Source: Alphaproteobacteria bacterium | Lineage (GTDB): Bacteria; Pseudomonadota; Alphaproteobacteria; RF32; CAG-239 | Length of the DNA: 64,000 bases | Direction: 5' to 3' | NCBI GenBank assembly: GCA_017470165.1 | Contig: JAFUEX010000023.1 | Location: forward strand, 25,331-89,330 | Part shown: positions 1-64,000 of the stretch, in pieces | Position numbering within the stretch: the stretch's first letter is position 1 | Layout: the number at the start of each line of letters is the position of its first letter | The notes under the pieces: generated by a model | The model's input: only the letters and a program-made list of their open reading frames with translations | What the model was told of the DNA's origin: nothing | Databases searched by the model: none | Program-made: the position numbers and the translations under genes

Positions 1-1357
1 CACACCCGATGGGCGAATTGTTGCTGCTGATAACCACATTGTTGGCATTAACATAACCCAAATATTTGCCATTGAGGTCAATGACTGCGCCTTGGCGTCC
101 GACTGCACCGATAAACTCGCCTTTTTCGTTGAGGACACTGCCATCCGGATTGACACAGCCAATGTACAAATTATTGGCGTTTTTCACGATACCGGAATTG
201 TCCACCCCCCCTAAAAGGTTGCATGAATTATCAAATACTTTGCCGCGAGGCAAAACCGCACCGACATAGCTGCCCTCATCATCAAAAACTATTCCTTGCG
301 AGGTAATTTTGTATTTAGTATCCTCGCTGCCTTTTTTGATTTTGCCATCGACATCCAAATAGCCGAGATTGTTGCAGCCGAACCCGACGATATTGCCAAC
401 CCGCACCATTTTGGCAACTACTTTGGCCCCGCTTTGGTCCTTGACCAATCCGTTGGGCAAAATACGACCGAGAACCTGTTTTTTGTCATTTTCAATTGAG
501 CCGTCGTTTTGCAAAGTTCCCAAAAGCTCACCTTGCGGTGTTATCGGCAGCCGTTCAAACGAAACTATTGAGCCGATAATACTGTTATTCTCGCTAAAGA
601 TTATTTCTTCACCGGCATAGCCGACCACATTGCCGTGAATATCTACGATTTGCCCATCGGTATTCATCTTGCCGATGATATCGCCGCGAGCGTTGCGCAA
701 ATTGCCGTCTTCGTCAACAAAACCTATGACATTGCCGTCTTTGTCATAGGCCATTCTGACCTTTTTGCCGACGAGGGGAGAATCTTTAATTACAACATCG
801 CCATGCTCATTGACATAGCCTATTGCCTCGCCCTCAGAATTAACAACATTACCATTGGGCAAAGTTACGCCCAAAACATTGCCGTTTTCATCAACCGCCA
901 CGCGGCCGGCTTTGGCAATAGTACCTAAAGGCTTGTTGTCTTTATCAACCACCGATCCATCAGCCAAAACCCTCCCGATGACATTGCCGTTTTCGTCAAC
1001 CACCGTACCGTCGGGCAGTGCGCGGCCGATGAGATTGCCGTTAGTATCATAAACCACACCGATATCAGTTGAAGTTCCGATTAATTTGCCATTGAAATCC
1101 AAAGCGGTGCCATCGGGCAAAACGTGCCCCACCACCTTACCTTCGCTGTTGACAACCTCGCCATCGGGGGTAACAAACCCGACCGGATTGGAAAAATCAT
1201 CGTAGACAACCCGCGCATTTTCCGCAACCCCGATAACATTGCCATCATTATCCAAAATAAGGCCATCCGGCGACACACGACCGATAATATTGCCGTTTTC
1301 ATCACGAACAAAGCCATCCTTATCAATAACGCCAATCTTTTTTCCATCAGGACCCAC
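1..1357 (-). repeat. DotG-type tandem peptide repeats
   Basis: The coding sequence for residues 221 onward repeats a degenerate unit of about 19-20 codons around the core GNVIGRVLPDG-x-VVD. Protein-level identity is highest around residues 230-380; units toward position 1 are more divergent. The array continues past the window edge. Repeat stalks of this kind are known in DotG/IcmE and CagY. Confidence 0.8.
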
Positions 1358-2017
1358 GGCAATCTGCGAAGCCTTGCCGAAACTGGCACCGGCTTTGTCG
1401 GCGGGGGTTGCCTCACAATATTTGCACTCTTCTTTGACCACTGCATTGCCACTGACCGGAATTTTGGCCGCTTTAGTACTCTCTTTTCCGAGATTTACCT
1501 CGTGCCACTTGACAATGAAATTGTTTTGCACATTACCGGCCACCACCGGAACCCATGACATCGTAATGTGACAAGTTGCATCACCGTTCAGCTCAACACC
1601 GGCACATTGTGAACTGTTATAATCAAATCCGGCAGCCGGCGGCTCGGCCAATTCCACCGACACCACTTTGACTGTTGCCTTGCCGTTGCTGCCCAAAGTC
1701 AGAACATTCTTGGCCTCAGTTCCTAACACCACTTCTCCCATCAGCACCGGATCCGGTGTGGACGTAAGCGGTATCTCCCCCTCGATAGCAGAAAACTCTA
1801 TACCCTGCGCGGCCGGTGCAGATACCGAAGGGGTGGCACCAAAAACATCGGCATTATCTTCAAAAACCAGATCATCATAATTATCGGCATCATCCGAGCT
1901 GTTTATGAGCAAGATGCCGAAAAGAAACACCAGTATCGCAGAAACACCGACTATCCAGATGATAGTGTTGGTTTTTTTGACATAGAGTTCGGAATTTGTT
2001 AACTGCTCATCGCTCAT
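1..2017 (-). CDS. DotG/IcmE-like VirB10-family T4SS protein, C-terminus cut by the window
   Basis: The frame is open from the ATG at 2017 to the window edge, 672 codons without a stop, so the C-terminus is missing. The protein has a short cytoplasmic N-terminus and one membrane helix (about residues 19-39). Residues 90-172 are beta-rich with two Cys and look like a Hydin/choice-of-anchor immunoglobulin-like domain. From about residue 221 there are some twenty repeats of about 19-20 residues built on DG-x-V-x-D-x-x-GNVIG. This layout (TM, linker, long repeat stalk) is that of DotG/IcmE, whose VirB10-like core domain should lie beyond position 1. It starts 8 nt after the DotH/VirB9-like stop and is last in the visible operon. 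DotG bridges the inner and outer membrane in type IVB systems. The assignment rests on architecture and gene order, not on the missing VirB10 domain. Confidence 0.75.
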   Translation of the reverse strand, partial: MSDEQLTNSELYVKKTNTIIWIVGVSAILVFLFGILLINSSDDADNYDDLVFEDNADVFGATPSVSAPAAQGIEFSAIEGEIPLTSTPDPVLMGEVVLGTEAKNVLTLGSNGKATVKVVSVELAEPPAAGFDYNSSQCAGVELNGDATCHITMSWVPVVAGNVQNNFIVKWHEVNLGKESTKAAKIPVSGNAVVKEECKYCEATPADKAGASFGKASQIAVGPDGKKIGVIDKDGFVRDENGNIIGRVSPDGLILDNDGNVIGVAENARVVYDDFSNPVGFVTPDGEVVNSEGKVVGHVLPDGTALDFNGKLIGTSTDIGVVYDTNGNLIGRALPDGTVVDENGNVIGRVLADGSVVDKDNKPLGTIAKAGRVAVDENGNVLGVTLPNGNVVNSEGEAIGYVNEHGDVVIKDSPLVGKKVRMAYDKDGNVIGFVDEDGNLRNARGDIIGKMNTDGQIVDIHGNVVGYAGEEIIFSENNSIIGSIVSFERLPITPQGELLGTLQNDGSIENDKKQVLGRILPNGLVKDQSGAKVVAKMVRVGNIVGFGCNNLGYLDVDGKIKKGSEDTKYKITSQGIVFDDEGSYVGAVLPRGKVFDNSCNLLGGVDNSGIVKNANNLYIGCVNPDGSVLNEKGEFIGAVGRQGAVIDLNGKYLGYVNANNVVISSNNSPIGC

Positions 2018-2025
2018 GGCGACCC

Positions 2026-3696
2026 CTATTGTGTTCTAACTACACTGCAAAATACGCCGCCGCGTCCCAGTGAACCGCAAATTCTGTCACCTTCTTCCAA
2101 AGTTTTAACCGGTCCCACACGCAAGTGAAACAGCTCACGTCCTTGCCCGTCGGCAGGGGCATCAACCGAGAAAAACGGAGTAAAGCCGCCCAGCTCATTT
2201 TTATATTTGGCAGATAACTTACCCCACAGGCTTTCCAAGTTTGAAACCTCGCCATCGGTGCCCAATTCAATTGATATATTGGAATTGTCGGCATCAGCAA
2301 AACCCGCTCCATAGGCAAATTGCGGCGATGAAGCATAGCCGGCCATCGCCGGACTGCCCCCCGCGACATTGAGTTTTTGCATTTTGCTATAGTCAAAATT
2401 ATCAGCGGCCATTCCGCCTGCACCCATACCGGCAGCACCGGCTTTGGCATATTCCGGAATAATAATCTGTCCTTGTCCGGTCTGCAAATCCATCTGCCCC
2501 ACCGGTATCATTTGCGAGGGATTACCCACAGACGGCATCGCGCCATAGCCGCCCTGTGCGCCACCCTGTACGCCCTGCAATTGGTAATTCACATTATTGT
2601 CAATTCCGTTGGTTTGAGCATTTGGGATAGCCGGCGCAACATCCCAAGTCGGCGGGAGATAATCTGCCGAATCAACCGCATATTCCAAGCCGTTTTCGTC
2701 CGAACGCCGCATCTTGATGCAAATGATGCGCTTGCCGTTGCGCAACACCATATCGCCGATACCCTCGACAATAATCAAGCGATTGTCCTGTCCTTTGGTG
2801 CGAAAACCGACCGGAACTTCCACCCGTTCAACAATCATACTAACCACCGGACGCTGCACCATATTAAGCGATTTTTTGCCCAAATCAATATAGGTGAAGA
2901 TGTTGTCACGCCAAACCCGTTCCGGTGCAATAACCACATCATCAGGATTGGGAACATAAACTTCCAAATCAAACTTAAAATCGCTGGGGTCAACCGGTAT
3001 CGACTTCATCCAATCACTTTTTTGAAAACGCTTGGTATAAGTGGAAATACTGCCATTGCCGGAGCTGCCGCCGCTCTTGAGACCGCCGGAGATGCCTCCA
3101 CTGCCGGCATAAGGTGTACCGGAGCCGCCTTGCAAATTGCTGTCGGCGTTTACCACTTCAATATCAATTATGGCATTGGTCAGTCTCTCGGTATTAATTC
3201 CCTCTGATTTGAGATAAAAAACATAGCGATTACCCGAGCGCCCGAACACGATGATATTGGTATCCACCCCGATTTGCGCCCCGCCTTTGGGATATAGCAG
3301 CAAGGTATTGGGACCGGTAATCTGTCCGTCAAAGGTGTTTTGGTCACCCAGATAGATATCTTCAATCAGCTCCCACTCGGGAAAATTAATCATAGTGAGC
3401 ATTCCCTCGCGCACCCGAACCGGCAACACCAAATCCGGCGTCCAATAATATTTGGAATAGGCCGGACGGCTTTGTCCTTCACCCAAATTTTGCAGTGGGT
3501 CAAGCCACGCAGCCTGTGTCATTCCCAACGAGCTGAAGCCGGCATAATCCAGATTCATAGGCGTGTAGTTGCCTTGCGACTGCTCAGCGCTGGCATCCAT
3601 TATCTGTTGGTTAACTTGTGCTAATGCGACATCCGTCACACTTACACTTGCCGCAAATGCCAACAGCCATCTAATATTCTTCACCATCTTTTTCAC
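2026..3696 (-). CDS. VirB9/DotH-like outer-membrane core protein of T4SS
   Basis: 556 aa with a signal peptide (cleavage likely after VALAQ). Residues 90-180 match the VirB9 N-terminal beta domain: a loading region, a TLLLYPKGG segment and YVFYLKSEG. After a Gly/Ser-rich linker comes a VirB9 C-terminal-like domain, with APERVWRDNIFTYIDL resembling the PxxVfDDG-T-i-F motif and a following MVLRNGKRIICIKMR strand. The last 60 residues (DGQGRELFHLRVGPV to the end) look SPOR-like. The GTG at 3696 has GGAGCGG 7 nt upstream; ATG at 3687 is an alternative. It lies 20 nt after the VirB8/DotI-like gene and just before DotG, the dotI-dotH-dotG order of Dot/Icm and IncI systems. It probably forms the outer-membrane core ring. 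Confidence 0.75.
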   Translation of the reverse strand: MKKMVKNIRWLLAFAASVSVTDVALAQVNQQIMDASAEQSQGNYTPMNLDYAGFSSLGMTQAAWLDPLQNLGEGQSRPAYSKYYWTPDLVLPVRVREGMLTMINFPEWELIEDIYLGDQNTFDGQITGPNTLLLYPKGGAQIGVDTNIIVFGRSGNRYVFYLKSEGINTERLTNAIIDIEVVNADSNLQGGSGTPYAGSGGISGGLKSGGSSGNGSISTYTKRFQKSDWMKSIPVDPSDFKFDLEVYVPNPDDVVIAPERVWRDNIFTYIDLGKKSLNMVQRPVVSMIVERVEVPVGFRTKGQDNRLIIVEGIGDMVLRNGKRIICIKMRRSDENGLEYAVDSADYLPPTWDVAPAIPNAQTNGIDNNVNYQLQGVQGGAQGGYGAMPSVGNPSQMIPVGQMDLQTGQGQIIIPEYAKAGAAGMGAGGMAADNFDYSKMQKLNVAGGSPAMAGYASSPQFAYGAGFADADNSNISIELGTDGEVSNLESLWGKLSAKYKNELGGFTPFFSVDAPADGQGRELFHLRVGPVKTLEEGDRICGSLGRGGVFCSVVRTQ

Positions 3697-3716
3697 GTTA
3701 CAACCGCTCCACACTA

Positions 3717-4457
3717 TTACAACCTGCCACCACCCGTAGCATATTCAATCACCGTAAAACCCAACGGGTTCTTCAGCCGCTCACCGTACGCCACTTTTTT
3801 ACGCCGGTACCCCACTTTCATTGATGCGGTAAAATACCGCACTTCCGGCTGTGCCGAATCTGGATAAGTATCCTCGGTTTGGTATTCCACCTGCCAAATA
3901 TTGTCGGCAATTTCACTTACCGAAAGTATCTTAACCTTGCGTTCCAGCCCTTTTTGACGGATCAGCGACAGTGCCTCGCCCATCACCTCGTTGCGAAATT
4001 TTTGATAAACCGCTTGACTTGAACTCTCTTGAACCGGACCACCGACATCCCACCGCGCCATAGCCGTATCGGCATTGCGGGTAAAAGAATTGCGCTGTAG
4101 CACATAATCCCGCACAAACACCTCCGTAATGGATTTGCGGTTGCGCAGCTCAGAGGTTATTGGCTGAATATCATACACCTGATCGGCGCGGTTATGGAAG
4201 GTCAACAAAAAGGGCTCCACCCGATACAACGGCACAAGCTGAAAAATTGCCAGCAGCAAAACAATATTGCAGCACAAGCTCAACGCGGTGATTACAGCGA
4301 AGGCGCGCGCCGTCCACAAATAACGTTTTTCCGCAACATTAGCCACAAAGATAGTGCTGGCAGCATCTCCGCGCGGAGCGGGACGCCTTGCACCGGCCGG
4401 ACGGCGTCCGGCTATCATTTTGGGTTGCTGTGACTGATCGTATCTGACCTCTTCCAT
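3717..4457 (-). CDS. VirB8/DotI-like T4SS inner-membrane protein (copy 2)
   Basis: 246 aa. A basic Pro/Arg/Ala-rich N-terminus (about 45 residues) is followed by one membrane helix (about 50-75), then a periplasmic domain ending in the VirB8/TrbF signature NPLGFTV-x-EY. VQESSSQAVYQKF and WQVEYQTEDTYP fit the VirB8 NTF2-like fold. The ATG at 4457 has AAGG 5 nt upstream. It sits between the small lipoprotein and the DotH-like gene, where DotI/IcmL would be. It is a clear paralogue of the protein at 4768-5502: both share the TM-plus-NPLGFTV plan but diverge elsewhere. Members of this family assemble as an inner-membrane ring linking VirB4 to the core complex. Confidence 0.8.
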   Translation of the reverse strand: MEEVRYDQSQQPKMIAGRRPAGARRPAPRGDAASTIFVANVAEKRYLWTARAFAVITALSLCCNIVLLLAIFQLVPLYRVEPFLLTFHNRADQVYDIQPITSELRNRKSITEVFVRDYVLQRNSFTRNADTAMARWDVGGPVQESSSQAVYQKFRNEVMGEALSLIRQKGLERKVKILSVSEIADNIWQVEYQTEDTYPDSAQPEVRYFTASMKVGYRRKKVAYGERLKNPLGFTVIEYATGGGRL

Positions 4458-4471
4458 ATAACCTTATCCGT

Positions 4472-4660
4472 TTATATTGTTGCAACAAACCAGTCCGGCA
4501 AAGTCTTGGGCAGCTCAATATGCAAACAGGCGCAAGGCGACAATTTCAGCTCGTCAAACCCGCGGCCGATACCCACCGGCTCGGGCTCGTAATAAGAACC
4601 ATAGCACCCCGAAATAGCAAACAAAGCCACCAAAATCAACAGTTTAACCGATGTTTTCAT
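4472..4660 (-). CDS. small T4SS-associated lipoprotein (VirB7-like position)
   Basis: 62 aa. A Lys-containing N-terminus and hydrophobic stretch lead into a lipobox ISGC (lipidated Cys at about residue 19), leaving a mature peptide of about 44 residues with two further Cys (PCAC) and a C-terminal LPDWF segment. ATG at 4660 is preferred because AGGGG lies about 9 nt upstream; a longer frame begins at 4684. It is encoded between two VirB8-like genes and upstream of VirB9/VirB10-like genes. Small lipoproteins (VirB7; DotK/DotD in type IVB) stabilise the VirB9-type ring, so that role is inferred from size, lipobox and position. No family was recognised from sequence. Confidence 0.65.
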   Translation of the reverse strand: MKTSVKLLILVALFAISGCYGSYYEPEPVGIGRGFDELKLSPCACLHIELPKTLPDWFVATI

Positions 4661-4709
4661 AAACTCTACCCCTTTGAGTGACATTAAAACAATACACTTT
4701 TACCTTAAA

Positions 4710-4737
4710 AGTATACTGTTTTATTTTAAATGTCTAA
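4710..4737 (-). promoter_or_regulatory. putative promoter for lipoprotein-virB8-virB9-dotG, with flanking dyads
   Basis: On the minus strand TTAGAC (4737-4732) is spaced 16 nt from TATACT (4715-4710). Two short perfect dyads surround it: GTCTA-N4-TAGAC (around 4731-4744) overlapping the -35, and ACTTTTA-N3-TAAAAGT (around 4696-4712) overlapping the -10. This would let the outer-membrane core genes be expressed apart from the long upstream operon. Based on box matches only. Confidence 0.4.
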
Positions 4738-4767
4738 CAGTAGACACACACTTATCAACAATTAGAA

Positions 4768-5502
4768 TCACTCTTCGTTTTGGCTGTAGCGCAGAACCGT
4801 AAAGCCCAACGGATTAATCAACCGATAGAAAGAAAAGGCGCGCGCGGGATTAAACACCGTAGTCAAAGAGGCGTTCCAATAACGAGTTTTGATGGACTGT
4901 TCTCCGCCTTCGGTAGTTCGGGGAGTATATTCATAAGTTTTGAACTTTACGTGCCATACACGCGACTGGGCGCCGCCTTGCCGTGATATTGAGATAATTT
5001 CCGTCGATATTGAGCTGCTGCTTTCATTAATGGCTGTCCATTGCGGCAACGCTTTGCGAGCAAACTCGCCATAAACTCGAACATCCGACAGAAAATGCAC
5101 CATACCGCCGATTTGCCAACGCGCCCCCATCTCCATTTTGTCGGGGATAAGAGTATTGCGCAGAGTGATATATTGACGGATGTACATTTTCATAAGCTCA
5201 TCGCGTGAGGCCATATCCGTGGCAACAACTTCACTTTCGACCAAATTGTCGGAATCGCTGTTGCGAATAAGCAACAACGGCTCCACCGTGACGCGAGGAG
5301 CCAAGCGAAACAGAGCCAAAGACGCCAATATCAAAAAACCGATTGACATTGTGGCTATCAAAATAAAAAAGCGCGAAATCCACAAATAGTAGGTCAGCTT
5401 GGCCGAATTAGCCTTACTGTCCAAGTGATCCAAATATTGCACCTGCGAGGCGTTAGAAGCGGCTATCGCCGGTTTAACATTGTTATTTTCCAGAGAATCC
5501 AT
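4768..5502 (-). CDS. VirB8-like T4SS inner-membrane protein (copy 1)
   Basis: 244 aa: about 40 polar residues, one TM helix (about 42-68), then a periplasmic domain with WQIGGMVHFLSDVRVYGEF, WHVKFKTYEYTPR and a C-terminal NPLGFTVLRY, the VirB8 hallmark. ATG at 5502 is chosen because GGAAAG lies 5 nt upstream; the ATG at 5514 has no ribosome site. It follows the 1385-aa exported protein by 20 nt and precedes a probable internal promoter and the lipoprotein. Type IVB systems carry two DotI-family proteins, DotI and the shorter DotJ; here both copies are full length. Presumed inner-membrane scaffold. Confidence 0.8.
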   Translation of the reverse strand: MDSLENNNVKPAIAASNASQVQYLDHLDSKANSAKLTYYLWISRFFILIATMSIGFLILASLALFRLAPRVTVEPLLLIRNSDSDNLVESEVVATDMASRDELMKMYIRQYITLRNTLIPDKMEMGARWQIGGMVHFLSDVRVYGEFARKALPQWTAINESSSSISTEIISISRQGGAQSRVWHVKFKTYEYTPRTTEGGEQSIKTRYWNASLTTVFNPARAFSFYRLINPLGFTVLRYSQNEE

Positions 5503-5522
5503 ATTTCTTTCCATAAATTATA

Positions 5523-8500
5523 TTAATAATTAGAACAATAGGCTTCTTCAAGGTCTTTATACTCACCGGTGTTTTCCTCCTTAACCTTTTTACGATATTT
5601 ATCCGAGGCCTCTTTATTGGCTTTGGCGGTTTTCAGCTCTTCTTCCGGATTATTGCCATCATTGGAGCCCACCGAAATTTGCAAATGCCCGTCAGTGTCC
5701 TTGTGCATAATGTTTATCAGCTTTTCAATTTCGGCTTTGCGCTCGCGGGCCGGCTGATTGTCGTCTTCCACATCTACCGAAGCCAAAACGGCAAGTGTTT
5801 TCTCCAAGGCGGCATTTTTGGCCTGTTTTAAGCGGTCTACCGTAATTTTATAATCATTAGCATTGCTGATATCATAATTATCCTGCACCTCAAAACCAAA
5901 TGCCGACAACTGCGATTTGAGCTCGGCCATATCCGCATCATATTGTTCTTTCATCGCATCAAGATTTTGTTTGATTTTCTTTTCAGCCTCAACTTGTCCC
6001 AAAAAGTCGCCGATTTGATTGCGCGAAAGTTCGGCATGAGCGGCCAAAGCGATTTGATTTTTTTCCTTCTTTTTGAGTTTTTTGCTGTTTTTGGCTTCGG
6101 CGGCAAACAGATTGTTAAATGTCTCGTAAACTGTGGGCTTAAACGACAGATTATTATCCTCGTCGGCATCCAATATCATACCAAGTTCGCTGTAGTTGCG
6201 GCAGTACTGCTCCACCGGTTTAACCTTGTCACCGCCCAAAAGCTCGCTGACACCGGCCGTAATTTTACCCAAAGTTGACGGCATATTAACTTTATCATCT
6301 TGGATGGTGAGATAAGGATTGCCTTTTTTCATCCGCATCAACAGACATTTGGGCAGGCCGGCAGCTTTGATATCGCTGCGCTCGACATACTCAGCCTCGT
6401 CCATATCAAACTCGTAGACATCGCGCTTGAGGTCGTCGTCATACTGCTTGGTGAGGTTGATATCCATAACCGTGGACGAATCTTCGACTCGACAGGGGAA
6501 AATGCCGCCCCGCAAAAAGGCAACCGGCTCACAGCCTTGATTGAGCGCATCCTGAAGATCAAAACGTGCTTCAATAAAAGCATTATCCTGCAGCATAAGT
6601 TTCCATATTGCGGGAATCTCACTGCCGCAGTTCAAGAAATCGCCGCGCGATATTTTCAACAGCTCTTTGAGAGCTTTTTCTGCCTTTTTCTTTTTGTCGG
6701 TAGCTGCACTCAAAGCCTTTTCAAACAACGAGGCCACCATTCCCGCCGGCGTAATGCTCAGCAAATTTTTCTTTGCCTCTTTCAGGTCGTCGCGTTTTTT
6801 CTTGTAGCGTTCATATTGCTTGGCGGTGTAAGGCTTAACATTGGCAAAATCCACGCTGTCAAAATGGAAAATTTCCCGCACCGGAGGCTGACTGAAATCG
6901 TCCATAGTCATAGGCGCCTTCAAATCGCGGCCGCGCGGCAAAGCTCCGACGAAAAATCCTTCGGTTTCGGGTGAGGTGTCCAAAAGCTCCAAGTCTGCAA
7001 AAGCCACCATTCCGATTATGTCATAGCCCATAACGCTCTTGGCGATGGTGAGCGCCTTAAGCTCGTCAATCATCTGCCGGTGAATCTCAGCAACTCGATT
7101 GACTTGAGATGAGGAATGCGGCAAATACAACTCGTCACCCAAACTTTGGATTTCGGCATAGGCATGGTCAACTGCCTGATCAATGGCGGCATTAAGGGCC
7201 TCAATCACCTCACCGGAAGCCGCATCAATGGCTGTGCGGATAATGTCGGCTGCCTCGGCGTCAGCACCGCTCAGCGCGGACAAGGCTGTGGTAAAGCGCT
7301 CATCCACCGCTTTAACGTATTGCTCATAAGCTGATTTTTTGTCTTGCGAAAAAGCGTTGACTACTGCACGAAGTCCGATGTTCAGTTTCGATGCGGCACC
7401 TTGTCCTTGTTCTTGCGCCGCCAATTTGGCCTCGCGAATCTCCTCATCAACCTCGTCTAACTGACTTTGAAAAGCCTCAACACTGGCTTTTTTCTGTTCA
7501 ATTAAGGCCTGTAATTCTTTAATATTGCTGGCGGCCAGATTTTGCGAGTTAGCCTTGGATACATCACTTACGGCTTGCGCATAGGTCGGCAGCTCGGGTA
7601 TGATGTCGTTATCCTCAGAAAAATCACCGGTATCAATTGCTGCCTTGCGCGATTGAAAAGCATCATCCTCGGATTTGGCCGAAATATCGGACACTTCGTC
7701 GCTCAAATCCTTTATCTGTTTACTGATATAATCAATCTCATCAACAATTTTCTGACGCTTTTCCAGCAAAGCCGCCGGTATAACCGTCATCATATCTTTG
7801 TTATTTTGAGCAATCAATGCTGCTATGGCACTTTCACTGCCATAATAAAGTTCATTAAGACGGGTTTGATATTCGGTTTGTCCGATTTCCAAATCCGCAT
7901 CTTGCAGCTTGGAAATAAAAATATCCACCACATCGGCCTTAGTGTAGCGCTTCAGATAAGATTTAATATTACTATATTTGCGCCGCAAATATTGATTATA
8001 AAAGATTTTGGTATCATTCCAAATAAATTTTTGATTGGTCGGCGTACCCCACTTTTGCGGATCGGCACTCAAAACTTTGGCCGCCTCGGCACCTATCTGC
8101 CAAGATATCATCGTGGCTCGACGATTTTCATCCTGCGTTTTTTGCGATGCGGTGGCGCCGACTTTATTGCCGCCGTTTTTGCCATCAGTTCCTTTGGTGA
8201 GTTTTTTAACTTGAGTTTCGGCACCTTCCAAATCAGCCCCCTTACTTTGGTCGAACAAACCTTCAGTATCCAAAGTTTCGGTCTCCATATCTCCGTTTTG
8301 TAATGACGAATCATCGGCATAAGATATCTGTCCGTCGTCGGTTACTTCGACACTGGTTTGTGCAGCTTTGGCCACATCATAAGCATCCAATGCCCAGCCG
8401 GATATACCTTTGCGCAGGTCATATTGATTGATATCGGCGAGGGTGAACTTTTGTCCCGACCAAGCGGCATCATAATTTTGGAAATAGCGTTTGACATAAT

Positions 8501-9680
8501 CGGTACCGCACTGATTAGATTCGGTGAGTAAATTCAGCTTTTTGGCATGATGCTCAAGCATATCCTTATACTGCTGGGCCGTTTCCTTATATTTATCCAA
8601 ACCTTTGATAAAATTATGTGCCGCAGCTGCCTCCTGCAGGGCTTCTTCTACCTCGGACAAAGCTCCGAAAGCGGAAATTTTGGAAGCATTTTCAATCAGG
8701 GGCGAGGTATTTTCAACTGCCGCGGGAACAGAAAATTGCATAGTGGTCCATTTGGGAGAACCGGTGGAATTATCCTCCGAGGAAGTATCATCAATTTCTG
8801 ACAAATCAGTGAGATTGCCGGCGGCATTTTTATAAAGCACCTGCGCCGAGGCAATGGTCTGCCGCTGGTTCAGCTGATAGTTAAAAACCGGCATTTCTGC
8901 AAAAGGAGCCAGTGAAATATCTTGGCTTGAATCATCGGCATCCTCAGGAGTAATCAAAATCTCAATGGCCATCATAACCTGCAATGCTTTAAGCTGAGCC
9001 TTGAGGGCGGCCACCCGCTCCCACATTTTTACCACATTGTCCAAAGTGGCCAAAGCATAGCCATAGCTGTAGAGCATCTCATTGCCGCCACCATCAGTGG
9101 TGGCGGGGATGCCGCAAGCGCTGCCCTGCCCTTCAACACAGCATTGCCGCGTGGTAATTATGGCTTTGCCCACCGGCCCGTCATCGCGCATCGCCTGCTT
9201 CAGCAATTGGATAGAGGCATAAATGTTGTAAATATTGTCCATATAAAAACTGCGGCGGTTGGCATCAACCAGCAGCTTTTCACTGGGATTGTTATACAAG
9301 AGCAAAGTATCGCGCATTTTAAGCCCAACGCGGCCGATATTCATACTTGATACCGGTGTGGCGCATATAGTGGAATTAATCGCATTACCGAGCTCGCTTT
9401 CGTAGTTAATGTTTACTCCTATAGCATTAAAAGACGAACGCATAGACAACAATGTGCTGTTAACATCGTGCTGAATTTGCGCTGCCAACGAGGTAATATT
9501 GGCGAGATTGCTGGTTACCAGACGTCCGGTTTCGACAATATCCTGCCCAAAATTGATTACCGGCGATACCGGAATGGTATTATATGCCTCTTCTATAGCC
9601 TTTGACAACAAGGCCGCAGACGGTTTGGGAGCAAATGCCAAAAGCGCGGATAAGATTATAATTTCCAGTTTTTTGTTCAT
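5523..9680 (-). CDS. giant exported coiled-coil protein of the T4SS locus, no family recognised
   Basis: 1385 aa with a signal peptide (MNKKLEIIILSALLAFAPKP, cleavage near SAA). The first 250 mature residues are helical and contain Cys clusters (TRQCCVEGQGSACG). The rest is mostly predicted coiled coil, charged and Ala/Glu/Lys/Gln-rich, notably residues about 640-800 and 1200-1385, with only scattered Cys. There are no membrane helices after the signal peptide. GGAGGT lies 4 nt before ATG 9680. It is in the minus-strand operon between VirB4-side genes and VirB8. The N-terminal pattern loosely recalls VirB5/TrbJ (exported helical proteins), but it is several times longer. Its role is unknown; a periplasmic or surface scaffold, or a secreted substrate, are possible. 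Confidence 0.8.
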   Translation of the reverse strand: MNKKLEIIILSALLAFAPKPSAALLSKAIEEAYNTIPVSPVINFGQDIVETGRLVTSNLANITSLAAQIQHDVNSTLLSMRSSFNAIGVNINYESELGNAINSTICATPVSSMNIGRVGLKMRDTLLLYNNPSEKLLVDANRRSFYMDNIYNIYASIQLLKQAMRDDGPVGKAIITTRQCCVEGQGSACGIPATTDGGGNEMLYSYGYALATLDNVVKMWERVAALKAQLKALQVMMAIEILITPEDADDSSQDISLAPFAEMPVFNYQLNQRQTIASAQVLYKNAAGNLTDLSEIDDTSSEDNSTGSPKWTTMQFSVPAAVENTSPLIENASKISAFGALSEVEEALQEAAAAHNFIKGLDKYKETAQQYKDMLEHHAKKLNLLTESNQCGTDYVKRYFQNYDAAWSGQKFTLADINQYDLRKGISGWALDAYDVAKAAQTSVEVTDDGQISYADDSSLQNGDMETETLDTEGLFDQSKGADLEGAETQVKKLTKGTDGKNGGNKVGATASQKTQDENRRATMISWQIGAEAAKVLSADPQKWGTPTNQKFIWNDTKIFYNQYLRRKYSNIKSYLKRYTKADVVDIFISKLQDADLEIGQTEYQTRLNELYYGSESAIAALIAQNNKDMMTVIPAALLEKRQKIVDEIDYISKQIKDLSDEVSDISAKSEDDAFQSRKAAIDTGDFSEDNDIIPELPTYAQAVSDVSKANSQNLAASNIKELQALIEQKKASVEAFQSQLDEVDEEIREAKLAAQEQGQGAASKLNIGLRAVVNAFSQDKKSAYEQYVKAVDERFTTALSALSGADAEAADIIRTAIDAASGEVIEALNAAIDQAVDHAYAEIQSLGDELYLPHSSSQVNRVAEIHRQMIDELKALTIAKSVMGYDIIGMVAFADLELLDTSPETEGFFVGALPRGRDLKAPMTMDDFSQPPVREIFHFDSVDFANVKPYTAKQYERYKKKRDDLKEAKKNLLSITPAGMVASLFEKALSAATDKKKKAEKALKELLKISRGDFLNCGSEIPAIWKLMLQDNAFIEARFDLQDALNQGCEPVAFLRGGIFPCRVEDSSTVMDINLTKQYDDDLKRDVYEFDMDEAEYVERSDIKAAGLPKCLLMRMKKGNPYLTIQDDKVNMPSTLGKITAGVSELLGGDKVKPVEQYCRNYSELGMILDADEDNNLSFKPTVYETFNNLFAAEAKNSKKLKKKEKNQIALAAHAELSRNQIGDFLGQVEAEKKIKQNLDAMKEQYDADMAELKSQLSAFGFEVQDNYDISNANDYKITVDRLKQAKNAALEKTLAVLASVDVEDDNQPARERKAEIEKLINIMHKDTDGHLQISVGSNDGNNPEEELKTAKANKEASDKYRKKVKEENTGEYKDLEEAYCSNY

Positions 9681-9698
9681 ATCTACCTCCATTGTTCC

Positions 9699-11147
9699 CT
9701 ATGGCATATATATATCGTCACCGGCATCCTCATCAGGGGTTTCGGCCGTGACGGCGGAAGTCTCGTCGCTGGTGTTGGTGTTATCGGCAGAAGACGAATC
9801 GATTGAGACGGATATTTTCACCTCGGATGTGCCTGATGCGCCGGATGGTGCTGATGAGTTTTCAGTTGATGTTGAGGCTGCCGTTTCAGTTTTTTCTTTT
9901 TCTTTGTCTTTGGGTTTTCTAATCTTGTAATTGCAAACATCCAGCACCAAAGAAGTATCTCGGTTGTATCTACGGTCAACCTTATAGTCGATGTTGCGCT
10001 CAATTGCGCCCAATACTTGCGCCTCCAAGGCCATCAACTCCATATCAATAATCTTTTGGATAGTCTCAATCTGCATCATAGTATTGTCAATCATCGGCTG
10101 TACGGCATCAACCTTACCCTCGGCAGTTGAACTCAAATCTTTGTTCGCCGCATAATTATTGCTCGGATTGTTCAAATCGGCGATATAGTCATTGGCTTTG
10201 TTGATACCCACAACCACCAACTCCTTGCGGTCGCCCTGCACATTGCGACGGCGGCGCATAGAACTGGACACGGTATCGGCAGTATTGACATCCGCGGTAT
10301 ATTTAACTTGGGTTTGGCTGATAATCTCATCGGGGGTCGAAGTGGGGTTCTTAGGTTGCTTGTCCAATTCGGCCAACTTTTTAATATTATCGGAATGACG
10401 CTGGGTTACCACGGCAATCTCGCTGGTAAAACGCGAATCAATATTGGCAATCTCTGCCACCATTTCAGCATCAACCAATTTGCGGTCGACCTTGAGCTGT
10501 TTGATTTCGCTGTCTAATTCGCGATGGCGGTCGTTATAATAGCGCTTATCTCCATCATTGCCGTGTTTAAGGTCTTGATTTTCCTGTTCAAAAGTTTTCA
10601 GCGCTTTTTCGGCCATTTCAATCTTTTGATCCAACATCACTTTACGATTTTCGGCGTTTTCTTTAATCCGTTCGACTTGAACCTCGCGGTCTTCATTCAT
10701 ATGACTGAGCATAATGGCATCTTCGGTAATTGCCTTGGAGAGCACTGCCGCCTGATAGGCTTTGGAGTTAATCACATCCTTCTTTTGCTTTTTTGCCCAG
10801 TTGAGATAACCAACGGTTTTTTCCACCCATTTAGGACACTTTTTTTCACCATCCTTGGTTTTGTAGGTACTGCTGCCTTGCTGCAAGCAAGCACTTACCA
10901 TAGCACGGCCCTTTTGAATGGACTCCAATCCTTTACCGACAATTTGTCCAAACCATGTGCGATTAATATAGGAAATTCCCTGTTGCACTTTTTGAGCGGC
11001 ATTTTGAATCCACGTACTAACCTCGCCGGCAGTCTCTGAGATGCTTATCTCAAACGGTATCACCGCCTTTGCCTCACGCAACGGCAGTCCCGCACTATAA
11101 AGTGAGAGCATAATCAACAATAAAAATCCGCTTATGTTTTTTTTCAT
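9699..11147 (-). CDS. exported coiled-coil protein with acidic Ser/Thr tail, VirB5/TrbJ-like start
   Basis: 482 aa. A signal peptide ends near REAKA. Residues 30-120 (an EISISETAGEVSTWIQNA start, then two Cys) resemble the helical N-terminus of TrbJ/VirB5-type exported proteins. Residues about 130-280 form a long heptad-like coiled coil. The last 70 residues are low complexity: a Lys/Glu stretch, then Ser/Thr/Ala/Asp. ATG at 11147 has GAGGAT 7 nt upstream. It ends 18 nt before the giant 1385-aa gene starts. Function is unknown; co-transcription with T4SS genes implies an extracytoplasmic accessory component. Confidence 0.75.
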   Translation of the reverse strand: MKKNISGFLLLIMLSLYSAGLPLREAKAVIPFEISISETAGEVSTWIQNAAQKVQQGISYINRTWFGQIVGKGLESIQKGRAMVSACLQQGSSTYKTKDGEKKCPKWVEKTVGYLNWAKKQKKDVINSKAYQAAVLSKAITEDAIMLSHMNEDREVQVERIKENAENRKVMLDQKIEMAEKALKTFEQENQDLKHGNDGDKRYYNDRHRELDSEIKQLKVDRKLVDAEMVAEIANIDSRFTSEIAVVTQRHSDNIKKLAELDKQPKNPTSTPDEIISQTQVKYTADVNTADTVSSSMRRRRNVQGDRKELVVVGINKANDYIADLNNPSNNYAANKDLSSTAEGKVDAVQPMIDNTMMQIETIQKIIDMELMALEAQVLGAIERNIDYKVDRRYNRDTSLVLDVCNYKIRKPKDKEKEKTETAASTSTENSSAPSGASGTSEVKISVSIDSSSADNTNTSDETSAVTAETPDEDAGDDIYMP

Positions 11148-11172
11148 CTGTTTATCCTCTGCCGTTGGTTGG

Positions 11173-11733
11173 TTATGGCCGGTTGCAAGTATTTTTGGTT
11201 TGGTCATAGATATACTCGTTAAAAATACCGGAATCCAAACTGCTCAGCTTAAAAATACTATCCAGTGCAGCAGTGCGTGCCTCCAGTGATAAAACAATAT
11301 TCAACCGGTCGGCAATATAAGCCTTGCGCTGCAAAATATCTTTATCAAGAATTGCCTTTTCACTGCTGCGGGCTTTGGAAGATGCCGGTTTTTCCTTGTC
11401 AAATTCAAACAATGATTTGGCAGCTTGCAAATAAAGTTCGGTACTATAGCGCGAAAGCAAAAATGCCGTATTTTCTTTGGTGCCGAGCATATCATATTCT
11501 CCGGGCTTCATCGTTTTGATAATACGGCAACGGTTTTCAGCATCGTCATAAATATCTTTGCTCAAAGGAGTAACCAATTGAGTTTCCGGCCGGCCGCGCA
11601 CCGGTGATGCATCACCGATGGTGGCGGTGCCCATACCGGCAATGTTAAGCTCGACAGCCAAAGCAGCAGTGCTCCACCATACGGACAAAAGCATAGCAAA
11701 AACCAAATTCAAAAAATTATTTTGCAACGTCAT
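11173..11733 (-). CDS. small exported protein of the T4SS operon, unknown family
   Basis: 186 aa with a signal peptide (cleavage near STAALA). The mature part carries two Cys, one about residue 68 (NRCRIIK) and one near the C-terminus (NTCNRP), which could pair. A helical second half contains SLEARTAALDSIFKLSSL. ATG at 11733 is supported by AAGGAG 7 nt upstream; a longer frame from 11769 lacks such a site. The start overlaps the end of the Ser-rich gene by 17 bp, indicating translational coupling. No family recognised. Confidence 0.7.
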   Translation of the reverse strand: MTLQNNFLNLVFAMLLSVWWSTAALAVELNIAGMGTATIGDASPVRGRPETQLVTPLSKDIYDDAENRCRIIKTMKPGEYDMLGTKENTAFLLSRYSTELYLQAAKSLFEFDKEKPASSKARSSEKAILDKDILQRKAYIADRLNIVLSLEARTAALDSIFKLSSLDSGIFNEYIYDQTKNTCNRP

Positions 11734-12592
11734 CTGATTTCTCCTTAATCGACGCCGATTGGTCAACATTGATAAACTTTCGGCGCGTCAGTTGTGCACT
11801 TTCGGCAGACAATTCCTTATTTGGACTGTCAGTTAAAGCCGGCGAAGTTGTTTGCGAAGCAGAATTGGATGTTGATGTTGCGGCGCGGGTAACGCTGCGA
11901 GAAGAAACCGCCCCTAAGGCCGAGGAACCGATTGCACTCTCAGATGATGAAGTTCTGCCGCTGATTGATGTATCTTTCGAGCTTGTGGAAGAGCCTGTGG
12001 AAGAGCTGGCGGAATTGGTGTTGCGCTGCAGGCTGTCCGAACCGGAAGCTGAGGAAGAACCGCGGGTGGTGCCGGAGTTATCAGAGGAGGCAGAGCGCGA
12101 AACTCCTGTATCAGTGTTGGAAGATGCACTTCCGGTTGATGAGCCCCCGCGGTCTGATAACGAAGTATTTTTGGGTTTGTCTTTCTTTTCTTCCTTAACA
12201 AGCCCCAAACGCCGCACGGCATCAATACCGGCATTGCGCGCTTTATCAATAGCAGAATTCATTGCATCGCGGCGACGGTTTTCCTCGGAGTTGATGGCAT
12301 CACTCAAGGCCTCGCCGGTGGCAATACGCTTGGCTTTTTCATACATCATTTCTGCGTTATCAATTTCGGCCTGAACCATGGCATCAGCCTCGTAAATGGG
12401 GTCAAGAATCTTGCCGCTGGACACCTCTGCCAATTTTTGCGAAATTACCTCATATTTGGCAGACATTTTTTCAAACACACCGTTAGCTTTCAGCAGGGTA
12501 GTCTGAATAATATCAGTGCCGGCCAAAGGACTTCTGACCCAAGTAAAACTTGCGGCAGTAATGAATAAATAAATCAATATTTTTTTACTCAT
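11717..12592 (-). CDS. exported protein with helical head and Ser/Thr-rich tail
   Basis: 291 aa. A signal peptide (to about residue 24) is followed by a helical domain (about 30-130) with KANGVFEKMSAKYEVISQKLAEV and Ala/Asp/Glu-rich helices. Residues about 140-270 are dominated by Ser, Thr, Gly and Ala in the style of SSTGSSTSSKDTS, a probably disordered linker. GAGGAC lies 8 nt before ATG 12592. The segment before the tail resembles VirB5/TrbJ-type helical exports, but that is inference. It overlaps the next gene by 17 bp and sits between two other exported proteins of the operon. Confidence 0.72.
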   Translation of the reverse strand: MSKKILIYLFITAASFTWVRSPLAGTDIIQTTLLKANGVFEKMSAKYEVISQKLAEVSSGKILDPIYEADAMVQAEIDNAEMMYEKAKRIATGEALSDAINSEENRRRDAMNSAIDKARNAGIDAVRRLGLVKEEKKDKPKNTSLSDRGGSSTGSASSNTDTGVSRSASSDNSGTTRGSSSASGSDSLQRNTNSASSSTGSSTSSKDTSISGRTSSSESAIGSSALGAVSSRSVTRAATSTSNSASQTTSPALTDSPNKELSAESAQLTRRKFINVDQSASIKEKSDDVAK

Positions 12593-12611
12593 CGGTCTTG
12601 TCCTCTACAGT

Positions 12612-13286
12612 TCATTTACGTGCCGGTTTTATCAGTTCTTTGTCTTTGTCATCAACTTTTTCATTTAATATAACTTCGTTGAACAAAGTGCTCACAAAAT
12701 CGGAACGGTTTATCATCGCTTTGGATTTGAGCGCCTTAAGCAACAGCTCTGTACTGTCGGCGGTCAAGGTATTGTTGGCCTCCATCAAACAACGCGAGCT
12801 GTTTTGTTCGTCCATACACGTTTCGGCGCTGCTTTTTTCCAAAACATTGTCCGGATCAGGCTGGCCATCAGCCCCCAAAGCCGGCATTGAGCCATAACCG
12901 GCCTCATTGTTAGCCTTGTCCTCGTGCTTGCCGGCTGCCGACATATTGTTGACGGCAAAAATGATGTTGTCGCGCGTAAACTCTCCCATAATTTGCTGAC
13001 GCTCATCACCATAAAGCTGACGTCTGGCGTTATAATCATAAGCCAATCGTTTGACACAGTCCAAGGTCAGCTCGGCTTTGCCGTCTAAGCATAAACCGCA
13101 ACGTATTACCATCTCTTTGGGCAAATACAGCTCCCCTAACGGCCCGCGGCCGTTGCATAAATCTTTGGCGTCATCTTTGCTAAGACCGACCGCGGCCTTG
13201 GTTTTTTCGTCCAACGCCCCGACATTGGCTGACAACAACGTCAGCACCAATCCCAGCCCTGCAACAATGAAGTTATTTTTTATCAT
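12612..13286 (-). CDS. exported Cys-containing protein of the T4SS operon, unknown family
   Basis: 224 aa with a signal peptide ending near NVGALD. The mature protein has CNGRGPLGELYLPKEM, then CGLCLDGKAELTLDC, giving four Cys within about 30 residues, and a later pair in ETCMDEQNSSRC. The tail is Lys/Asp/Glu-rich. ATG at 13286 has AAGGA 8 nt upstream; a frame from 13322 is possible but would overlap the upstream gene by 50 bp instead of 14. The Cys pattern suggests a disulfide-stabilised periplasmic protein. The 712-aa neighbour shares the LYLP/FYLPSNM segment followed by CC or CG, so the two may be related locally. Function unknown. Confidence 0.7.
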   Translation of the reverse strand: MIKNNFIVAGLGLVLTLLSANVGALDEKTKAAVGLSKDDAKDLCNGRGPLGELYLPKEMVIRCGLCLDGKAELTLDCVKRLAYDYNARRQLYGDERQQIMGEFTRDNIIFAVNNMSAAGKHEDKANNEAGYGSMPALGADGQPDPDNVLEKSSAETCMDEQNSSRCLMEANNTLTADSTELLLKALKSKAMINRSDFVSTLFNEVILNEKVDDKDKELIKPARK

Positions 13287-15411
13287 TGCTATTGTCCTTT
13301 GTTCCGGCATGGATATCAGCATTTTCTGCCGTATCCTGACTTATCTTAAAGGCCATGGTGTCACTGAAAGCCTTAACCGTCTGCTCGCGAGCCCACAAAC
13401 GGCTTATCTCGTTGAGCCGACTGCCGATTTGCAGCTCCATATTGGTAATGGCCGCCCAAGATGACTGCACGTCCGGATTTTTGGCATTAATCACCGGATC
13501 AATCCTATCTTCTTTAAAAGTGAAACTGTCGTTATAAGCATTGACGGCATCGATATAAGCCGAGGCCAGATATTCGGCATAGCCGTTGCGCATCTCGGCG
13601 CTGGCCTTGTGCACATCGGCGGCAGCAGTGGTTTTTGTGAGGTCGGGATTGCCGATTTCGCGGCGAATACAACTGTAAAAATGCTCATCATCCTTGGATA
13701 TCTCCGTACCATGATCAGCAAACATCGCGCTGTTGTAGCGGCTGATACAGGTGGTAAATTTTCCCTCATCCAACACCGTCTCCGAGTTTAAGTTGCAGCA
13801 TACCGCCATATTGCTGGGCAGATAAAACACGCCGTTGACATCGGTGCCACTTTTGGTCTTGGCAACATCAACCTTTTCACGCAAAGCCGCAAAAGCAACT
13901 TTTTCCGAACGATGGATGCTGTAATTGGCACTTACTTGCTGGCACTCTCGGGATTTTCTGCAATAATCATTGTATAACGGATCAGACAAATCCCCTTTTG
14001 CGCATTCTCTCTTGGCTATATTGCAGTCCATCTCCTTCGTGGTTGTTTCCAATTGACAAGCCCTATTCAAATCTTTGCAAAGCTGGACATCTTCGTCCTT
14101 TTTCATCTTAAAGTTGGTCAGCAAATCATCTACCACCGCCTCGCAGCTGGGGTCATTGCCATAGAGCGGCTGAATCTTGTACTCGTGCGAGGTGTCTACA
14201 TCGCCGCAAGTTGCCTGATATATAGAACAAGCGGTATTGGCGGCGGCAGTATTCCCCGTTGAAGAGTTCCCCGTTGCAGAGGTGTCACTACTTTTATTGG
14301 TCAAACACTCTTTGTCATAGTCATCACAGGCTTGCTTGTTACCTTCCTTGTCCATTGCGCAAGCCAATTGGTTGGCCGTACAAGAAGCACCGATGCATTC
14401 ATAATAGCTAATACAGGCCTGCTTTTGCGCTTTTTCATCATTTTTGCCGTCCGCGCCTTTGATCCCGAACTCGCAATCGGCATGATAGTTTTCACAGCCG
14501 CGAATATCCATGTCAAACTCTTTGATATCAAGAGAAATCTCGTTCATCCGGTTGTTCCAAGCATTCACGCTGCTCACTACATTACGCACTTGGTCGTCAA
14601 CCATTTCGGCCTCACCGACCGTCGCATAGCAAACAAGTCGCTCCGCGCGGGCTTTAACCGCACCGACCCGATATTGGCACTCCCGAACCATACTGCTGAG
14701 TTTATACTTATAGTCAGAAATCTGCCGCTGCACGTTGCGGATGTTTTGCTCATATGCCGCGTGTTTGGCCATGGCAATCTCCAACTTGTCACGGGTGTTG
14801 CGAATAGAATTGGTCACCGCATTAGATTCTGTATGATTTTGCAAATTTTTCAGCTCTTCATTAAGGCGGTCAATTTCATCGTGAACTCTTTTACGGTCTT
14901 CGTGATAACGCTCTTTCTGCTCTTCAAACTGTTGTACAACATTTGTAGTCTCGCGGAAGTAATCCCGACAGAGCTTGAAGGTATCAGCAGCATATTCTGC
15001 AATGTCTTTGCCCTCGGCGATGTAATCTTTAATGCGGTTAAGGGTTTCGGCGGCGTGCTCAACCGCATCCAACGCGCTGTTAACCATATCCAAAGTGTCG
15101 TAATAATATTCGTTAATGTCATAGAGAAACTGGTTAATATCGGCCACGTATTTGTCATACTTAGACTTTATCTTGTCGAATCGAGCTTTTTGGTCTTTGT
15201 AAAAATTAGAAATGCTTCTTACTTTGTCGCCGATTGCTTTGACTATCGTCCAATCGGTGATGGCAGTTTTTTTCTCGGTAACCCAACGGTTGGCCTCGGT
15301 GATGGCATTGGTAACCGTGGCTGCGATAGCACCAAAGTCCACCGTAATAGCGGCCTGCGCCGAAATCGGCAGCAGACAGGCAATCAAAAACGCCGCAATC
15401 CTAAGTCTCAT
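13273..15411 (-). CDS. exported Cys-rich coiled-coil protein, TrbJ/VirB5-like N-terminus
   Basis: 712 aa. Signal peptide ends at SAQA. Residues 25-150 are helical and begin ITVDFGAIAATVTNAITEAN, close in style to TrbJ/VirB5 exports. Residues 150-260 form a coiled coil. Residues about 290-530 are strongly Cys-rich (over 20 Cys, as in CISYYECIGASC, CDDYDKEC, CRKSRECQ), followed by FYLPSNMAVCCNL and a helical end. ATG at 15411 has GGGAGA 8 nt upstream. It is the first gene after VirB4 (78-bp gap) and overlaps the next by 14 bp. The Cys content implies oxidative folding in the periplasm or outside the cell. No family assigned. Confidence 0.75.
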   Translation of the reverse strand: MRLRIAAFLIACLLPISAQAAITVDFGAIAATVTNAITEANRWVTEKKTAITDWTIVKAIGDKVRSISNFYKDQKARFDKIKSKYDKYVADINQFLYDINEYYYDTLDMVNSALDAVEHAAETLNRIKDYIAEGKDIAEYAADTFKLCRDYFRETTNVVQQFEEQKERYHEDRKRVHDEIDRLNEELKNLQNHTESNAVTNSIRNTRDKLEIAMAKHAAYEQNIRNVQRQISDYKYKLSSMVRECQYRVGAVKARAERLVCYATVGEAEMVDDQVRNVVSSVNAWNNRMNEISLDIKEFDMDIRGCENYHADCEFGIKGADGKNDEKAQKQACISYYECIGASCTANQLACAMDKEGNKQACDDYDKECLTNKSSDTSATGNSSTGNTAAANTACSIYQATCGDVDTSHEYKIQPLYGNDPSCEAVVDDLLTNFKMKKDEDVQLCKDLNRACQLETTTKEMDCNIAKRECAKGDLSDPLYNDYCRKSRECQQVSANYSIHRSEKVAFAALREKVDVAKTKSGTDVNGVFYLPSNMAVCCNLNSETVLDEGKFTTCISRYNSAMFADHGTEISKDDEHFYSCIRREIGNPDLTKTTAAADVHKASAEMRNGYAEYLASAYIDAVNAYNDSFTFKEDRIDPVINAKNPDVQSSWAAITNMELQIGSRLNEISRLWAREQTVKAFSDTMAFKISQDTAENADIHAGTKDNSNDKK

Positions 15412-15489
15412 AGCAAGTCTCCCAAAAAACATCATAACCTAATAATACCACACAACTTCGGTGCCAGCCAAGAAAATTCAGCCAAATTG

Positions 15490-17919
15490 TCAAATATTTA
15501 AATATTTTGTAACAAAGTTTTCTTCACCGTATTCCTTCACCAATTCTTCTACCAGCAATACATTTTTGCGGCCGGAATTGTATAGTTTCAGATAGGGACC
15601 CAACCCGCTCAAATCCACGTCCAAAATCACCGACTCACCGGTTGAGGGACGCGACAACAATATCGCATAAGGAAAATCGCGATAAGAACGGCCGAAAATA
15701 AAGTCAGTCTCCGCGTCGGTGAGGTTCCAGTTGGCATAGTCTTCCGGCATGGCCTGCGGGTTGCGGAAAAAGATAACCGTTTGACACTGGCCGCGGATAA
15801 CCTCGCCTACACCCAAACGATCAATAATACTGGGCTGTTGAAAGGCGCAAAGATAGGCCTGCCGTTTTTTACGTCCTTCTTGCAAACCGATGATAAAATA
15901 ATCTCTAAACATCGGGTGTTTGAGCATCGGCGCGGTCTCATCAATCATAATCAATGAGGGAACTCCGGTCTCGCCGGTTTCGGACTGAATACGGTGCATA
16001 ATATAGCTGATGACTGCCGGCGCCAAGGTTTCGTCTTCAAAAATATGCGTAAAATCAAACGCCATAAACCGTTTGCTTTTCAAATCCAAACTGTCGGTAT
16101 CGCCGTTGAAAATGCTGCCGTATTGTTCGGGATTAACCCATTTAAACAACTCGCGGCGCATATTTCCGGTCGGCGAAAAACAGCTTTTGTAAAGATTGGA
16201 CATAACCCGCTCTTCGGGCCGCAGGTAATCAAATGCCGTAGTAACGGCACGGGCAATCTCTTTTTCGGAAACCGCATCATCCACCAAAGTTATCGAGCGC
16301 AGCCAGCGGCGCAAAAAAGCGCGGTTGTTGGGAGTGTTGTCACAGTCAAAGGGGTTTAACGATACATTTTTCTCATCGCCGTCAAAACCGATATACGCCC
16401 CTTGCACTGCGTGAGTAAAAATGCGCGCACCCAAATGGCGGTCGAAAAAGAACACCCGCAAATCAGCATGGCGCATCGCCTGACCGGCCAAAAAGGTAAG
16501 CAATGTGGTTTTACCTTGACCGGTCGGACCAATGATACAGCAGTGTGCCACCGCCGAATCCTCGGATGAAACGTGAAACTGGAAACGATATGCCGAGCCT
16601 GACATTGTGCGGAAAACCGTGATGGCGCCATTACCCCAGTCGGATTTGGAAAAACCCTCTGAGGGTTTATCAAACGACACCGAACAAGCCACCACCCTTG
16701 AGAGATAGCGGTAGTTGCGCGGCAAGGTCTCATAAGTGGGAAACTGATTGAAAAACGTGGCCTGCGTAACCCAGCCCTCGCGCACCGGCGTCACACCGAA
16801 CAAACGACAAATACGCTGCACCTCGCTCTCGGCAAAATCCAGCTCTTCAGGGCTCTCTCCTCGCAAAATCATCGCCATAGAATATTCGGCTAATGACTGA
16901 TGGTTGGCATCGCTGTCTTCAATCGCCGCCAGCACCTCACCGTATTGTTCAATCACATTACCAGAAAAGCTGGTAATGCGTGCCATACGCTGTTGTTGCA
17001 TAAGCAATGCGCGTGCCTTGGGCTTAAACATCGGGTGAATATTGTGCAACAACACAATCTCGCAGTCTAAGGCCAGCAACGATGCAGTCATAGCCTCGTC
17101 ACAATAGTCGCCGGAGTTGCGGATGCCCATAACGATCTCGTAGAGTTCCTTATCGCCGGAAAAGAATTTGATAATGCCGTTTTCACCGGTAAAATGAATA
17201 TGGTCGGCGGTGAGCATTTGGTTGAGCTGAGCACCGGTGGCACCGCGCACCAAAGGCTGGGGACGCGACACCGGCGAACATATTTTGGCATACAGCGAAA
17301 AAGGACTGTCGCTTGCCGGTATACCTTCTCCTTCGGCCAAGGGCTCAACTCCATACTCGCTCAGTGTGGCAGTGAGAGCTTGCGAGGCATAATTCAAATC
17401 TTTGAGCGCATCTTTTCTATCAGGCACCGAAAGCACGATATAGTGGGTATTGAAAAACACCCGACTGACATTTTCCTGCCATATATCCGAAACCTTTTCC
17501 AACAGAGGATTGTTAAAGTTGCGCACATTTTCTTCCAGCGGCACTTGCTCGCGCACGGTAATCACACGACAATCTATCTGCAAATCGCCCATACCATCAA
17601 TCCAAGATTTGCGAGCCTCCAGCATTGCTGCCACCTTTTCGCTTTTGGCAAATGCCAAATCGACGCCGGCCACCCGAAACACCCGCGCCAAAGAGCCGTT
17701 ATAACAGCGAATCGTCATCCCGTCGGACAGCAGCTTTTCAAAAGGCATAAAATCGGACACTCGCGACTCATTGGGGTGCGGCAACACCAAAAAACCGAAC
17801 TTGGTTGCCCACAAAGCAGCAAAAGCCGCAGCAGCGATAAACCCCACAATGGCGACAATTACCTCCGCTCCGGACAAACCCTCAACAAACAAGGATAAAA
17901 AATCATAATCAGGGCGCAA
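15490..17919 (-). CDS. virB4: VirB4 family T4SS ATPase
   Basis: 809 aa, the usual VirB4 length. An N-terminal hydrophobic segment (about 12-42) precedes the CagE/TrbE/VirB4 domain. Walker A GPTGQGKTT is at about residue 463 and Walker B LIMIDETAP at about 658, followed by FQQPSIIDRLGVGEVI and the C-terminal RecA-like half ending in LSRPSTGESVILDVDL. The start is TTG at 17919: AGGGG lies 6 nt upstream and it overlaps the VirB3 stop by 11 bp, the normal virB3-virB4 coupling. VirB4 hydrolyses ATP at the inner membrane to drive assembly and substrate transfer. This is the best-supported gene of the locus. Confidence 0.95.
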   Translation of the reverse strand: MRPDYDFLSLFVEGLSGAEVIVAIVGFIAAAAFAALWATKFGFLVLPHPNESRVSDFMPFEKLLSDGMTIRCYNGSLARVFRVAGVDLAFAKSEKVAAMLEARKSWIDGMGDLQIDCRVITVREQVPLEENVRNFNNPLLEKVSDIWQENVSRVFFNTHYIVLSVPDRKDALKDLNYASQALTATLSEYGVEPLAEGEGIPASDSPFSLYAKICSPVSRPQPLVRGATGAQLNQMLTADHIHFTGENGIIKFFSGDKELYEIVMGIRNSGDYCDEAMTASLLALDCEIVLLHNIHPMFKPKARALLMQQQRMARITSFSGNVIEQYGEVLAAIEDSDANHQSLAEYSMAMILRGESPEELDFAESEVQRICRLFGVTPVREGWVTQATFFNQFPTYETLPRNYRYLSRVVACSVSFDKPSEGFSKSDWGNGAITVFRTMSGSAYRFQFHVSSEDSAVAHCCIIGPTGQGKTTLLTFLAGQAMRHADLRVFFFDRHLGARIFTHAVQGAYIGFDGDEKNVSLNPFDCDNTPNNRAFLRRWLRSITLVDDAVSEKEIARAVTTAFDYLRPEERVMSNLYKSCFSPTGNMRRELFKWVNPEQYGSIFNGDTDSLDLKSKRFMAFDFTHIFEDETLAPAVISYIMHRIQSETGETGVPSLIMIDETAPMLKHPMFRDYFIIGLQEGRKKRQAYLCAFQQPSIIDRLGVGEVIRGQCQTVIFFRNPQAMPEDYANWNLTDAETDFIFGRSYRDFPYAILLSRPSTGESVILDVDLSGLGPYLKLYNSGRKNVLLVEELVKEYGEENFVTKYLNI

Positions 17920-18199
17920 ATTTATTCCCCTTTACTTTATAGAGATTAACCGAGGTTTTGTTAGCCTTGCCGAACGCCTGAATCATCGCGGAAATATGCG
18001 GTTCTTTCACTCCCAAAAACACACAAAAAGTATGACCGGCAATAATCATCGCCATAAACACGATAGGGTTAACATTAACCGCGCCGACCATCATAAACAG
18101 CATAGGAAACTGAATGCCGACATTAAGCATAACCGGCACAAACGGCCCCCAAAGTATCTTCGGAGGATTAGCCACTGCTTTCAGTATCATCTCGCGCAT
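17909..18199 (-). CDS. virB3: VirB3-like T4SS inner-membrane protein
   Basis: 96 aa. Starts MREMILKAVANPPKILWGPF, matching the VirB3 'K-x-x-x-PP-x-x-x-G-P' entry, then two close membrane helices (about 20-65) and a cytoplasmic tail with HTFCVFLGVKEPHISAM, like the VirB3 H-x-x-x-r-x-x-x-x-k-DP segment. ATG at 18199 is chosen because the upstream 25 codons do not look like VirB3; AGGGAG lies about 14 nt upstream and GGA about 6 nt. It overlaps virB4 by 11 bp. VirB3 anchors VirB4 at the membrane. First gene of the main T4SS operon. Confidence 0.8.
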   Translation of the reverse strand: MREMILKAVANPPKILWGPFVPVMLNVGIQFPMLFMMVGAVNVNPIVFMAMIIAGHTFCVFLGVKEPHISAMIQAFGKANKTSVNLYKVKGNKFAP

Positions 18200-18250
18200 A
18201 GCGTTCCAACAGGCTCCCTTATATTTACAATTTATGATAAAATATATGTT

Positions 18251-18266
18251 TCGGTTATGCAACCGA
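18251..18266. promoter_or_regulatory. perfect dyad upstream of virB3
   Basis: TCGGTT-ATGC-AACCGA, a 6+4+6 inverted repeat, lies 52 bp before the virB3 start in the 165-bp gap after the ROK kinase gene. It could be an operator or a leader hairpin for the T4SS operon. I found no convincing -35/-10 pair nearby, so its role is open. Confidence 0.3.
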
Positions 18267-18364
18267 GGCAGCAATCTTATCCTACTGTTATTTATAATAG
18301 CCTTTTTTTATGAAAAATTGGTTAACTCGCGCCCATACTTAATAACAGGTCGGCTGGTCTTTTT

Positions 18365-19249
18365 TCAAACAGTTTCAGACAGTTTCTTACAAGCCAGCAA
18401 CGCCGCGCCGATAAGTCCAGCATCGTTAGCAAAGCGCGCGGGATACAGTTTCAGCGCCGGAGTAAGAATGTCCGCATTAACCGCCGCCTCGACCTTAGCA
18501 TATTCGACTAATGCCCCCAACGAACCGGAAAGCACCACCGCTTCGGGGTCAAAAATATTTCCCAGCGTGATTATGCCCTTGATAAGATAGTCTTGCCAAA
18601 GATTAAAAGCCTGTTCGCATTTGGGCTCACCTTGCTGCTTGCCGGAGATTACATTATAGCCGGTAGCCCCGTCGCCCAAAATTTCAGCAGCAAACTTTCC
18701 CAATCCGGTGCCAGAAGCAAAAGACTCAAAGCAATCCCACATTCCGCACCCTTGACACCGGCGTTTGTGTCCTGAATCGATAGGAAAATGCATTTCGCCG
18801 GCGGCGCCGGATTTGCCCTTGAGCAAGCGTCCATTCACAATTATGCCGGCTCCGACGCCGGTGCCGATGGTCAGAATAACCGCATTTTGGCATCCCTGCG
18901 CCGCGCCGAGCGCATACTCTGCCCAACCCGCCGAATTAGCGTCATTTTCTACCACCACCGGCTTGTCGGTCAGGCTTAGAAAATCGGTCTGATTATACCC
19001 GACGGGCAAATTACCGGTAAACGAGATTATGCGCGTTCCCTCAGCATTGACCGCGCCGGCGGTTGAAAAGGCCACTCCGTCGATTTTATCGTAATATTGC
19101 CGAATCGTGTTTTGAAAAAAAAGCCGTATTTCTTCGGCGCTCTTTGGGGTCGGTGTTTTGTTCACCTCGCCGACAAACTGCCCTAATTCATCAACAACGG
19201 CATAAGCAATTTTGGTGCCGCCGACATCAAAAGACAAAATTTTTTTCAT
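18365..19249 (-). CDS. ROK-family sugar kinase
   Basis: 294 aa. N-terminal phosphate-binding DVGGTKIAYAVV, central VVENDANSAGWAEY (ROK signature with the catalytic Asp), ILTIGTGVGAGIIVNGRL, and a zinc-binding segment H-x4-CQGCGMWDCFE close to the ROK C-x-CG-x2-GC-x-E motif. ROK kinases phosphorylate glucose, fructose, N-acetylglucosamine or mannose; no DNA-binding domain is present, so this is a kinase and not a NagC-type repressor. It starts 3 nt after the aroK stop, so the two are probably co-transcribed. The exact sugar cannot be read from the sequence. It faces into the T4SS operon without a clear terminator between. Confidence 0.88.
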   Translation of the reverse strand: MKKILSFDVGGTKIAYAVVDELGQFVGEVNKTPTPKSAEEIRLFFQNTIRQYYDKIDGVAFSTAGAVNAEGTRIISFTGNLPVGYNQTDFLSLTDKPVVVENDANSAGWAEYALGAAQGCQNAVILTIGTGVGAGIIVNGRLLKGKSGAAGEMHFPIDSGHKRRCQGCGMWDCFESFASGTGLGKFAAEILGDGATGYNVISGKQQGEPKCEQAFNLWQDYLIKGIITLGNIFDPEAVVLSGSLGALVEYAKVEAAVNADILTPALKLYPARFANDAGLIGAALLACKKLSETV

Positions 19250-19252
19250 CGC

Positions 19253-19795
19253 TCAAACCTCCTTAGCCAAAAAGTCATCAATGGCCGCAACCACGCGCGA
19301 AACCGTATCGCTCACCTGTTCGTCTTTGCTTTCGACAATAATATCCGCTGTCGAGTAATAAGGTGATTCTTCTTCAATATATGCCTCAATGCGATTTTTC
19401 AGATTGACATCAAACCCATCCAAAAAGGGACGGCGCTGTCTGCCGGCCGTACGTTTGCAGAGTAAATCAACATCCGCCTTAAGCCACACGGTCAGGGCAT
19501 TATCCTTGGCCAATGCTCTGGTTTGTTCACAAACAAAAGCTCCGCCGCCGGAAGCCAACACACAAGATTTGCCGTTGAGCAAGCGTTTCATCACCCGCGC
19601 CTCGCCGGCCCGATATTCATCAAGGCCAAAACACTTCAACACCTCGATGAGACTGAGGCCGGCGGCCTTTTCAATCTCGAGGTCGGCATCGACAAACGGC
19701 AATCCCAATTTCTGAGCCAACCGCCGGCCGACCGAAGTTTTGCCGCTGCCCATCATTCCGACCAATAAAATTATTTTATCTGTTTGTATCTTCAT
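19253..19795 (-). CDS. aroK: shikimate kinase
   Basis: 180 aa. Walker A GMMGSGKTSVGRRLA, FVDADLEIEKAAG (shikimate-binding Asp), the GEARVMKRLL segment, ASGGGAFV (GGG motif) and RPFLDG lid. It phosphorylates the 3-hydroxyl of shikimate in chorismate synthesis. ATG at 19795 begins MKIQTDKIILLVG; a longer frame from 19915 would overlap the divergent small gene and adds a non-homologous extension. In many alphaproteobacteria aroK is followed by aroB; here a ROK kinase takes that place. Divergent from the xerD unit. Confidence 0.93.
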   Translation of the reverse strand: MKIQTDKIILLVGMMGSGKTSVGRRLAQKLGLPFVDADLEIEKAAGLSLIEVLKCFGLDEYRAGEARVMKRLLNGKSCVLASGGGAFVCEQTRALAKDNALTVWLKADVDLLCKRTAGRQRRPFLDGFDVNLKNRIEAYIEEESPYYSTADIIVESKDEQVSDTVSRVVAAIDDFLAKEV

Positions 19796-19886
19796 TTTTG
19801 ATTTATCTTTCAAACTTATTGTGCTAACTATATATATAATGAGTTTTTTTAGCAATAAATTTTTGGTTAACAAGGGGATTATTGAT

Positions 19887-20018
19887 ATGCGCAACAATGC
19901 AAAAAAATCTAACATACTTTATTATATTATAGCCGCGGTTTTAATTTTGGCAGTGGTTGCCGCCATATTTATGGAAGTGCCGCTGCATCAGGAGCATATT
20001 GAACAGGTTATCAAATAA
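19887..20018 (+). CDS. 43-aa single-pass membrane protein upstream of xerD
   Basis: A basic start (MRNNAKKSN) is followed by one hydrophobic helix (about residues 10-30, ILYYIIAAVLILAVVAAIF) and a short tail ending HQEHIEQVIK. AGGGG is 8 nt before the ATG and the stop is 6 nt before xerD, so it is translated in the same transcript. Small proteins of this kind occur between aroK and xerD in related genomes, as far as I recall; no function is known to me. Probably inner membrane. Confidence 0.65.
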   Translation: MRNNAKKSNILYYIIAAVLILAVVAAIFMEVPLHQEHIEQVIK

Positions 20019-20024
20019 CTCAAG

Positions 20025-20924
20025 ATGAACGAGGAATTAATCGAGCTTTTTTTGAGCACTCAGGCCGCAGAGCACGGCGCCGGCAGCAATACGCTGGAGG
20101 CTTATAATAATGACTTGCAACAATGGATGTATTTTTATGATGATGAGCCGAAAAATCTTACTGCCGACGACATCAGTGATTTTGCGGCGTTTTTGAATGC
20201 GCGCGGTTATGAACCGGCTTCAATTTCGCGTAAGATGTCGGCTTTGAGCGATTTTTGCAAGTTTTTATTTTCGGAAGGCATTATCAAAGAAAATCCTCTG
20301 ATTAATCTCGACCGGCCGAAAAAAAAGCAGCATTTGCCCAAATTTTTGACCCGCGAGGAAATCACCACCCTGATAGAAGCCGCCGAATATCAAGACGACA
20401 ACTACAGCAAGCGCGCGGCCGTGATGCTGAAATTGATGTATGCTTGCGGGCTTAGAGTGTCTGAGCTGGTATCCCTGCCGTTGAATTGTATCAACGAGAA
20501 CGAAAAGCAGCTTTTAGTCAAGGGCAAAGGAGCCAAAGAGCGAGTGGTGCCGATAGCCGACGAGGCCTTATATGCACTGCATCGGTGGAGAGAGTTGCGT
20601 GAATTGATGTTGCATCGCAGCACCAGCCGCTATTTGTTTCCCTCGTGCCGTTCGACCTGCGGACACATAACGCGCAGCGGTTTCTTCCGCGGAATAAAAA
20701 AATTGGCACAGGCCGCCCAAATTGCGCCGGAACGAGTTTCGCCGCATATATTGCGCCACTCATTTGCTACCCATCTGTTGGAAAGCAAAGTTGATTTACG
20801 CTCACTGCAAGCAATGCTGGGGCACGAAGACATTACCACCACCCAAATCTATACCCATATCGTACCGAATAGTTTGATAACAGACGTTATTTCGCATCAT
20901 CCGCTGAGCAAAAAAACGGATTAG
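20025..20924 (+). CDS. xerD: tyrosine recombinase XerD (or XerC)
   Basis: 299 aa, normal Xer length. N-terminal SAM-like core-binding domain (about 1-90), then the catalytic domain with Arg in ACGLRVSELVSL, Lys in VKGKGAKERVVP, HILRHSFATHLL (H-x2-R), GHEDITTTQIYTH (His and the nucleophile Tyr). All six catalytic residues are present. XerC/XerD resolve chromosome dimers at dif with FtsK. Position divergent from aroK is the usual alphaproteobacterial xerD setting, which favours a chromosomal resolvase over a mobile-element integrase. XerC cannot be fully excluded. Confidence 0.85.
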   Translation: MNEELIELFLSTQAAEHGAGSNTLEAYNNDLQQWMYFYDDEPKNLTADDISDFAAFLNARGYEPASISRKMSALSDFCKFLFSEGIIKENPLINLDRPKKKQHLPKFLTREEITTLIEAAEYQDDNYSKRAAVMLKLMYACGLRVSELVSLPLNCINENEKQLLVKGKGAKERVVPIADEALYALHRWRELRELMLHRSTSRYLFPSCRSTCGHITRSGFFRGIKKLAQAAQIAPERVSPHILRHSFATHLLESKVDLRSLQAMLGHEDITTTQIYTHIVPNSLITDVISHHPLSKKTD

Positions 20925-20925
20925 G

Positions 20926-23136
20926 CTATTCACTATCGCCGGAGCCTGATTTCTTTTCTCTGACCTCGCGTTGTTTTCTTAAATATGCGCTGCTATCTTC
21001 ATACTCTTGATAGCCTTTGTGCACCCGCTTGGAGAAATTGCGCAACCATGAACCGCCGGCTGCAATGATACCGCCTTTTTCTTTTACCGCGTCCATAGCT
21101 CTGGCTACCCCGCCAACCATCGCACCGGCTGCTTTGGCAAATACATTTTTACGCCCTTTGAGGTTGGCGCTCAGAGCGCTGAGCTTGCCCACCCGTTTGG
21201 AATAAGCATCCCGCATACGATCCAATTTGGTAACTTTGCCTTTCTTGTGATAGCGGTTATTGATAGCATTGACAAGACGTTTGGCTCCGGCACCGGGAAC
21301 CATCATCGCCCCGCCGACCAGACCGCCTAACCCGCCGGCATTGTGCCAGTGACGCGAGGCGGCTTTGGCAAAGGGTTTGCCGGCTTTGGTGGCGGCGCCT
21401 TTGGCAGTGGAGGCCATCATTGTGCCGACCCTGCTGCTGATGCCCATCTTGAGCCCCGGAGCCATACTATTGGCAAGAGCCGGTACTTCTTTCACAAACT
21501 TGAACCCGAAAAGCGCGGAGAACAAAATCACGGCAAAACCTATCAATCCGATATCCGTCAACTCTTGAATGCGCTTGGTGTCTTGAGTGTTAATCGCCTC
21601 GAAAAGCCCGCCCAATCCGGTAGCCTTGCCGTCGGCACCGGCCCCCGAAGCACTGTTCATCTCCTCAATTGCCGAATCCAGCAGCAAAATTTCGACACTG
21701 ATAACAAATCCGGTGAAAAACATCATAAAAAACGTATTCAACAACATTTTCAATCCGGTTTTGGAATAATTAATCGTGGGCTTAAACGGGAATCCGGCAA
21801 TCATCAGCGGCATCATCGCCCCAAGAATCGACAACTGCAGCAACGAATCCATAAAATAAAAGGCAAATGACAAGCTGAGCAGCAATGCTATAACAAACAA
21901 TATCAGCCCCAAAAACATCATCTGCAAACCGCCGCCGAGATCCGTGCGGAGGATGAGCCCATCGCCGCCCCTAAGCAGATTTTGTCCGCCGACACAAAAC
22001 AGTGAGGTGCCGATTGCCTGAATGGCCGACAATTGTTTTTGCACGCCGGCTAAAAATATCTCGATTTTGCCATAAAGATTGCCCGAATTGAAAAATTGCG
22101 AATTGTTCAGCACACTGGGGGTATAATTATCCGGCTTTACATTGGATAGCGCTTTGATGCCATCCCCCATATTCAGACCGGTATCCAACACCGGAACAAT
22201 AAACAAATCGAACAAATCCTGCGGACTGGACAACAGCAGATAAGCAATCATAAATTTGCCGGCTTGTTTGATAATACCGCTCAGATATTTGTTGGCATCC
22301 TGCTTGGTATAGGTAAAAACAATGCTCAAGGTAGTAAAAGCCAGCCACACGGCAAACCCCGCGGTTATCAACTGCTGGAAAGCGGCACCGAAAAATTGCA
22401 GCGACAAACCGGCAACATCATTAGCTGTATTGAACACCACCGCGGCCAAGGGACAGAAAAAGCAACCGCTCATATTATAAATCTTTACCGGTAATACCTC
22501 GCACCCCTTGGTAATATTATTTTTTTTGCTTGTTGCATTGCTTACGCTCTTATCCGGTGTAGCATATTGGATACTGTTCTCATCCGAGTTTATGGCTAAA
22601 ATATACGCATTATTGCTGGCCTTCCCATTTTCATAAAATAGCCGCTCCTTATCATTGTTGGCCAAAGTAAGCAGACCAAACCCTCTGGCTTCCGACTTTT
22701 GAATAAAACCATTTTTTTCTATATAATTGCGCTGTGTCCAACCGGTAAACCAATTATCTTCCGCCGGACACTCTTTATTGGCTTGATCTTTATGATTTTG
22801 TTTAGTAACACAAAACCCCTTCTCATTATTAGATTCATAGAAAGATCCGCCCAACACTTTGCGGCGGCTCCAGCATCTGTAACAAACGTGCGTTTTAATA
22901 TTACACTTGTTGGCAACTGTGCCGCAAGGAACCGTATTTTCATCATTCTTAAATGCATCCGCGAGCGATTGACCTCTAAGGTCTTTAAGATTTTTAGCTT
23001 CAATAAATTTTTCCGCGGATATTGATTCTATTTTGTCAATCGACAATTGCGCAGCTTGGACACACTGCGGCTGCAACGTCAACAACACTGCCAGCAGGCT
23101 AACCCATTTTATCGCATTTTGCGCCCATTTGTGCAT
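20926..23136 (-). CDS. virB6: extended VirB6/TrbL-like T4SS channel protein
   Basis: 736 aa. A signal peptide is followed by a periplasmic region of about 200 residues rich in Cys (CNIKTHVCYRCWSRRK and others). Then come five to six membrane helices between about 245 and 560 (including LITAGFAVWLAFTTLSIVF and LGLILFVIALLLSLSFAFYF), the conserved central part of VirB6/TrbL, and a basic Gly/Ala/Lys-rich cytoplasmic tail of 180 residues. ATG at 23136 is preferred over an upstream TTG (23145). It converges with xerD (1 bp apart) and lies 2.7 kb from virB3. Extended VirB6 proteins with extra domains are known in Rickettsiales. Likely polytopic inner-membrane channel component. Confidence 0.82.
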   Translation of the reverse strand: MHKWAQNAIKWVSLLAVLLTLQPQCVQAAQLSIDKIESISAEKFIEAKNLKDLRGQSLADAFKNDENTVPCGTVANKCNIKTHVCYRCWSRRKVLGGSFYESNNEKGFCVTKQNHKDQANKECPAEDNWFTGWTQRNYIEKNGFIQKSEARGFGLLTLANNDKERLFYENGKASNNAYILAINSDENSIQYATPDKSVSNATSKKNNITKGCEVLPVKIYNMSGCFFCPLAAVVFNTANDVAGLSLQFFGAAFQQLITAGFAVWLAFTTLSIVFTYTKQDANKYLSGIIKQAGKFMIAYLLLSSPQDLFDLFIVPVLDTGLNMGDGIKALSNVKPDNYTPSVLNNSQFFNSGNLYGKIEIFLAGVQKQLSAIQAIGTSLFCVGGQNLLRGGDGLILRTDLGGGLQMMFLGLILFVIALLLSLSFAFYFMDSLLQLSILGAMMPLMIAGFPFKPTINYSKTGLKMLLNTFFMMFFTGFVISVEILLLDSAIEEMNSASGAGADGKATGLGGLFEAINTQDTKRIQELTDIGLIGFAVILFSALFGFKFVKEVPALANSMAPGLKMGISSRVGTMMASTAKGAATKAGKPFAKAASRHWHNAGGLGGLVGGAMMVPGAGAKRLVNAINNRYHKKGKVTKLDRMRDAYSKRVGKLSALSANLKGRKNVFAKAAGAMVGGVARAMDAVKEKGGIIAAGGSWLRNFSKRVHKGYQEYEDSSAYLRKQREVREKKSGSGDSE

Positions 23137-23310
23137 ATGTTTCAAGTCCGTTTTTTAACAAAAGTTCTCATCGTTGGGGTGATTATAACATATAAATTAC
23201 TTAAAAAGTGTTACACTTTTTTGATTTTTACATAATTTTATAGCCCCTTACGCACTCAGCGATGACATAAAAAAGGAGCCTTCTCTCTTGCTGTCACCCC
23301 TTTTTCTCCC

Positions 23311-23339
23311 TTGACTTATATGCGATTGGGTAATATATT
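23311..23339 (+). promoter_or_regulatory. sigma-70-type promoter for first small paralogue
   Basis: TTGACT (23311-23316), 17-nt spacer, TATATT (23334-23339), 39 bp before the start codon. The leader AATTATTAATC...CATTAT has no Shine-Dalgarno sequence. Confidence 0.6.
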
Positions 23340-23378
23340 CATGGGGCTAAAATAATTATTAATCAAAATCATTATGTG

Positions 23379-23771
23379 ATGAAAAACGTAAAATTAACCG
23401 CGCGAGTGCTGAATATTAATGTCACTGATGACACTGCGGCTCTCAGCGTGAAAGTTTCGCAAGCTCAACTTGACGGGGCAAAGATTGATTACGATCTTTC
23501 TTTTCTCACACCTAAGGATTTTTCGCTTAGCATCCAAGAACATCCTAACGCTAAGGGAATTTTTGCCGGAGACGTCATTGAACTCGAGTTGGAGGTTGAT
23601 TTCAAGACCGGTTCGTATGTCGTTATTAAAATCCTTAAGCAATGCGAGAATTTAGGCGAATGGTTAGTTAAGCTGGGTGCCAAACCGCCCTCTTGCCCGC
23701 CACCGCCCAAAGCCCAACCCAAGAGTTTGAGTATTTACACTCGAATCGACACCGAAGTGTCGTTCCAGTAA
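23379..23771 (+). CDS. small protein of unknown function, paralogue 1 of 3
   Basis: 130 aa, cytoplasmic (no signal peptide or TM). Beta-rich pattern: VKLTARVLNINVTDDTAALSVKV, then a GIFAGDVIELELEVDFKTGSYVVIKIL segment, and a short C-terminal PPSCPPPPKAQPK linker. The alternation suggests a small beta-barrel, but no family was recognised. ATG 23379 is preferred to GTG 23376. It is one of three tandem genes (23379, 23808, 24332) that share length, a beta-strand plan and AT-rich leaders; this copy is the most divergent. It has its own sigma-70 promoter. Confidence 0.6.
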   Translation: MKNVKLTARVLNINVTDDTAALSVKVSQAQLDGAKIDYDLSFLTPKDFSLSIQEHPNAKGIFAGDVIELELEVDFKTGSYVVIKILKQCENLGEWLVKLGAKPPSCPPPPKAQPKSLSIYTRIDTEVSFQ

Positions 23772-23807
23772 AATTAAATGTTTAATCTTTAAAAAATCAT
23801 TATTATT

Positions 23808-24197
23808 ATGAGTAGTAAAGCAACAATCATTGCACAGGTCGTTGCCAAACAACGTATTGAAAACGACGCCTTGTTCAATCTTCAAATTTTGCAGATAGAA
23901 TACAATTACAAGAGTATACCTTTGCCCAATTGCGCCAAGTTTGCTCCTGTAAAGTTAAAACTCGGACTGAATGACGATGCGTCATATCCCCAAGGCAAAG
24001 ATATGATTATGTCAAAAGTTGAGTATGAGTTTTACAGCGCGGGTTCTTTTGTCGAAATTGAAATGCAACTCGTTCGCGGAGGAGCGGAAGGTTTCAGCGT
24101 GAGTAGTATGCGTTTGTTATCACCTTGCCATCCACGGGGGTTCGCCAGATTGTCCGATATGGTGGGAAGGCTCGACATTGAGTTCACCGGCAGATAA
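23808..24197 (+). CDS. small protein of unknown function, paralogue 2 of 3
   Basis: 129 aa. Clearly homologous to the third copy: both start MSS-x-ATIIA, share LQIEY-x-YK-x-(V/I)PL and end in (R/S)LSDM-x-x-(R/K)LD. No signal peptide, TM or known motif. The 36-bp gap after copy 1 holds the AT-rich leader TTTAATCTTTAAAAAATCATTATTATT (cited only as a region, 23779-23805) and no Shine-Dalgarno. No separate promoter is evident, so it may be co-transcribed with copy 1. A terminator follows at 24224-24258. Confidence 0.6.
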   Translation: MSSKATIIAQVVAKQRIENDALFNLQILQIEYNYKSIPLPNCAKFAPVKLKLGLNDDASYPQGKDMIMSKVEYEFYSAGSFVEIEMQLVRGGAEGFSVSSMRLLSPCHPRGFARLSDMVGRLDIEFTGR

Positions 24198-24223
24198 ATT
24201 TATTGTATCTGCTTCACCTGACA

Positions 24224-24258
24224 AAACCGCACGCCTTCTTGAAGTCTTGCGGTTTTTT
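24224..24258 (+). terminator. Rho-independent terminator after paralogue 2
   Basis: AAACCGCA ... TGCGGTTT stem (8 bp) with a nested CTTC/GAAG, followed by a run of T. It separates copy 2 from the promoter of copy 3, which begins 6 bp later. Confidence 0.8.
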
Positions 24259-24263
24259 GCATC

Positions 24264-24292
24264 TTGACAAATGCGAGTTTTTTGTCTAAAAT
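24264..24292 (+). promoter_or_regulatory. strong sigma-70 promoter for paralogue 3
   Basis: Consensus TTGACA (24264-24269), 17-nt spacer, TAAAAT (24287-24292). The spacer contains ATGCGAGTTTTTTGTC, nearly identical to the spacer of the promoter at 33191-33219 before an ACP-like gene. Confidence 0.8.
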
Positions 24293-24331
24293 AAGCACAA
24301 ATTTAATTATTAATCATTAAAAAACATTATT

Positions 24332-24712
24332 ATGAGCAGCGAAGCAACAATCATTGCCGACTTATTGGGCAAAGACGTTTACAACGAAATGGCCTTGTTA
24401 GACCTGAAGGTTTTACAAATTGAGTATGATTACAAAAAAGTGCCATTGGAAAGGTGTTTGAATTATGCCATTGTGCACCTGTCTGTGCCTTTGAGCAGCA
24501 ACAAACATCTTAATTCCAACCAGTTTGCGCTAACCCGTGCAAAGTTTAACGAGCTGCAATGCGATCGTCAGGTTGTGATAAAGGCTCGGACGAAAGGGAT
24601 GGGTAATTTTGTAATCAACGATATTCACTTGTGGAAGGGTGGAGATTATCGCGATTTTTCGAGTTTGTCCGATATGCTGGAAAAACTTGATAAGGAAGTA
24701 CCAGAAAAATAA
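24332..24712 (+). CDS. small protein of unknown function, paralogue 3 of 3
   Basis: 126 aa, cytoplasmic. Homologous to copy 2 over its length (MSSEATIIAD; LQIEYDYKKVPL; SSLSDMLEKLDK). Beta-strands dominate, as in VVIKARTKGMGNFVINDIHLW. It has its own consensus promoter and a perfect terminator directly after it, so it is an independent transcription unit. The leader AATTATTAATCATTAAAAAAC-like sequence ends CATTATTATG with no Shine-Dalgarno. Function unknown; no neighbouring gene explains it. Confidence 0.62.
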   Translation: MSSEATIIADLLGKDVYNEMALLDLKVLQIEYDYKKVPLERCLNYAIVHLSVPLSSNKHLNSNQFALTRAKFNELQCDRQVVIKARTKGMGNFVINDIHLWKGGDYRDFSSLSDMLEKLDKEVPEK

Positions 24713-24715
24713 CCC

Positions 24716-24751
24716 AAAACCGCTGAACTTTGTCGTTCAGCGGTTTTCTTT
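24716..24751 (+). terminator. Rho-independent terminator after paralogue 3
   Basis: Perfect 13-bp stem AAAACCGCTGAAC / GTTCAGCGGTTTT with a 6-nt loop and trailing T. It lies between convergent genes (fba ends at 24780) and might act for both strands. Confidence 0.85.
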
Positions 24752-24779
24752 GGTTTCTTAACGCCATAATACGTATATA

Positions 24780-25814
24780 TCAGTATCTTTTGGCCATTTC
24801 ACTCATCGGTATCGGCTTTATCTTATCGGCATATCCCGCTGCACCGAAAGCAATATAGCGCGCCTCGCACACCTTTTGCATCTCTTCAATGGCCGGTTTA
24901 AGATATTTGCGCGGGTCAAACTCTTTGGGATTCTCGGCAAAAATCTTGCGAATCGCACCGGTTATTGCCATCCGGCAATCGGTATCAACATTAACTTTGC
25001 GCACTCCCGACTTAATGCCGCGGACAATCTCCTCGACCGGAACGCCGTAAGTCTGCGGAATAGCGCCGCCATAAGCATTAATCAAATCCTGCAGCTCTTG
25101 CGGCACCGATGACGAACCATGCATAACCATATGAGTGTTGGGCAATTTTTGATGTATTTTTTCGATAGTGGCAATTGATAAAATTTCTCCATCGGGTTTA
25201 CGAGTAAATTTGTAAGCGCCATGCGAAGTGCCTACCGCTACTGCCAAAGCATCAAGTTTGGTCTCTTCCACAAAACGTGCCGCCTCATCGGGGTCAGTAA
25301 CCAGCCGCTTTTTGTCAATGGTTCCTTCTGCGCCGTGGCCGTCCTCTTTGTCACCTTTGCCGGTTTCCAATGAGCCGATAACCCCCAGCTCACCCTCAAC
25401 CGAGGCTCCAACAGCGTGTGCTCTGGCGACCACTTCTTTGGTCACTCTCACATTATATTCGTACGAAGAAGGTGTTTTTCCGTCGGCTTCAAGCGAGCCA
25501 TCCATCATCACCGACGAATAACCGTTTACAATCGCCGATTGACAAATATCAACCGAGGCGCCATGGTCTTGGTGCAAACATATCGGCAACTCTGGAAACA
25601 TCTCAATTCCGGCTTGAATCATATGGCGAATCATCGCATCGCCGGCAAACTTGCGTGCACCGGTCGAGGTTTGAATAATCACCGGAGCATTGACCTTGCG
25701 CGCTGCCTGCAAAACAGCGATAACCTGTTCCATATCATTGATATTAAAGGCCGGCACACCGTAATTATTCTCGGCGGCATGGTCAAGAATTTGACGCATT
25801 GTAACTAAAGGCAT
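24780..25814 (-). CDS. fba: class II fructose-bisphosphate aldolase
   Basis: 344 aa. Zinc-dependent class II features: CLHQDHGAS with the metal His pair, the VEGELGVIG Glu region, AVAVGTSHGAYKF with a zinc His, VMHGSSSVPQE with the third His, and KVNVDTDCRMAIT near the end. It cleaves fructose 1,6-bisphosphate to the two triose phosphates. ATG at 25814 (MPLVTMRQ) has GAGGAG 7 nt upstream; the frame extends to 25835 without support. Downstream of transketolase on the same strand with a 75-bp gap, linking glycolysis and the pentose phosphate branch. gap and pgk are elsewhere in the window. Confidence 0.96.
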   Translation of the reverse strand: MPLVTMRQILDHAAENNYGVPAFNINDMEQVIAVLQAARKVNAPVIIQTSTGARKFAGDAMIRHMIQAGIEMFPELPICLHQDHGASVDICQSAIVNGYSSVMMDGSLEADGKTPSSYEYNVRVTKEVVARAHAVGASVEGELGVIGSLETGKGDKEDGHGAEGTIDKKRLVTDPDEAARFVEETKLDALAVAVGTSHGAYKFTRKPDGEILSIATIEKIHQKLPNTHMVMHGSSSVPQELQDLINAYGGAIPQTYGVPVEEIVRGIKSGVRKVNVDTDCRMAITGAIRKIFAENPKEFDPRKYLKPAIEEMQKVCEARYIAFGAAGYADKIKPIPMSEMAKRY

Positions 25815-25889
25815 TTTTTTCTCCTCATTTTTCACAAACTAAAAACTGCGTACAATAATAACAAACCATTTGGCAAAAGCAACCGCTTT

Positions 25890-27860
25890 TTATTTTTTCA
25901 GCGCATCCTCCACCGCTTCGACTATCTCATCTTTAGTAATGCCGAAATGCGCGTACAAATCTTTGGCCGGAGCCGAGGCTCCAAACCCATCCATCCCGAT
26001 AATATCACCGTTCAAACCTACATATTTTTCCCAGCCGAATTTGGAGGCCGCCTCAACAGCAATACGTGGTGCACTCCCCAAAACAGCATCTTGATAGGCA
26101 AACGGCTGCTCGTCAAAAAGCTCTTGGCAAGGCATCGAAACCACAGCGGTTGCAATGCCCTTGGTTTTAAGTTCTTCATAAGCTGCCACCGCCAAAGCCA
26201 CTTCCGAGCCGGTGGCAATCAGTGTGGCTTGACGCCCTTCTGCCTTACCCCTGATAATGTAAGCCCCCTTGGCCGTGAGGTTTTCCCTCGTATTTTCACG
26301 CAGCAAAGGCAGATTTTGGCGGCTCAAAGCCAACACCGAGGGGCGCTTCTCCTGAGCTATGGCTAATTGCCAAGCCTCGGCCGTCTCTATCACATCACAC
26401 GGACGAAATGTCAGCATATTCGGCATTGCCCGCAAAGAAGCCAGATGTTCAATCGGCTGATGGGTCGGGCCGTCTTCGCCCACCCCGATGGAATCGTGCG
26501 TCAGAACATAAATTTCGCGCAGACCCATTAGCGCAGCCAAGCGCATTGCCGGCCGCATAAAGTCGGAGAACACCAAAAAAGTTCCGCCATAAGGAACAAA
26601 TCCTCCGTGCAGTGCTAGACCGTTCATAATTGCCGCCATCGCGTGTTCGCGAATGCCGTATTCAATATAATTGCCGCTCAAGTTTTGCCGTTTAATGGGG
26701 GCTGATGCCGTTGTTTTGGTCATATTCGGGCTGCTCAAATCTGCCGACCCGCCGATAAGCTGCGGCAATTGCGGCACAATCGCTTCCAAACACATATTCG
26801 AGGCCTTGCGGGTGGCTACTTCAGGCTTTTCTTGCAAGGCGCGCTCTTTCAGCTCATTGAGCTTGTTATCCCAGTTTTGCGGCAGTTTACCGGCCACGAA
26901 ATCCGCAAATGTCCGACCTTTGGCCTGAGCGCGTTTCTGCCACTCTTTATCAAGTGCTTCATTTCGTTCACCGGCTTGACGCCAATCGGCCAAAACATCC
27001 TCCGGCACCTCAAACGGAGCAAATGGCCAGTCCAAATTCTGCCGCATTCCGGTCAGCTCCTCTGCACCCAGAGGTGAGCCGTGGCATTTGGGAGTGTCGC
27101 ATTTATCGGGCGCACCGTAACCGATTTTGGTGCGCGCGGCAATCAAGGTCGGCCTCTCGGAGGTTTGCGCCGCAGCTAAAGCCTTTTCAATTTGTGCAAA
27201 ATCGTGCCCGTCAATTGAGATAACATTCCATTGATGCGCAGCAAACAGCGCCTTCATATCGGTTGACGAGGCAATATCGGTGCGGCCGTCAATCGTCACC
27301 TGATTATCATCCCATATTGCAATCAGCTTGTTGAGTTGCCAATGTCCGGCCAGCGCTATCGCCTCCATCGCCACACCTTCCATCAGGCAGCCATCTCCCA
27401 TAATCACATAAGTTTTGTGGTCGCAAACCTCACTTCCGAACATATCGGAAGTCAATTTTTCGGCCAAGGCCATTCCCACCGCCGATGATATCCCTTCGCC
27501 CAACGGGCCGGTGGTCATATCAATCCCCAGCATATGTCCGTATTCCGGATGTCCGGCTGTTTTGGCACCCAATTGGCGAAAATTTTGCAAATCATCAAGC
27601 GTTATATCCTTATAGCCCAATAAATAAAACAACGAATACAACAAAGATGAGGCGTGTCCTGCCGAAAGCACAAACCTGTCGCGGTCAAACCATTTGGGAT
27701 TTTGCGGATTAACTTTAATAAATTTGCTAAACAGCATTGTGGCCACATCGGCTATTCCCAAGGGCATTCCGGGGTGTCCCGATTTGGCCTTCTCAATCAT
27801 TTCTGCGGCCAAAAATCTTATAGCATTGGCCATTTTCCGTTCTTTTGCATATGTTGCCAT
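25890..27860 (-). CDS. tkt: transketolase
   Basis: 656 aa, full length. Thiamine diphosphate site GDGCLMEGVAMEA...WDDNQVTIDG, substrate and TPP His residues (KSGHPGMPLG; GHASSLLYSL), pyrimidine-binding THDSIGVGEDGPTHQPIEHL, and C-terminal domain with IATGSEVALAV and VVSMPCQELFD. It exchanges two-carbon units between ketoses and aldoses in the pentose phosphate pathway. AGGAGC precedes the ATG. Probably in one unit with fba. Confidence 0.97.
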   Translation of the reverse strand: MATYAKERKMANAIRFLAAEMIEKAKSGHPGMPLGIADVATMLFSKFIKVNPQNPKWFDRDRFVLSAGHASSLLYSLFYLLGYKDITLDDLQNFRQLGAKTAGHPEYGHMLGIDMTTGPLGEGISSAVGMALAEKLTSDMFGSEVCDHKTYVIMGDGCLMEGVAMEAIALAGHWQLNKLIAIWDDNQVTIDGRTDIASSTDMKALFAAHQWNVISIDGHDFAQIEKALAAAQTSERPTLIAARTKIGYGAPDKCDTPKCHGSPLGAEELTGMRQNLDWPFAPFEVPEDVLADWRQAGERNEALDKEWQKRAQAKGRTFADFVAGKLPQNWDNKLNELKERALQEKPEVATRKASNMCLEAIVPQLPQLIGGSADLSSPNMTKTTASAPIKRQNLSGNYIEYGIREHAMAAIMNGLALHGGFVPYGGTFLVFSDFMRPAMRLAALMGLREIYVLTHDSIGVGEDGPTHQPIEHLASLRAMPNMLTFRPCDVIETAEAWQLAIAQEKRPSVLALSRQNLPLLRENTRENLTAKGAYIIRGKAEGRQATLIATGSEVALAVAAYEELKTKGIATAVVSMPCQELFDEQPFAYQDAVLGSAPRIAVEAASKFGWEKYVGLNGDIIGMDGFGASAPAKDLYAHFGITKDEIVEAVEDALKK

Positions 27861-27875
27861 AGTTATTTGCTCCTA

Positions 27876-28526
27876 TCAGTTACACGGGGCGGATATAACC
27901 CCTTTTTTCACCACAATCGGCCGACCGCTTTTTTCGCAGTAGACTACTTTTTCATCCGGTCCTATTTCCAAAAACACCCGCTCGGGCGGCAATTGGATAA
28001 CATCCGCCAAATCTTCTTGTGAGAGATATTTATAGTCTATATCATACATTGACTTGCTTTTGGCATAGGCATATTCGCTCAAATCGAGTCCCAATTCAAT
28101 TGCCTCATTGCCATACGGCGGAGGCGCAATGCGTCTTGTAATACTGCGCGCCGGCAAAGATACTTCTTTCTTTTCCAGAGGGATTCTTAAAGTTTGCTGA
28201 TAACGGCCATCGCCGATTATTCCTTTGCCCATATCTTTTGCCGAGATATAAAAAGGCACATCAACGCTGCTCAATGTTGAATCCTCCATCCGGCGCAGCT
28301 TAAACTGCGGGGTAATTACCGCATAATATTGACGGGTTTTCTCGTCGGCATAGCAATAACTCGTAAATCCGACAAGGTTTATCTGCAGGGCGTCAAAATT
28401 ACCATTATTGACAAACATCCGCGACTTATCGCGATTAATCTCAATTTTCGGGCAGCTTTCGCCATAGCCCCCGCCATGACAAGCGCAGACAAGCATCAGT
28501 ATCAGAGTTAAAATTGTTTTTTTCAT
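27876..28526 (-). CDS. predicted lipoprotein, unknown function
   Basis: 216 aa. Signal peptide with lipobox VCAC (Cys at about residue 16), then a Gly-rich spacer and a beta-rich domain. A segment MFVNNGNFDALQINLVGFTSYCYADEKTRQ and LRIPLEKKEVSLPARSITRR suggest an extracellular/periplasmic beta fold. Five more Cys include SCPK and a C-terminal VVYCEKSG ... APCN. It starts upstream of transketolase (15 bp) on the same strand. The family was not recognised. Confidence 0.75.
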   Translation of the reverse strand: MKKTILTLILMLVCACHGGGYGESCPKIEINRDKSRMFVNNGNFDALQINLVGFTSYCYADEKTRQYYAVITPQFKLRRMEDSTLSSVDVPFYISAKDMGKGIIGDGRYQQTLRIPLEKKEVSLPARSITRRIAPPPYGNEAIELGLDLSEYAYAKSKSMYDIDYKYLSQEDLADVIQLPPERVFLEIGPDEKVVYCEKSGRPIVVKKGVISAPCN

Positions 28527-28647
28527 CTTCTGCCGACCTTAGCAAATTCGTATCTGTCTGCCAATATAATTCAGGGTTTGCTTTTTGTAAAGCTCGCACC
28601 CTGCGGCAAATATTTTTTGTGCATAAGCTCACGGTTAATAATCGCGG

Positions 28648-28676
28648 TTGCAAAAAATTATTCTTTGCTTTATAAA
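28648..28676 (+). promoter_or_regulatory. sigma-70 promoter for queA
   Basis: TTGCAA (28648-28653), 17-nt spacer, TATAAA (28671-28676), 32 bp before the queA ATG. No preQ1-type aptamer was seen. Confidence 0.65.
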
Positions 28677-28708
28677 CTAGTGGGAAAAAACTTGTAAGGA
28701 TGCCGGAT

Positions 28709-29794
28709 ATGAAAGTTGATATATTTGATTTTGACTTGCCGCGGGAGTTGATTGCCTCAGCACCGGTTTCGCCGCGTCACGCCTCCAGATTGCTGGATTT
28801 ATCGGTTGAAGATAAAATCACCGATCGCCATTTCTGCGACTTGCCGGATATTTTGCGCGCCGGCGATTTGTTGGTTTGCAACGATACCAAAGTTATTCCC
28901 GCACGTTTATATGCTGCACGCGGAGAGGCCTTAGTCGAGGTAACGCTTTATCACCCAGAAGAGGGAGGACGTTGGTGGTCGTTCATCAAAAACTCCAAGC
29001 GACTGCGTCTCAACGACATTATCCGCTTTTATAATGATGACGTAAGCGCAGATGCGTCTCCGTTTACGGCTCGGGTTTGCGCCAAAGATGAAGAAGACGG
29101 CGTATTGCTCGAGTTTTTGTGCGAAGCCGACTGCCTGCCGCAATATTTGCAGCAATTCGGCTATATGCCGCTGCCGCCCTACATTAAACGTGACCGCCCC
29201 GGCAAAGATTCTCTGTGGCACAAATTTAATGACCGCGAGAATTATCAAACGGTATATGCCTCCCATTCCGGTGCTGTAGCTGCTCCGACGGCGGGTCTGC
29301 ATTTCACTGACGAGGTTATGGCTCGTTTGGCAGAAAAAGGAGTGCAACAACTGTTTATTACCCTGCACGTGGGCGCCGGAACTTTTCTGCCGGTAAAAAC
29401 CGATGACACCGACAGTCACAAGATGCACGCCGAATTCGGACAAATCAGCGCTGAGGCAGCTGCGGCCGTCAACGAGGCCAAACGTCAGGGGCGCCGCATT
29501 ATCGCGGTAGGCACCACCTCACTGCGCCTGTTGGAAAGCGCTGCCGATGAGCAAGGAATGGTTCATCCCTTTTGCGGAGAGACGGATATTTTTATTACCC
29601 CCGGCTATCGGTTTAAGGCTATAGATATGCTGATTACCAATTTTCACCTTCCCAAATCCACATTGTTTATGTTGGTCTCGGCGGTGGCGGGATTGGAGCG
29701 GATGCGAGAGGCCTATGCTCACGCCATTGCCGAAAAATATCGTTTTTATTCTTATGGCGACAGTTCAATCATCAAATGCGTAAATAAAATTTAA
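28709..29794 (+). CDS. queA: tRNA preQ1(34) S-adenosylmethionine ribosyltransferase-isomerase
   Basis: 361 aa. QueA signatures: DFDLPRELIASAP at the start, LVCNDTKVIPARL, the insertion domain, YASHSGAVAAPTAGLHFT, FITLHVGAGTFLPVK, and FHLPKSTLFMLVSA near the end. It transfers and isomerises the ribosyl part of AdoMet onto preQ1 at tRNA position 34, giving epoxyqueuosine. ATG at 28709 is preferred because AAGGA is 8 nt upstream; the ATG at 28700 abuts that site. Confidence 0.96.
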   Translation: MKVDIFDFDLPRELIASAPVSPRHASRLLDLSVEDKITDRHFCDLPDILRAGDLLVCNDTKVIPARLYAARGEALVEVTLYHPEEGGRWWSFIKNSKRLRLNDIIRFYNDDVSADASPFTARVCAKDEEDGVLLEFLCEADCLPQYLQQFGYMPLPPYIKRDRPGKDSLWHKFNDRENYQTVYASHSGAVAAPTAGLHFTDEVMARLAEKGVQQLFITLHVGAGTFLPVKTDDTDSHKMHAEFGQISAEAAAAVNEAKRQGRRIIAVGTTSLRLLESAADEQGMVHPFCGETDIFITPGYRFKAIDMLITNFHLPKSTLFMLVSAVAGLERMREAYAHAIAEKYRFYSYGDSSIIKCVNKI

Positions 29795-29843
29795 CCTTTT
29801 GGCGTTAGAATAGTCTCTTGAAAAAAATAACTTGAGAGATGGA

Positions 29844-31016
29844 ATGTATCGCCTGATTGAAAAATACATTAATATTTGCGGCAATATGCTGTTGCCTTGT
29901 TTTTTGTTTGCCTTGAGCCTGATTGCCTATCTGCTCAGCGGCGGGTTTGATTATGGGCGAGCTTTGCTGTATCATCGGTTGTTTATCGGCGGCAGTATAT
30001 TAATCGGGATGGTTTTGCTGTATTTTAATCGCGGCCGCCTGTTGTTTTTGACCTTAAGTTTGTTCGTTGCTTATATCGGGCTCAATTTTCTCAAGCGCGG
30101 ATATATTGACGAAACAACAGCGCAAATTTATTATGCCAATTTGGCCGTGATGTTACCGCTGAACTGTTTGTTTTTCTATTTTTATGCGCCGCGGCGTTTG
30201 CTATCCTTGTCGGCCTTGTTATGTTTGCTGGGGCTGGCGCTGGAATATATTTTGCTGGAGTTTTTGGCGGCCGAGCATTTGGCATTGGCCTATTATCAAG
30301 ACGGGATTAATCTGCCGGCACTCTCAGCCTTTGCCGCGGCCTTGCTGTGCCCGTTGTGGCGGGCCGCGCGCACCGGCGACTTTTACGACTACGGCAGTTT
30401 GTTTATTATAGCAGCGGCGGGTTGCGGAGTTTATTTTTATACTTCGGCTTCGGCACTGAGTTTGTTCTTTTTTGTTGCGGCACTCATCAGTTTGCTGGTG
30501 ATTATCCGTCAGCTTCTGCAAAGTTATCTCTACGACAGCGAAACTTTTGTTTACAATCGGCTGTCATATTTGCGCCATAGTAAGCGCTTCCCGCCCAAAT
30601 ACAGTCTGGGTGTCATTGCCGTGGATGGTTTTGACGGGCTGAACCGCGCGCTTTCGGGGCGCCAGCGGCAAGAATTGCTGCTGCTGTTGATTGAAATTAT
30701 GCAGGAAAACATCGGCGAGGACGCATCAATTTACCGCTATGACACCAATAATTTTGTAATTGTCTGTGAAAAAACCGGCCTTAAGGAAATTTATGAGACT
30801 TTTGAGGCAATTCGCCGTTCGGTTGCCGCGGCGGAATTCGTTTTGAGCGGGAGGCGCACTCAACTCAAGGTAACCATATCCGGCGGCATTGCCGAAAAAC
30901 GCCGTGTTGATACCGGAGCGGCTGCCGTTTTAATGCGCGCTAACGCCGAGATGCAAAAAACTCTGGCTTTCACCGGCAATGTCATTTCGCCGGCACCCAA
31001 AAGTTCGCGCAAATAA
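29844..31016 (+). CDS. membrane protein with degenerate GGDEF domain
   Basis: 390 aa. Six to seven membrane helices (about 10-220) followed by a cytoplasmic alpha/beta domain that reads as a GGDEF fold: ETFVYNRLSYLRH, SLGVIAVDGFDGLNRALSG, IYRYDTNNFVIVCE in place of RYGGDEF, and VTISGGIAEK. The active-site loop GGDEF is replaced by DTNNF, so diguanylate cyclase activity is very unlikely. It might bind nucleotides or act as a sensor or scaffold. ATG 29844 with GAGAG upstream is used; an in-frame TTG at 29832 is possible. It follows queA by 49 bp and converges with lgt. Confidence 0.72.
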   Translation: MYRLIEKYINICGNMLLPCFLFALSLIAYLLSGGFDYGRALLYHRLFIGGSILIGMVLLYFNRGRLLFLTLSLFVAYIGLNFLKRGYIDETTAQIYYANLAVMLPLNCLFFYFYAPRRLLSLSALLCLLGLALEYILLEFLAAEHLALAYYQDGINLPALSAFAAALLCPLWRAARTGDFYDYGSLFIIAAAGCGVYFYTSASALSLFFFVAALISLLVIIRQLLQSYLYDSETFVYNRLSYLRHSKRFPPKYSLGVIAVDGFDGLNRALSGRQRQELLLLLIEIMQENIGEDASIYRYDTNNFVIVCEKTGLKEIYETFEAIRRSVAAAEFVLSGRRTQLKVTISGGIAEKRRVDTGAAAVLMRANAEMQKTLAFTGNVISPAPKSSRK

Positions 31017-31026
31017 AAACGAATCC

Positions 31027-31827
31027 TCAATTCTTTTTCGGAAACACCCAAGCATAAACCAGCACGGCCAATCCGACAAACACCATCGGCACCGAGAGCA
31101 TCTGTCCCATAGTTATGCTGCCGAAAAAGAATCCCAGATGGGCATCGGGTTGCCGAAACTGCTCCAAAGCAATCCGAAACACTCCGTATAACAAAACAAA
31201 CCCTCCAGAGACCACTCCATACCTTTCACGTAGCTTGGCACACCGCCAAAGTGCGTTCAGTACCACAAACATCACCAGTCCTTCCAAGCAAGCCTCGTAG
31301 AGCTGCGAAGGATGACGCGGAATATAACCTCCGGCCGGAAATTTCACCGCCCATGCAACATCGCTCGGACGTCCCCATAATTCATCATTCACAAAATTGG
31401 CAATCCGCCCCAAAAATATGCCGATAGGACAAAAAATTGCCACCAAATCGGTTGCCTGTAAAAAACGCCATTTATAATTTTTGGCATAAAGCCATGCTGC
31501 AATAATCACACCCAACACTCCACCGTGAAACGACATTCCGCCTTTCCACAGCTCCAAAAGGTGCCAAGGGCGCAGCCACATTTCGGCACCGCCGTAGAAA
31601 ACGGCATATCCCAGTCTTCCGCCGATAATTATACCCATAGTGACATAAAAAACCAAATCTTCCATCTGCCCTTTGGTGTAGCCCAACTTAAATTTGCGGT
31701 TATACCACCATAACATCAGCCAAGCCAAAGCAATGCCAAACAAATAAGCCAACGAATACCACCGGATAGCTAAGGGGCCAAAAGCAAATGCAATCGGCGA
31801 AATCGCCGGATAATCCAAACCGTTCAT
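31027..31827 (-). CDS. lgt: prolipoprotein diacylglyceryl transferase
   Basis: 266 aa, seven membrane helices. Lgt features: IRWYSLAYLFGI, GGRLGYAVFYG, MSFHGGVLGVI (catalytic His), CPIGIFLGRIANFVNDELWGRPSD (the Lgt signature) and RHPSQLYEA. It attaches diacylglycerol to the lipobox Cys of prolipoproteins, and so serves the several lipoproteins encoded here. Inner membrane. Confidence 0.96.
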   Translation of the reverse strand: MNGLDYPAISPIAFAFGPLAIRWYSLAYLFGIALAWLMLWWYNRKFKLGYTKGQMEDLVFYVTMGIIIGGRLGYAVFYGGAEMWLRPWHLLELWKGGMSFHGGVLGVIIAAWLYAKNYKWRFLQATDLVAIFCPIGIFLGRIANFVNDELWGRPSDVAWAVKFPAGGYIPRHPSQLYEACLEGLVMFVVLNALWRCAKLRERYGVVSGGFVLLYGVFRIALEQFRQPDAHLGFFFGSITMGQMLSVPMVFVGLAVLVYAWVFPKKN

Positions 31828-31880
31828 TATTTATTTTTCCTCTTAAATCTTAATTTTTCCGTCTCAATCTAACCGATAAA

Positions 31881-31895
31881 TTAAAAAATTCTTAA
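31881..31895. promoter_or_regulatory. CtrA-type box TTAA-N7-TTAA
   Basis: TTAA-AAAATTC-TTAA is a perfect match to the alphaproteobacterial CtrA full site, in the 268-bp gap between lgt and the YbjN gene. A TATAAT lies just downstream on the plus strand (31901-31906 region reads TATAATATAT). In such AT-rich sequence a chance match is possible. Confidence 0.35.
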
Positions 31896-31983
31896 AGGGT
31901 TATAATATATCCACATTAAAAAAAATCAAAAACTTTTTTATGCGCCTAATTCTATGATTTTACAGCAAACTTCAAAAAAATTT

Positions 31984-31992
31984 TTATCCACA
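31984..31992 (+). promoter_or_regulatory. DnaA box (TTATCCACA)
   Basis: A perfect 9-mer DnaA box, with a one-mismatch copy (ATATCCACA) at 31907-31915 and two GACTC (CcrM-type GANTC) sites at about 32018 and 32036. Together with the CtrA-type box this suggests cell-cycle control of the YbjN gene, not a full origin. Confidence 0.4.
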
Positions 31993-32095
31993 ATGCGGAA
32001 AAAAGTGGAAAAAAACGACTCGATAATTGCTTTTGCGACTCGCTTTGGGCAACCTCGAATTGTAAACCGACAAGCAAGGATATGGGAGATTAGTA

Positions 32096-32593
32096 ATGCA
32101 ACCGGCACTGCAAGCAGCTTTTTTTGAAAACCCGATTGATATGGTCGAGAACATTTTTGCCGCTCGCTCTTTTGAACTGGAGCGTCGCAGTCCTACCGAA
32201 GTGGTGGTTGAAGTGCAGGGAAAATGGAACAATATGCTGTTGTTTTTTGCGTGGGAACAATCAATGAAATGCTTGCATATTTCGTGTTTGGTCGATGTCA
32301 AAAATATGTTGGTTGACCGCAGCAAAATTTTCGAGCTTTTGGCAATGGTCAATGAGAATCTGTGGGTTGGGCACTTTTCTTATTGGACCGAGCAAAATAT
32401 GCCGGTTTTCAAACATTCGCTTTTTCTCAACCGCGGTGATGAGTATTTTGAAGACAAAATCGCGCAGATGATTGATATTGCGATTAAAGAGTGCGAGCGG
32501 ATGTATCCGGTCTTTAAGGCGGTTCTTACCAAAGGAGTGCCGCCGGCCGAGGCGCTTTATCCCTTTGAGATGGAAACTTACGGCCGAGCCTGA
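32096..32593 (+). CDS. YbjN domain-containing protein
   Basis: 165 aa, cytoplasmic. The fold and motifs (FELERRSPTEVVVEVQGKW, LLFFAWEQSMKCLHISC, LLAMVNENLWVGHFSYW, SLFLNRGDEYFEDKI) match alphaproteobacterial YbjN-family proteins, which resemble type III secretion chaperones in fold; their function is unclear. GGGAG is 7 nt before the ATG. The upstream gap contains CtrA- and DnaA-type boxes. Confidence 0.85.
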   Translation: MQPALQAAFFENPIDMVENIFAARSFELERRSPTEVVVEVQGKWNNMLLFFAWEQSMKCLHISCLVDVKNMLVDRSKIFELLAMVNENLWVGHFSYWTEQNMPVFKHSLFLNRGDEYFEDKIAQMIDIAIKECERMYPVFKAVLTKGVPPAEALYPFEMETYGRA

Positions 32594-32624
32594 GTTGCTT
32601 TCTTTAGGCGAGAAAAAAAGCCAC

Positions 32625-32656
32625 AAAAAAACAGCCTGATTAAGGGCTGTTTTTTT
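32625..32656. terminator. bidirectional Rho-independent terminator
   Basis: AAAAAACAGCC / GGCTGTTTTTT stem with A- and T-runs on both sides, between the convergent YbjN gene and the last ACP-like gene. Confidence 0.85.
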
Positions 32657-32658
32657 GG

Positions 32659-32889
32659 TTAGACTTCTTCTAGAAACTCCATTATGTCGTTGATGCAATG
32701 GGCGCTTATGAATGCCTCTTCCAGCAATTCGACTTGCAGCGCATCCTCAACCTTGCTCAGCAAATCAATCACTCGATTGGCTGAGAGCCCCAAATCCCTT
32801 TCAAAAAGAGAACACGGAGCAATTTGTGATTCATCCAGACCGCAATAGCCTGCAACCACACTCAGCACTGTGTTATAGACTCCTTCCAT
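32659..32889 (-). CDS. acyl-carrier-protein-like protein without the phosphopantetheine serine
   Basis: 76 aa, four-helix ACP pattern (VYNTVLSVVAGYCGL; RDLGLSANRVIDLLSKVEDALQVEL; CINDIMEFLEEV). Aligned with AcpP (DLGADSLD), the residues are DLGLSANR, so Ala37 falls where the modified Ser should be and the Leu/Asp after it are also lost. It should not carry 4'-phosphopantetheine at the normal site. Starts 7 nt after the DSL-containing ACP gene, so they are co-transcribed. It may act as a partner or decoy of ACP-binding enzymes. Family assignment is from pattern. Confidence 0.65.
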   Translation of the reverse strand: MEGVYNTVLSVVAGYCGLDESQIAPCSLFERDLGLSANRVIDLLSKVEDALQVELLEEAFISAHCINDIMEFLEEV

Positions 32890-32896
32890 ATGCCGG

Positions 32897-33136
32897 CTAT
32901 GATTTAAGGGTTACCAGCAAGTCCACCAATTGGCCAACTGTTTTAATCTCCAGCGTGCCATGGTCTATACTAACGCCGAATTCATCTTCGACTTTCATGA
33001 CCAGCTCGATTATTTCCAAGCTGTCCATCTCGAGATCGGTATGGAACTGTGCTTCTTCAACTATATTAATAGCTTCACAGCCATATTCGTTGATAAGAAG
33101 TCCTTTTAATTGTTTGAAAATTTCTTCTCTTTGCAT
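32897..33136 (-). CDS. acyl carrier protein-like protein with intact DSL motif
   Basis: 79 aa. ACP helices with TDLEMDSLEIIELVMKVEDEFGV: the DSL motif (Ser39) is intact, followed by the conserved E-L-V and E-x-x-F-G pattern. It can probably be phosphopantetheinylated. ATG 33136 has no Shine-Dalgarno; the leader is AT-rich (TAATTAAAAAAATTAAGAAA). Own promoter at 33191-33219. No fatty-acid or polyketide synthase gene is adjacent, so its substrate is unknown. Distinct from the canonical AcpP at 35104. Confidence 0.8.
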   Translation of the reverse strand: MQREEIFKQLKGLLINEYGCEAINIVEEAQFHTDLEMDSLEIIELVMKVEDEFGVSIDHGTLEIKTVGQLVDLLVTLKS

Positions 33137-33190
33137 TTTCTTAATTTTTTTAATTAGTACTAATTTAACAAAAATATATTTTACGTTACA

Positions 33191-33219
33191 TTTATAGACA
33201 AAAAAACGCCGCATTGCAA
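33191..33219 (-). promoter_or_regulatory. sigma-70 promoter for the DSL-type ACP-like gene
   Basis: Minus strand TTGCAA (33219-33214), 17-nt spacer, TATAAA (33196-33191). The spacer TGCGGCGTTTTTTTGTC is close to that of the promoter at 24264. Confidence 0.75.
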
Positions 33220-33220
33220 C

Positions 33221-33261
33221 AAAAAAATGAACCTGCCACTGATTTTTTTCAGGGCAGGTTC
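33221..33261 (-). terminator. Rho-independent terminator after the second ACP-like gene
   Basis: Minus strand hairpin GAACCTGCC / GGCAGGTTC (9 bp) followed by ATTTTTTT. The next promoter's -35 overlaps its end by a few bases. Confidence 0.85.
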
Positions 33262-33286
33262 CAATCAATTAGTTATTAACCTGTGT

Positions 33287-33571
33287 TTATTCACTTTTGT
33301 CATCCGATTCCGCACATGGCAGGTCGTCAGGATTGGCATAAAAACAGATAGCACTGATCAAATCGCCTACGGTCTTAATTTGTTTGACATCCAACGGAGA
33401 CTCGAATTTGAAATGCTTGGCAACACATATCAGCAAATCGAAAACATCGACATCTTCCGCCAATACAAACAATATGTCATTTTCATCAATAGCGATTCCC
33501 TCGCGCAAATTCAAAACTTGCTTCATTACAGGGTAAAGCCAGTTTTTAATGTTTTGTTTTGTCTTGTCCAT
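33287..33571 (-). CDS. ACP-like protein with Asp in place of the phosphopantetheine serine
   Basis: 94 aa. Pattern NWLYPVMKQVLNL ... ILFVLAEDVDVFDLLICVAKHFKFE ... VKQIKTVGDLISAICFYA follows the ACP helices I, II and III. Aligning helix II with AcpP places E-D-V-D over D-S-L-D, so Asp40 replaces the modified Ser. A C-terminal acidic extension (DDLPCAESDDKSE) is added. Own promoter upstream and terminator downstream. Highly divergent, so the ACP call depends on the genomic company as well. Confidence 0.55.
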   Translation of the reverse strand: MDKTKQNIKNWLYPVMKQVLNLREGIAIDENDILFVLAEDVDVFDLLICVAKHFKFESPLDVKQIKTVGDLISAICFYANPDDLPCAESDDKSE

Positions 33572-33609
33572 AGTAATAAAATTTATAAATAATATTCAAT
33601 GTGGTTGTT

Positions 33610-33637
33610 ATCCTACACTTTTTTGTAAAATTTGCAA
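33610..33637 (-). promoter_or_regulatory. putative promoter for the Asp-type ACP-like gene
   Basis: Minus strand TTGCAA (33637-33632), 16-nt spacer, TAGGAT (33615-33610), directly after the terminator of the preceding gene. Confidence 0.55.
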
Positions 33638-33690
33638 CAAAAAAAAATCTTCTCGCGTGATGCTGTATTACACGGCCTCAGGCGAGAAGA
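33638..33690 (-). terminator. Rho-independent terminator after the first ACP-like gene
   Basis: Minus strand TCTTCTCGC / GCGAGAAGA stem (9 bp) around a 25-nt loop, followed by a run of nine T. Confidence 0.85.
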
Positions 33691-33694
33691 ATCA

Positions 33695-33949
33695 TCATTT
33701 AATCTTAGCGGCAATATAATCCGCAACATCCGACATTTGCTTCCATTCTACAAAAGCCAGCTCATCGGGGATTTCCACTTTAAATTTTTTCTCCAACTCG
33801 CAGACCAGCTCTACCATATCTAAACTGCAAGGATACAGATCCTCAAAACGGGAGTCGGGATGAATTTCATCCTCGGTGGTGTGAAACGCCACAGCTGCTA
33901 AAGGCAGAATTTGCGCAAAAACGTCTTTTTTCGTGGTATTCATAATCAT
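33695..33949 (-). CDS. acyl carrier protein-like protein with CSL motif
   Basis: 84 aa. SRFEDLYPCSLDMVELVCELEKKFKVEIPDE is a clear ACP helix II region: the modified Ser is kept (Ser42) but the preceding Asp is Cys. C-terminal VADYIAAKIK matches helix IV. The Ser could still be modified, although the Asp normally helps the transferase. ATG at 33949, or the ATG two codons later; neither has a Shine-Dalgarno. A 15-bp direct repeat lies in its leader. First of the four-gene ACP-like array. Confidence 0.75.
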   Translation of the reverse strand: MIMNTTKKDVFAQILPLAAVAFHTTEDEIHPDSRFEDLYPCSLDMVELVCELEKKFKVEIPDELAFVEWKQMSDVADYIAAKIK

Positions 33950-33956
33950 AATAAAA

Positions 33957-33986
33957 TATAGGGTTAAAAATTATAGGGTTAAAAAT
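33957..33986. repeat. two exact tandem copies of a 15-bp repeat in the leader of the CSL-type ACP gene
   Basis: TATAGGGTTAAAAAT occurs at 33957-33971 and 33972-33986. A related inverted copy (AATTTAACCCTTA) is at 34001-34013. The GGGTTAA core is thus present three times within 60 bp directly upstream of the start codon, which could be an operator. Confidence 0.7.
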
Positions 33987-34032
33987 ACATTATCTTTATC
34001 AATTTAACCCTTAATCCAACCCCATTCAAGTA

Positions 34033-35010
34033 TTATTTCGACTTTTTTCTATATTCCGCGACATTGTTATTATGCTGTTGCAAACTCTTTGCAAACCGGT
34101 GCCCGCCGTTACCGCTGGCCACAAAATACAAATAGCTGCCGGATGAGGGATGCGCCGAGGCTTGTAAGGACGCCTTTCCCGGAGAGCATATCGGGGCCGG
34201 CGGCAAACCATAATAAACATAAGTATTATAAGGGCTGTCAAAGCTCAAATCTTTTTTGCTCAAAGCTCGCCCCAGCTCCTTTTTTCCTTCGGTCAAGGCA
34301 TAAATAACCGTCGGGTCGGTTTGCAATTTCATTCCTAAATTAAGCCGGTTGATAAACACCGATGCAACCAGCGGACGCTCATCGGAAACGCCGGTTTCTT
34401 TCTCCACGATGGAGGCCAGCACCAGCAGCTCGCGTTTGTCTTGTAACGGCAGGTTTTTGTCGCGATTATTCCACGCCTCATCCAATGCCTGTTCCATAGC
34501 CTTTTGTGCCATTGCAACTATATCATCGCGCTTATCACCGCGCTTAAAGGTATAAGTCTCCGGCAACATTGCCCCCTCTGAGGGAGATTTGGTAATTTCG
34601 CCCTGCAGTACCTCGTTGTCGGCAATAATATTCAACATCTCTTTAACGGTGAGTCCTTCGGGCAATGTCAGGCGATGAAACACCACCTCACCCGAAGTAA
34701 TCTTTTGCAAAATATCCTCCATCGAATCCTGCGGGGTTATCTCATATTCTCCGGCCTTAAGTTTGGTTTCCACCCCGCGAAGTTTGGCCAACACTCTAAA
34801 AACCGGTGCACTGCCGATAAACTTGCCGTCTTTCAAGCTCTGCGCCAGTTGATATACTCCGGTTCCCTTTTCTAACATTATCAACTTGGGCTCTTGCCAA
34901 TAACCCAAAGGGGTGGTGCAATAGCTGTCAAAAATTTTCTGCGCGACCAAAACCGCTCCCCCCAAAACAAATATTACGGCAAACAGAAGCCGGTATTTCC
35001 ATTTTTTCAT
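34033..35010 (-). CDS. mltG: endolytic transglycosylase MltG
   Basis: 325 aa. One N-terminal TM, a LysM-like region (GTGVYQLAQSLKDGKFI), then the YceG domain: LPEGLTVKEM, LPETYTF, LASIVEKET with the catalytic Glu, LQTDPTVIYAL, SPYNTYVYYGLPPAPICSPG and a final GGHRFAKSLQQH. MltG cuts nascent peptidoglycan glycan strands at the inner membrane. In many alphaproteobacteria the order is acpP-fabF-mltG; here fabF is missing between acpP and mltG. Confidence 0.95.
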   Translation of the reverse strand: MKKWKYRLLFAVIFVLGGAVLVAQKIFDSYCTTPLGYWQEPKLIMLEKGTGVYQLAQSLKDGKFIGSAPVFRVLAKLRGVETKLKAGEYEITPQDSMEDILQKITSGEVVFHRLTLPEGLTVKEMLNIIADNEVLQGEITKSPSEGAMLPETYTFKRGDKRDDIVAMAQKAMEQALDEAWNNRDKNLPLQDKRELLVLASIVEKETGVSDERPLVASVFINRLNLGMKLQTDPTVIYALTEGKKELGRALSKKDLSFDSPYNTYVYYGLPPAPICSPGKASLQASAHPSSGSYLYFVASGNGGHRFAKSLQQHNNNVAEYRKKSK

Positions 35011-35037
35011 TAATTCGGCACTCGTCTTAAAATTACC

Positions 35038-35073
35038 AAAATAAAACTCGCCTCACAAATTTAAGGCGAGTTT
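35038..35073 (-). terminator. terminator after acpP
   Basis: AAACTCGCCT / AGGCGAGTTT stem (10 bp) between acpP and mltG, with T-rich sequence after it on the minus strand. Confidence 0.75.
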
Positions 35074-35103
35074 CATTAATTTTTTCAATAAAGCCTTACA
35101 GAC

Positions 35104-35337
35104 TTAAGCATTCTTCGAAAGATAGTCAATAGCATCTTTCACAGTCAGAATTTTCTCGGCGGCTTCATCAGGAATCTCACAACCGAACTCTTCCTCAAAA
35201 GCCATAACCAATTCTACTGTATCCAAACTATCCGCGCCCAAATCGTCAATAAAGCTGGCGTCCTCAGTAACCTTAGATTCTTCTACGCCAAGATGCTCGG
35301 CAACGATTTTCTTAACGCGATTTGCTGTATCAGTCAT
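35104..35337 (-). CDS. acpP: acyl carrier protein (canonical)
   Basis: 77 aa, normal AcpP length. [33 protein letters not shown] with the phosphopantetheine Ser in DSL, and [19 protein letters not shown]. It carries growing acyl chains in fatty-acid synthesis. A terminator follows, so mltG is likely expressed from another promoter. It is the reference against which the four divergent ACP-like proteins were compared. Confidence 0.97.
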
Positions 35338-35524
35338 AATGTAAACCTCTAAAAAATTAAAACAATTAACAAAACCTTTTCCAAGGCTGTTCAGAACTAG
35401 TTAGCACTATTTTATCTAATTTGACAAGCATTATTTACAAATTTCTCACAATTTGCCCGTTTATTCTTTCAAATAGTATCGAATTGGTTGTTTACAAGAG
35501 TGGTTATCATCTCAACAAATAATA

Positions 35525-35553
35525 TTGACAAATTTGCATCCCAATCATATCTT
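35525..35553 (+). promoter_or_regulatory. sigma-70 promoter for the acidic membrane-anchored protein
   Basis: TTGACA (35525-35530), 17-nt spacer, TATCTT (35548-35553), about 40 bp before the ATG. Confidence 0.65.
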
Positions 35554-35591
35554 GATAGAGAATTATCTGTCATATTAAGGAGTGTTTAGGA

Positions 35592-35867
35592 ATGAAAAAG
35601 GTAGTTTATATTGTTGTTGTATTGGCTTTGCTGTTGGCCTTGGCTTATTTCTTGAAAGGAATGAACAAACCGGTTCAGGCCCCTCAAGAAGAGGTCGTTG
35701 CCGTTGAAGAAACAGTTGTCAGTGATGACAACGGAACGGTTACCGAGGAAGAGGTTGTAGTTGTTGACGAGGAGCCCGCCGCAGAAGAGCCGGAAGTGGT
35801 TGCCGAGGATGTGGTTGAAGAAAACCCCGAATTGACTGCCGACGAAGGCGAAACCATCGTTGAATAA
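35592..35867 (+). CDS. small membrane-anchored acidic protein
   Basis: 91 aa. An N-terminal hydrophobic helix (KKVVYIVVVLALLLALAYFL) followed by about 65 residues that are almost all Glu, Asp, Val, Pro and Ala (VVAVEETVV, EEEVVVVDEEPAAEEPE). Extracytoplasmic, low complexity and strongly negative. AAGGAG is about 10 nt before the ATG. It has its own promoter and a perfect terminator, so it is a separate unit. No family recognised. Confidence 0.75.
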   Translation: MKKVVYIVVVLALLLALAYFLKGMNKPVQAPQEEVVAVEETVVSDDNGTVTEEEVVVVDEEPAAEEPEVVAEDVVEENPELTADEGETIVE

Positions 35868-35884
35868 CCTGTTTTAGGTTTCTG

Positions 35885-35917
35885 CCTCCCGACTTTGCAA
35901 AGTCGGGAGGTTTTTTT
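35885..35917 (+). terminator. Rho-independent terminator
   Basis: A 26-bp perfect palindrome CCTCCCGACTTTG / CAAAGTCGGGAGG followed by seven T. Confidence 0.92.
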
Positions 35918-36011
35918 AATCGGGCATCAGGGATTTTTTGCTAAAAGGCATTATGCGATTGGCTTTTTTTAGCGATTTTTCTTTACGGTAAAAGCGTTTT
36001 TTAATGACAAG

Positions 36012-36039
36012 AAAAAACTCCCGATGCGAACATCGGGAG
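36012..36039 (-). terminator. terminator after groEL
   Basis: Minus strand CTCCCGATG-TTCG-CATCGGGAG followed by TTTTTT, 27 bp after the groEL stop. Confidence 0.92.
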
Positions 36040-36065
36040 CTCTAAGAAGAAAAGTTCTATAATGA

Positions 36066-38028
<1,963 letters not shown>

Positions 38029-38049
38029 TTTCATTACTCCATTAGTTTT

Positions 38050-38089
38050 AACTAAACCTTTAGTTAGTTATCAAATCAGGCATTGTCAA
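38050..38089 (-). promoter_or_regulatory. groESL promoter with overlapping dyad operator
   Basis: Minus strand TTGACA (38089-38084), 17-nt spacer, TAACTA (38066-38061). A perfect dyad AACTAAA-CC-TTTAGTT (38050-38065) covers the -10 and the expected start site. It is not the CIRCE element (TTAGCACTC-N9-GAGTGCTAA) of HrcA-controlled groESL operons. It could be the target of an unidentified repressor. Confidence 0.6.
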
Positions 38090-38113
38090 GAGAGGGGAAA
38101 AATTTTTTGGTAA

Positions 38114-38821
38114 TTAAATGTATTGATAGAGGGTTTTGCCGTGTTTTTTCAGCCATGCGCGTTGCTGAACATAATCAGGGCAGAGATTTTGCACGCAAGC
38201 CCAAAAATCTGCCGAATGATTAGGGTGTTTAAGGTGAGATACTTCGTGACAAACAAGATAATTAATCACCTCTATGGGCGCCATACATATACGCCAATTG
38301 TAACATATGCGCCCCGAAGTGGAACAACTGCCCCAGCGTGAGCGAGTGTCTTTGATGCTGATGCCGGTCACCTTGGCTCGGAGTTGGGCAGCAACGGATA
38401 AGGTCAAAGCCGAAAGATGTTCCAAAGTTTGCTTTTTCAAAAAATCAATCGTGCGGCGATGAATAAAAGCTGTATCACCGCTGATGTGCAAAATATGGTC
38501 GACAAAGCCGGAGCCTTTAATTTGCGGCGAATGTTGCAACCGGCATTTCGCTCCGAAAAAAGCAAACTCCGCGCCATCAGTAAACCGCTGTGCCGGCGGC
38601 AGACGTCCCAGCATATTGACTATCCAATCGTGATGCATATCCAAGAAGGCTTTGGCCTTGGCAGTAGAACAACGACGGGGAAGCGTAAAAACAGGCCGGC
38701 GGCTTTTTTCATCAATGCGCAAAGACATACGCTTGGCTCGCGCAGAAACCACCACTTTAAGCGGCAATCCGCTATAGGCTTGATAATCAAAGGTCGGGCC
38801 ATTCAACAATGTAATCTTCAT
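38114..38821 (-). CDS. YgjP-type (DUF45/M48-like) zinc metallopeptidase
   Basis: 235 aa. RIDEKSRRPVFTLPRR, SRWGSCSTSGRICYNWRI, and VCHEVSHLKHPNHSADFW with the HExxH zinc site (HEVSH) and a third ligand region downstream. YgjP/SprT-like proteins are predicted cytoplasmic metalloproteases of unclear substrate. The start overlaps the YcgN gene by 35 bp. Confidence 0.9.
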   Translation of the reverse strand: MKITLLNGPTFDYQAYSGLPLKVVVSARAKRMSLRIDEKSRRPVFTLPRRCSTAKAKAFLDMHHDWIVNMLGRLPPAQRFTDGAEFAFFGAKCRLQHSPQIKGSGFVDHILHISGDTAFIHRRTIDFLKKQTLEHLSALTLSVAAQLRAKVTGISIKDTRSRWGSCSTSGRICYNWRICMAPIEVINYLVCHEVSHLKHPNHSADFWACVQNLCPDYVQQRAWLKKHGKTLYQYI

Positions 38822-39275
38822 AGTCTTTCACTTCGGATTCACTGATGGTGGGACGAGATTGCACCGATTGACCGGCGGTGTGCACCGAATCGGCACATCC
38901 GGTGACCAGCGGGTGCCAGCTTGGCAAATCGCGGCCGCCGACAATCAAGCGATAAGCGCAAGTGGCGGGGAGAATTTCCGGCTCGGACAAAACAGCCTGC
39001 AAGGTAATGTTGCGGCAATCGTCAACCTTTTCGAACCGATGCTCATAAATGCGGCAAAGGCAGGTTTCCGGATTGAGAAAACGACAGCGGGCAGAAGTAA
39101 AATAAATTTTGTTTTTAATTTCCAACTTATTGAGACAACATTTGCCGCAGCCGTCGCACAAAAGCTCCCATTCGGTGCGGCTAAATTGCTCGGGGCGCTT
39201 TTTTTTCCAAAATTCAGGCTCTACATCGGCCAAATCAGCAAAACGCCGATTGGGGGTATCTTGAGTTGAAGACAT
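38787..39275 (-). CDS. YcgN/YkgJ-family cysteine cluster protein (UPF0260)
   Basis: 162 aa. CDGCGKCCLNKLE and CRFLNPETCLCRIYEHR fit the eight-Cys YkgJ/YcgN metal-cluster motif; later ATCAYRLIVGGRDLPSWHPL and a C-terminal EWPDL. Predicted Fe-S or zinc protein, function unknown. 1 bp after the dnaB stop on the same strand, and overlapping the ygjP-type gene, so the three are probably co-transcribed. Confidence 0.9.
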   Translation of the reverse strand: MSSTQDTPNRRFADLADVEPEFWKKKRPEQFSRTEWELLCDGCGKCCLNKLEIKNKIYFTSARCRFLNPETCLCRIYEHRFEKVDDCRNITLQAVLSEPEILPATCAYRLIVGGRDLPSWHPLVTGCADSVHTAGQSVQSRPTISESEVKDYEDYIVEWPDL

Positions 39276-39276
39276 A

Positions 39277-40752
39277 TCAAGCTCCTATTTTTTGTGGCAG
39301 ACGGTCTTCCCGCGCCAAATTACCGAATTGCGCAAAGTCGCCGTTCCACGAAAGAGGTATCGGACCGGTAGTGCCGTGACGGTGTTTGCCGACAATAACT
39401 TCGGCACGGCCGGCGGTTTCTTTGCAGCGAATCAGCCAATTATCATAGCGCTGTTGAAACTTCTCCGGCGTTTCGGTGTCGCGTTGCGCGGGAACATTGT
39501 TAGCTATATAATAGTTCTCGCGGAAAACGAAAAGGACTATGTCGGCATCTTGTTCGATTGAACCTGATTCTCTTAAGTCGGCCATTTGCGGTTTTTTGTC
39601 ATCACGGCTTTCGACGCTGCGGTTGAGCTGCGAAAGAGCAATAACCGGAACTTGCAACTCCTTGGCCAAAATTTTAAGACCGCGAGAAATTTCCGACACT
39701 TCTTGCACACGGTTGCCCTCGCTTTTTTTGCTGCCGGTTCCGGTAATAAGCTGAATATAGTCAATGACAATCAGCCCGAGACCGTGGCTGCGTTTGAGGC
39801 GACGGGCACGGGTGCGGATGGCATTGATATTAAGGCCGGGGGTATCATCAATATACAGCGGTATAGACTGCAATTCACGCACCGCGGCGGCCAAACGGGT
39901 AAACTGCGCATTGTCAATTTTACCGACACGCATATCATGGCCGTTGGTTTGCGTCACGGTCGAAAGAATACGCGCCGCCAACTGGTCGGCTGACATTTCC
40001 AAAGAAAAGAATGCCACCCCTTTTTTAGCCGGAGGAATAGTTTTGTCTTGAGCCATAAACTCGGCAACATTATAGGCAATGTTGGTAGCCAGCGCGGTTT
40101 TGCCCATAGCGGGACGACCGGCCAAAATAATCAGGTCAGAATCGTTGAGACCGCCGATTTTGTTATCCAGTGCATCCAATCCGGTGGGCAAGCCGGAAAT
40201 TTTGCCGCCTTTTTGAAAAGCCGCTTCGATACGACTGACCGAATCCTGCATAGCATCGGAAAAAGTGATAAATCCTTTGGAAGTCTCGCCGACGGTGGCT
40301 AAGTCGAACAATTTTTTTTCGGCATTTTCAATTTGCGATGAGGCCTCCGAATCGAGACTTTCCTGCGCGGCGGTTGAGGCAATATCGCAGCCGATATTAA
40401 TAAGCTCGCGGCGCAGATATTTATCATAGATAAACTGAGCATAGTATTCGGCATTGGTGAGCGGCGTTGCCGAATCGGCGAGTTTGATGAGATATTTATA
40501 GCCGCCGACCTCATTTAAGGTGCCGTTTTGCTCAAAATAATTTTTCAAGGTGATGACATCGGCAACGTGTCCCTTGGTAATGAGCTTGGCAATAATGTCA
40601 AAAATCTGTGCGTGAACAGGGGCGGAGAAATGTTCGGGCAACAAAAATTCCGAAACTTTTTCGTAAACCTTGTTATTGGCTAGCAGAGCGCCGAGCAAAG
40701 CCTGTTCTGCTTCAATATTTTTGGGAAGTTGGTCGGGAGATATTTCGTACAT
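39277..40752 (-). CDS. dnaB: replicative DNA helicase DnaB
   Basis: 491 aa, complete and without an intein. N-terminal primase-binding domain (QLPKNIEAEQALLGALL), Walker A LAGRPAMGKTALATNIA, GVAFFSLEMSADQLAARIL, LIVIDYIQLI (Walker B), VPVIALSQLNRSVESRDDKKP and DADIVLFVFRENYY. It unwinds DNA at the replication fork. AAGGAC precedes the ATG. Confidence 0.97.
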   Translation of the reverse strand: MYEISPDQLPKNIEAEQALLGALLANNKVYEKVSEFLLPEHFSAPVHAQIFDIIAKLITKGHVADVITLKNYFEQNGTLNEVGGYKYLIKLADSATPLTNAEYYAQFIYDKYLRRELINIGCDIASTAAQESLDSEASSQIENAEKKLFDLATVGETSKGFITFSDAMQDSVSRIEAAFQKGGKISGLPTGLDALDNKIGGLNDSDLIILAGRPAMGKTALATNIAYNVAEFMAQDKTIPPAKKGVAFFSLEMSADQLAARILSTVTQTNGHDMRVGKIDNAQFTRLAAAVRELQSIPLYIDDTPGLNINAIRTRARRLKRSHGLGLIVIDYIQLITGTGSKKSEGNRVQEVSEISRGLKILAKELQVPVIALSQLNRSVESRDDKKPQMADLRESGSIEQDADIVLFVFRENYYIANNVPAQRDTETPEKFQQRYDNWLIRCKETAGRAEVIVGKHRHGTTGPIPLSWNGDFAQFGNLAREDRLPQKIGA

Positions 40753-40867
40753 GATTAATTGTCCTTAATGCGGTGTTATTTAGTGCGATAGATACAGCAT
40801 ATTGTCACAAAGTGCAAAGGATTTTGTAACCAGGGCGGGCAAAGGGGTTGTGGATAATGGGGATAAC

Positions 40868-40907
40868 CGCAAAACAAAAGCCCCGACATCCAACAACGAC
40901 GGGGCTT
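40868..40907 (-). terminator. terminator after rpmB
   Basis: Minus strand AAGCCCCG / CGGGGCTT stem (8 bp) followed by TTGTTTT, 25 bp past the L28 stop. Confidence 0.8.
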
Positions 40908-40931
40908 AAAGCGTCATAAATAGACTGTGTA

Positions 40932-41219
40932 TCAGTTTGCGGATTTCTTTTTAGCGATAGCTTTTTTAATCTCAACCGCCTCAGCCGACAATTTAGAATT
41001 GGAAGTCGACTCGAGATAGGCATCCAAACCGCCGTTGTGCTCAATAGAGCGCAAAGTTTTGGCCGAGATTCTGAGCTTGAAAACCTTACCCAAAATATCG
41101 CTCAACAAAGAAACAACCTGCAAATTGGGCAGAAAGCGACGGCGAGTGCGATTGTTAGCGTGGCTGACATTGTTGCCGCTCATTACGCCGGTGCCCGAAA
41201 TTTCACATTTTTTAGCCAT
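40932..41219 (-). CDS. rpmB: 50S ribosomal protein L28
   Basis: 95 aa. Begins MAKKCEISGTGVMSGNNVSH, then NRTRRRFLPNLQVVSL, LRISAKTLRSIEHNGGLDAYL: typical L28. No CxxC zinc pairs beyond the first Cys. Single gene with its own terminator. Confidence 0.96.
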   Translation of the reverse strand: MAKKCEISGTGVMSGNNVSHANNRTRRRFLPNLQVVSLLSDILGKVFKLRISAKTLRSIEHNGGLDAYLESTSNSKLSAEAVEIKKAIAKKKSAN

Positions 41220-41389
41220 TTTCGTAATTCCTCAATATAAAAACTGTTGCCCTTTAATACATATATTTGAACGAATAGTCAAGCAAAAATTTGTGAAAAA
41301 AGAGGAATAAAGCGTTTTTTTGCAACCAAAGAAAAATTTTACTGGAATTTTTCATTAAAAGAGTGTAAAGAGGTGGAGAACAAGATGCG

Positions 41390-41466
41390 GCGCCCGTAGC
41401 TCAATTGGATAGAGTATCAGCCTCCGACGCTGAGGGTTGTGGGTTCGAACCCCGCCGGGCGCGCCA
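41390..41466 (+). tRNA. tRNA-Arg (anticodon CCG)
   Basis: 77 nt, foldable cloverleaf: acceptor GCGCCCG/CGGGCGC, D-arm GCTC...GAGT, anticodon stem TCAGC/GCTGA with loop CTCCGAC (anticodon CCG, reading CGG), T-arm GTGGG-TTCGAAC-CCCGC, discriminator G and encoded CCA. A terminator follows. Confidence 0.95.
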
Positions 41467-41476
41467 AGATTTTAGA

Positions 41477-41501
41477 AATCCCTCAAGTGGGGATTTTTTT
41501 T
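41477..41501 (+). terminator. terminator after tRNA-Arg
   Basis: AATCCC-TCAAGT-GGGGATT hairpin followed by eight T, 11 bp after the CCA end. Confidence 0.8.
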
Positions 41502-41545
41502 GTAAATGAAGAGATTGCTGCGTAAGCGGGATTTGAACTCACAAA

Positions 41546-41648
41546 GTGGGTTCGACTACAAGCGAAAGCGAGACGGAAGTATCGCGGTCGGCTTGGCCGA
41601 TGAGCGCAGTGAACGGAGCGTTAGCGGAGTAACCCGCCGGGCGCGCCA
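41546..41648 (+). repeat. interrupted copy of the tRNA-Arg 3' end
   Basis: GTGGGTTCGA (41546-41555) and CCCGCCGGGCGCGCCA (41633-41648) are exact copies of the T-arm start and of the 3' end of tRNA-Arg, whose original lies 182 bp upstream (41451-41466). About 77 bp of unrelated, partly GAGCG/GCGGAG-patterned sequence separates them. On the opposite strand GAGTTCAAATCCCGC (about 41527-41541) also looks like a T-arm. It may be a tRNA remnant, an attachment-site scar or a REP-like element. Confidence 0.6.
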
Positions 41649-41702
41649 AAAAATTTCTTTTTTTCAGCAGAGTGTTTTTTCATTTATTTTTTGTTATCCG
41701 AA

Positions 41703-42221
41703 TCACAGCCGCAAGGCTATGCCGATCAGCGCGGCGATGATTATATAAAAAACAGGGCTTTTTTTCCATACCCGCATTGCCGCTAATATGCCGACAAAAA
41801 TCATTATATTAATATCCGAGGTGAGCGAGGTTTGCGCAAGAGGAATTCCCGCCCACAGTATCAGGGCAATCACCGCGGGACGCACACCGGATAAAAAATC
41901 CTTCACCCTTGTGTTGCAGCTGTATTTGCTCATCAATTTGGCAATGATGACTATAATAATGAACGATGGCAAAACCAATCCAACCGTAGATATCAGTGCT
42001 CCGCTGATGCTTGCAGCATTGAATCCGGCATAAGTTGCCATATTTACCCCCAAAGGACCGGGGGTGGACTCGGCTACGGCCATCATATTAATCAATTCCA
42101 CCCGACTGAACCAATCGTATTTTTCGGCCAAGTTGAACAAAAAGGGAATCGTAACCAAACCGCCGCCGATGGCAAACAGTCCTATTTTAAAAAACTCAAA
42201 AAACAGCAAACCGTAAATCAT
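41703..42221 (-). CDS. chrA: chromate transporter family half-protein, second subunit
   Basis: 172 aa, several TM helices. FKIGLFAIGGGLVTIPFL, ESTPGPLGVNMATYAGF and LPSFIIIVIIAKLM match the ChrA half-domain (GGG and TPGP motifs). It overlaps the first half-gene by 4 bp, so the two likely form a heterodimeric short-chain ChrA. Natural substrate in such paired forms is often uncertain; chromate efflux is known for some. Confidence 0.88.
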   Translation of the reverse strand: MIYGLLFFEFFKIGLFAIGGGLVTIPFLFNLAEKYDWFSRVELINMMAVAESTPGPLGVNMATYAGFNAASISGALISTVGLVLPSFIIIVIIAKLMSKYSCNTRVKDFLSGVRPAVIALILWAGIPLAQTSLTSDINIMIFVGILAAMRVWKKSPVFYIIIAALIGIALRL

Positions 42222-42766
42222 TTCGCTCGCCTCCTTCTAAGCTCCCCCAAGGCAACGCATCCCACCCCCATCGTCAGCACCAACAATGCCGGTGAGAGCT
42301 TAAAGGCCAATAATACCGCCAAGGCAATAATGAAGGCCGCAACTTTGCCCCAGCTTTTGAGGTTCCCGCGGGCTAAATCTATAACAACATTGATAACCAA
42401 AGCCACTACCGCGATGCGGATACCGCTAAAAGCATAGATAACATAGCGATTGTCCATAAATTGGGTTAAAACTGCGGCAATGGCCGTGATTATAATAACT
42501 GCCGGAGTGACAACTCCCAAGGTGGCAGCGGCAGCTCCGGCGATACCCAGTTGTTTGCTGCCGATAAATGTGGCAATATTAACGGCAATAATACCGGGAG
42601 TGCACTGGCTTATGGAATACAAATCAAGCAATTCTTCTTGCGAAATATAGCGTCTTTTGTCAACCACTTCGGATTTGAGAATGGGCAACATCGCCGCACC
42701 GCCGCCAAACATTATCGCGCCGATTTTAGCAAACACCCAAAATAATTTTATAAACTCACGAACCAT
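42218..42766 (-). CDS. chrA: chromate transporter family half-protein, first subunit
   Basis: 182 aa. FAKIGAIMFGGGAAMLPIL, SQCTPGIIAVNIATFIGS and VTPAVIIITAIAAVL are the ChrA half-domain motifs. ATG 42766 (MVREFIKLF) is chosen; the frame runs back to 43111 but that part overlaps the divergent pntAA and is not ChrA-like. The two ChrA halves and pntAA share an 88-bp divergent control region. Confidence 0.88.
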   Translation of the reverse strand: MVREFIKLFWVFAKIGAIMFGGGAAMLPILKSEVVDKRRYISQEELLDLYSISQCTPGIIAVNIATFIGSKQLGIAGAAAATLGVVTPAVIIITAIAAVLTQFMDNRYVIYAFSGIRIAVVALVINVVIDLARGNLKSWGKVAAFIIALAVLLAFKLSPALLVLTMGVGCVALGELRRRRAK

Positions 42767-42854
42767 AATCTTATACTTTCTCTCACATTGCCGCGTTATA
42801 TGTCGGCGATTATATATGCAGATGGTTGTATAATGGTTAACGGAATACAAAAAA

Positions 42855-43868
42855 ATGATTATCGGCATCACCAAAGAAACTTCGCCTTTTGAGACGCGAG
42901 TGGCACTCACTCCGCAGACCGCGCAAAATTTTCGCAAATCCGGTTTCGAGATTATGATGGAACAGCACGCCGGAGCCAAAGCCTGCTTTACTGATGGCGA
43001 ATATGCGGCACAAGGTGTTGAAATTAAGGCTTCGGCGGCTGAGGTTTTGACCAAGTGCGATATATGGCTCAAAATATCAGCTCCCTCCATCCAAGAAATA
43101 AAACACCTCAAAAATTACAGCTTTGTTATCGGCGATTTGCAAAACCATCAACTAGCCGCATATTTTGCCCAGCTCAAAGCACGGCATATTACCTGTTATG
43201 CTCTCAACCAACTGCCGCGGATTTCACGGGCACAGCCTTTTGATATTCTTTCTTCGCAGAACAACCTTGCCGGATATCAAGCGGTTGTCCGCGCGGCAGG
43301 TTTGGCGGCAATCAGTTTTCCCTTAATGATAACTTCGGCCGGCACGATAATACCGGCCAAAGTGTTGGTTATCGGGGTCGGAGTAGCCGGCCTGCAAGCT
43401 ATAGCCACGGCCAAACGCTTGGGAGCAAAAGTTTATGCTTTTGACATTAATCCGGAGCTCAAAGAACCGGCACAATCGGCCGGTGCTCAGTTTATTGATG
43501 ACTTTGTGCCGATGCTGGAATCCTTTGACATTATAATTACCGGCGCTTTTTCTGCCGACAAACAAGCACCTTTGCTTATCACCGAAGAGATGTTTTCTCG
43601 CCTGCATCCGCGCGCCGTGTTAATAGATATGGCTGCGGCTTATGGCGGAAATATTGCCAAATCCGTTAATCACAAAACCACACGTTGTCACAATTGCATT
43701 ATATATGCTTCCGGTAATCTGGCAGCGGAAGTGCCGCATACCGCAAGCCTGCTTGCGGCAAATAACTTTTACAATTTTGTTACTTACCTTTACTCTGCGC
43801 AAAATGATTCCCTGCACATAGATTTCCAAGACCCGCTCATTGCCTCAACCTTGTTAACTGAAGGATAA
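42855..43868 (+). CDS. pntAA: NAD(P) transhydrogenase alpha subunit, part 1 (NAD-binding)
   Basis: 337 aa. MIIGITKETSPFETRVALTP, LSSQNNLAGYQAVVRAA, and the NAD-binding VLVIGVGVAGLQAIATAKRLGA with DINPELKEPAQSAGA. Domain I of proton-translocating transhydrogenase; somewhat shorter than typical (about 370-380 aa). Followed 5 bp later by pntAB. Confidence 0.94.
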   Translation: MIIGITKETSPFETRVALTPQTAQNFRKSGFEIMMEQHAGAKACFTDGEYAAQGVEIKASAAEVLTKCDIWLKISAPSIQEIKHLKNYSFVIGDLQNHQLAAYFAQLKARHITCYALNQLPRISRAQPFDILSSQNNLAGYQAVVRAAGLAAISFPLMITSAGTIIPAKVLVIGVGVAGLQAIATAKRLGAKVYAFDINPELKEPAQSAGAQFIDDFVPMLESFDIIITGAFSADKQAPLLITEEMFSRLHPRAVLIDMAAAYGGNIAKSVNHKTTRCHNCIIYASGNLAAEVPHTASLLAANNFYNFVTYLYSAQNDSLHIDFQDPLIASTLLTEG

Positions 43869-43873
43869 TTGCC

Positions 43874-44179
43874 ATGGATATTTGGTTTTTGCTCACCATC
43901 TTGATGCTGGCCTGTTTTGTAGGTTATTTGGTCATCAGCAGTATTACCCCTGCCCTGCACTCGCCCTTAATGAGTGTCTCCAATGCTATTTCCGGCATCA
44001 TTATTTTGGGAGCGCTTATTTCCTTGAAAGAATCGTCACACCTTGCAGATTTGATTTTGTCCTATAGCGCCTGCTTTTTTGCGGCGATTAATATTTTCGG
44101 AGGCTTTGCCGTCTCACAACGGATGCTGGAGATGTTTAAGACCCGCCGCCCCGAAAGCAACCAAGGAGACAAAAAATGA
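43874..44179 (+). CDS. pntAB: NAD(P) transhydrogenase alpha subunit, part 2 (membrane)
   Basis: 101 aa, three TM helices, with SITPALHSPLMSVSNAISGIIILGAL (read as two adjoining segments), the conserved PntAB helix. Start overlaps no gene; its stop overlaps the pntB start by 4 bp (ATGA). Confidence 0.94.
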   Translation: MDIWFLLTILMLACFVGYLVISSITPALHSPLMSVSNAISGIIILGALISLKESSHLADLILSYSACFFAAINIFGGFAVSQRMLEMFKTRRPESNQGDKK

Positions 44180-45525
44180 TTAACCTGTTTGTAAATACAT
44201 CCTATCTTTTGGCCAATACGCTGATGATATTGTCGATTAAACTGCTGTCTTCGCCGAAAACTGCCCGCATCGGCAATTTGTTCGGCATCTGCGGAATGTT
44301 TTGGGCGATTATTGCCGCATTGATATCCTTGGAGCTTATCAGTCACATCATACCGATTTTGGTTATATTAAGCGGCGCGCTGGCGGGGATTTGCATCGCA
44401 TATAAGGTTAAAATAACTTCGCTACCGCAAATGATTGCCGCATTCAACGGAATGGGCGGATTGGCCGCCGCCTGTATCAGTCTTTCGGAAATTTCATCCG
44501 GCTCGGAAGAGTGGCTTAACAATACCTTAAGTCTTGTTATCGGCAGCATTACATTTTGCGGGTCAATCGTCGCATTTGCCAAACTCAACTGGAGCAGGCT
44601 TTCGGCGCCATTGCATTTTTATGCGCAATATATTGTCAATTCGCTGTTGTTTTTGCTGGGATTGGCGTTCGGGCTATGCTTTATGATACATGGCAATATC
44701 TCGAGTTTTTATGCCTTAGGCGCCACCGCGGGCGTGTTGGGATTTATGCTGGTTTTGCCGATTGGCGGTGCAGATATTCCCATTGCCATTTCCGTGCTTA
44801 ATGCAATGTCGGGCTGGGCTTGTGTGTTTGTCGGATTGTCTTTGCAAAGTCCGGTATTGATTATTATCGGCACTATTGTGGGCACCGGCGGCACATTTCT
44901 GGCACGGGTTATGACTAAAGCGGTCAATCGCTCGCTTTTTAATATTCTGACCGGCAGTTTCGCTTTGGCCGGACATGGCTCGGAAACTGAGAAAACCGCA
45001 CAACAGGGTTCGCCGCAAGATGCAGCTTTTTTGATGGAAAATGCCGCCAATATCATAATTGTTCCCGGATATGGTTTGGCCTCGGCTCACGCACAATATG
45101 CTTTGAAAAATATGGCCGACATCTTAAGACAAACCTATCATGTCAATGTAAAATTCGCCATTCATCCGGTGGCCGGACGTATGCCGGGGCATATGAACGT
45201 ACTTTTGGCCGAGGCCGATGTTGACTACGCCGACGTCTATGAGCTGGGTGATATCAACCACGAATTTGCTGCCGCGGATGTGGCCTATGTTATCGGAGCC
45301 AACGACATCACCAACCCCAAAGCCAAAACCGACGCTTCCTCCCCGATTTACGGAATGCCTATTCTTGAGGTTGCCAAGGCCAAGACCATTTTCTTTGTCA
45401 AGCGGTCGCTGGCATCCGGTTATTCCGGAATTGACAATCCGCTGTTTTATCAGCCCAATACTTATATGCTCTATGGCGATGCCAAAGCCGTAACCGAAGA
45501 AATCATCAAGGCTTTGGAGGCCTAA
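44176..45525 (+). CDS. pntB: NAD(P) transhydrogenase beta subunit
   Basis: 449 aa. Eight to nine TM helices (1-260), then the NADP-binding domain III: IIIVPGYGLASAHAQYALK, IHPVAGRMPGHMNVLLAEA, DVAYVIGANDITNPKAK and KRSLASGYSGIDNPLFY. It couples the proton gradient to hydride transfer from NADH to NADP+, supplying NADPH. Converges with the Mla-type operon, overlapping its last gene by 4 bp. Confidence 0.95.
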   Translation: MINLFVNTSYLLANTLMILSIKLLSSPKTARIGNLFGICGMFWAIIAALISLELISHIIPILVILSGALAGICIAYKVKITSLPQMIAAFNGMGGLAAACISLSEISSGSEEWLNNTLSLVIGSITFCGSIVAFAKLNWSRLSAPLHFYAQYIVNSLLFLLGLAFGLCFMIHGNISSFYALGATAGVLGFMLVLPIGGADIPIAISVLNAMSGWACVFVGLSLQSPVLIIIGTIVGTGGTFLARVMTKAVNRSLFNILTGSFALAGHGSETEKTAQQGSPQDAAFLMENAANIIIVPGYGLASAHAQYALKNMADILRQTYHVNVKFAIHPVAGRMPGHMNVLLAEADVDYADVYELGDINHEFAAADVAYVIGANDITNPKAKTDASSPIYGMPILEVAKAKTIFFVKRSLASGYSGIDNPLFYQPNTYMLYGDAKAVTEEIIKALEA

Positions 45526-46094
45526 ATCTCGGCCAAAGCTCGGGCTATGTCCATATTCATCTTGCCAAGAAGCGTTGATGCGCCATAAGCATAATCCTCG
45601 TAACGGGGTTTGATGACTTGCGACTGCTCAAAGCGCCCGCTTTTTACTACTTGTCCGTTGTTGTTCAACACATACCATTTGGCTTCCAAAACAACCTTTC
45701 CCTGCCGCATCATATCCATCCGCATTACCTCAATGCGCACTTCATAAGCGGCATTTTGCACTTCTTCATCACTTCCGGCGATTTTGGCCTTGGGAAGATA
45801 AACCCGCAAATCCGCGGCGGTTTTACGCTGCAGCATATTATCCAAATTTTCACCCCAGCGGTTAAATTCAGCAATTTCGACCTTCGGCGTTTTTTCATCC
45901 AGCATTACCATTTGAGGACGAGACAAATATTCCGGCAGACCTACTCGCCCCACGGCAATGCTTTTTTTGCTGATAAAAACTCTATCAGTTGCGGTTACCG
46001 GTTGCAAGCGGTAAAAATTGCTGTTGGGAGAATATCCGCCGAAACAAGCGGTTAATCCCAGTAAAAATACGATGACAAGCCCTGTTTTTCTCAT
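45522..46094 (-). CDS. ABC-transport auxiliary lipoprotein (PqiC/DUF330-like)
   Basis: 190 aa. Lipobox LTAC at about residue 17. NFYRLQPVTA, VGRVGLPEYLSRPQMVML and RWGENLDNMLQRKTAADL match ABC_trans_aux lipoproteins that follow MCE systems. Outer-membrane-anchored partner of lipid transport. Fourth gene of the permease-ATPase-MCE-lipoprotein operon; overlaps the MCE gene by 4 bp. Confidence 0.85.
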   Translation of the reverse strand: MRKTGLVIVFLLGLTACFGGYSPNSNFYRLQPVTATDRVFISKKSIAVGRVGLPEYLSRPQMVMLDEKTPKVEIAEFNRWGENLDNMLQRKTAADLRVYLPKAKIAGSDEEVQNAAYEVRIEVMRMDMMRQGKVVLEAKWYVLNNNGQVVKSGRFEQSQVIKPRYEDYAYGASTLLGKMNMDIARALAEI

Positions 46095-46843
46095 TGTTTT
46101 TTTCCTCTCAGCAACGCCTCGGGATGGCGCTCCAAATAATCGGTTAAATTTTTCAAAGACTTGGCCGCCGCCTCAACGTTAATCATCATATTATTAGCGT
46201 TTTCCGGCATTTGCATTCCGGCCTTTTTGGTCTTGTTCGTCCACTGCGACATATTTTGTGCCACAGTCTCAATATCAGGCATAACTTTGTTCAACGAGGC
46301 AAAAAATTCCGTAAAATTCTTTACCCCTTCGGCAATCGGCAATGATTGCAGGTTGCGTGATAACTCGCCAAAAGCCGATAAGGCGGTCGGTATCTCTTTG
46401 ATGTCTTTAACATCGTGATATTTAATTGGCGTATCGGGCAACATCTCCAAATCAATCATAAGTTGTCCCGTCACATAACTCTGCACGGCCAGCCGCGCTC
46501 GCAAACCTTTCTCTATCAACTCGTTCAGGTCGCTGCCGTTGTTTTTGTTGATGGTACTGATAACCTTTTTCTTCATCACGGCATAAACCGGAATACTGAA
46601 GGTAAGTGTGTCGGAATTGATTTGGATGTTGATGCGTTTGACCTCGCCGACCTTAACCCCTTTAAGCACCACATCCGAGCCGACATTAAGCCCGCTGATG
46701 GATTCTTCAAAATACATCACCACCGTGCGTCCGTCTTCATCGGATGCTTGGTCGCTCAGCCAAAAACCGGCTAAAACTGCCACCAATGCCAAACTGCACG
46801 CCCAAAATATGCCTATAAGTTTTTTGCTTGCTTTTTTGCGCAT
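46091..46843 (-). CDS. MCE/MlaD-family protein
   Basis: 250 aa. One N-terminal TM (LIGIFWACSLALVAVLAGFW), then an MCE domain (VVMYFEESISGLNVGSDVVLKGVKVGEV) and a helical C-terminal part with AQNMSQWTNKTKKAG. Periplasmic substrate-binding ring of a phospholipid-type ABC transporter. Ends overlapping the lipoprotein gene. Confidence 0.92.
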   Translation of the reverse strand: MRKKASKKLIGIFWACSLALVAVLAGFWLSDQASDEDGRTVVMYFEESISGLNVGSDVVLKGVKVGEVKRINIQINSDTLTFSIPVYAVMKKKVISTINKNNGSDLNELIEKGLRARLAVQSYVTGQLMIDLEMLPDTPIKYHDVKDIKEIPTALSAFGELSRNLQSLPIAEGVKNFTEFFASLNKVMPDIETVAQNMSQWTNKTKKAGMQMPENANNMMINVEAAAKSLKNLTDYLERHPEALLRGKKQ

Positions 46844-46845
46844 TA

Positions 46846-47598
46846 TTATTCTCCTCTGCGTCGCTTAAAGAAATCGGCCAGCGCTGCATTAGGCGGGTTG
46901 CGCAGCCACTCTTGGGGGCTGCCGGCCGCGGTAATCTGCTTGGCGTTGCCGTCAAGATAGATGGCATTATTGCCGATTGTCAATATTGAATCCACATCGT
47001 GACTTATCACCACAATGGTAGTGCCTTGATTGGCATTGATTTCCAAAATCAATTCATCTTGTAGCCGCGAGCTTACCGGATCCAGTCCCGACGAAGGCTC
47101 GTCAAAATACAAAATATCTGGATCCAATGCCAGTGCTCGTGCTAAAGAGGCGCGTTTTTTCATTCCGCCTGACAACTCATCGGGATAAAAATCCCGATAT
47201 CCCTGCAATCCGACCAAAGCCAATTTTAACTCCACCAACTCGGCAATGGTCTCCGGCGAATAAGTCGAATATTGTTGCAGCGGCAGAGCTGCGTTTTCGC
47301 CTATGGTCATTGAGCTGAATAAAGCACCGCTTTGATAGAGCACTCCGCAACCCTGCATTATTTGTCGACGCTTGGCCTCGTCTGATTGATAAAAATCCTC
47401 ATCGCGAATAAACACCCGACCGGCTTTCGGCTCTTTCAAGCCGATTAAGGTTTTGAGCAGGCTGCTTTTGCCTGAACCCGAGCCGCCCATTATGATGAAT
47501 ATATCCCCGCGTTTGACAGCAAAATTGCCATCGCGCAACAACACATTTTCACCATAGGCTATTTCCAAATTTTCGCCGCGTATTATCGTCTCACTCAT
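46846..47598 (-). CDS. ABC transporter ATPase, MlaF-like
   Basis: 250 aa. Walker A MGGSGSGKSSLLKT, Q-loop VLYQSGALFSSMTI, signature DELSGGMKKRASLARAL, Walker B ILYFDEPSSGLDP and H-loop VVISHDVDS. Q-loop and signature are typical of MlaF/Ttg2A-type ATPases. Overlaps the permease gene by 4 bp and precedes the MCE gene by 2 bp. Confidence 0.93.
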   Translation of the reverse strand: MSETIIRGENLEIAYGENVLLRDGNFAVKRGDIFIIMGGSGSGKSSLLKTLIGLKEPKAGRVFIRDEDFYQSDEAKRRQIMQGCGVLYQSGALFSSMTIGENAALPLQQYSTYSPETIAELVELKLALVGLQGYRDFYPDELSGGMKKRASLARALALDPDILYFDEPSSGLDPVSSRLQDELILEINANQGTTIVVISHDVDSILTIGNNAIYLDGNAKQITAAGSPQEWLRNPPNAALADFFKRRRGE

Positions 47599-48686
47599 AT
47601 CCCGATGCCCTCAATAATCCACGTCAACGCGCCGGTGGCCACAATCATAATTACGATGGCCGATACCACGGCTTTGGTGGCAGCATCGCCCACACTGCGT
47701 GCATCGCGGCCGCAGTTGATGCCAAAGTAACAGCCGCAAGCCGCGATAATTATCCCGTAAATACCGCCATGAACCACCCCGATGATAAAATCACGCATCG
47801 CAAAAGCCTGCTTGGCATACAACAGGTATTGAGCTGGAGAGATATCAAACATTGCCACCGCCGCTAACATCCCGCCGACAATGCCTGCCAAATCGGCAAA
47901 AATCGTTAAAAACGGGCAGCTCAAAGCCAAAGATACCAGCCTTGGCATTACCACAATGTCACCGGCTTCCAAACCGAAAGTTTGCAAGGCATCCAGCTCT
48001 TCATTGACTTTCATCGAGCCGATAACCGCCGCCATCTGCGCACCAGTACGGCCGGCCATAATGATACCCATCATAATCGCCCCCATAATCCGCACCATGG
48101 CAATGGTTACCAACGAGGCAATATAAACTTGGGCACCAAACAGCCGAAGCTGCAATGCCCCGACAAAAGCCAATATCAAACCGGTCATAAAGCTGGCCAG
48201 CATCACAATACCCAAAGCGCGATATCCGTTATCGGCCAGCGCTTCAATCCAATCGGCGCTGCGTATAACCGCACGTGCGCTCAACAGGCGCCAAAACGAA
48301 ACCGCGGTCCGGCGCATAAAAACCAGTGCCCGCCGCAGCCCTTGCCAGCGTTCTATCAAATCTTCCCCCAGATTGGCAAAAAAGTCATCGTCCGGTTTGG
48401 CGATATAGGGCTTGCGGTCGATTTTGAGCGCCAAATGCACCGTGTTGGCCAAACCTTGAGGAAAATCAACCAATTTGACACCCTTAACCTTGCGCATAAT
48501 TTTATAAACAATGGCGGCCGTTGTCGAATCCCAATCGGTCAAATTCGCGGCTCTGACTTCCACTTTTTCGGAGCTGCGCAAACACGCCAACATCCTTTGG
48601 GCGAGCTTAGGATTGTCAAACCGGCGCATATCGCCTTCAAGCTCTACCAACGCAGTTTTGTCTTTATTGCAAAATTTTAATCCCAT
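47595..48686 (-). CDS. MlaE-type permease with N-terminal STAS domain
   Basis: 363 aa. Residues 1-100 form a STAS-like domain (KTALVELEGDMRRFDNPKL), a fusion seen in alphaproteobacteria where a separate MlaB is lacking. Then the MlaE domain with five TM helices, GRTGAQMAAVIGSMKVNEELDAL and MPRLVSLALSCPFL. ATG 48686 is used; an in-frame TTG at 48707 is possible. Inner-membrane part of lipid transport. Confidence 0.92.
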   Translation of the reverse strand: MGLKFCNKDKTALVELEGDMRRFDNPKLAQRMLACLRSSEKVEVRAANLTDWDSTTAAIVYKIMRKVKGVKLVDFPQGLANTVHLALKIDRKPYIAKPDDDFFANLGEDLIERWQGLRRALVFMRRTAVSFWRLLSARAVIRSADWIEALADNGYRALGIVMLASFMTGLILAFVGALQLRLFGAQVYIASLVTIAMVRIMGAIMMGIIMAGRTGAQMAAVIGSMKVNEELDALQTFGLEAGDIVVMPRLVSLALSCPFLTIFADLAGIVGGMLAAVAMFDISPAQYLLYAKQAFAMRDFIIGVVHGGIYGIIIAACGCYFGINCGRDARSVGDAATKAVVSAIVIMIVATGALTWIIEGIGI

Positions 48687-48780
48687 AACCTGATTTGCCT
48701 TCGTCAATCTGTCTGTTTGACTATATAATCTTTGTTCTTAAATTAAGTATAGCGCATATTGAAAAAAAACAAACGATTTG

Positions 48781-48808
48781 TTAATTTAATCCCCTTGTGT
48801 GGTATAAT
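48781..48808 (+). promoter_or_regulatory. putative promoter for gap
   Basis: TTAATT (48781-48786), 16-nt spacer, consensus TATAAT (48803-48808), about 95 bp before the gap ATG. Confidence 0.5.
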
Positions 48809-48867
48809 CCAAAAAACAACTTGAAATATCCCGATATCGTTGCTAAATTAGCCGTTGATTAAATTAA

Positions 48868-49911
<1,044 letters not shown>

Positions 49912-49927
49912 TTGTTATAATTATAAA

Positions 49928-49961
49928 CCCCTGCCGATAACTGACAGGGGTTTTGTTTTTT
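49928..49961 (+). terminator. hairpin with T-run between gap and pgk
   Basis: CCCCTG / CAGGGG stem (6 bp) with an 11-nt loop, followed by TTTTGTTTTTT. It fits a weak intrinsic terminator that would let part of transcription continue into pgk. Confidence 0.7.
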
Positions 49962-49979
49962 ATTTATAAGGATGTAAAA

Positions 49980-51191
49980 ATGAGCGAATATAAAACTATT
50001 GATGACTTGGGTGATTTGAACGGCAAAGTGGTGATGCTGCGCGCCGACCTCAATGTTCCGATGAACGACAAATTCGAAGTTACCAACACTGCCCGTATCG
50101 ACCGCATGGTTCCCACTATCAAAGAGTTAATGAGCAAAGGTGCCAAAGTAGTGGTCACTTCGCACTTGGGACGCCCCGAGGGCAAAGGAGATATGGCAAA
50201 TTCTTTGACGCACATTGTTAAGGATTTGGAAAAATCTTTGGGTAAAAGGGTAGTATTTGTTGACGATTGCATCGGCCCGCACGTTGAGCAAGCCATCAAG
50301 CATATGAAATCTGATGAGATTTTGCTGTTGGAAAATCTGCGTTTTTATAAAGAGGAGAAAAAAGGCGACGAGAACTTTGCGCAAGAATTGGTTAAAAACG
50401 TTGATATTTATGTCTCGGATGCGTTTTCTACCGCCCACCGCGATCATGCTTCGATGGTGGCGGCCGTTAAATTGCGTCCATCGGCTTTCGGACGCCTGAT
50501 GGAAGAAGAAGTAAATGCCTTGTCCAAGGGGCTTAACAATCCCGAGCGTCCGCTGATGGCCGTGGTTGGTGGTTCAAAAGTATCCACCAAACTCGACTTG
50601 CTCAATAATCTTATCAAAAAAGTTGATAAACTGGTTATTTCCGGCGGTATGGCTCACACCTTTATGAGTGCCTCGGGCATCAAAAACATCACCGAAAAAA
50701 ATTCACTGGTGCAGACCGATATGCTGGACACCGCAGCCGAGATTATGAAAGCAGCCAAAAGCAACCATTGCGAGATTATCTTGCCTAAGGACGTGGTTAT
50801 TGCCGAAGAATTTAAGCCCAATGCCAAGCACGAAACGGTTGATGTTAACCACATCCCCGACAACAGTTGGAGCCTGCTTGATGTGGGAGCAAAAACGATT
50901 GCCGCCATCAATGCCGCGATGGACGATTGCAAAACCCTTGTGTGGAACGGGCCTTTGGGAGTGTTTGAAATGAAGCCGTTTGATACCGCGACCAATGCCG
51001 TGGCGGCTCATGCAGCCGAGCTCACAATGGAGGGCAAAATCATCTCGGTTGCCGGCGGCGGCGACACCGTATCGGCTTTGGCTAATGCCGGTGTTGAGAG
51101 CAAATTCTCCTATATTTCAACCGCCGGAGGCGCTTTCCTTGAGTGGATGGAAGGCAAAGAGCTCCCCGGAGTTGCCGTGTTGAAAAAATAA
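49980..51191 (+). CDS. pgk: phosphoglycerate kinase
   Basis: 403 aa. VVMLRADLNVPM, RIDRMVPTIKELMSKGAKV, TSHLGRPEG, ENLRFYKEEKKG, DAFSTAHRDHAS, AVVGGSKVSTKLDLL, WNGPLGVFE and SVAGGGDTVSAL. It makes ATP from 1,3-bisphosphoglycerate. ATG 49980 with AAGGAT upstream; the earlier ATG at 49953 lies inside the hairpin's T-run. Confidence 0.97.
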   Translation: MSEYKTIDDLGDLNGKVVMLRADLNVPMNDKFEVTNTARIDRMVPTIKELMSKGAKVVVTSHLGRPEGKGDMANSLTHIVKDLEKSLGKRVVFVDDCIGPHVEQAIKHMKSDEILLLENLRFYKEEKKGDENFAQELVKNVDIYVSDAFSTAHRDHASMVAAVKLRPSAFGRLMEEEVNALSKGLNNPERPLMAVVGGSKVSTKLDLLNNLIKKVDKLVISGGMAHTFMSASGIKNITEKNSLVQTDMLDTAAEIMKAAKSNHCEIILPKDVVIAEEFKPNAKHETVDVNHIPDNSWSLLDVGAKTIAAINAAMDDCKTLVWNGPLGVFEMKPFDTATNAVAAHAAELTMEGKIISVAGGGDTVSALANAGVESKFSYISTAGGAFLEWMEGKELPGVAVLKK

Positions 51192-51212
51192 GGTTGATTT
51201 TTACCCAAATAT

Positions 51213-51244
51213 AAGGCTTGAGGAAATATCCTCAGGCCTTTTTT
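51213..51244 (+). terminator. terminator after pgk
   Basis: AAGGCTTGAGGA / TCCTCAGGCCTT stem with one G-T pair and a 4-nt loop, followed by T-rich sequence. Confidence 0.88.
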
Positions 51245-51287
51245 CATAAAAAGTGTGCACCGCGACCGAATATCTCCCGAAAGTTAA

Positions 51288-51315
51288 TTGATTATTTAAC
51301 ATTTTTTGTTATGTT
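51288..51315 (+). promoter_or_regulatory. putative promoter for tolQRA
   Basis: TTGATT (51288-51293), 16-nt spacer, TATGTT (51310-51315), 50 bp before tolQ. Confidence 0.45.
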
Positions 51316-51364
51316 GGTGCCAAAATTGTAATTGTGTGTCTAACCAATGTGAGGAAGCAAATTT

Positions 51365-52105
51365 ATGGAAACTGAAAGTTTAGAAGAAGCCGCGACCGCC
51401 GGCAGCTCAATGTGGGATATGGTTTGGTCGGCTGACAGCGTCACCAAAATAGTCTTAATCGGTCTGATTTTGGCCTCGGTTTGGTCGTGGGCGATTATCT
51501 TCGAAAAATTTGGCCTGCTGCGTCAACTCAAACAAAAAACCGCCCGTTTTGAAGAAAAATTTTGGTCAGGCGGTTCGTTGGATAAACTGTATGATTCACT
51601 CGGCGCCTCGCCTAATGAGCCGATGGCAAATATGTTTATGGCGGCGATGAAAGAGTGGAAACGCACCAATATCCTAAAGGCCAAAACCGATCGCGGGCTG
51701 CGCGGAGTTTCGCTGCAACAGCGCATTGAAAAAGCCATGATGGTGTCGATGGACAAGGATTTGGATGCTTTGGAGACACATTTGGGCTTTTTGGCCTCTA
51801 CCGGTTCGGTAGCGCCATTGGTCGGACTTTTCGGCACGGTTTGGGGTATTATCAACAGTTTTAATGCCATCGCCCTTACTCAAAGCAATTCACTCTCTGC
51901 CATGGCTCCGGGTATCGCCGAGGCCTTGTTTACTACCGCTTTCGGCTTGATTGCAGCAATTCCGGCAGTGGTGGCCTACAATAAAATTTCTTCGGATTTG
52001 GATAGATATGCCAAAAAGTTGGAGGCCTTTATGTCCGAGTTTTCAACCATTATGTCGCGCGAGATTGACGATTCTGCCATTCGTGCCGATATGGCGGGAG
52101 AATAG
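51365..52105 (+). CDS. tolQ: TolQ
   Basis: 246 aa, three TM helices. MVWSADSVTKIVLIGLILAS, the long cytoplasmic loop, and LASTGSVAPLVGLFGTVWGIINSF with the following TM SAMAPGIAEALFTTAFGLIAAIP, the MotA/TolQ/ExbB signature. Uses the proton gradient with TolR to energise TolA. TolR starts 3 bp later. Confidence 0.93.
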   Translation: METESLEEAATAGSSMWDMVWSADSVTKIVLIGLILASVWSWAIIFEKFGLLRQLKQKTARFEEKFWSGGSLDKLYDSLGASPNEPMANMFMAAMKEWKRTNILKAKTDRGLRGVSLQQRIEKAMMVSMDKDLDALETHLGFLASTGSVAPLVGLFGTVWGIINSFNAIALTQSNSLSAMAPGIAEALFTTAFGLIAAIPAVVAYNKISSDLDRYAKKLEAFMSEFSTIMSREIDDSAIRADMAGE

Positions 52106-52108
52106 CCG

Positions 52109-52540
52109 ATGCCTCAGTCCGCTTCACGCCGCCGCTCACGCAGCTATCGCCTCAATTCCGACATTAATATTACCAATCTGATGGATGTTATGATGGTTTT
52201 GCTGGTGGTGTTTATGGTGGCTGCCCCGTTGATGACCTCCGGTATTGCGCTTGATTTGCCCAAAGTGGGCGGCAAAAATCTAACCGGCGAAGACACATCT
52301 ATTAACATCAGCGTTGACAAAGACGGCTATTATTACATCGGCCAAACCGAAATTCCTGCGGATAAAATTGTCGACAAGGTTAAGGCCATCCGCGCCCAAA
52401 ATGATGAGGTGAGTATCACCATCTCGGGTGATGCCGGCGCGCAATATGGTCGCATTATCGGCCTGATGGCCTTGCTTAAAGAGGCCGGTTTTGAAAAAGT
52501 GGGACTGAAAACCGAACCAAAACCCAACAGGAAAAACTAA
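52109..52540 (+). CDS. tolR: TolR
   Basis: 143 aa. One TM with the proton-pathway Asp (INITNLMDVMMVLLVVFMVA), then the periplasmic domain (INISVDKDGYYYIGQTEIP; ITISGDAGAQYGRIIGLM). Forms the Tol motor with TolQ. Followed 6 bp later by the TolA-like gene. Confidence 0.93.
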   Translation: MPQSASRRRSRSYRLNSDINITNLMDVMMVLLVVFMVAAPLMTSGIALDLPKVGGKNLTGEDTSINISVDKDGYYYIGQTEIPADKIVDKVKAIRAQNDEVSITISGDAGAQYGRIIGLMALLKEAGFEKVGLKTEPKPNRKN

Positions 52541-52546
52541 ACGGCT

Positions 52547-53479
52547 ATGAAATCGGGATTAAAAAAATCTATTGCTTTGCACTTAATCGTCACCGTTTTG
52601 CTGATGGTTAAGCTGCCGCTGTTTTGGTGGAACAGAACCGATGCCGGACAAGTCCCGATTATTGTCGACCTGCAAGATGTAAAGATTTCCGAAATGACCA
52701 ATCTGCCGCCTAAGGCCGTGTTTGGCGAGGAAGATAAGGCCGCCACGGTCGAAAAGCGCAAAATAGAAGAGAATTACACCAAAGACGAGCCGCCGGCACC
52801 GCAAGAAGAGGTTAAAGAGCAACCTAAAAAAGAACCTCAGGCAGAAGAACAACCGGCTCCTGAGCCCAAAAAGAGCTTTATGGTCGCACCTCAGCCAAAA
52901 AAGCCGGCTGCTCCCAAACCTAAAGTCGCGCCTAAGCCGGAGAAAAAGCCCACTCCGCCCAAGCCGGCACCAAAAAAAGAACAACCCAAGAAGTCGGAAC
53001 CGCAGTTGGCCAATCCGTTGAAGAGTCTTTTAGCCAGTGTCGATAAGCTGGCGCAAGAAAGCGATACCGCCGCTTCGGCCACCATTAAAGAAGGTACACA
53101 AGTGACCAATATGGGGGTTGAAGGAGGGACGGTCGGCTCGTATTTCAGCGATTTGTCAATCTCGGAGATGGATGCTTTGGCCGGACGTTTGCGCCAGTGT
53201 TGGAATCTGGACCCCGGAGCGATGGGGATTGACGATATGGTGATAGAAATTAAGGCCTCGCTTAATCAAAACGGCAGCGTGCGCGCAGTTGAGGTAATGG
53301 ACAAGGGACGCTATAATTCTGACGGGCATTTCCGCTCGGTGGCTAATTCGGCCGTGCGGGCGGTGCACATCTGCGAGACGGTGTATAAGGAAATTTTGGC
53401 CGACAAATACGCTGATCGCTACGACAAGTGGCAAGTTCTGCGCCTGCGTTTCAATCCGATTGACAAATCCATCAGATAA
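52547..53479 (+). CDS. tolA: TolA-like protein
   Basis: 310 aa. One N-terminal TM, a Lys/Pro/Glu/Ala-rich stalk (about 80-160), then a C-terminal globular domain (LAGRLRQCWNLDPGAMGID, IEIKASLNQNGSVRAVEVMD, SVANSAVRAVHIC) of the TonB/TolA type. TolA connects TolQR to Pal and TolB; neither tolB nor pal is in the window, and a terminator follows. Confidence 0.88.
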   Translation: MKSGLKKSIALHLIVTVLLMVKLPLFWWNRTDAGQVPIIVDLQDVKISEMTNLPPKAVFGEEDKAATVEKRKIEENYTKDEPPAPQEEVKEQPKKEPQAEEQPAPEPKKSFMVAPQPKKPAAPKPKVAPKPEKKPTPPKPAPKKEQPKKSEPQLANPLKSLLASVDKLAQESDTAASATIKEGTQVTNMGVEGGTVGSYFSDLSISEMDALAGRLRQCWNLDPGAMGIDDMVIEIKASLNQNGSVRAVEVMDKGRYNSDGHFRSVANSAVRAVHICETVYKEILADKYADRYDKWQVLRLRFNPIDKSIR

Positions 53480-53583
53480 CCCTTGCGCTTAAGGATATCC
53501 GACCGCGTTTCGCTGACGAATAAAAAATTCATTTTGTAAACCTCGCCTGTTTATAAAAAAAATAATTTTGGGGATTTTTTTTT

Positions 53584-53614
53584 GCGACTCTTGCCAAGAG
53601 TCGCATTTTGTTTT
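53584..53614 (+). terminator. terminator after tolA
   Basis: GCGACTCTT-GCC-AAGAGTCGC stem (9 bp) followed by ATTTTGTTTT, before the pilus operon. The remaining part of this 160-bp gap shows no clear promoter. Confidence 0.85.
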
Positions 53615-53639
53615 ATCAAGGCTTTAAGGGGTTAGATTT

Positions 53640-55280
53640 ATGCAAAAAGCAGCGCTAAAAGCATTTTTATGCAGTTTTTCAGTGTCTATGCTTGCAATTT
53701 CGATTGCAAACAGGGCTTTTTTGCATTCTCAAAATCAACTGACAACCCCTATTGACATCAGTTCGAAAAACATTTCGTTGTTTGTAAAAAATTTGCAGAC
53801 ATATCGTCACCCCATAAAAAAAATCGACCTTACTGTGCTGCCTGAGATGGCACCAAAGGCGTTGCTTGAAGCAGACAATGATGATGTTATTGCGGCTGAT
53901 GAGGCGGAGTATATCGCCATGCCGGAAAGAGACGATGTGGCTGATGTCTTAAAAGCGCTCAACCCCGAACCTATCGACGCTCCTCCTACTTCGGCCAAGG
54001 TGCTTTATTCACAAGATGAGCCCCTCCGCGAGGATGAACCGAGCGAAAGTGTAGTTTATGCTCCAAAGACAGATATCGCTCCTGCAATGTCGTCAAAATA
54101 TGAGGAAACTGCGTCGGCCGGCAAAAAGATACTTTATGCTGCTGAGATAAAGGACCAAATACCCAAAGAACCACAGACGTTGCGTTTGGCAGAAGATACG
54201 CCGCCGAATGCGCCTTTGCCTTTGATTTATGACAACAACCGCGCCAATAAGGAGGTTGCTATCGGCAAAGCCGAAGACTTGAACCATGTGGCTTTGGGCA
54301 GTGCTAATACCCCGATTGAGAGTATGAGTAAGGAGCTTGAGAAAACAGCACCGCAGGCAGAAGACACCCAACAGTGGCAGCCGATGAACAGCGACACTCC
54401 TTGGCTGATTGCCAAAGCTAACGGCAACAGCGTTAATCAGATGGCAAACAAAGATTTTGCCGGCAAGACTGATGAGGAAATTGCGCAAGCTCTCAACATC
54501 CACAAAGACAAACAAGGGGTCGAACTAGCCTCGGAAACGGTGAAGAATTTGATAATTCCGCTACCGGAAGATTTGGCCAACAAAGAAGACTTGATGCCGC
54601 GTTTGGCTTATCCTGCCAATTCCCCCGATGCCAAAAAAGAAAAGGTGATGAATGCCCGCACCTTGCGGCAGGAGCGCGAAAAAGAAGAGAAAAAGCTGCT
54701 TACGGAACTGGAGGATGAAGAACCTGAGATGACTATGCTGCCTCCGGCAGATGAGTTGATGGAGAACACCGAGGCTCCGAAAGAGAAAAAAGGCGTATTG
54801 ACCTCGCTGGGCGAAATGTTTTCCAGTGCGGTGAAAGAGGCCAAGGATTCAGCGGCAAATTTGACAAATAAAACCTATTCAAAGAAAAAAGCCCGTTCGG
54901 CCTTGCGCAAAGCAGCTCAAGCCAAACGCGCCAATATCACCCCGCGTGAGATAAAAATGTCGTTTCAGGCCAATCGTGCCGAGATATCAGGGCAAACGCT
55001 GCGCTGGGTACAGGCTTTTGCTTTGAAAGCAGCCTCTGAAGAGGGAACATTCTTAGAAGTGAGAGTGGATGGAACACGGCCGACTATTTTGCAGCAACGG
55101 CGGCTCAATCTGCTTTATAATATACTTACCAACAAGGGAGTGGAGTACTCTAAAATCAACGTAGTGTTCACATCGCGTGAGCCAAACAGCTTTATTTTGC
55201 GGATGGTAAGTCCGCAGCAAAACGGAAAGGAGACAACGAAAAATAACAATAATTCGGCAGACAATTATGCTCAATGGTAA
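53640..55280 (+). CDS. exported or membrane-anchored protein with OmpA-like C-terminal domain, pilus locus
   Basis: 546 aa. A signal-anchor or signal peptide (AFLCSFSVSMLAISIANRAF) is followed by about 300 residues of acidic, Pro/Ala/Glu-rich, probably disordered sequence, then a Lys/Glu coiled coil (about 345-375) and a KKKARSALRKAAQAKRA basic stretch. Residues about 430-530 (REIKMSFQANRAEISGQTL; TFLEVRVDGTRP; LQQRRLNLLYNILTNKGV; INVVFTSREPNSFIL) follow the beta-alpha-beta-alpha-beta order of OmpA/Pal peptidoglycan-binding domains. It opens the pilus operon and could anchor the secretin or replace Pal. The OmpA assignment is inference. Confidence 0.65.
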   Translation: MQKAALKAFLCSFSVSMLAISIANRAFLHSQNQLTTPIDISSKNISLFVKNLQTYRHPIKKIDLTVLPEMAPKALLEADNDDVIAADEAEYIAMPERDDVADVLKALNPEPIDAPPTSAKVLYSQDEPLREDEPSESVVYAPKTDIAPAMSSKYEETASAGKKILYAAEIKDQIPKEPQTLRLAEDTPPNAPLPLIYDNNRANKEVAIGKAEDLNHVALGSANTPIESMSKELEKTAPQAEDTQQWQPMNSDTPWLIAKANGNSVNQMANKDFAGKTDEEIAQALNIHKDKQGVELASETVKNLIIPLPEDLANKEDLMPRLAYPANSPDAKKEKVMNARTLRQEREKEEKKLLTELEDEEPEMTMLPPADELMENTEAPKEKKGVLTSLGEMFSSAVKEAKDSAANLTNKTYSKKKARSALRKAAQAKRANITPREIKMSFQANRAEISGQTLRWVQAFALKAASEEGTFLEVRVDGTRPTILQQRRLNLLYNILTNKGVEYSKINVVFTSREPNSFILRMVSPQQNGKETTKNNNNSADNYAQW

Positions 55281-55367
55281 TAACTGATTGAGAGTGCTTG
55301 ATTATTTATTTTTCAATAGTAAAATGGGAAAAACGTTATGGTAAAATACTGTCGAGGAACCGCAAAA

Positions 55368-56084
55368 ATGAACTGGAGAGAAGCATATAAACTATCAATA
55401 TTGGCGTTGCTGGGGCTGTCAGCCTGCTCGTCGGAGCGCGTATGGTGGGGCTCGGGCGAGGGCGAAGAGGTGGTTTATGTTGACCAAACCACCATCGTTC
55501 AGGAGCAGACAGCTGCGCCGGTTGAGGTTCCTTGTGTACAAGAGCAGCCGGCGCGTCCGGTGATTGTGCCTCCAGAGGAGGATGACCCGATGATTAATTA
55601 TCGTCGCACGGCCGCCGAATATCGTACTTATGGCGAGAGAACGCCGCGTGACCAGTATTATACTCAAGGCGGCGCCGGCGGCAATATGACTGCGGCAATT
55701 CCTCCCACAATTGAAGAAGAAGTGTCGGATTATGAAACAGCGGTAAATTCGGCTTTTGATCAGGCGATTGACGAGGCCTATGGCACCAACGGCGGAATGT
55801 CGACCGGTGATGAGGCAGTTGAAGACTGGCTGGCTGAGGAAGGCGACACCTTGAAAGGCCTGCTCTCCGAGTGGTGTGAGAGGTCGGGTTGGCGCTTAAT
55901 TTGGAACTCCAACCGTAATTACACTTTGTCGGCGGGAGCAATGTTCAGAGGCAGATTTGCCGATGTGACCTCGGCTTTAATCAGAACTTTTGCCCGCGCT
56001 CAGCCGGCGCCGATGGCAACATTCTATAAAGGAAACAGGGTATTGGTTGTTGAAACCAAGGAGGATGAAAATGCTTACAACTAG
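55368..56084 (+). CDS. lipoprotein with TcpQ-like C-terminal domain (PilL-like)
   Basis: 238 aa. Lipobox LSAC (Cys at about residue 20). Linker rich in Glu/Val/Pro; C-terminal residues about 150-235 (VEDWLAEEGDTLKGLLSEWC-ERSGWRLIWNSNRNYTL; FRGRFADVTSALIRTFARA) match TcpQ/PilL domains that assist secretin assembly. ATG 55368 has GAGGAA 9 nt upstream. Its end overlaps the secretin start by 14 bp. Outer-membrane lipoprotein of the type IVb pilus. Confidence 0.85.
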   Translation: MNWREAYKLSILALLGLSACSSERVWWGSGEGEEVVYVDQTTIVQEQTAAPVEVPCVQEQPARPVIVPPEEDDPMINYRRTAAEYRTYGERTPRDQYYTQGGAGGNMTAAIPPTIEEEVSDYETAVNSAFDQAIDEAYGTNGGMSTGDEAVEDWLAEEGDTLKGLLSEWCERSGWRLIWNSNRNYTLSAGAMFRGRFADVTSALIRTFARAQPAPMATFYKGNRVLVVETKEDENAYN

Positions 56085-57693
56085 TAAACTCGGCAAAATT
56101 ATAATCGGTGCCGCCGCCGTGGTATTGGCGGCTTCCTGCTCGATTTCAACTGCGGTTGATGATGTAGTGGAGAGAGACATTAAAGCCACGACCAAGATGC
56201 GTGAAGAGGCTAAGGTGCCGACCAAGGTAGCCAATCAGGATTTGGTTAAGGTTAATGATGATATTTGGCTGGGCAACAAGAGCCGTATTGAGTACGAAGG
56301 TGAGCCGCTGCCGGGGTATTTGGAAACCAAGGACGGCGTGACTTTGGTATCGAATCGTCCGATAAGTTTGTATGAAATCGGTGATATGATTAACCGCACC
56401 ACCTCGCTGGGCATCCGCTATGCCTCGGATATTGAGGATGATGTGCGTGCTAAAGGTGAGAACAACCGCCCCGAAGAGGAGGATGCGACATCGACTAACG
56501 GGTGGGTATCACCGGATACAATGATTGTGTCCTACCAAGGCCCGTTGAGTGGGTTTTTGGATGAGGTTTCTTCGCGGTTCGGCGTATGGTGGAAATATGA
56601 GAACAAGGGTATTTACTTCTATAAGTTTATCACCAAAACTTTTGTAATTTATTCTCTGCCGTCAAAGCCTACGATGAGCGCCAGTTTGGGCGGATCAGCT
56701 TCGGGTGCGGGCGGGTCTTCGTCAATAAGTATGTCATCCTCCATCGAGGTTGAGATGTGGTCGCAGTTTGAATCGACCATCCGTTCGATGATATCCAGCG
56801 GTGCACAACTGACCGTGTCCCCTTCAGATGGCACGATTACCTTAACCGCCACTCCCGATGATATTAAACTGGTGGCCAAATTCATTAATGAGCAGAACGA
56901 CCGCTTGGCCAGACAAGTTGCCATTTCGGTTAAGATTATGCAGGTTGATATGACCGACACTGACAGTTATGGCTTGGATTTGAACGGAATATTATCCGGC
57001 GCATTTAATGACAAGTTCGGTACGATAGAATTTGTCGGTTCACAAACTTTTGCCAATGCCGCAACCAAAACCAGCCAACTTACTTGGGGTTTGACCAGAG
57101 GCGACATCTCGGCTGATGCCATTGTGAAGGCTCTGTCGGAAAAGACCCGCGCCAGCTTGGTAACTTCGGGCACGGTTACAACTCTGAACAACAAACCGGC
57201 ACCTATTCAAGTAACCAGCAAGGAAAACTACATTTCGGAAATGACTAAAACCAACAGCGGTTCGGACAGTAGCAACTATGATTTGTCGGTAACTACTGAC
57301 GAAATCGAAACCGGATTTACGATGAATGTACTGCCGCGCATTTTGGAGCATGGCCGGATGTTGGTGATGTTCAATATGACCTTGTCGGAATTGGTGCAGA
57401 TGGAAAATGTGTCCTATGGCGCAGAAAACGAGGGCAGCTATATTCAAAATCCCAAAATAGAATCGCGTGCATTTACTCAAGAGGTGGCAATGACTTCGGG
57501 CGAATCGTTGATTTTGACCGGATTTGAAAAAGCCAAGACCAAGACAACCAAGTCCGGCACCGGCTCGGCAGAAAACTCCCTGCTGGGCGGTGATGCCACG
57601 GTTGACCGCAGTCGGTCAGTAATTGTAATTATTTTGACGCCGATTGTTTTGGAATCTCCGCTGCTGCCGGAAACCAGAATGACAATGAACTAA
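56071..57693 (+). CDS. pilN: type IVb pilus secretin PilN
   Basis: 540 aa. Lipobox AASC near residue 22. N-domain with PISLYEIGDMINRTTSLGIRY, a Gly/Ser-rich linker, then a secretin domain (ARQVAISVKIMQVDMTDTDSYG; ARASLVTSGTVTTLNNKPAP; TGFTMNVLPRILEHGRMLVMF; SGESLILTGFEK; SVIVIILTPIVLE), as in R64 PilN and BfpB. It is the outer-membrane pilus pore. ATG 56071 is 6 nt after AAGGAGG. Confidence 0.92.
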   Translation: MLTTSKLGKIIIGAAAVVLAASCSISTAVDDVVERDIKATTKMREEAKVPTKVANQDLVKVNDDIWLGNKSRIEYEGEPLPGYLETKDGVTLVSNRPISLYEIGDMINRTTSLGIRYASDIEDDVRAKGENNRPEEEDATSTNGWVSPDTMIVSYQGPLSGFLDEVSSRFGVWWKYENKGIYFYKFITKTFVIYSLPSKPTMSASLGGSASGAGGSSSISMSSSIEVEMWSQFESTIRSMISSGAQLTVSPSDGTITLTATPDDIKLVAKFINEQNDRLARQVAISVKIMQVDMTDTDSYGLDLNGILSGAFNDKFGTIEFVGSQTFANAATKTSQLTWGLTRGDISADAIVKALSEKTRASLVTSGTVTTLNNKPAPIQVTSKENYISEMTKTNSGSDSSNYDLSVTTDEIETGFTMNVLPRILEHGRMLVMFNMTLSELVQMENVSYGAENEGSYIQNPKIESRAFTQEVAMTSGESLILTGFEKAKTKTTKSGTGSAENSLLGGDATVDRSRSVIVIILTPIVLESPLLPETRMTMN

Positions 57694-57715
57694 GTTGAAT
57701 TAGAGTGAGGAAAAG

Positions 57716-59014
57716 GTGCTTGAAGACGGCCAGCTTTTAGACGACGGATATGATGACAACGGGAGCGAGCGCTCGTGGGGAACGGCGATAACCGTCGGCG
57801 GAACCACTTATGCCACGAGCCTGTTTTGGCAGCCGCTGCAAAATCCGTCGGATCCGATGCAAGAAATCGAAGAAACCTCAGCCGCGGTGCTGGAAGGTTC
57901 GGATTTGTTTTGCATCAAGAGCGGCCGCGCTCCGCAGTTTGGTATCTGTGTCTCGCAAGAAGGCTACAAAAGCGGACAATATGTAGCGGCCTGCTCACTG
58001 GTTACAGCAATTGACAACCTATCATCGTTCATTGCGGTGTTCCGCACCAATGAGGGATGGTGGTACACCTGCGTGCGTAATGATATTATCTTGTCGGACG
58101 GCGATATGCTGTTTTTGTCCGAGGAAGAGGCCAAAAATCAATTTATGTCGATGCTGGCAGTGCCCGACTGGGGAATGAAAATCGCCCCGCGCGAGTGGGG
58201 GCTGGAAGGCACCGAGGATGTATCGCTGGCCGATTTGCTGCAACGCGGAGCACGAGCCAAACTGCAAAAGATTAAAGGCCTGCGCGGCACCAAGCTGTTG
58301 GTTATTGTGGTTTTGTCACTGGTGGTTGGCGGCTGGCTGGTATCAAGTCTGATTGACAAATTGTTGTTTACGCCGGTAAAAAAACCGGTAGTGGTGCCGA
58401 TACGTCCCAAGCCGGTGGTTCAGGAACAAGAAATTAAACCTATCCCCAAACCATGGGAGAACCTGCTAGACCCGCATAGCGTGATGAATAACTGCTATGA
58501 AGCGGTTAAACAGCTGACTGACATTACACCTCCAGGCTGGACAATCGGACAAATTACCTGCACCGGAACCTCAGCGGCAACCGCTTGGAGCCGCGGGGTT
58601 GGGTTTATGTCGATTGCCGAAGAGGCAATTGCCCGCGCCAATGTCAATTTTGCAGCTTACGGATTTGATGACAGCGGCAACAATTTGACCGCCTCTATCA
58701 ATTTGCCGCCGCCTGACATCATCGAATCGGCTCCGGCTTATAGTATGCTGAATTTGCGTAATATTTTGAACAATGAATTTCAGACAATGAACTTGCCGAT
58801 TTCGCTGTCGGCAATATCGATACAAGTGCCTTCGGGGCAGCCGAATGTGCCGCCGGCCAATTTTAACAAAATGAAGTTTAGTTTTACTTCACCGCATAAT
58901 CCACTGACGTGGATGTCATATTGGGCGAAATACCCTGCGTTGGAAATTAATTTGATTACATATTCTCCCAGTGGGGATATGTGGTATTATGAAGGAGATA
59001 TGTATGTCTTATAA
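57716..59014 (+). CDS. pilO: type IVb pilus protein PilO
   Basis: 432 aa. N-terminal soluble domain resembling PilO2 (SWGTAITVGGTTYATSLFWQ; FCIKSGRAPQFGICVSQEG; YVAACSLVTAIDN), one TM (about 195-215, LLVIVVLSLVVGGWLVSSLI), then a periplasmic domain. GTG start with GAGG upstream. PilO2-type proteins form the inner-membrane platform with PilP. Overlaps pilP by 11 bp. Confidence 0.87.
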   Translation: MLEDGQLLDDGYDDNGSERSWGTAITVGGTTYATSLFWQPLQNPSDPMQEIEETSAAVLEGSDLFCIKSGRAPQFGICVSQEGYKSGQYVAACSLVTAIDNLSSFIAVFRTNEGWWYTCVRNDIILSDGDMLFLSEEEAKNQFMSMLAVPDWGMKIAPREWGLEGTEDVSLADLLQRGARAKLQKIKGLRGTKLLVIVVLSLVVGGWLVSSLIDKLLFTPVKKPVVVPIRPKPVVQEQEIKPIPKPWENLLDPHSVMNNCYEAVKQLTDITPPGWTIGQITCTGTSAATAWSRGVGFMSIAEEAIARANVNFAAYGFDDSGNNLTASINLPPPDIIESAPAYSMLNLRNILNNEFQTMNLPISLSAISIQVPSGQPNVPPANFNKMKFSFTSPHNPLTWMSYWAKYPALEINLITYSPSGDMWYYEGDMYVL

Positions 59015-60377
59015 AGTAAAAAGCCTTTTACTATGCTGCTCATTTTCATGTTTGCTGGCGTTTTGCGGCAATGCGGCGGCGCAGGGTGTGGTAACCTTAT
59101 CCGAAGAGGCAATGTTTGACGACGAGTTGGAAACCAACAAAGATTTCCCCGGCGCTCAGGCTGCAGAAGGGGAGATTGTCCTAAAGAGCCCCAATGCTCC
59201 GGCAGCGGGCGGCGCGGTTATACCTAAAGGACCTAATGCTCCGGCTCCGGAAGGAGCAGTTGTGCCTAAGGGGTCGAACGCGCCTGTTCCGGAAGGTGCA
59301 GTTGTCCCTAAAGGACCTAATGCTCCGGCTCCGGAAGGTGCGATTGTGCCTAAGGGTCCAAACGCTCCGGCGGCTCAACTTGATACCCCGCAACCCAAGG
59401 CGGTTGTGAAGTCGTCCACCTCGCTGATGAAGACGGACAAAGATGCCGATGTGGATGATTTGTTCTCGCAAATGTCAGATATTGAGCGCAACACGGCGTT
59501 GTTGAATCTGGAACTGCGGCGTGAAAAACTGCAAAATGAAATTGAGGCCGTAAAAAATCAACGCCGCTTGGCCATTGAGCAAGAAAAACAAAAAGCCGAA
59601 GAGTTGAAACTTAAGCAGCGTGAAAAAGAGCAAGAGCAAGAACGCAAAAAACTCGAAGAACAACAAAAATTGCGTGAGTTGGATATCGAATTTGAAACCT
59701 TGCGGCAAGAAAGAATCTTAAAAGCCTATAAGAATCAGATGTTGGAAGAACAGCAAAAATGGATTAATCACGATGCGCTGTTTTATAAGACTATCGCCGA
59801 TTTGCGGCAAGAAAAAACCAACTTGGCCAATAAATATAAGGACGATATGACATCCTTGCAAAGAGAGGCGCAAAACGCCTACCGTGCTTATCAAGACAAG
59901 CTGGAGCAGCACAAAAATGAGGTTAGCAACCTGAACTCACAAATTGATGTGTTGCGCAGCCGGCTGTCATCTTTGGAACAAGAGATGGTTGAACGCAGCC
60001 GTAATCCTTTTGCCGGCGGAGATGAGGGCGGTGCGCCAAGCGGAGTGATAACCTCCGGCGAAGCCTCTGCTTCCTCCGATAGTTCTGCTGCAATAGTAGC
60101 CGAGCCGACTAACAATTCGTTGGCTAAATACTATGCGGTTATTGAGATACGCGGCAAAGGCGGCGAGCTGGTAGCCAAACTGATTAACAAAAACGGCTTG
60201 TCATTCTATGTTAAGAAGGGCACGACCTTGCAATCGGGACACGTGATCAGTGAGATAACCTCGACCTATGTTGCGGCTGACAAAAACTACAAAAAAGATT
60301 ATATCTACTTCTCGGCCGGCGGCATTCTGCCTGAAGAGGTTGATACGTTCAAAATCGAAAAAACTGACGATGATTAG
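59004..60377 (+). CDS. pilP: type IVb pilus protein PilP with tandem repeats
   Basis: 457 aa. Signal peptide (cleavage near AAAQG), a 14-residue repeat NAPAPEGAVVPKGP in four near-exact units (about residues 64-120), a Lys/Glu/Gln coiled coil (about 155-330), and a C-terminal PilP-like domain (YYAVIEIRGKGGELVAKLIN; VKKGTTLQSGHVISEI). ATG 59004 has AAGGAG upstream. The coiled coil is longer than in R64 PilP. Periplasmic link between platform and secretin. Confidence 0.82.
   Translation: MSYKVKSLLLCCSFSCLLAFCGNAAAQGVVTLSEEAMFDDELETNKDFPGAQAAEGEIVLKSPNAPAAGGAVIPKGPNAPAPEGAVVPKGSNAPVPEGAVVPKGPNAPAPEGAIVPKGPNAPAAQLDTPQPKAVVKSSTSLMKTDKDADVDDLFSQMSDIERNTALLNLELRREKLQNEIEAVKNQRRLAIEQEKQKAEELKLKQREKEQEQERKKLEEQQKLRELDIEFETLRQERILKAYKNQMLEEQQKWINHDALFYKTIADLRQEKTNLANKYKDDMTSLQREAQNAYRAYQDKLEQHKNEVSNLNSQIDVLRSRLSSLEQEMVERSRNPFAGGDEGGAPSGVITSGEASASSDSSAAIVAEPTNNSLAKYYAVIEIRGKGGELVAKLINKNGLSFYVKKGTTLQSGHVISEITSTYVAADKNYKKDYIYFSAGGILPEEVDTFKIEKTDDD
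59192..59374 (+). repeat. 42-bp tandem repeat in pilP
   Basis: Four units of about 42 bp plus a partial fifth encode N-A-P-(A/V)-(P/A)-(E/G)-G-A-(V/I)-(V/I)-P-K-G-(P/S). Units two to four are nearly identical at DNA level. Such arrays can vary in copy number between strains. Confidence 0.85.
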
Positions 60378-60430
60378 TCAAAGAAGCCGATGGGCGGTGT
60401 CGGCTGGAACAGTTGAGGTATGACAAGGCG

Positions 60431-62113
60431 ATGGCTGAAGATGAAAATCAAGAGGAAGAGGTAGCGGCGGAAAACGGCGCCGAGCTTCAGCCTGCCGAAA
60501 CTCAACCGCCGGCGGCTAAATCCGCTGAGGTTCCGAAAGAAGCCACCACCATTACGGAAAAATATTTTGCCAACGGCAATAGGTTGCTGACCTTGCCGGG
60601 GGCTTCGCTGGCAATCAACGATGATACAAGACGCTTGCTGGCATTGTTTTCCGATGGGCGTTTTTTGGTTGGTGAGACACACAAGTTTGACGGCCGCGTA
60701 CTGAGCTTTGAAGTATTGGTGCGCCGCAAAAAACTCCCGATTTCTAAGCCGATTTATGTTTCGCAAAATGAGATAAACGCCATTTATGCAGTGGGCGAGC
60801 GCGCACAAATCGCAACCCAATCGGCCGAGGATACGGCGCTCGAACAACTGCAGATGCAAAAAGACTTTGTCAACATCATTGCTCAGGCGGCGATGCAGAA
60901 GGTGTCTGACGTGCACGTGGTGGTGGCAGATTCATCGCAGATTTTGTTTCGAGTTAACGGTATGATGAAAGTGGAGATGGAGTACGGCAAAGAGTGGGGC
61001 GAATCGTTTGTGCGTGCAGCGTTTGCCTCAGCGGATATTTCCGATTCCAACTATGCCCAAAACGAGTTTCAGGGCGCGCAAAAACTGGGTTCTACTCCGC
61101 TGCGCGGCTCTAAGGGTAAGCTGATGTTGCCGCACAATGTGTTGGCTATTCGTCTGCAATTTAATCCGATTGCTTTCGGTTCACAGTATTTGGTTATGCG
61201 CTTGCTTTATGCCGATGATAACCCCGATGGCTCGGGCGATCTGTCGTCACTGGGATTTGGCGAGTATGAAGAGGATTTGTTTTATCGCCTGCGGGCGGTG
61301 CCGGTAGGAATGAGCATTGTGGCAGGGCCGACCGGTTCGGGCAAATCGACCACCTTGCAGCGCAATATGATTAAATTGCTGCAAGAGAAAAATTATGAGT
61401 TGAATTTGCTTACAGTGGAAGATCCGCCGGAATACCCCATCCCCGGAGCACGCCAAATGCCGGTGACTAACGCCAACACCGAAGAAGAAAAAGCCGAACA
61501 ATTTACCAAAGCGCTATCGGCGGCGTTGCGTTCGGACCCCGATATCATTATGGTGGGCGAGATTCGTGCTTTGGCGGCGGCGCAACTGACTTTCCAAGGC
61601 GCCCTTTCCGGCCACGGGATGTGGTCAACTTTGCACGCCAACTCGGCTCCGGCTATAATTAACCGCTTTCGCGATATGGGAGTGGAGACATTTAAGCTGC
61701 TTGACCCTGAGTTAATCAAAGGTCTGATTTCGCAACGTTTGTTCCGCAAACTCTGCCCGCATTGCCGCAAATTGGCCCGAGAAAGGGGCAACGACCCGTC
61801 GGTGCAAAGATTGAAGGTGGCGTTGGGTGATTTCGGGATGGAAAATGCCTATGTGCGCGGTGAGGGCTGCAAAATGTGCAACGGCACCGGGGTTAAAGGA
61901 CGTATGTGTGTGCCGGAGATTATTTTGCCGGATGCAACGTTCTTACAGCTTATGATTAGCGGCGAGACCCGCAAGGCTATCGATTATTGGACGGCAGATT
62001 TGAACGGCCGCACCTTAAAAGAGGCGGCAATTGAGCGTATGCTTAAAGGTTATATTGATTTGGACGAAGTGGAGCGTTGGTGCGGATTGCTGGATCAACG
62101 TCCGGCTTACTAG
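60431..62113 (+). CDS. pilQ: type IVb pilus assembly ATPase (PilQ of R64 naming, GspE family)
   Basis: 560 aa. Walker A VAGPTGSGKSTTLQRN, Asp box LLTVEDPPEYPIPGARQM, Walker B SDPDIIMVGEIRALAAAQL, His box LSGHGMWSTLHANSA, and a tetra-Cys CPHC/CKMC zinc motif (LCPHCRKLARERG; CKMCNGTG). The N-terminal 200 residues are typical for T4b ATPases. It drives pilus extension at the inner membrane. ATG 60431 is used; an upstream TTG at 60413 is possible. Confidence 0.94.
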   Translation: MAEDENQEEEVAAENGAELQPAETQPPAAKSAEVPKEATTITEKYFANGNRLLTLPGASLAINDDTRRLLALFSDGRFLVGETHKFDGRVLSFEVLVRRKKLPISKPIYVSQNEINAIYAVGERAQIATQSAEDTALEQLQMQKDFVNIIAQAAMQKVSDVHVVVADSSQILFRVNGMMKVEMEYGKEWGESFVRAAFASADISDSNYAQNEFQGAQKLGSTPLRGSKGKLMLPHNVLAIRLQFNPIAFGSQYLVMRLLYADDNPDGSGDLSSLGFGEYEEDLFYRLRAVPVGMSIVAGPTGSGKSTTLQRNMIKLLQEKNYELNLLTVEDPPEYPIPGARQMPVTNANTEEEKAEQFTKALSAALRSDPDIIMVGEIRALAAAQLTFQGALSGHGMWSTLHANSAPAIINRFRDMGVETFKLLDPELIKGLISQRLFRKLCPHCRKLARERGNDPSVQRLKVALGDFGMENAYVRGEGCKMCNGTGVKGRMCVPEIILPDATFLQLMISGETRKAIDYWTADLNGRTLKEAAIERMLKGYIDLDEVERWCGLLDQRPAY

Positions 62114-62134
62114 GGATAAAGAAGGATATAAGCA

Positions 62135-63262
62135 ATGGCTGACGAAAATAGCAAACGAAAAGCATCAAAATCCTTGCAGCAGGCTATGCGCAAGTTCAAT
62201 ACGGTGGAAGAATATTATGCCAAAATGATTATTTCGTTTTCGAACAAAACACGGTTGAAACTCTATCGCAAAATTGCTTCGTTAATGCGCAACCGGTTTT
62301 CGTTGATGGACGCTTTGGATATGTTGCATGACTCGGCTTCCAACGGCGGCAAAAACCCCGGCGAACCCTTGGCGATTGCCATTGCCGCGTGGGGACGCGC
62401 CTTAAACAACGGTAAAACTTTTTCCGAAGCCTTGAAGGGATGGGCGCCGGACCGCGAAAGATTGATGCTTTCGGTGGGTGATGTGTCGGACTTGGAAAGC
62501 GCGTTGCTCAACTTGATTAAGGTGTCGGAAGGTTCTACCAAAATGATTCGCCCGATTGTCGGAGCAATTACTTATCCGGCGTTTTTGTTGATGATGGCGG
62601 TACTGATTATTTACGCTATCGGTGTGTATATGGTTCCACCGATGATTGATGCCGCCCCCAATGTTAAATGGCGGGGTATGGCTAAAGATTTGGTCGATTT
62701 GTCGGGATGGATTAAAGACAACTGGATTATCGCCTTTTCTACCCTGCCGGTAGTTATGGCGGTGATTTATTTTACCATCAGCATTTGGACGGGGCGTATT
62801 CGGGTGTTTTTTGATGCCATCCCGCCATGGTCGCTGTATCGTATATTTGTGGGCATCAGCTGGCTGTTGAGTTTGTCAGCGCTGGTTTCGGGAGGAACGC
62901 CTATTTCTACGGCAATGAGAGCCTTGCGCCGCGATGCCTCACGTTATCTTAAAGAACGAATCGACAAAACGCTGGTTTACATCAATAATGGTGAAAACTT
63001 AGGTCAGGCTTTGGACAAGACACGTTTGAATTTTCCGGATGTGGAGGTTATCAACGATTTGAAAATTTATTCCGAGCTTGACAATTTTGAAGAAGCCTTG
63101 AATAATATGGCTAATGAATGGCTGGAAGAATCGGTGATTGTGATTGAGCAAAAAGCCAGTGTATTGAATATGGTGGCATTGCTGGCCATAGGTGCGGTGA
63201 TTGCTTGGGCGGTTATGGGCACCTTTGAGATGCAAGACCAGATTACCAGCAGTATGGGCTAA
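62135..63262 (+). CDS. pilR: type IVb pilus inner-membrane protein PilR (GspF family)
   Basis: 375 aa. Two GspF domains with three TM helices: KIASLMRNRFSLMDALDML, LNNGKTFSEALKGW, PAFLLMMAVLIIYAIGVYMVP, and the second copy LSALVSGGTPISTAMRAL and NNGENLGQALDKT. Platform protein of the pilus motor. 21 bp after the ATPase gene. Confidence 0.93.
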   Translation: MADENSKRKASKSLQQAMRKFNTVEEYYAKMIISFSNKTRLKLYRKIASLMRNRFSLMDALDMLHDSASNGGKNPGEPLAIAIAAWGRALNNGKTFSEALKGWAPDRERLMLSVGDVSDLESALLNLIKVSEGSTKMIRPIVGAITYPAFLLMMAVLIIYAIGVYMVPPMIDAAPNVKWRGMAKDLVDLSGWIKDNWIIAFSTLPVVMAVIYFTISIWTGRIRVFFDAIPPWSLYRIFVGISWLLSLSALVSGGTPISTAMRALRRDASRYLKERIDKTLVYINNGENLGQALDKTRLNFPDVEVINDLKIYSELDNFEEALNNMANEWLEESVIVIEQKASVLNMVALLAIGAVIAWAVMGTFEMQDQITSSMG

Positions 63263-63266
63263 CGAG

Positions 63267-63860
63267 ATGAGAAAACGCAACAAATTAATTAAAACTCTCA
63301 GGCGCTGGTGGGAAGCCGCCCGCAGCAGCAAAACAGTGATTATCTTGAGCGGAATGGCGATTTTGGCACTGTTGATGGCCATTATTATGTTGCAACAGCG
63401 GGATATCGGCGCCAAAGAGGCCGGACTGCAAATTGAAAAGCTGGCCGACAATGTACGCAACTATTATAAGGTGCGGCCGGATTATTGGGGGCTGAGCACC
63501 ACAGAGGTGGTAAAACATCAGCTGTATCCCAAGGATATGGCGGTGAACGGCGGAAAATTGCTGGGATATTTTGCCAATCCGGTAGAAATCGGAATGGATG
63601 GTTATGGTGCGGCCGTTATGCCGACCCTGCGCAGTTTTATCATTGCTTATAACGACTTGAGCAAGGCACAATGCGTGGCTTTGGCTTCGGATCGTTTTCA
63701 TGCCAACTTTTGGCTGGGAGTAAAAGAAATAAGTATCATCAACAATAATGATGAACAAACTTTCGGCTGGCAGACCGGCAGGCATAGTTTGCCGATTGAC
63801 AAAAAGGCTGCGTCAACCTATTGCCGCAATGGCAGCAATTTGTGGTTTCGGATAGAGTAG
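63267..63860 (+). CDS. PilS-like type IVb pilin-related protein
   Basis: 197 aa. Basic N-terminus (MRKRNKLIKTLRRWWEAARSS), one hydrophobic helix (about 22-42), then an extracytoplasmic domain with two Cys (KAQCVAL; STYCRNG) near the C-terminus, as in T4b pilins with a disulfide loop. The canonical prepilin G/x4-E site before the helix is not evident, so it may be a minor pilin or not be cleaved by prepilin peptidase. ATG is 4 bp after the pilR stop. Confidence 0.6.
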   Translation: MRKRNKLIKTLRRWWEAARSSKTVIILSGMAILALLMAIIMLQQRDIGAKEAGLQIEKLADNVRNYYKVRPDYWGLSTTEVVKHQLYPKDMAVNGGKLLGYFANPVEIGMDGYGAAVMPTLRSFIIAYNDLSKAQCVALASDRFHANFWLGVKEISIINNNDEQTFGWQTGRHSLPIDKKAASTYCRNGSNLWFRIE

Positions 63861-63892
63861 TTATAACCAAAGTCATATTACTAAAGAGAGAA

Positions 63893-63921
63893 TTGTATGA
63901 GGGGTGTTTTTGAGCTATAGT
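63893..63921 (+). promoter_or_regulatory. putative promoter for the last gene
   Basis: TTGTAT (63893-63898), 17-nt spacer, TATAGT (63916-63921). A direct repeat GAGCTATA-GTA-GAGCTATA overlaps the -10. Confidence 0.55.
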
Positions 63922-63961
63922 AGAGCTATAAAGGCAAACAAATTTTTTAAGGAGAGGAACA

Positions 63962-64000
63962 ATGACAATATTTAAGCACACAGATGAGGCCGGACGTTCA
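63962..64000 (+). CDS. start of a further gene, cut by the window (prepilin candidate)
   Basis: 13 codons are visible: MTIFKHTDEAGRS. AGGAGAGG precedes the ATG and a separate promoter lies upstream. A short polar leader ending in a Gly, directly after the pilus operon and with its own promoter, is what a major prepilin would show (a G-R-S-x-x-E type site would follow), but the decisive residues are outside the window. Confidence 0.45.
   Translation, partial: MTIFKHTDEAGRS

What the first reader, a model, noticed from the sequence alone, without database searches (positions are those of the whole stretch)
5523..15411. Ten kilobases of six consecutive exported proteins with no recognised family inside a T4SS operon
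Six genes with signal peptides (1385, 482, 186, 291, 224, 712 aa) lie between virB4 and virB8, tightly packed with overlaps. At least three have VirB5/TrbJ-like helical starts. VirB5 is a minor pilus component in known systems, so this could be a lineage-specific enlarged surface apparatus or a set of secreted substrates.
Basis: partly seen in the sequence, partly recalled or inferred. Interest (0 to 1): 0.72.

Follow-up and report, generated by a model that had tools for sequence, protein, structure and literature searches.

The report
Expanded VirB5-like tip-protein gene block
Gut bacteria of one alphaproteobacterial family carry, in the middle of a chromosomal type IV secretion operon, a fast-changing block of usually four to six exported proteins that appear to be multiplied, fused and enlarged relatives of the single protein that normally caps such a machine and touches the target cell.

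Summary
In detail: six exported ORFs lie in one block between virB4 and two virB8 genes, and none reaches a Pfam or NCBIfam cut-off. The T4SS is widespread in a family of gut and rumen Alphaproteobacteria. VirB4 is 65-90% identical (72 of 83 genomes), but the block is hypervariable: ORF1 is 35% identical where VirB4 is 90%. In 40 of 79 loci that reach virB8a, the slot is 7-10 kb with 3-6 genes; 175 of 176 have signal-peptide-like starts.

The slot is the virB5-virB7 position. Profile comparison links ORF1 to ORF2, ORF4 and ORF5. The ORF1 profile finds the VirB5 of a plasmid relative. ORF6 is a fusion of a small slot protein with a large exported protein; elsewhere these are separate genes. Several VirB6-like genes are also present.

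Best reading: an enlarged, fast-diversifying VirB5-type stalk/tip apparatus for contacting target cells. No known fold was recovered, ten intermediate slot proteins gave no Pfam VirB5 hit, and function is inferred. New variant of a known kind.

The parts
17909..18274 (-). VirB3-like ORF
   Evidence: Position and small hydrophobic sequence; tblastn match upstream of virB4 in 63 of 63 relatives' loci with at least 4 kb upstream; no Pfam or NCBIfam hit
15490..17919 (-). virB4 ATPase
   Evidence: PF03135 1.3e-13, TIGR00929 1.4e-107 (the latter below its equivalog-level cut-off); match in 72 of 83 genomes of the order, own included
13273..15411 (-). ORF1, 712 aa, exported; positional VirB5 with long coiled-coil part and C-terminal Cys domain
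   Evidence: First gene after virB4; profile hits the VirB5 of an Erythrobacter plasmid at 9e-10 in a 400-ORF set; hhalign to ORF5 prob 90 and, C-terminus, to ORF4 prob 93
13273..13869 (-). Cys domain of ORF1 (motif PxxMAxxC...C), residues 523-720 of the 720-aa frame
   Evidence: AlphaFold pLDDT block means 74-95 over about residues 531-700; homologous to ORF2 and to gene 2 of other genera
12612..13286 (-). ORF2, 224 aa, exported stand-alone copy of the ORF1 Cys domain
   Evidence: hhalign to the ORF1 Cys domain prob 97.6 and 98.7; reversed controls prob 0.13-0.17
11717..12592 (-). ORF3, 291 aa, exported, helical N-terminus and Ser-rich tail; least conserved member
   Evidence: Only 4 members in the pool at the threshold used; matches the ORF1 coil region at prob 96.8, run without a reversed control
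11173..11733 (-). ORF4, 186 aa, exported; genus form of a ~220-aa class found at this place in other genera
   Evidence: hhalign to the 220-aa class prob 98; to ORF1 C-terminus prob 93, E 4.9e-8
9699..11147 (-). ORF5, 482 aa, exported; paralogue of ORF1
   Evidence: hhalign ORF1-ORF5 prob 90, E 1.9e-7, reversed E 0.16; 65 members after filters; TrbJ TIGR02780 8.4e-6 in 1 of 65 members
5523..9680 (-). ORF6, 1385 aa, exported giant; fusion of two ancestral genes
   Evidence: 50 members of 1200-1560 aa in the pool, 922-1989 aa in the loci; junction shown by split homologues
8931..9680 (-). ORF6 N-terminal module (residues 5-254)
   Evidence: Separate 223-232 aa genes in L053, L055, L060, L062 (in L051 part of a 514-aa ORF), 261 aa in L166
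5523..8855 (-). ORF6 C-terminal module (residues 280-1389)
   Evidence: Separate 1200-1224 aa genes in L053, L055, L060, L062; 636 and 669 aa in L166, L169, matching only residues ~321-629 and ~1208-1386
4768..5514 (-). virB8 copy a
   Evidence: PF04335 2.3e-15
3717..4457 (-). virB8 copy b
   Evidence: PF04335 3.4e-21
2026..3714 (-). virB9
   Evidence: PF03524 CagX 4.1e-14
1..2017 (-). N-terminal part (672 residues) of a 1102-aa beta-flower protein; VirB10 (1582 aa) and VirB11 follow outside the window
20926..23145 (-). VirB6/TrbL-like 739-aa protein, one of several in the genome
   Evidence: PF04610 2.6e-4, below cut-off, in the protein scan; 1.9e-7, over cut-off, in the genome search, 4 matches in the genome

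Best explanation
The block is an expanded virB5 slot of a chromosomal T4SS. An ancestral VirB5 gene (plus a second exported protein beside it, as in plasmid relatives) was duplicated in tandem and extended by coiled coils and a Cys domain; a small slot gene fused to a large exported one to make ORF6. The proteins are exported by Sec to the periplasm. By analogy with R388 they would sit on the VirB6 base as the stalk or tip and be pushed out to contact the target cell. Fast divergence would reflect changing targets or escape from recognition. Shown: position, signal-peptide-like starts, profile links of ORF1 with ORF2, ORF4 and ORF5, fusion origin of ORF6, family-wide synteny with hypervariability. 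Supported but weak in sequence: homology to canonical VirB5. Inferred: assembly on VirB6, surface exposure, adhesion.
For: Slot position: in plasmid relatives the gene right after virB4 matches VirB5 (Erythrobacter PF07996 6.8e-7, above cut-off; Sphingosinicella 0.016 and Microvirga 0.17, below). ORF1/4/5/6 profiles against 400 ORFs in 30 loci from outside the family: 25 ORFs hit at E<=0.01, all in the slot or, where virB8 was not seen, within 9 kb of virB4, none elsewhere; the Erythrobacter VirB5 is hit at 9e-10, and the first gene after virB4 in L189, which is followed by a 6-TM 315-aa ORF, at 2e-8. A blind PF07996 scan of 82 family genomes gave 18 sub-cut-off hits, 9 of them in the first two genes after virB4 in 6 genomes (coordinates). 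Profile links with reversed controls. ORF6 fusion. Signal-peptide-like starts in 175 of 176 slot genes. All 16 genomes that match the ORF6 core, of 385 searched, also carry this VirB4. Several VirB6-like genes: TrbL matches in 62 of 65 family genomes, 1-5 per genome. R388 stalk = VirB5 pentamer on VirB6 pentamer (PMC9259494, passages).
Against: No PF07996 hit above cut-off in any of 82 family genomes, and none at all in the window's own genome. Ten slot-position proteins from loci outside the family (L165, L166, L178, L188, L189, L191) gave no PF07996 hit even at E<=1, L189's included. AlphaFold gave no confident VirB5 fold (ORF1 pLDDT 65, pTM 0.35; ORF6 fragment pLDDT 70, pTM 0.65) and Foldseek found nothing at E<=1e-3. 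Direct hhalign to canonical VirB5 is weak (prob 0.03-36); ORF4's value fell from 36 to 7 when L189 was added to the reference. Not all pairs of slot proteins match each other: ORF2-ORF5 prob 0.09, ORF2-ORF4 3.6, ORF4-ORF5 57, ORF1 N-terminus-ORF4 0.08. ORF6N and ORF3 links are weak. Of the 25 outgroup hits, the two in L182 and L183 match only the coiled coil of ORF6. Most sub-threshold Pfam/NCBIfam hits are generic coiled coil. No VirB2 match in the own genome, so a pilus is not shown.
Confidence: 0.58

Rival explanations
1. The block encodes periplasmic accessory scaffold (an extra cage or central cylinder between inner membrane and core), as in expanded T4SSs, and is never surface exposed.
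For: Looks Sec-exported, helical, very large, next to two virB8 genes; other components are also enlarged (1582-aa VirB10 and 1102-aa protein with beta-flower repeats, extended VirB6-like proteins). No VirB2 match. Dot/Icm uses a VirB5-class protein (IcmX) in a central channel (PMC12857230, passages).
Against: Buried scaffold would be expected to evolve with its partners, yet the block diverges far faster than VirB4 and mostly faster than VirB8/VirB9. This rival overlaps with the best explanation in homology.
Confidence: 0.25
2. The six proteins are substrates exported in two steps (Sec, then T4SS), like pertussis toxin through Ptl, acting outside or in target cells.
For: Signal-peptide-like starts, large and hypervariable; the known Ptl route uses periplasmic substrates (PMC12857230, passages).
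Against: Inside the operon at the VirB5 slot in every locus that reaches virB8; ORF1 linked to a plasmid VirB5; no enzyme or toxin domain above cut-off in Pfam or NCBIfam; conserved blocks across 50 ORF6 members.
Confidence: 0.1
3. The block is a collection of unrelated exported coiled-coil proteins; apparent paralogy is a coiled-coil artefact.
For: Iterated profiles drift between groups (the ORF5 profile recruited ORF1); many hits are SMC-like coils; several pairs do not match.
Against: Reversed-profile controls collapse (E 0.16 against 1.9e-7); the Cys domain with fixed motif is shared; 25 of 25 outgroup hits are at the slot or close behind virB4.
Confidence: 0.07

Closest known systems
VirB5/TrwJ/TraC of minimized T4SSs (R388, pKM101; PF07996)
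   Same: Gene position directly after virB4, signal peptide, helical mature protein; the ORF1 profile finds the VirB5 of a plasmid relative
   Different: One protein there (226 aa in R388); here 3-6 proteins, the giant up to 1989 aa, with Cys domains and fusions; below the Pfam cut-off
Bartonella Trw with multiplied trwJ (VirB5) and trwL
   Same: Multiple sequence-variable VirB5 copies in one operon; there TrwJ1/TrwJ2 are surface exposed and bind erythrocyte band 3 (PMC3406051, abstract and passages)
   Different: Trw duplicates the trwJIH unit and VirB2; here no VirB6-like gene is in the block and one copy is fused into a giant. No sequence comparison with Trw was made
Helicobacter Cag CagH-CagI-CagL
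   Same: Tight operon; CagL considered VirB5-like, CagI and CagL form a complex, shared C-terminal motif (PMC3320882, passages)
   Different: No sequence link was tested; here a conserved C-terminal motif was looked for only on ORF6 (39 of 50)
Rickettsiales rvh T4SS
   Same: Alphaproteobacterial, five VirB6 proteins, duplicated components (PMC2653234, abstract and passages)
   Different: rvh lacks virB5; here the VirB5 slot is expanded
Dot/Icm IcmX (VirB5 class)
   Same: VirB5-class protein on a VirB6-class pentamer (PMC12857230, passages)
   Different: Single protein; no sequence test done here

Membership tests
VirB5 (PF07996) | Match above the curated profile cut-off | tested here: not met
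   None of the six matches; 0 of 82 family genomes above cut-off, 14 of 82 with sub-cut-off hits; 0 of 10 slot proteins from other loci at E<=1
VirB5 (PF07996) | Gene position between virB4 and virB6/virB7/virB8 | tested here: met
   Between virB4 and virB8 in each of the 37 of 40 loci that reach virB8 and the 40 of 79
VirB5 (PF07996) | Sec signal peptide | tested here: met
   175 of 176 slot genes by a simple heuristic (control 12 of 65); SignalP not available
VirB5 (PF07996) | Homology to accepted VirB5 proteins | tested here: inconclusive
   ORF1 HMM to Erythrobacter VirB5 9e-10; direct hhalign weak, E 1.9e-4 for the ORF1 C-terminal region, 0.027 for ORF6N
VirB5 (PF07996) | Three-helix bundle with globular appendage (TraC fold) | tested here: inconclusive
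   Low-confidence models, no Foldseek hit at E<=1e-3
VirB5 (PF07996) | Location at stalk or pilus tip | not testable with these tools
   Needs cryo-ET or immuno-labelling
VirB6 (PF04610) | Multiple transmembrane helices with TrbL domain | tested here: not met
   No TrbL match and no TM segment beyond the signal peptide in ORF1-6; VirB6-like genes lie elsewhere
T4SS effector or toxin | Recognisable effector or enzyme domain | tested here: not met
   No such hit above cut-off in Pfam or NCBIfam
Conjugative T4SS | Relaxase in the genome | tested here: inconclusive
   PF03389, PF03432, PF08751 without a match in an 88.9% complete genome; other relaxase families not tested; PF02534 (VirD4) matches on two other contigs

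The most novel reading that the evidence does not exclude
VirB5 and VirB6 have expanded together: several VirB6-like proteins (5 candidates in this genome, 4 with a TrbL match) and 4-6 VirB5-slot proteins build a hetero-oligomeric stalk and tip, replacing the homopentamers of R388, so that each position carries a different, separately evolving contact protein including a ~1400-aa giant.
Probability: 0.25. Interest if true: 0.82.

Novelty: new variant of a known kind. Interest (0 to 1): 0.62.

Why it matters
It gives a natural series, from a VirB5 plus a second exported protein on plasmids, through five separate genes (four of 225-261 aa, one of 636 aa, in L166), to fused giants, for a component usually treated as a minor single protein. 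It points to a contact apparatus in gut and rumen Alphaproteobacteria, known here mostly from metagenome-assembled genomes, whose targets are unknown. It also makes a testable question of whether T4SS stalks can be hetero-oligomeric.

Tried and rejected
Pfam and NCBIfam on the six ORFs and on aligned groups: nothing above cut-off for the six, mainly coiled-coil-like hits; DUF4141 in 6 of 42 ORF1 homologues (best 8.7e-4), 1.6e-4 in L165 and 8.1e-7 in L191, all below its cut-off or not shown above it, and in L191 over the signal peptide. PF07996 in ten slot proteins of loci outside the family: none. VirB6 identity for the block: rejected, no TM segments. The second exported gene of the plasmid relatives (422-453 aa; in Microvirga it follows a 228-aa three-TM ORF) looked like VirB6 by position but lacks several TM segments; its link to ORF6N is only suggestive (hhalign prob 10; HMM hit over residues 11-77 only). 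Searching plasmids for more homologues gave one or two records, the queries' own included. ORF3 as the split-off half of the 220-aa class: weak (prob 17), not claimed. Positive selection: not supported, dN/dS stays below 0.3 where measurable. Recombination: in L122/L123 dS is 0.27 for virB4 but 1.87, 2.85 and 1.61 for ORF1, ORF5 and ORF6; ORF3 (0.28) does not differ, and virB8/virB9 (0.71-1.17) also exceed virB4. Of 28 further pairs with VirB4 above 95.5% identity, 6 had virB4 dS below 1; their slot dS is 0.8-2.3 times that of virB4. Exchange is only suggested. Conserved neighbourhood upstream of virB3: not found; ROK, aroK, xer and the nearby virB6 in 1-2 of 63 loci.

Rows dropped before counts or models: from the ORF1 group (54) the alignment used 42 (first-position genes without L070 and L108); ORF4 group 67 to 53; ORF5 group 89 to 65 (length and position filters, since the profile drifts into ORF1); ORF6 N-terminal alignment without five giants that lack the module, plus four split genes. 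Of 78 named loci, 39 do not reach a virB8a match. L037-L114 and L115-L154 partly come from the same genomes, so they are not independent.
Full report
What is there. The window is part of a 1.45-Mb, 88.9% complete genome (26 contigs) whose relatives are gut and rumen Alphaproteobacteria, including 'Azospirillum sp. CAG:239' and many RUG MAGs. On the minus strand run a VirB3-like ORF, virB4, six exported ORFs, two virB8 genes, virB9, and beyond the window edge a 1102-aa beta-flower protein, a 1582-aa VirB10 with beta-flower repeats and TrbI domain, and a VirB11-like ATPase. About 17-26 kb beyond virB9 is a cluster of VirB6-like proteins (431, 542, 943 and 1039 aa; TrbL matches for 431 and 943, for 431, 943 and 1039; 542 has seven hydrophobic stretches but no Pfam match); a fifth lies at 20926-23145. 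PF02534 (VirD4) matches lie on two other contigs. No VirB2 match and no match to three relaxase families was found.

Conserved place, variable content. VirB4 is found in 72 of 83 genomes of the order (own included; G039 in two pieces, G095 a contig-end fragment), otherwise at 65-90% identity; 6 of 24 other genomes of the same genus lack it. ORF1 matched in only 11 of 82 family genomes, the window's own included, and at 35% in the genome whose VirB4 is 90% identical. In 40 fetched relatives' loci, all 37 that reach virB8 keep virB4 - several exported genes - a giant of 922-1989 aa - virB8; one of them (L151) lacks virB8b and virB9 nearby and one (L146) has virB8a in two ORFs. In an overlapping set of 79 loci (window included), 40 reach virB8a: 24 have 4 slot genes, 7 have 5, 6 have 6 and 3 have 3, spanning 7.0-10.0 kb; 175 of 176 slot genes have a signal-peptide-like start against 12 of 65 ORFs further downstream. 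Between L115 and L116 the slot genes have dN/dS 0.06-0.26, virB4 0.01 and virB8/9 0.02-0.05, so the slot genes are real and constrained, but less than the machine.

What the proteins are. (a) Position: R388 has virB4-virB5-(EexN)-virB6-virB8 (the second and fourth are annotated only as type IV secretion system proteins; the second is PF07996 at 2.8e-35). The closest VirB4s on plasmids (35-38%: Microvirga, Sphingosinicella, Erythrobacter) are followed by one 251-273 aa exported gene, which in Erythrobacter passes the VirB5 cut-off (6.8e-7) and in the other two does not (0.016, 0.17), and then (in Microvirga after a 228-aa three-TM ORF) by a 422-453 aa protein without the several transmembrane segments of VirB6. 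(b) A blind PF07996 search of 82 genomes gave 18 hits at E<=0.01 in 14 genomes, none above cut-off. By coordinates 9 of the 18 fall in the first two genes after virB4 (G003, G026, G030, G037, G047, G071); 6 lie on a contig other than that of the virB4 found, and 3 are in genomes not covered. (c) Profiles of ORF1, ORF4, ORF5 and ORF6 searched against 400 ORFs in 30 loci from outside the family (27 unnamed, 3 plasmids) hit 25 ORFs at E<=0.01, all in the slot, or within 9 kb of virB4 where virB8 was not seen, none outside; two of them (L182, L183) match only the ORF6 coil. In L189 the ORF1 profile hits (2e-8) the 273-aa gene after virB4, which is followed by a 6-TM 315-aa, a 50-aa and a 242-aa ORF: a canonical-looking order, named by size and topology only, and Pfam finds no family in the 273-aa protein. 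(d) hhalign with reversed-profile controls links ORF1-ORF5 (prob 90, E 1.9e-7; reversed E 0.16), ORF1 C-terminus-ORF4 (93, 4.9e-8; reversed 0.69), ORF1 Cys domain-ORF2 (98.7, 4e-15; reversed 0.34), and ORF4 to the 220-aa class of other genera (98, 7.9e-13; reversed 0.48). ORF1 is the hub: ORF4-ORF5 reach 57, ORF2-ORF4 3.6 and ORF2-ORF5 0.09, and the ORF1 N-terminus does not match ORF4 (0.08). ORF6N-ORF4 is weaker (24-25), and direct comparison with canonical VirB5 is weak (at best prob 36; ORF1 C-terminal region E 1.9e-4 against reversed 0.67), though in register for ORF1 and ORF4. The E-values are for single comparisons.

ORF6 is a fusion. In four loci (L053, L055, L060, L062) residues 5-254 of ORF6 correspond to a separate 223-232 aa exported gene, and residues ~280-1389 to a separate 1200-1224 aa gene; L051 shows the small module in a 514-aa ORF. 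In a more distant family (L166) they are 261 and 636 aa. The fusion joint falls in a low-confidence stretch of the model (model residues 227-322, i.e. 251-346 of ORF6). In a 385-genome sample of the class, 29 genomes matched the ORF6 profile at E<=1e-5; 16 matched parts of the core and all 16 are among the 39 with this VirB4 at E<=1e-60; the other 13 matched only the coiled coil around model positions 541-789.

The Cys domain. A ~150-aa domain with P-x-x-[MLIV]-A-x-x-C and a second Cys occurs at the ORF1 C-terminus, as ORF2, and as gene 2, sometimes twice in one protein, in other genera (46 pattern hits in the pool, a few of them plainly not this domain; homology). It is a confident part of the ORF1 model (block pLDDT 74-95 over about residues 531-700; a coil near 171-230 is equally confident).

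How it probably works. In R388 the stalk is a VirB5 pentamer on a VirB6 pentamer, and the growing pilus is proposed to push VirB5 outward (PMC9259494, passages). In Bartonella, multiplied VirB5 copies (TrwJ) bind a host receptor (PMC3406051, abstract and passages). By analogy the expanded slot here builds a larger or more varied stalk/tip for target contact. Position, export-type starts, profile links, fusion and hypervariability are shown; homology to VirB5 is supported but below curated thresholds; assembly, exposure and adhesion are inferred. Structure prediction did not settle it: ORF1 pLDDT 65/pTM 0.35, ORF6 (residues 25-1224) pLDDT 70/pTM 0.65, no PDB fold at E<=1e-3.

Known or new. Searches for RF32 with Alphaproteobacteria and type IV secretion (0 papers), CAG-239 with Alphaproteobacteria (3 papers, listing only; titles unrelated to secretion), rumen with Alphaproteobacteria, VirB4 and type IV secretion (1 paper, a plasmid review, listing only), VirB5 with duplication or paralogy terms (33 papers, 12 listed) and VirB5-like or multiple-VirB5 phrases (20 papers, 15 listed) showed no title or abstract start describing this system; the library lacks most subscription papers. 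RF32 and CAG-239 as GTDB names for this clade are recalled, apart from the record title 'Azospirillum sp. CAG:239'. Rickettsiales T4SSs share multiplied VirB6 but lack VirB5 (PMC2653234, passages). The finding is therefore a new variant of a known kind: a VirB5-slot expansion on a scale not seen in the passages read here.

Noticed in passing
window 1-2017 and L156:5291-13347: VirB10 of 1582 aa and a neighbouring 1102-aa protein carry 8 and 9 matched stretches of the beta-flower family PF21785 (plus PF21784), an unusual core component.
   Followed up: partly
L155:4456-7575: 1039-aa VirB6-cluster protein with a weak M23 peptidase match (9.2e-5, below cut-off) and a sub-cut-off TrbL match: possibly a channel protein fused to a peptidoglycan hydrolase domain.
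   Followed up: no
window 53640-63860: Type IVb-like pilus cluster with TcpQ, secretin, PilO, T2SSE and T2SSF matches.
   Followed up: no
window 23376-24712: Three neighbouring ORFs of 131, 129 and 126 aa; at least the last two look like tandem paralogues.
   Followed up: no
same-genus genomes G059, G084, G085, G089, G093, G099: Genomes at 96-100% completeness without a VirB4 match; G059 also has no TrbL match, so the system may be dispensable.
   Followed up: no
L122/L123: virB4 dS 0.27 but ORF1 1.87, ORF5 2.85, ORF6 1.61 (virB8/virB9 0.71-1.17): possible replacement of part of the operon by recombination.
   Followed up: partly
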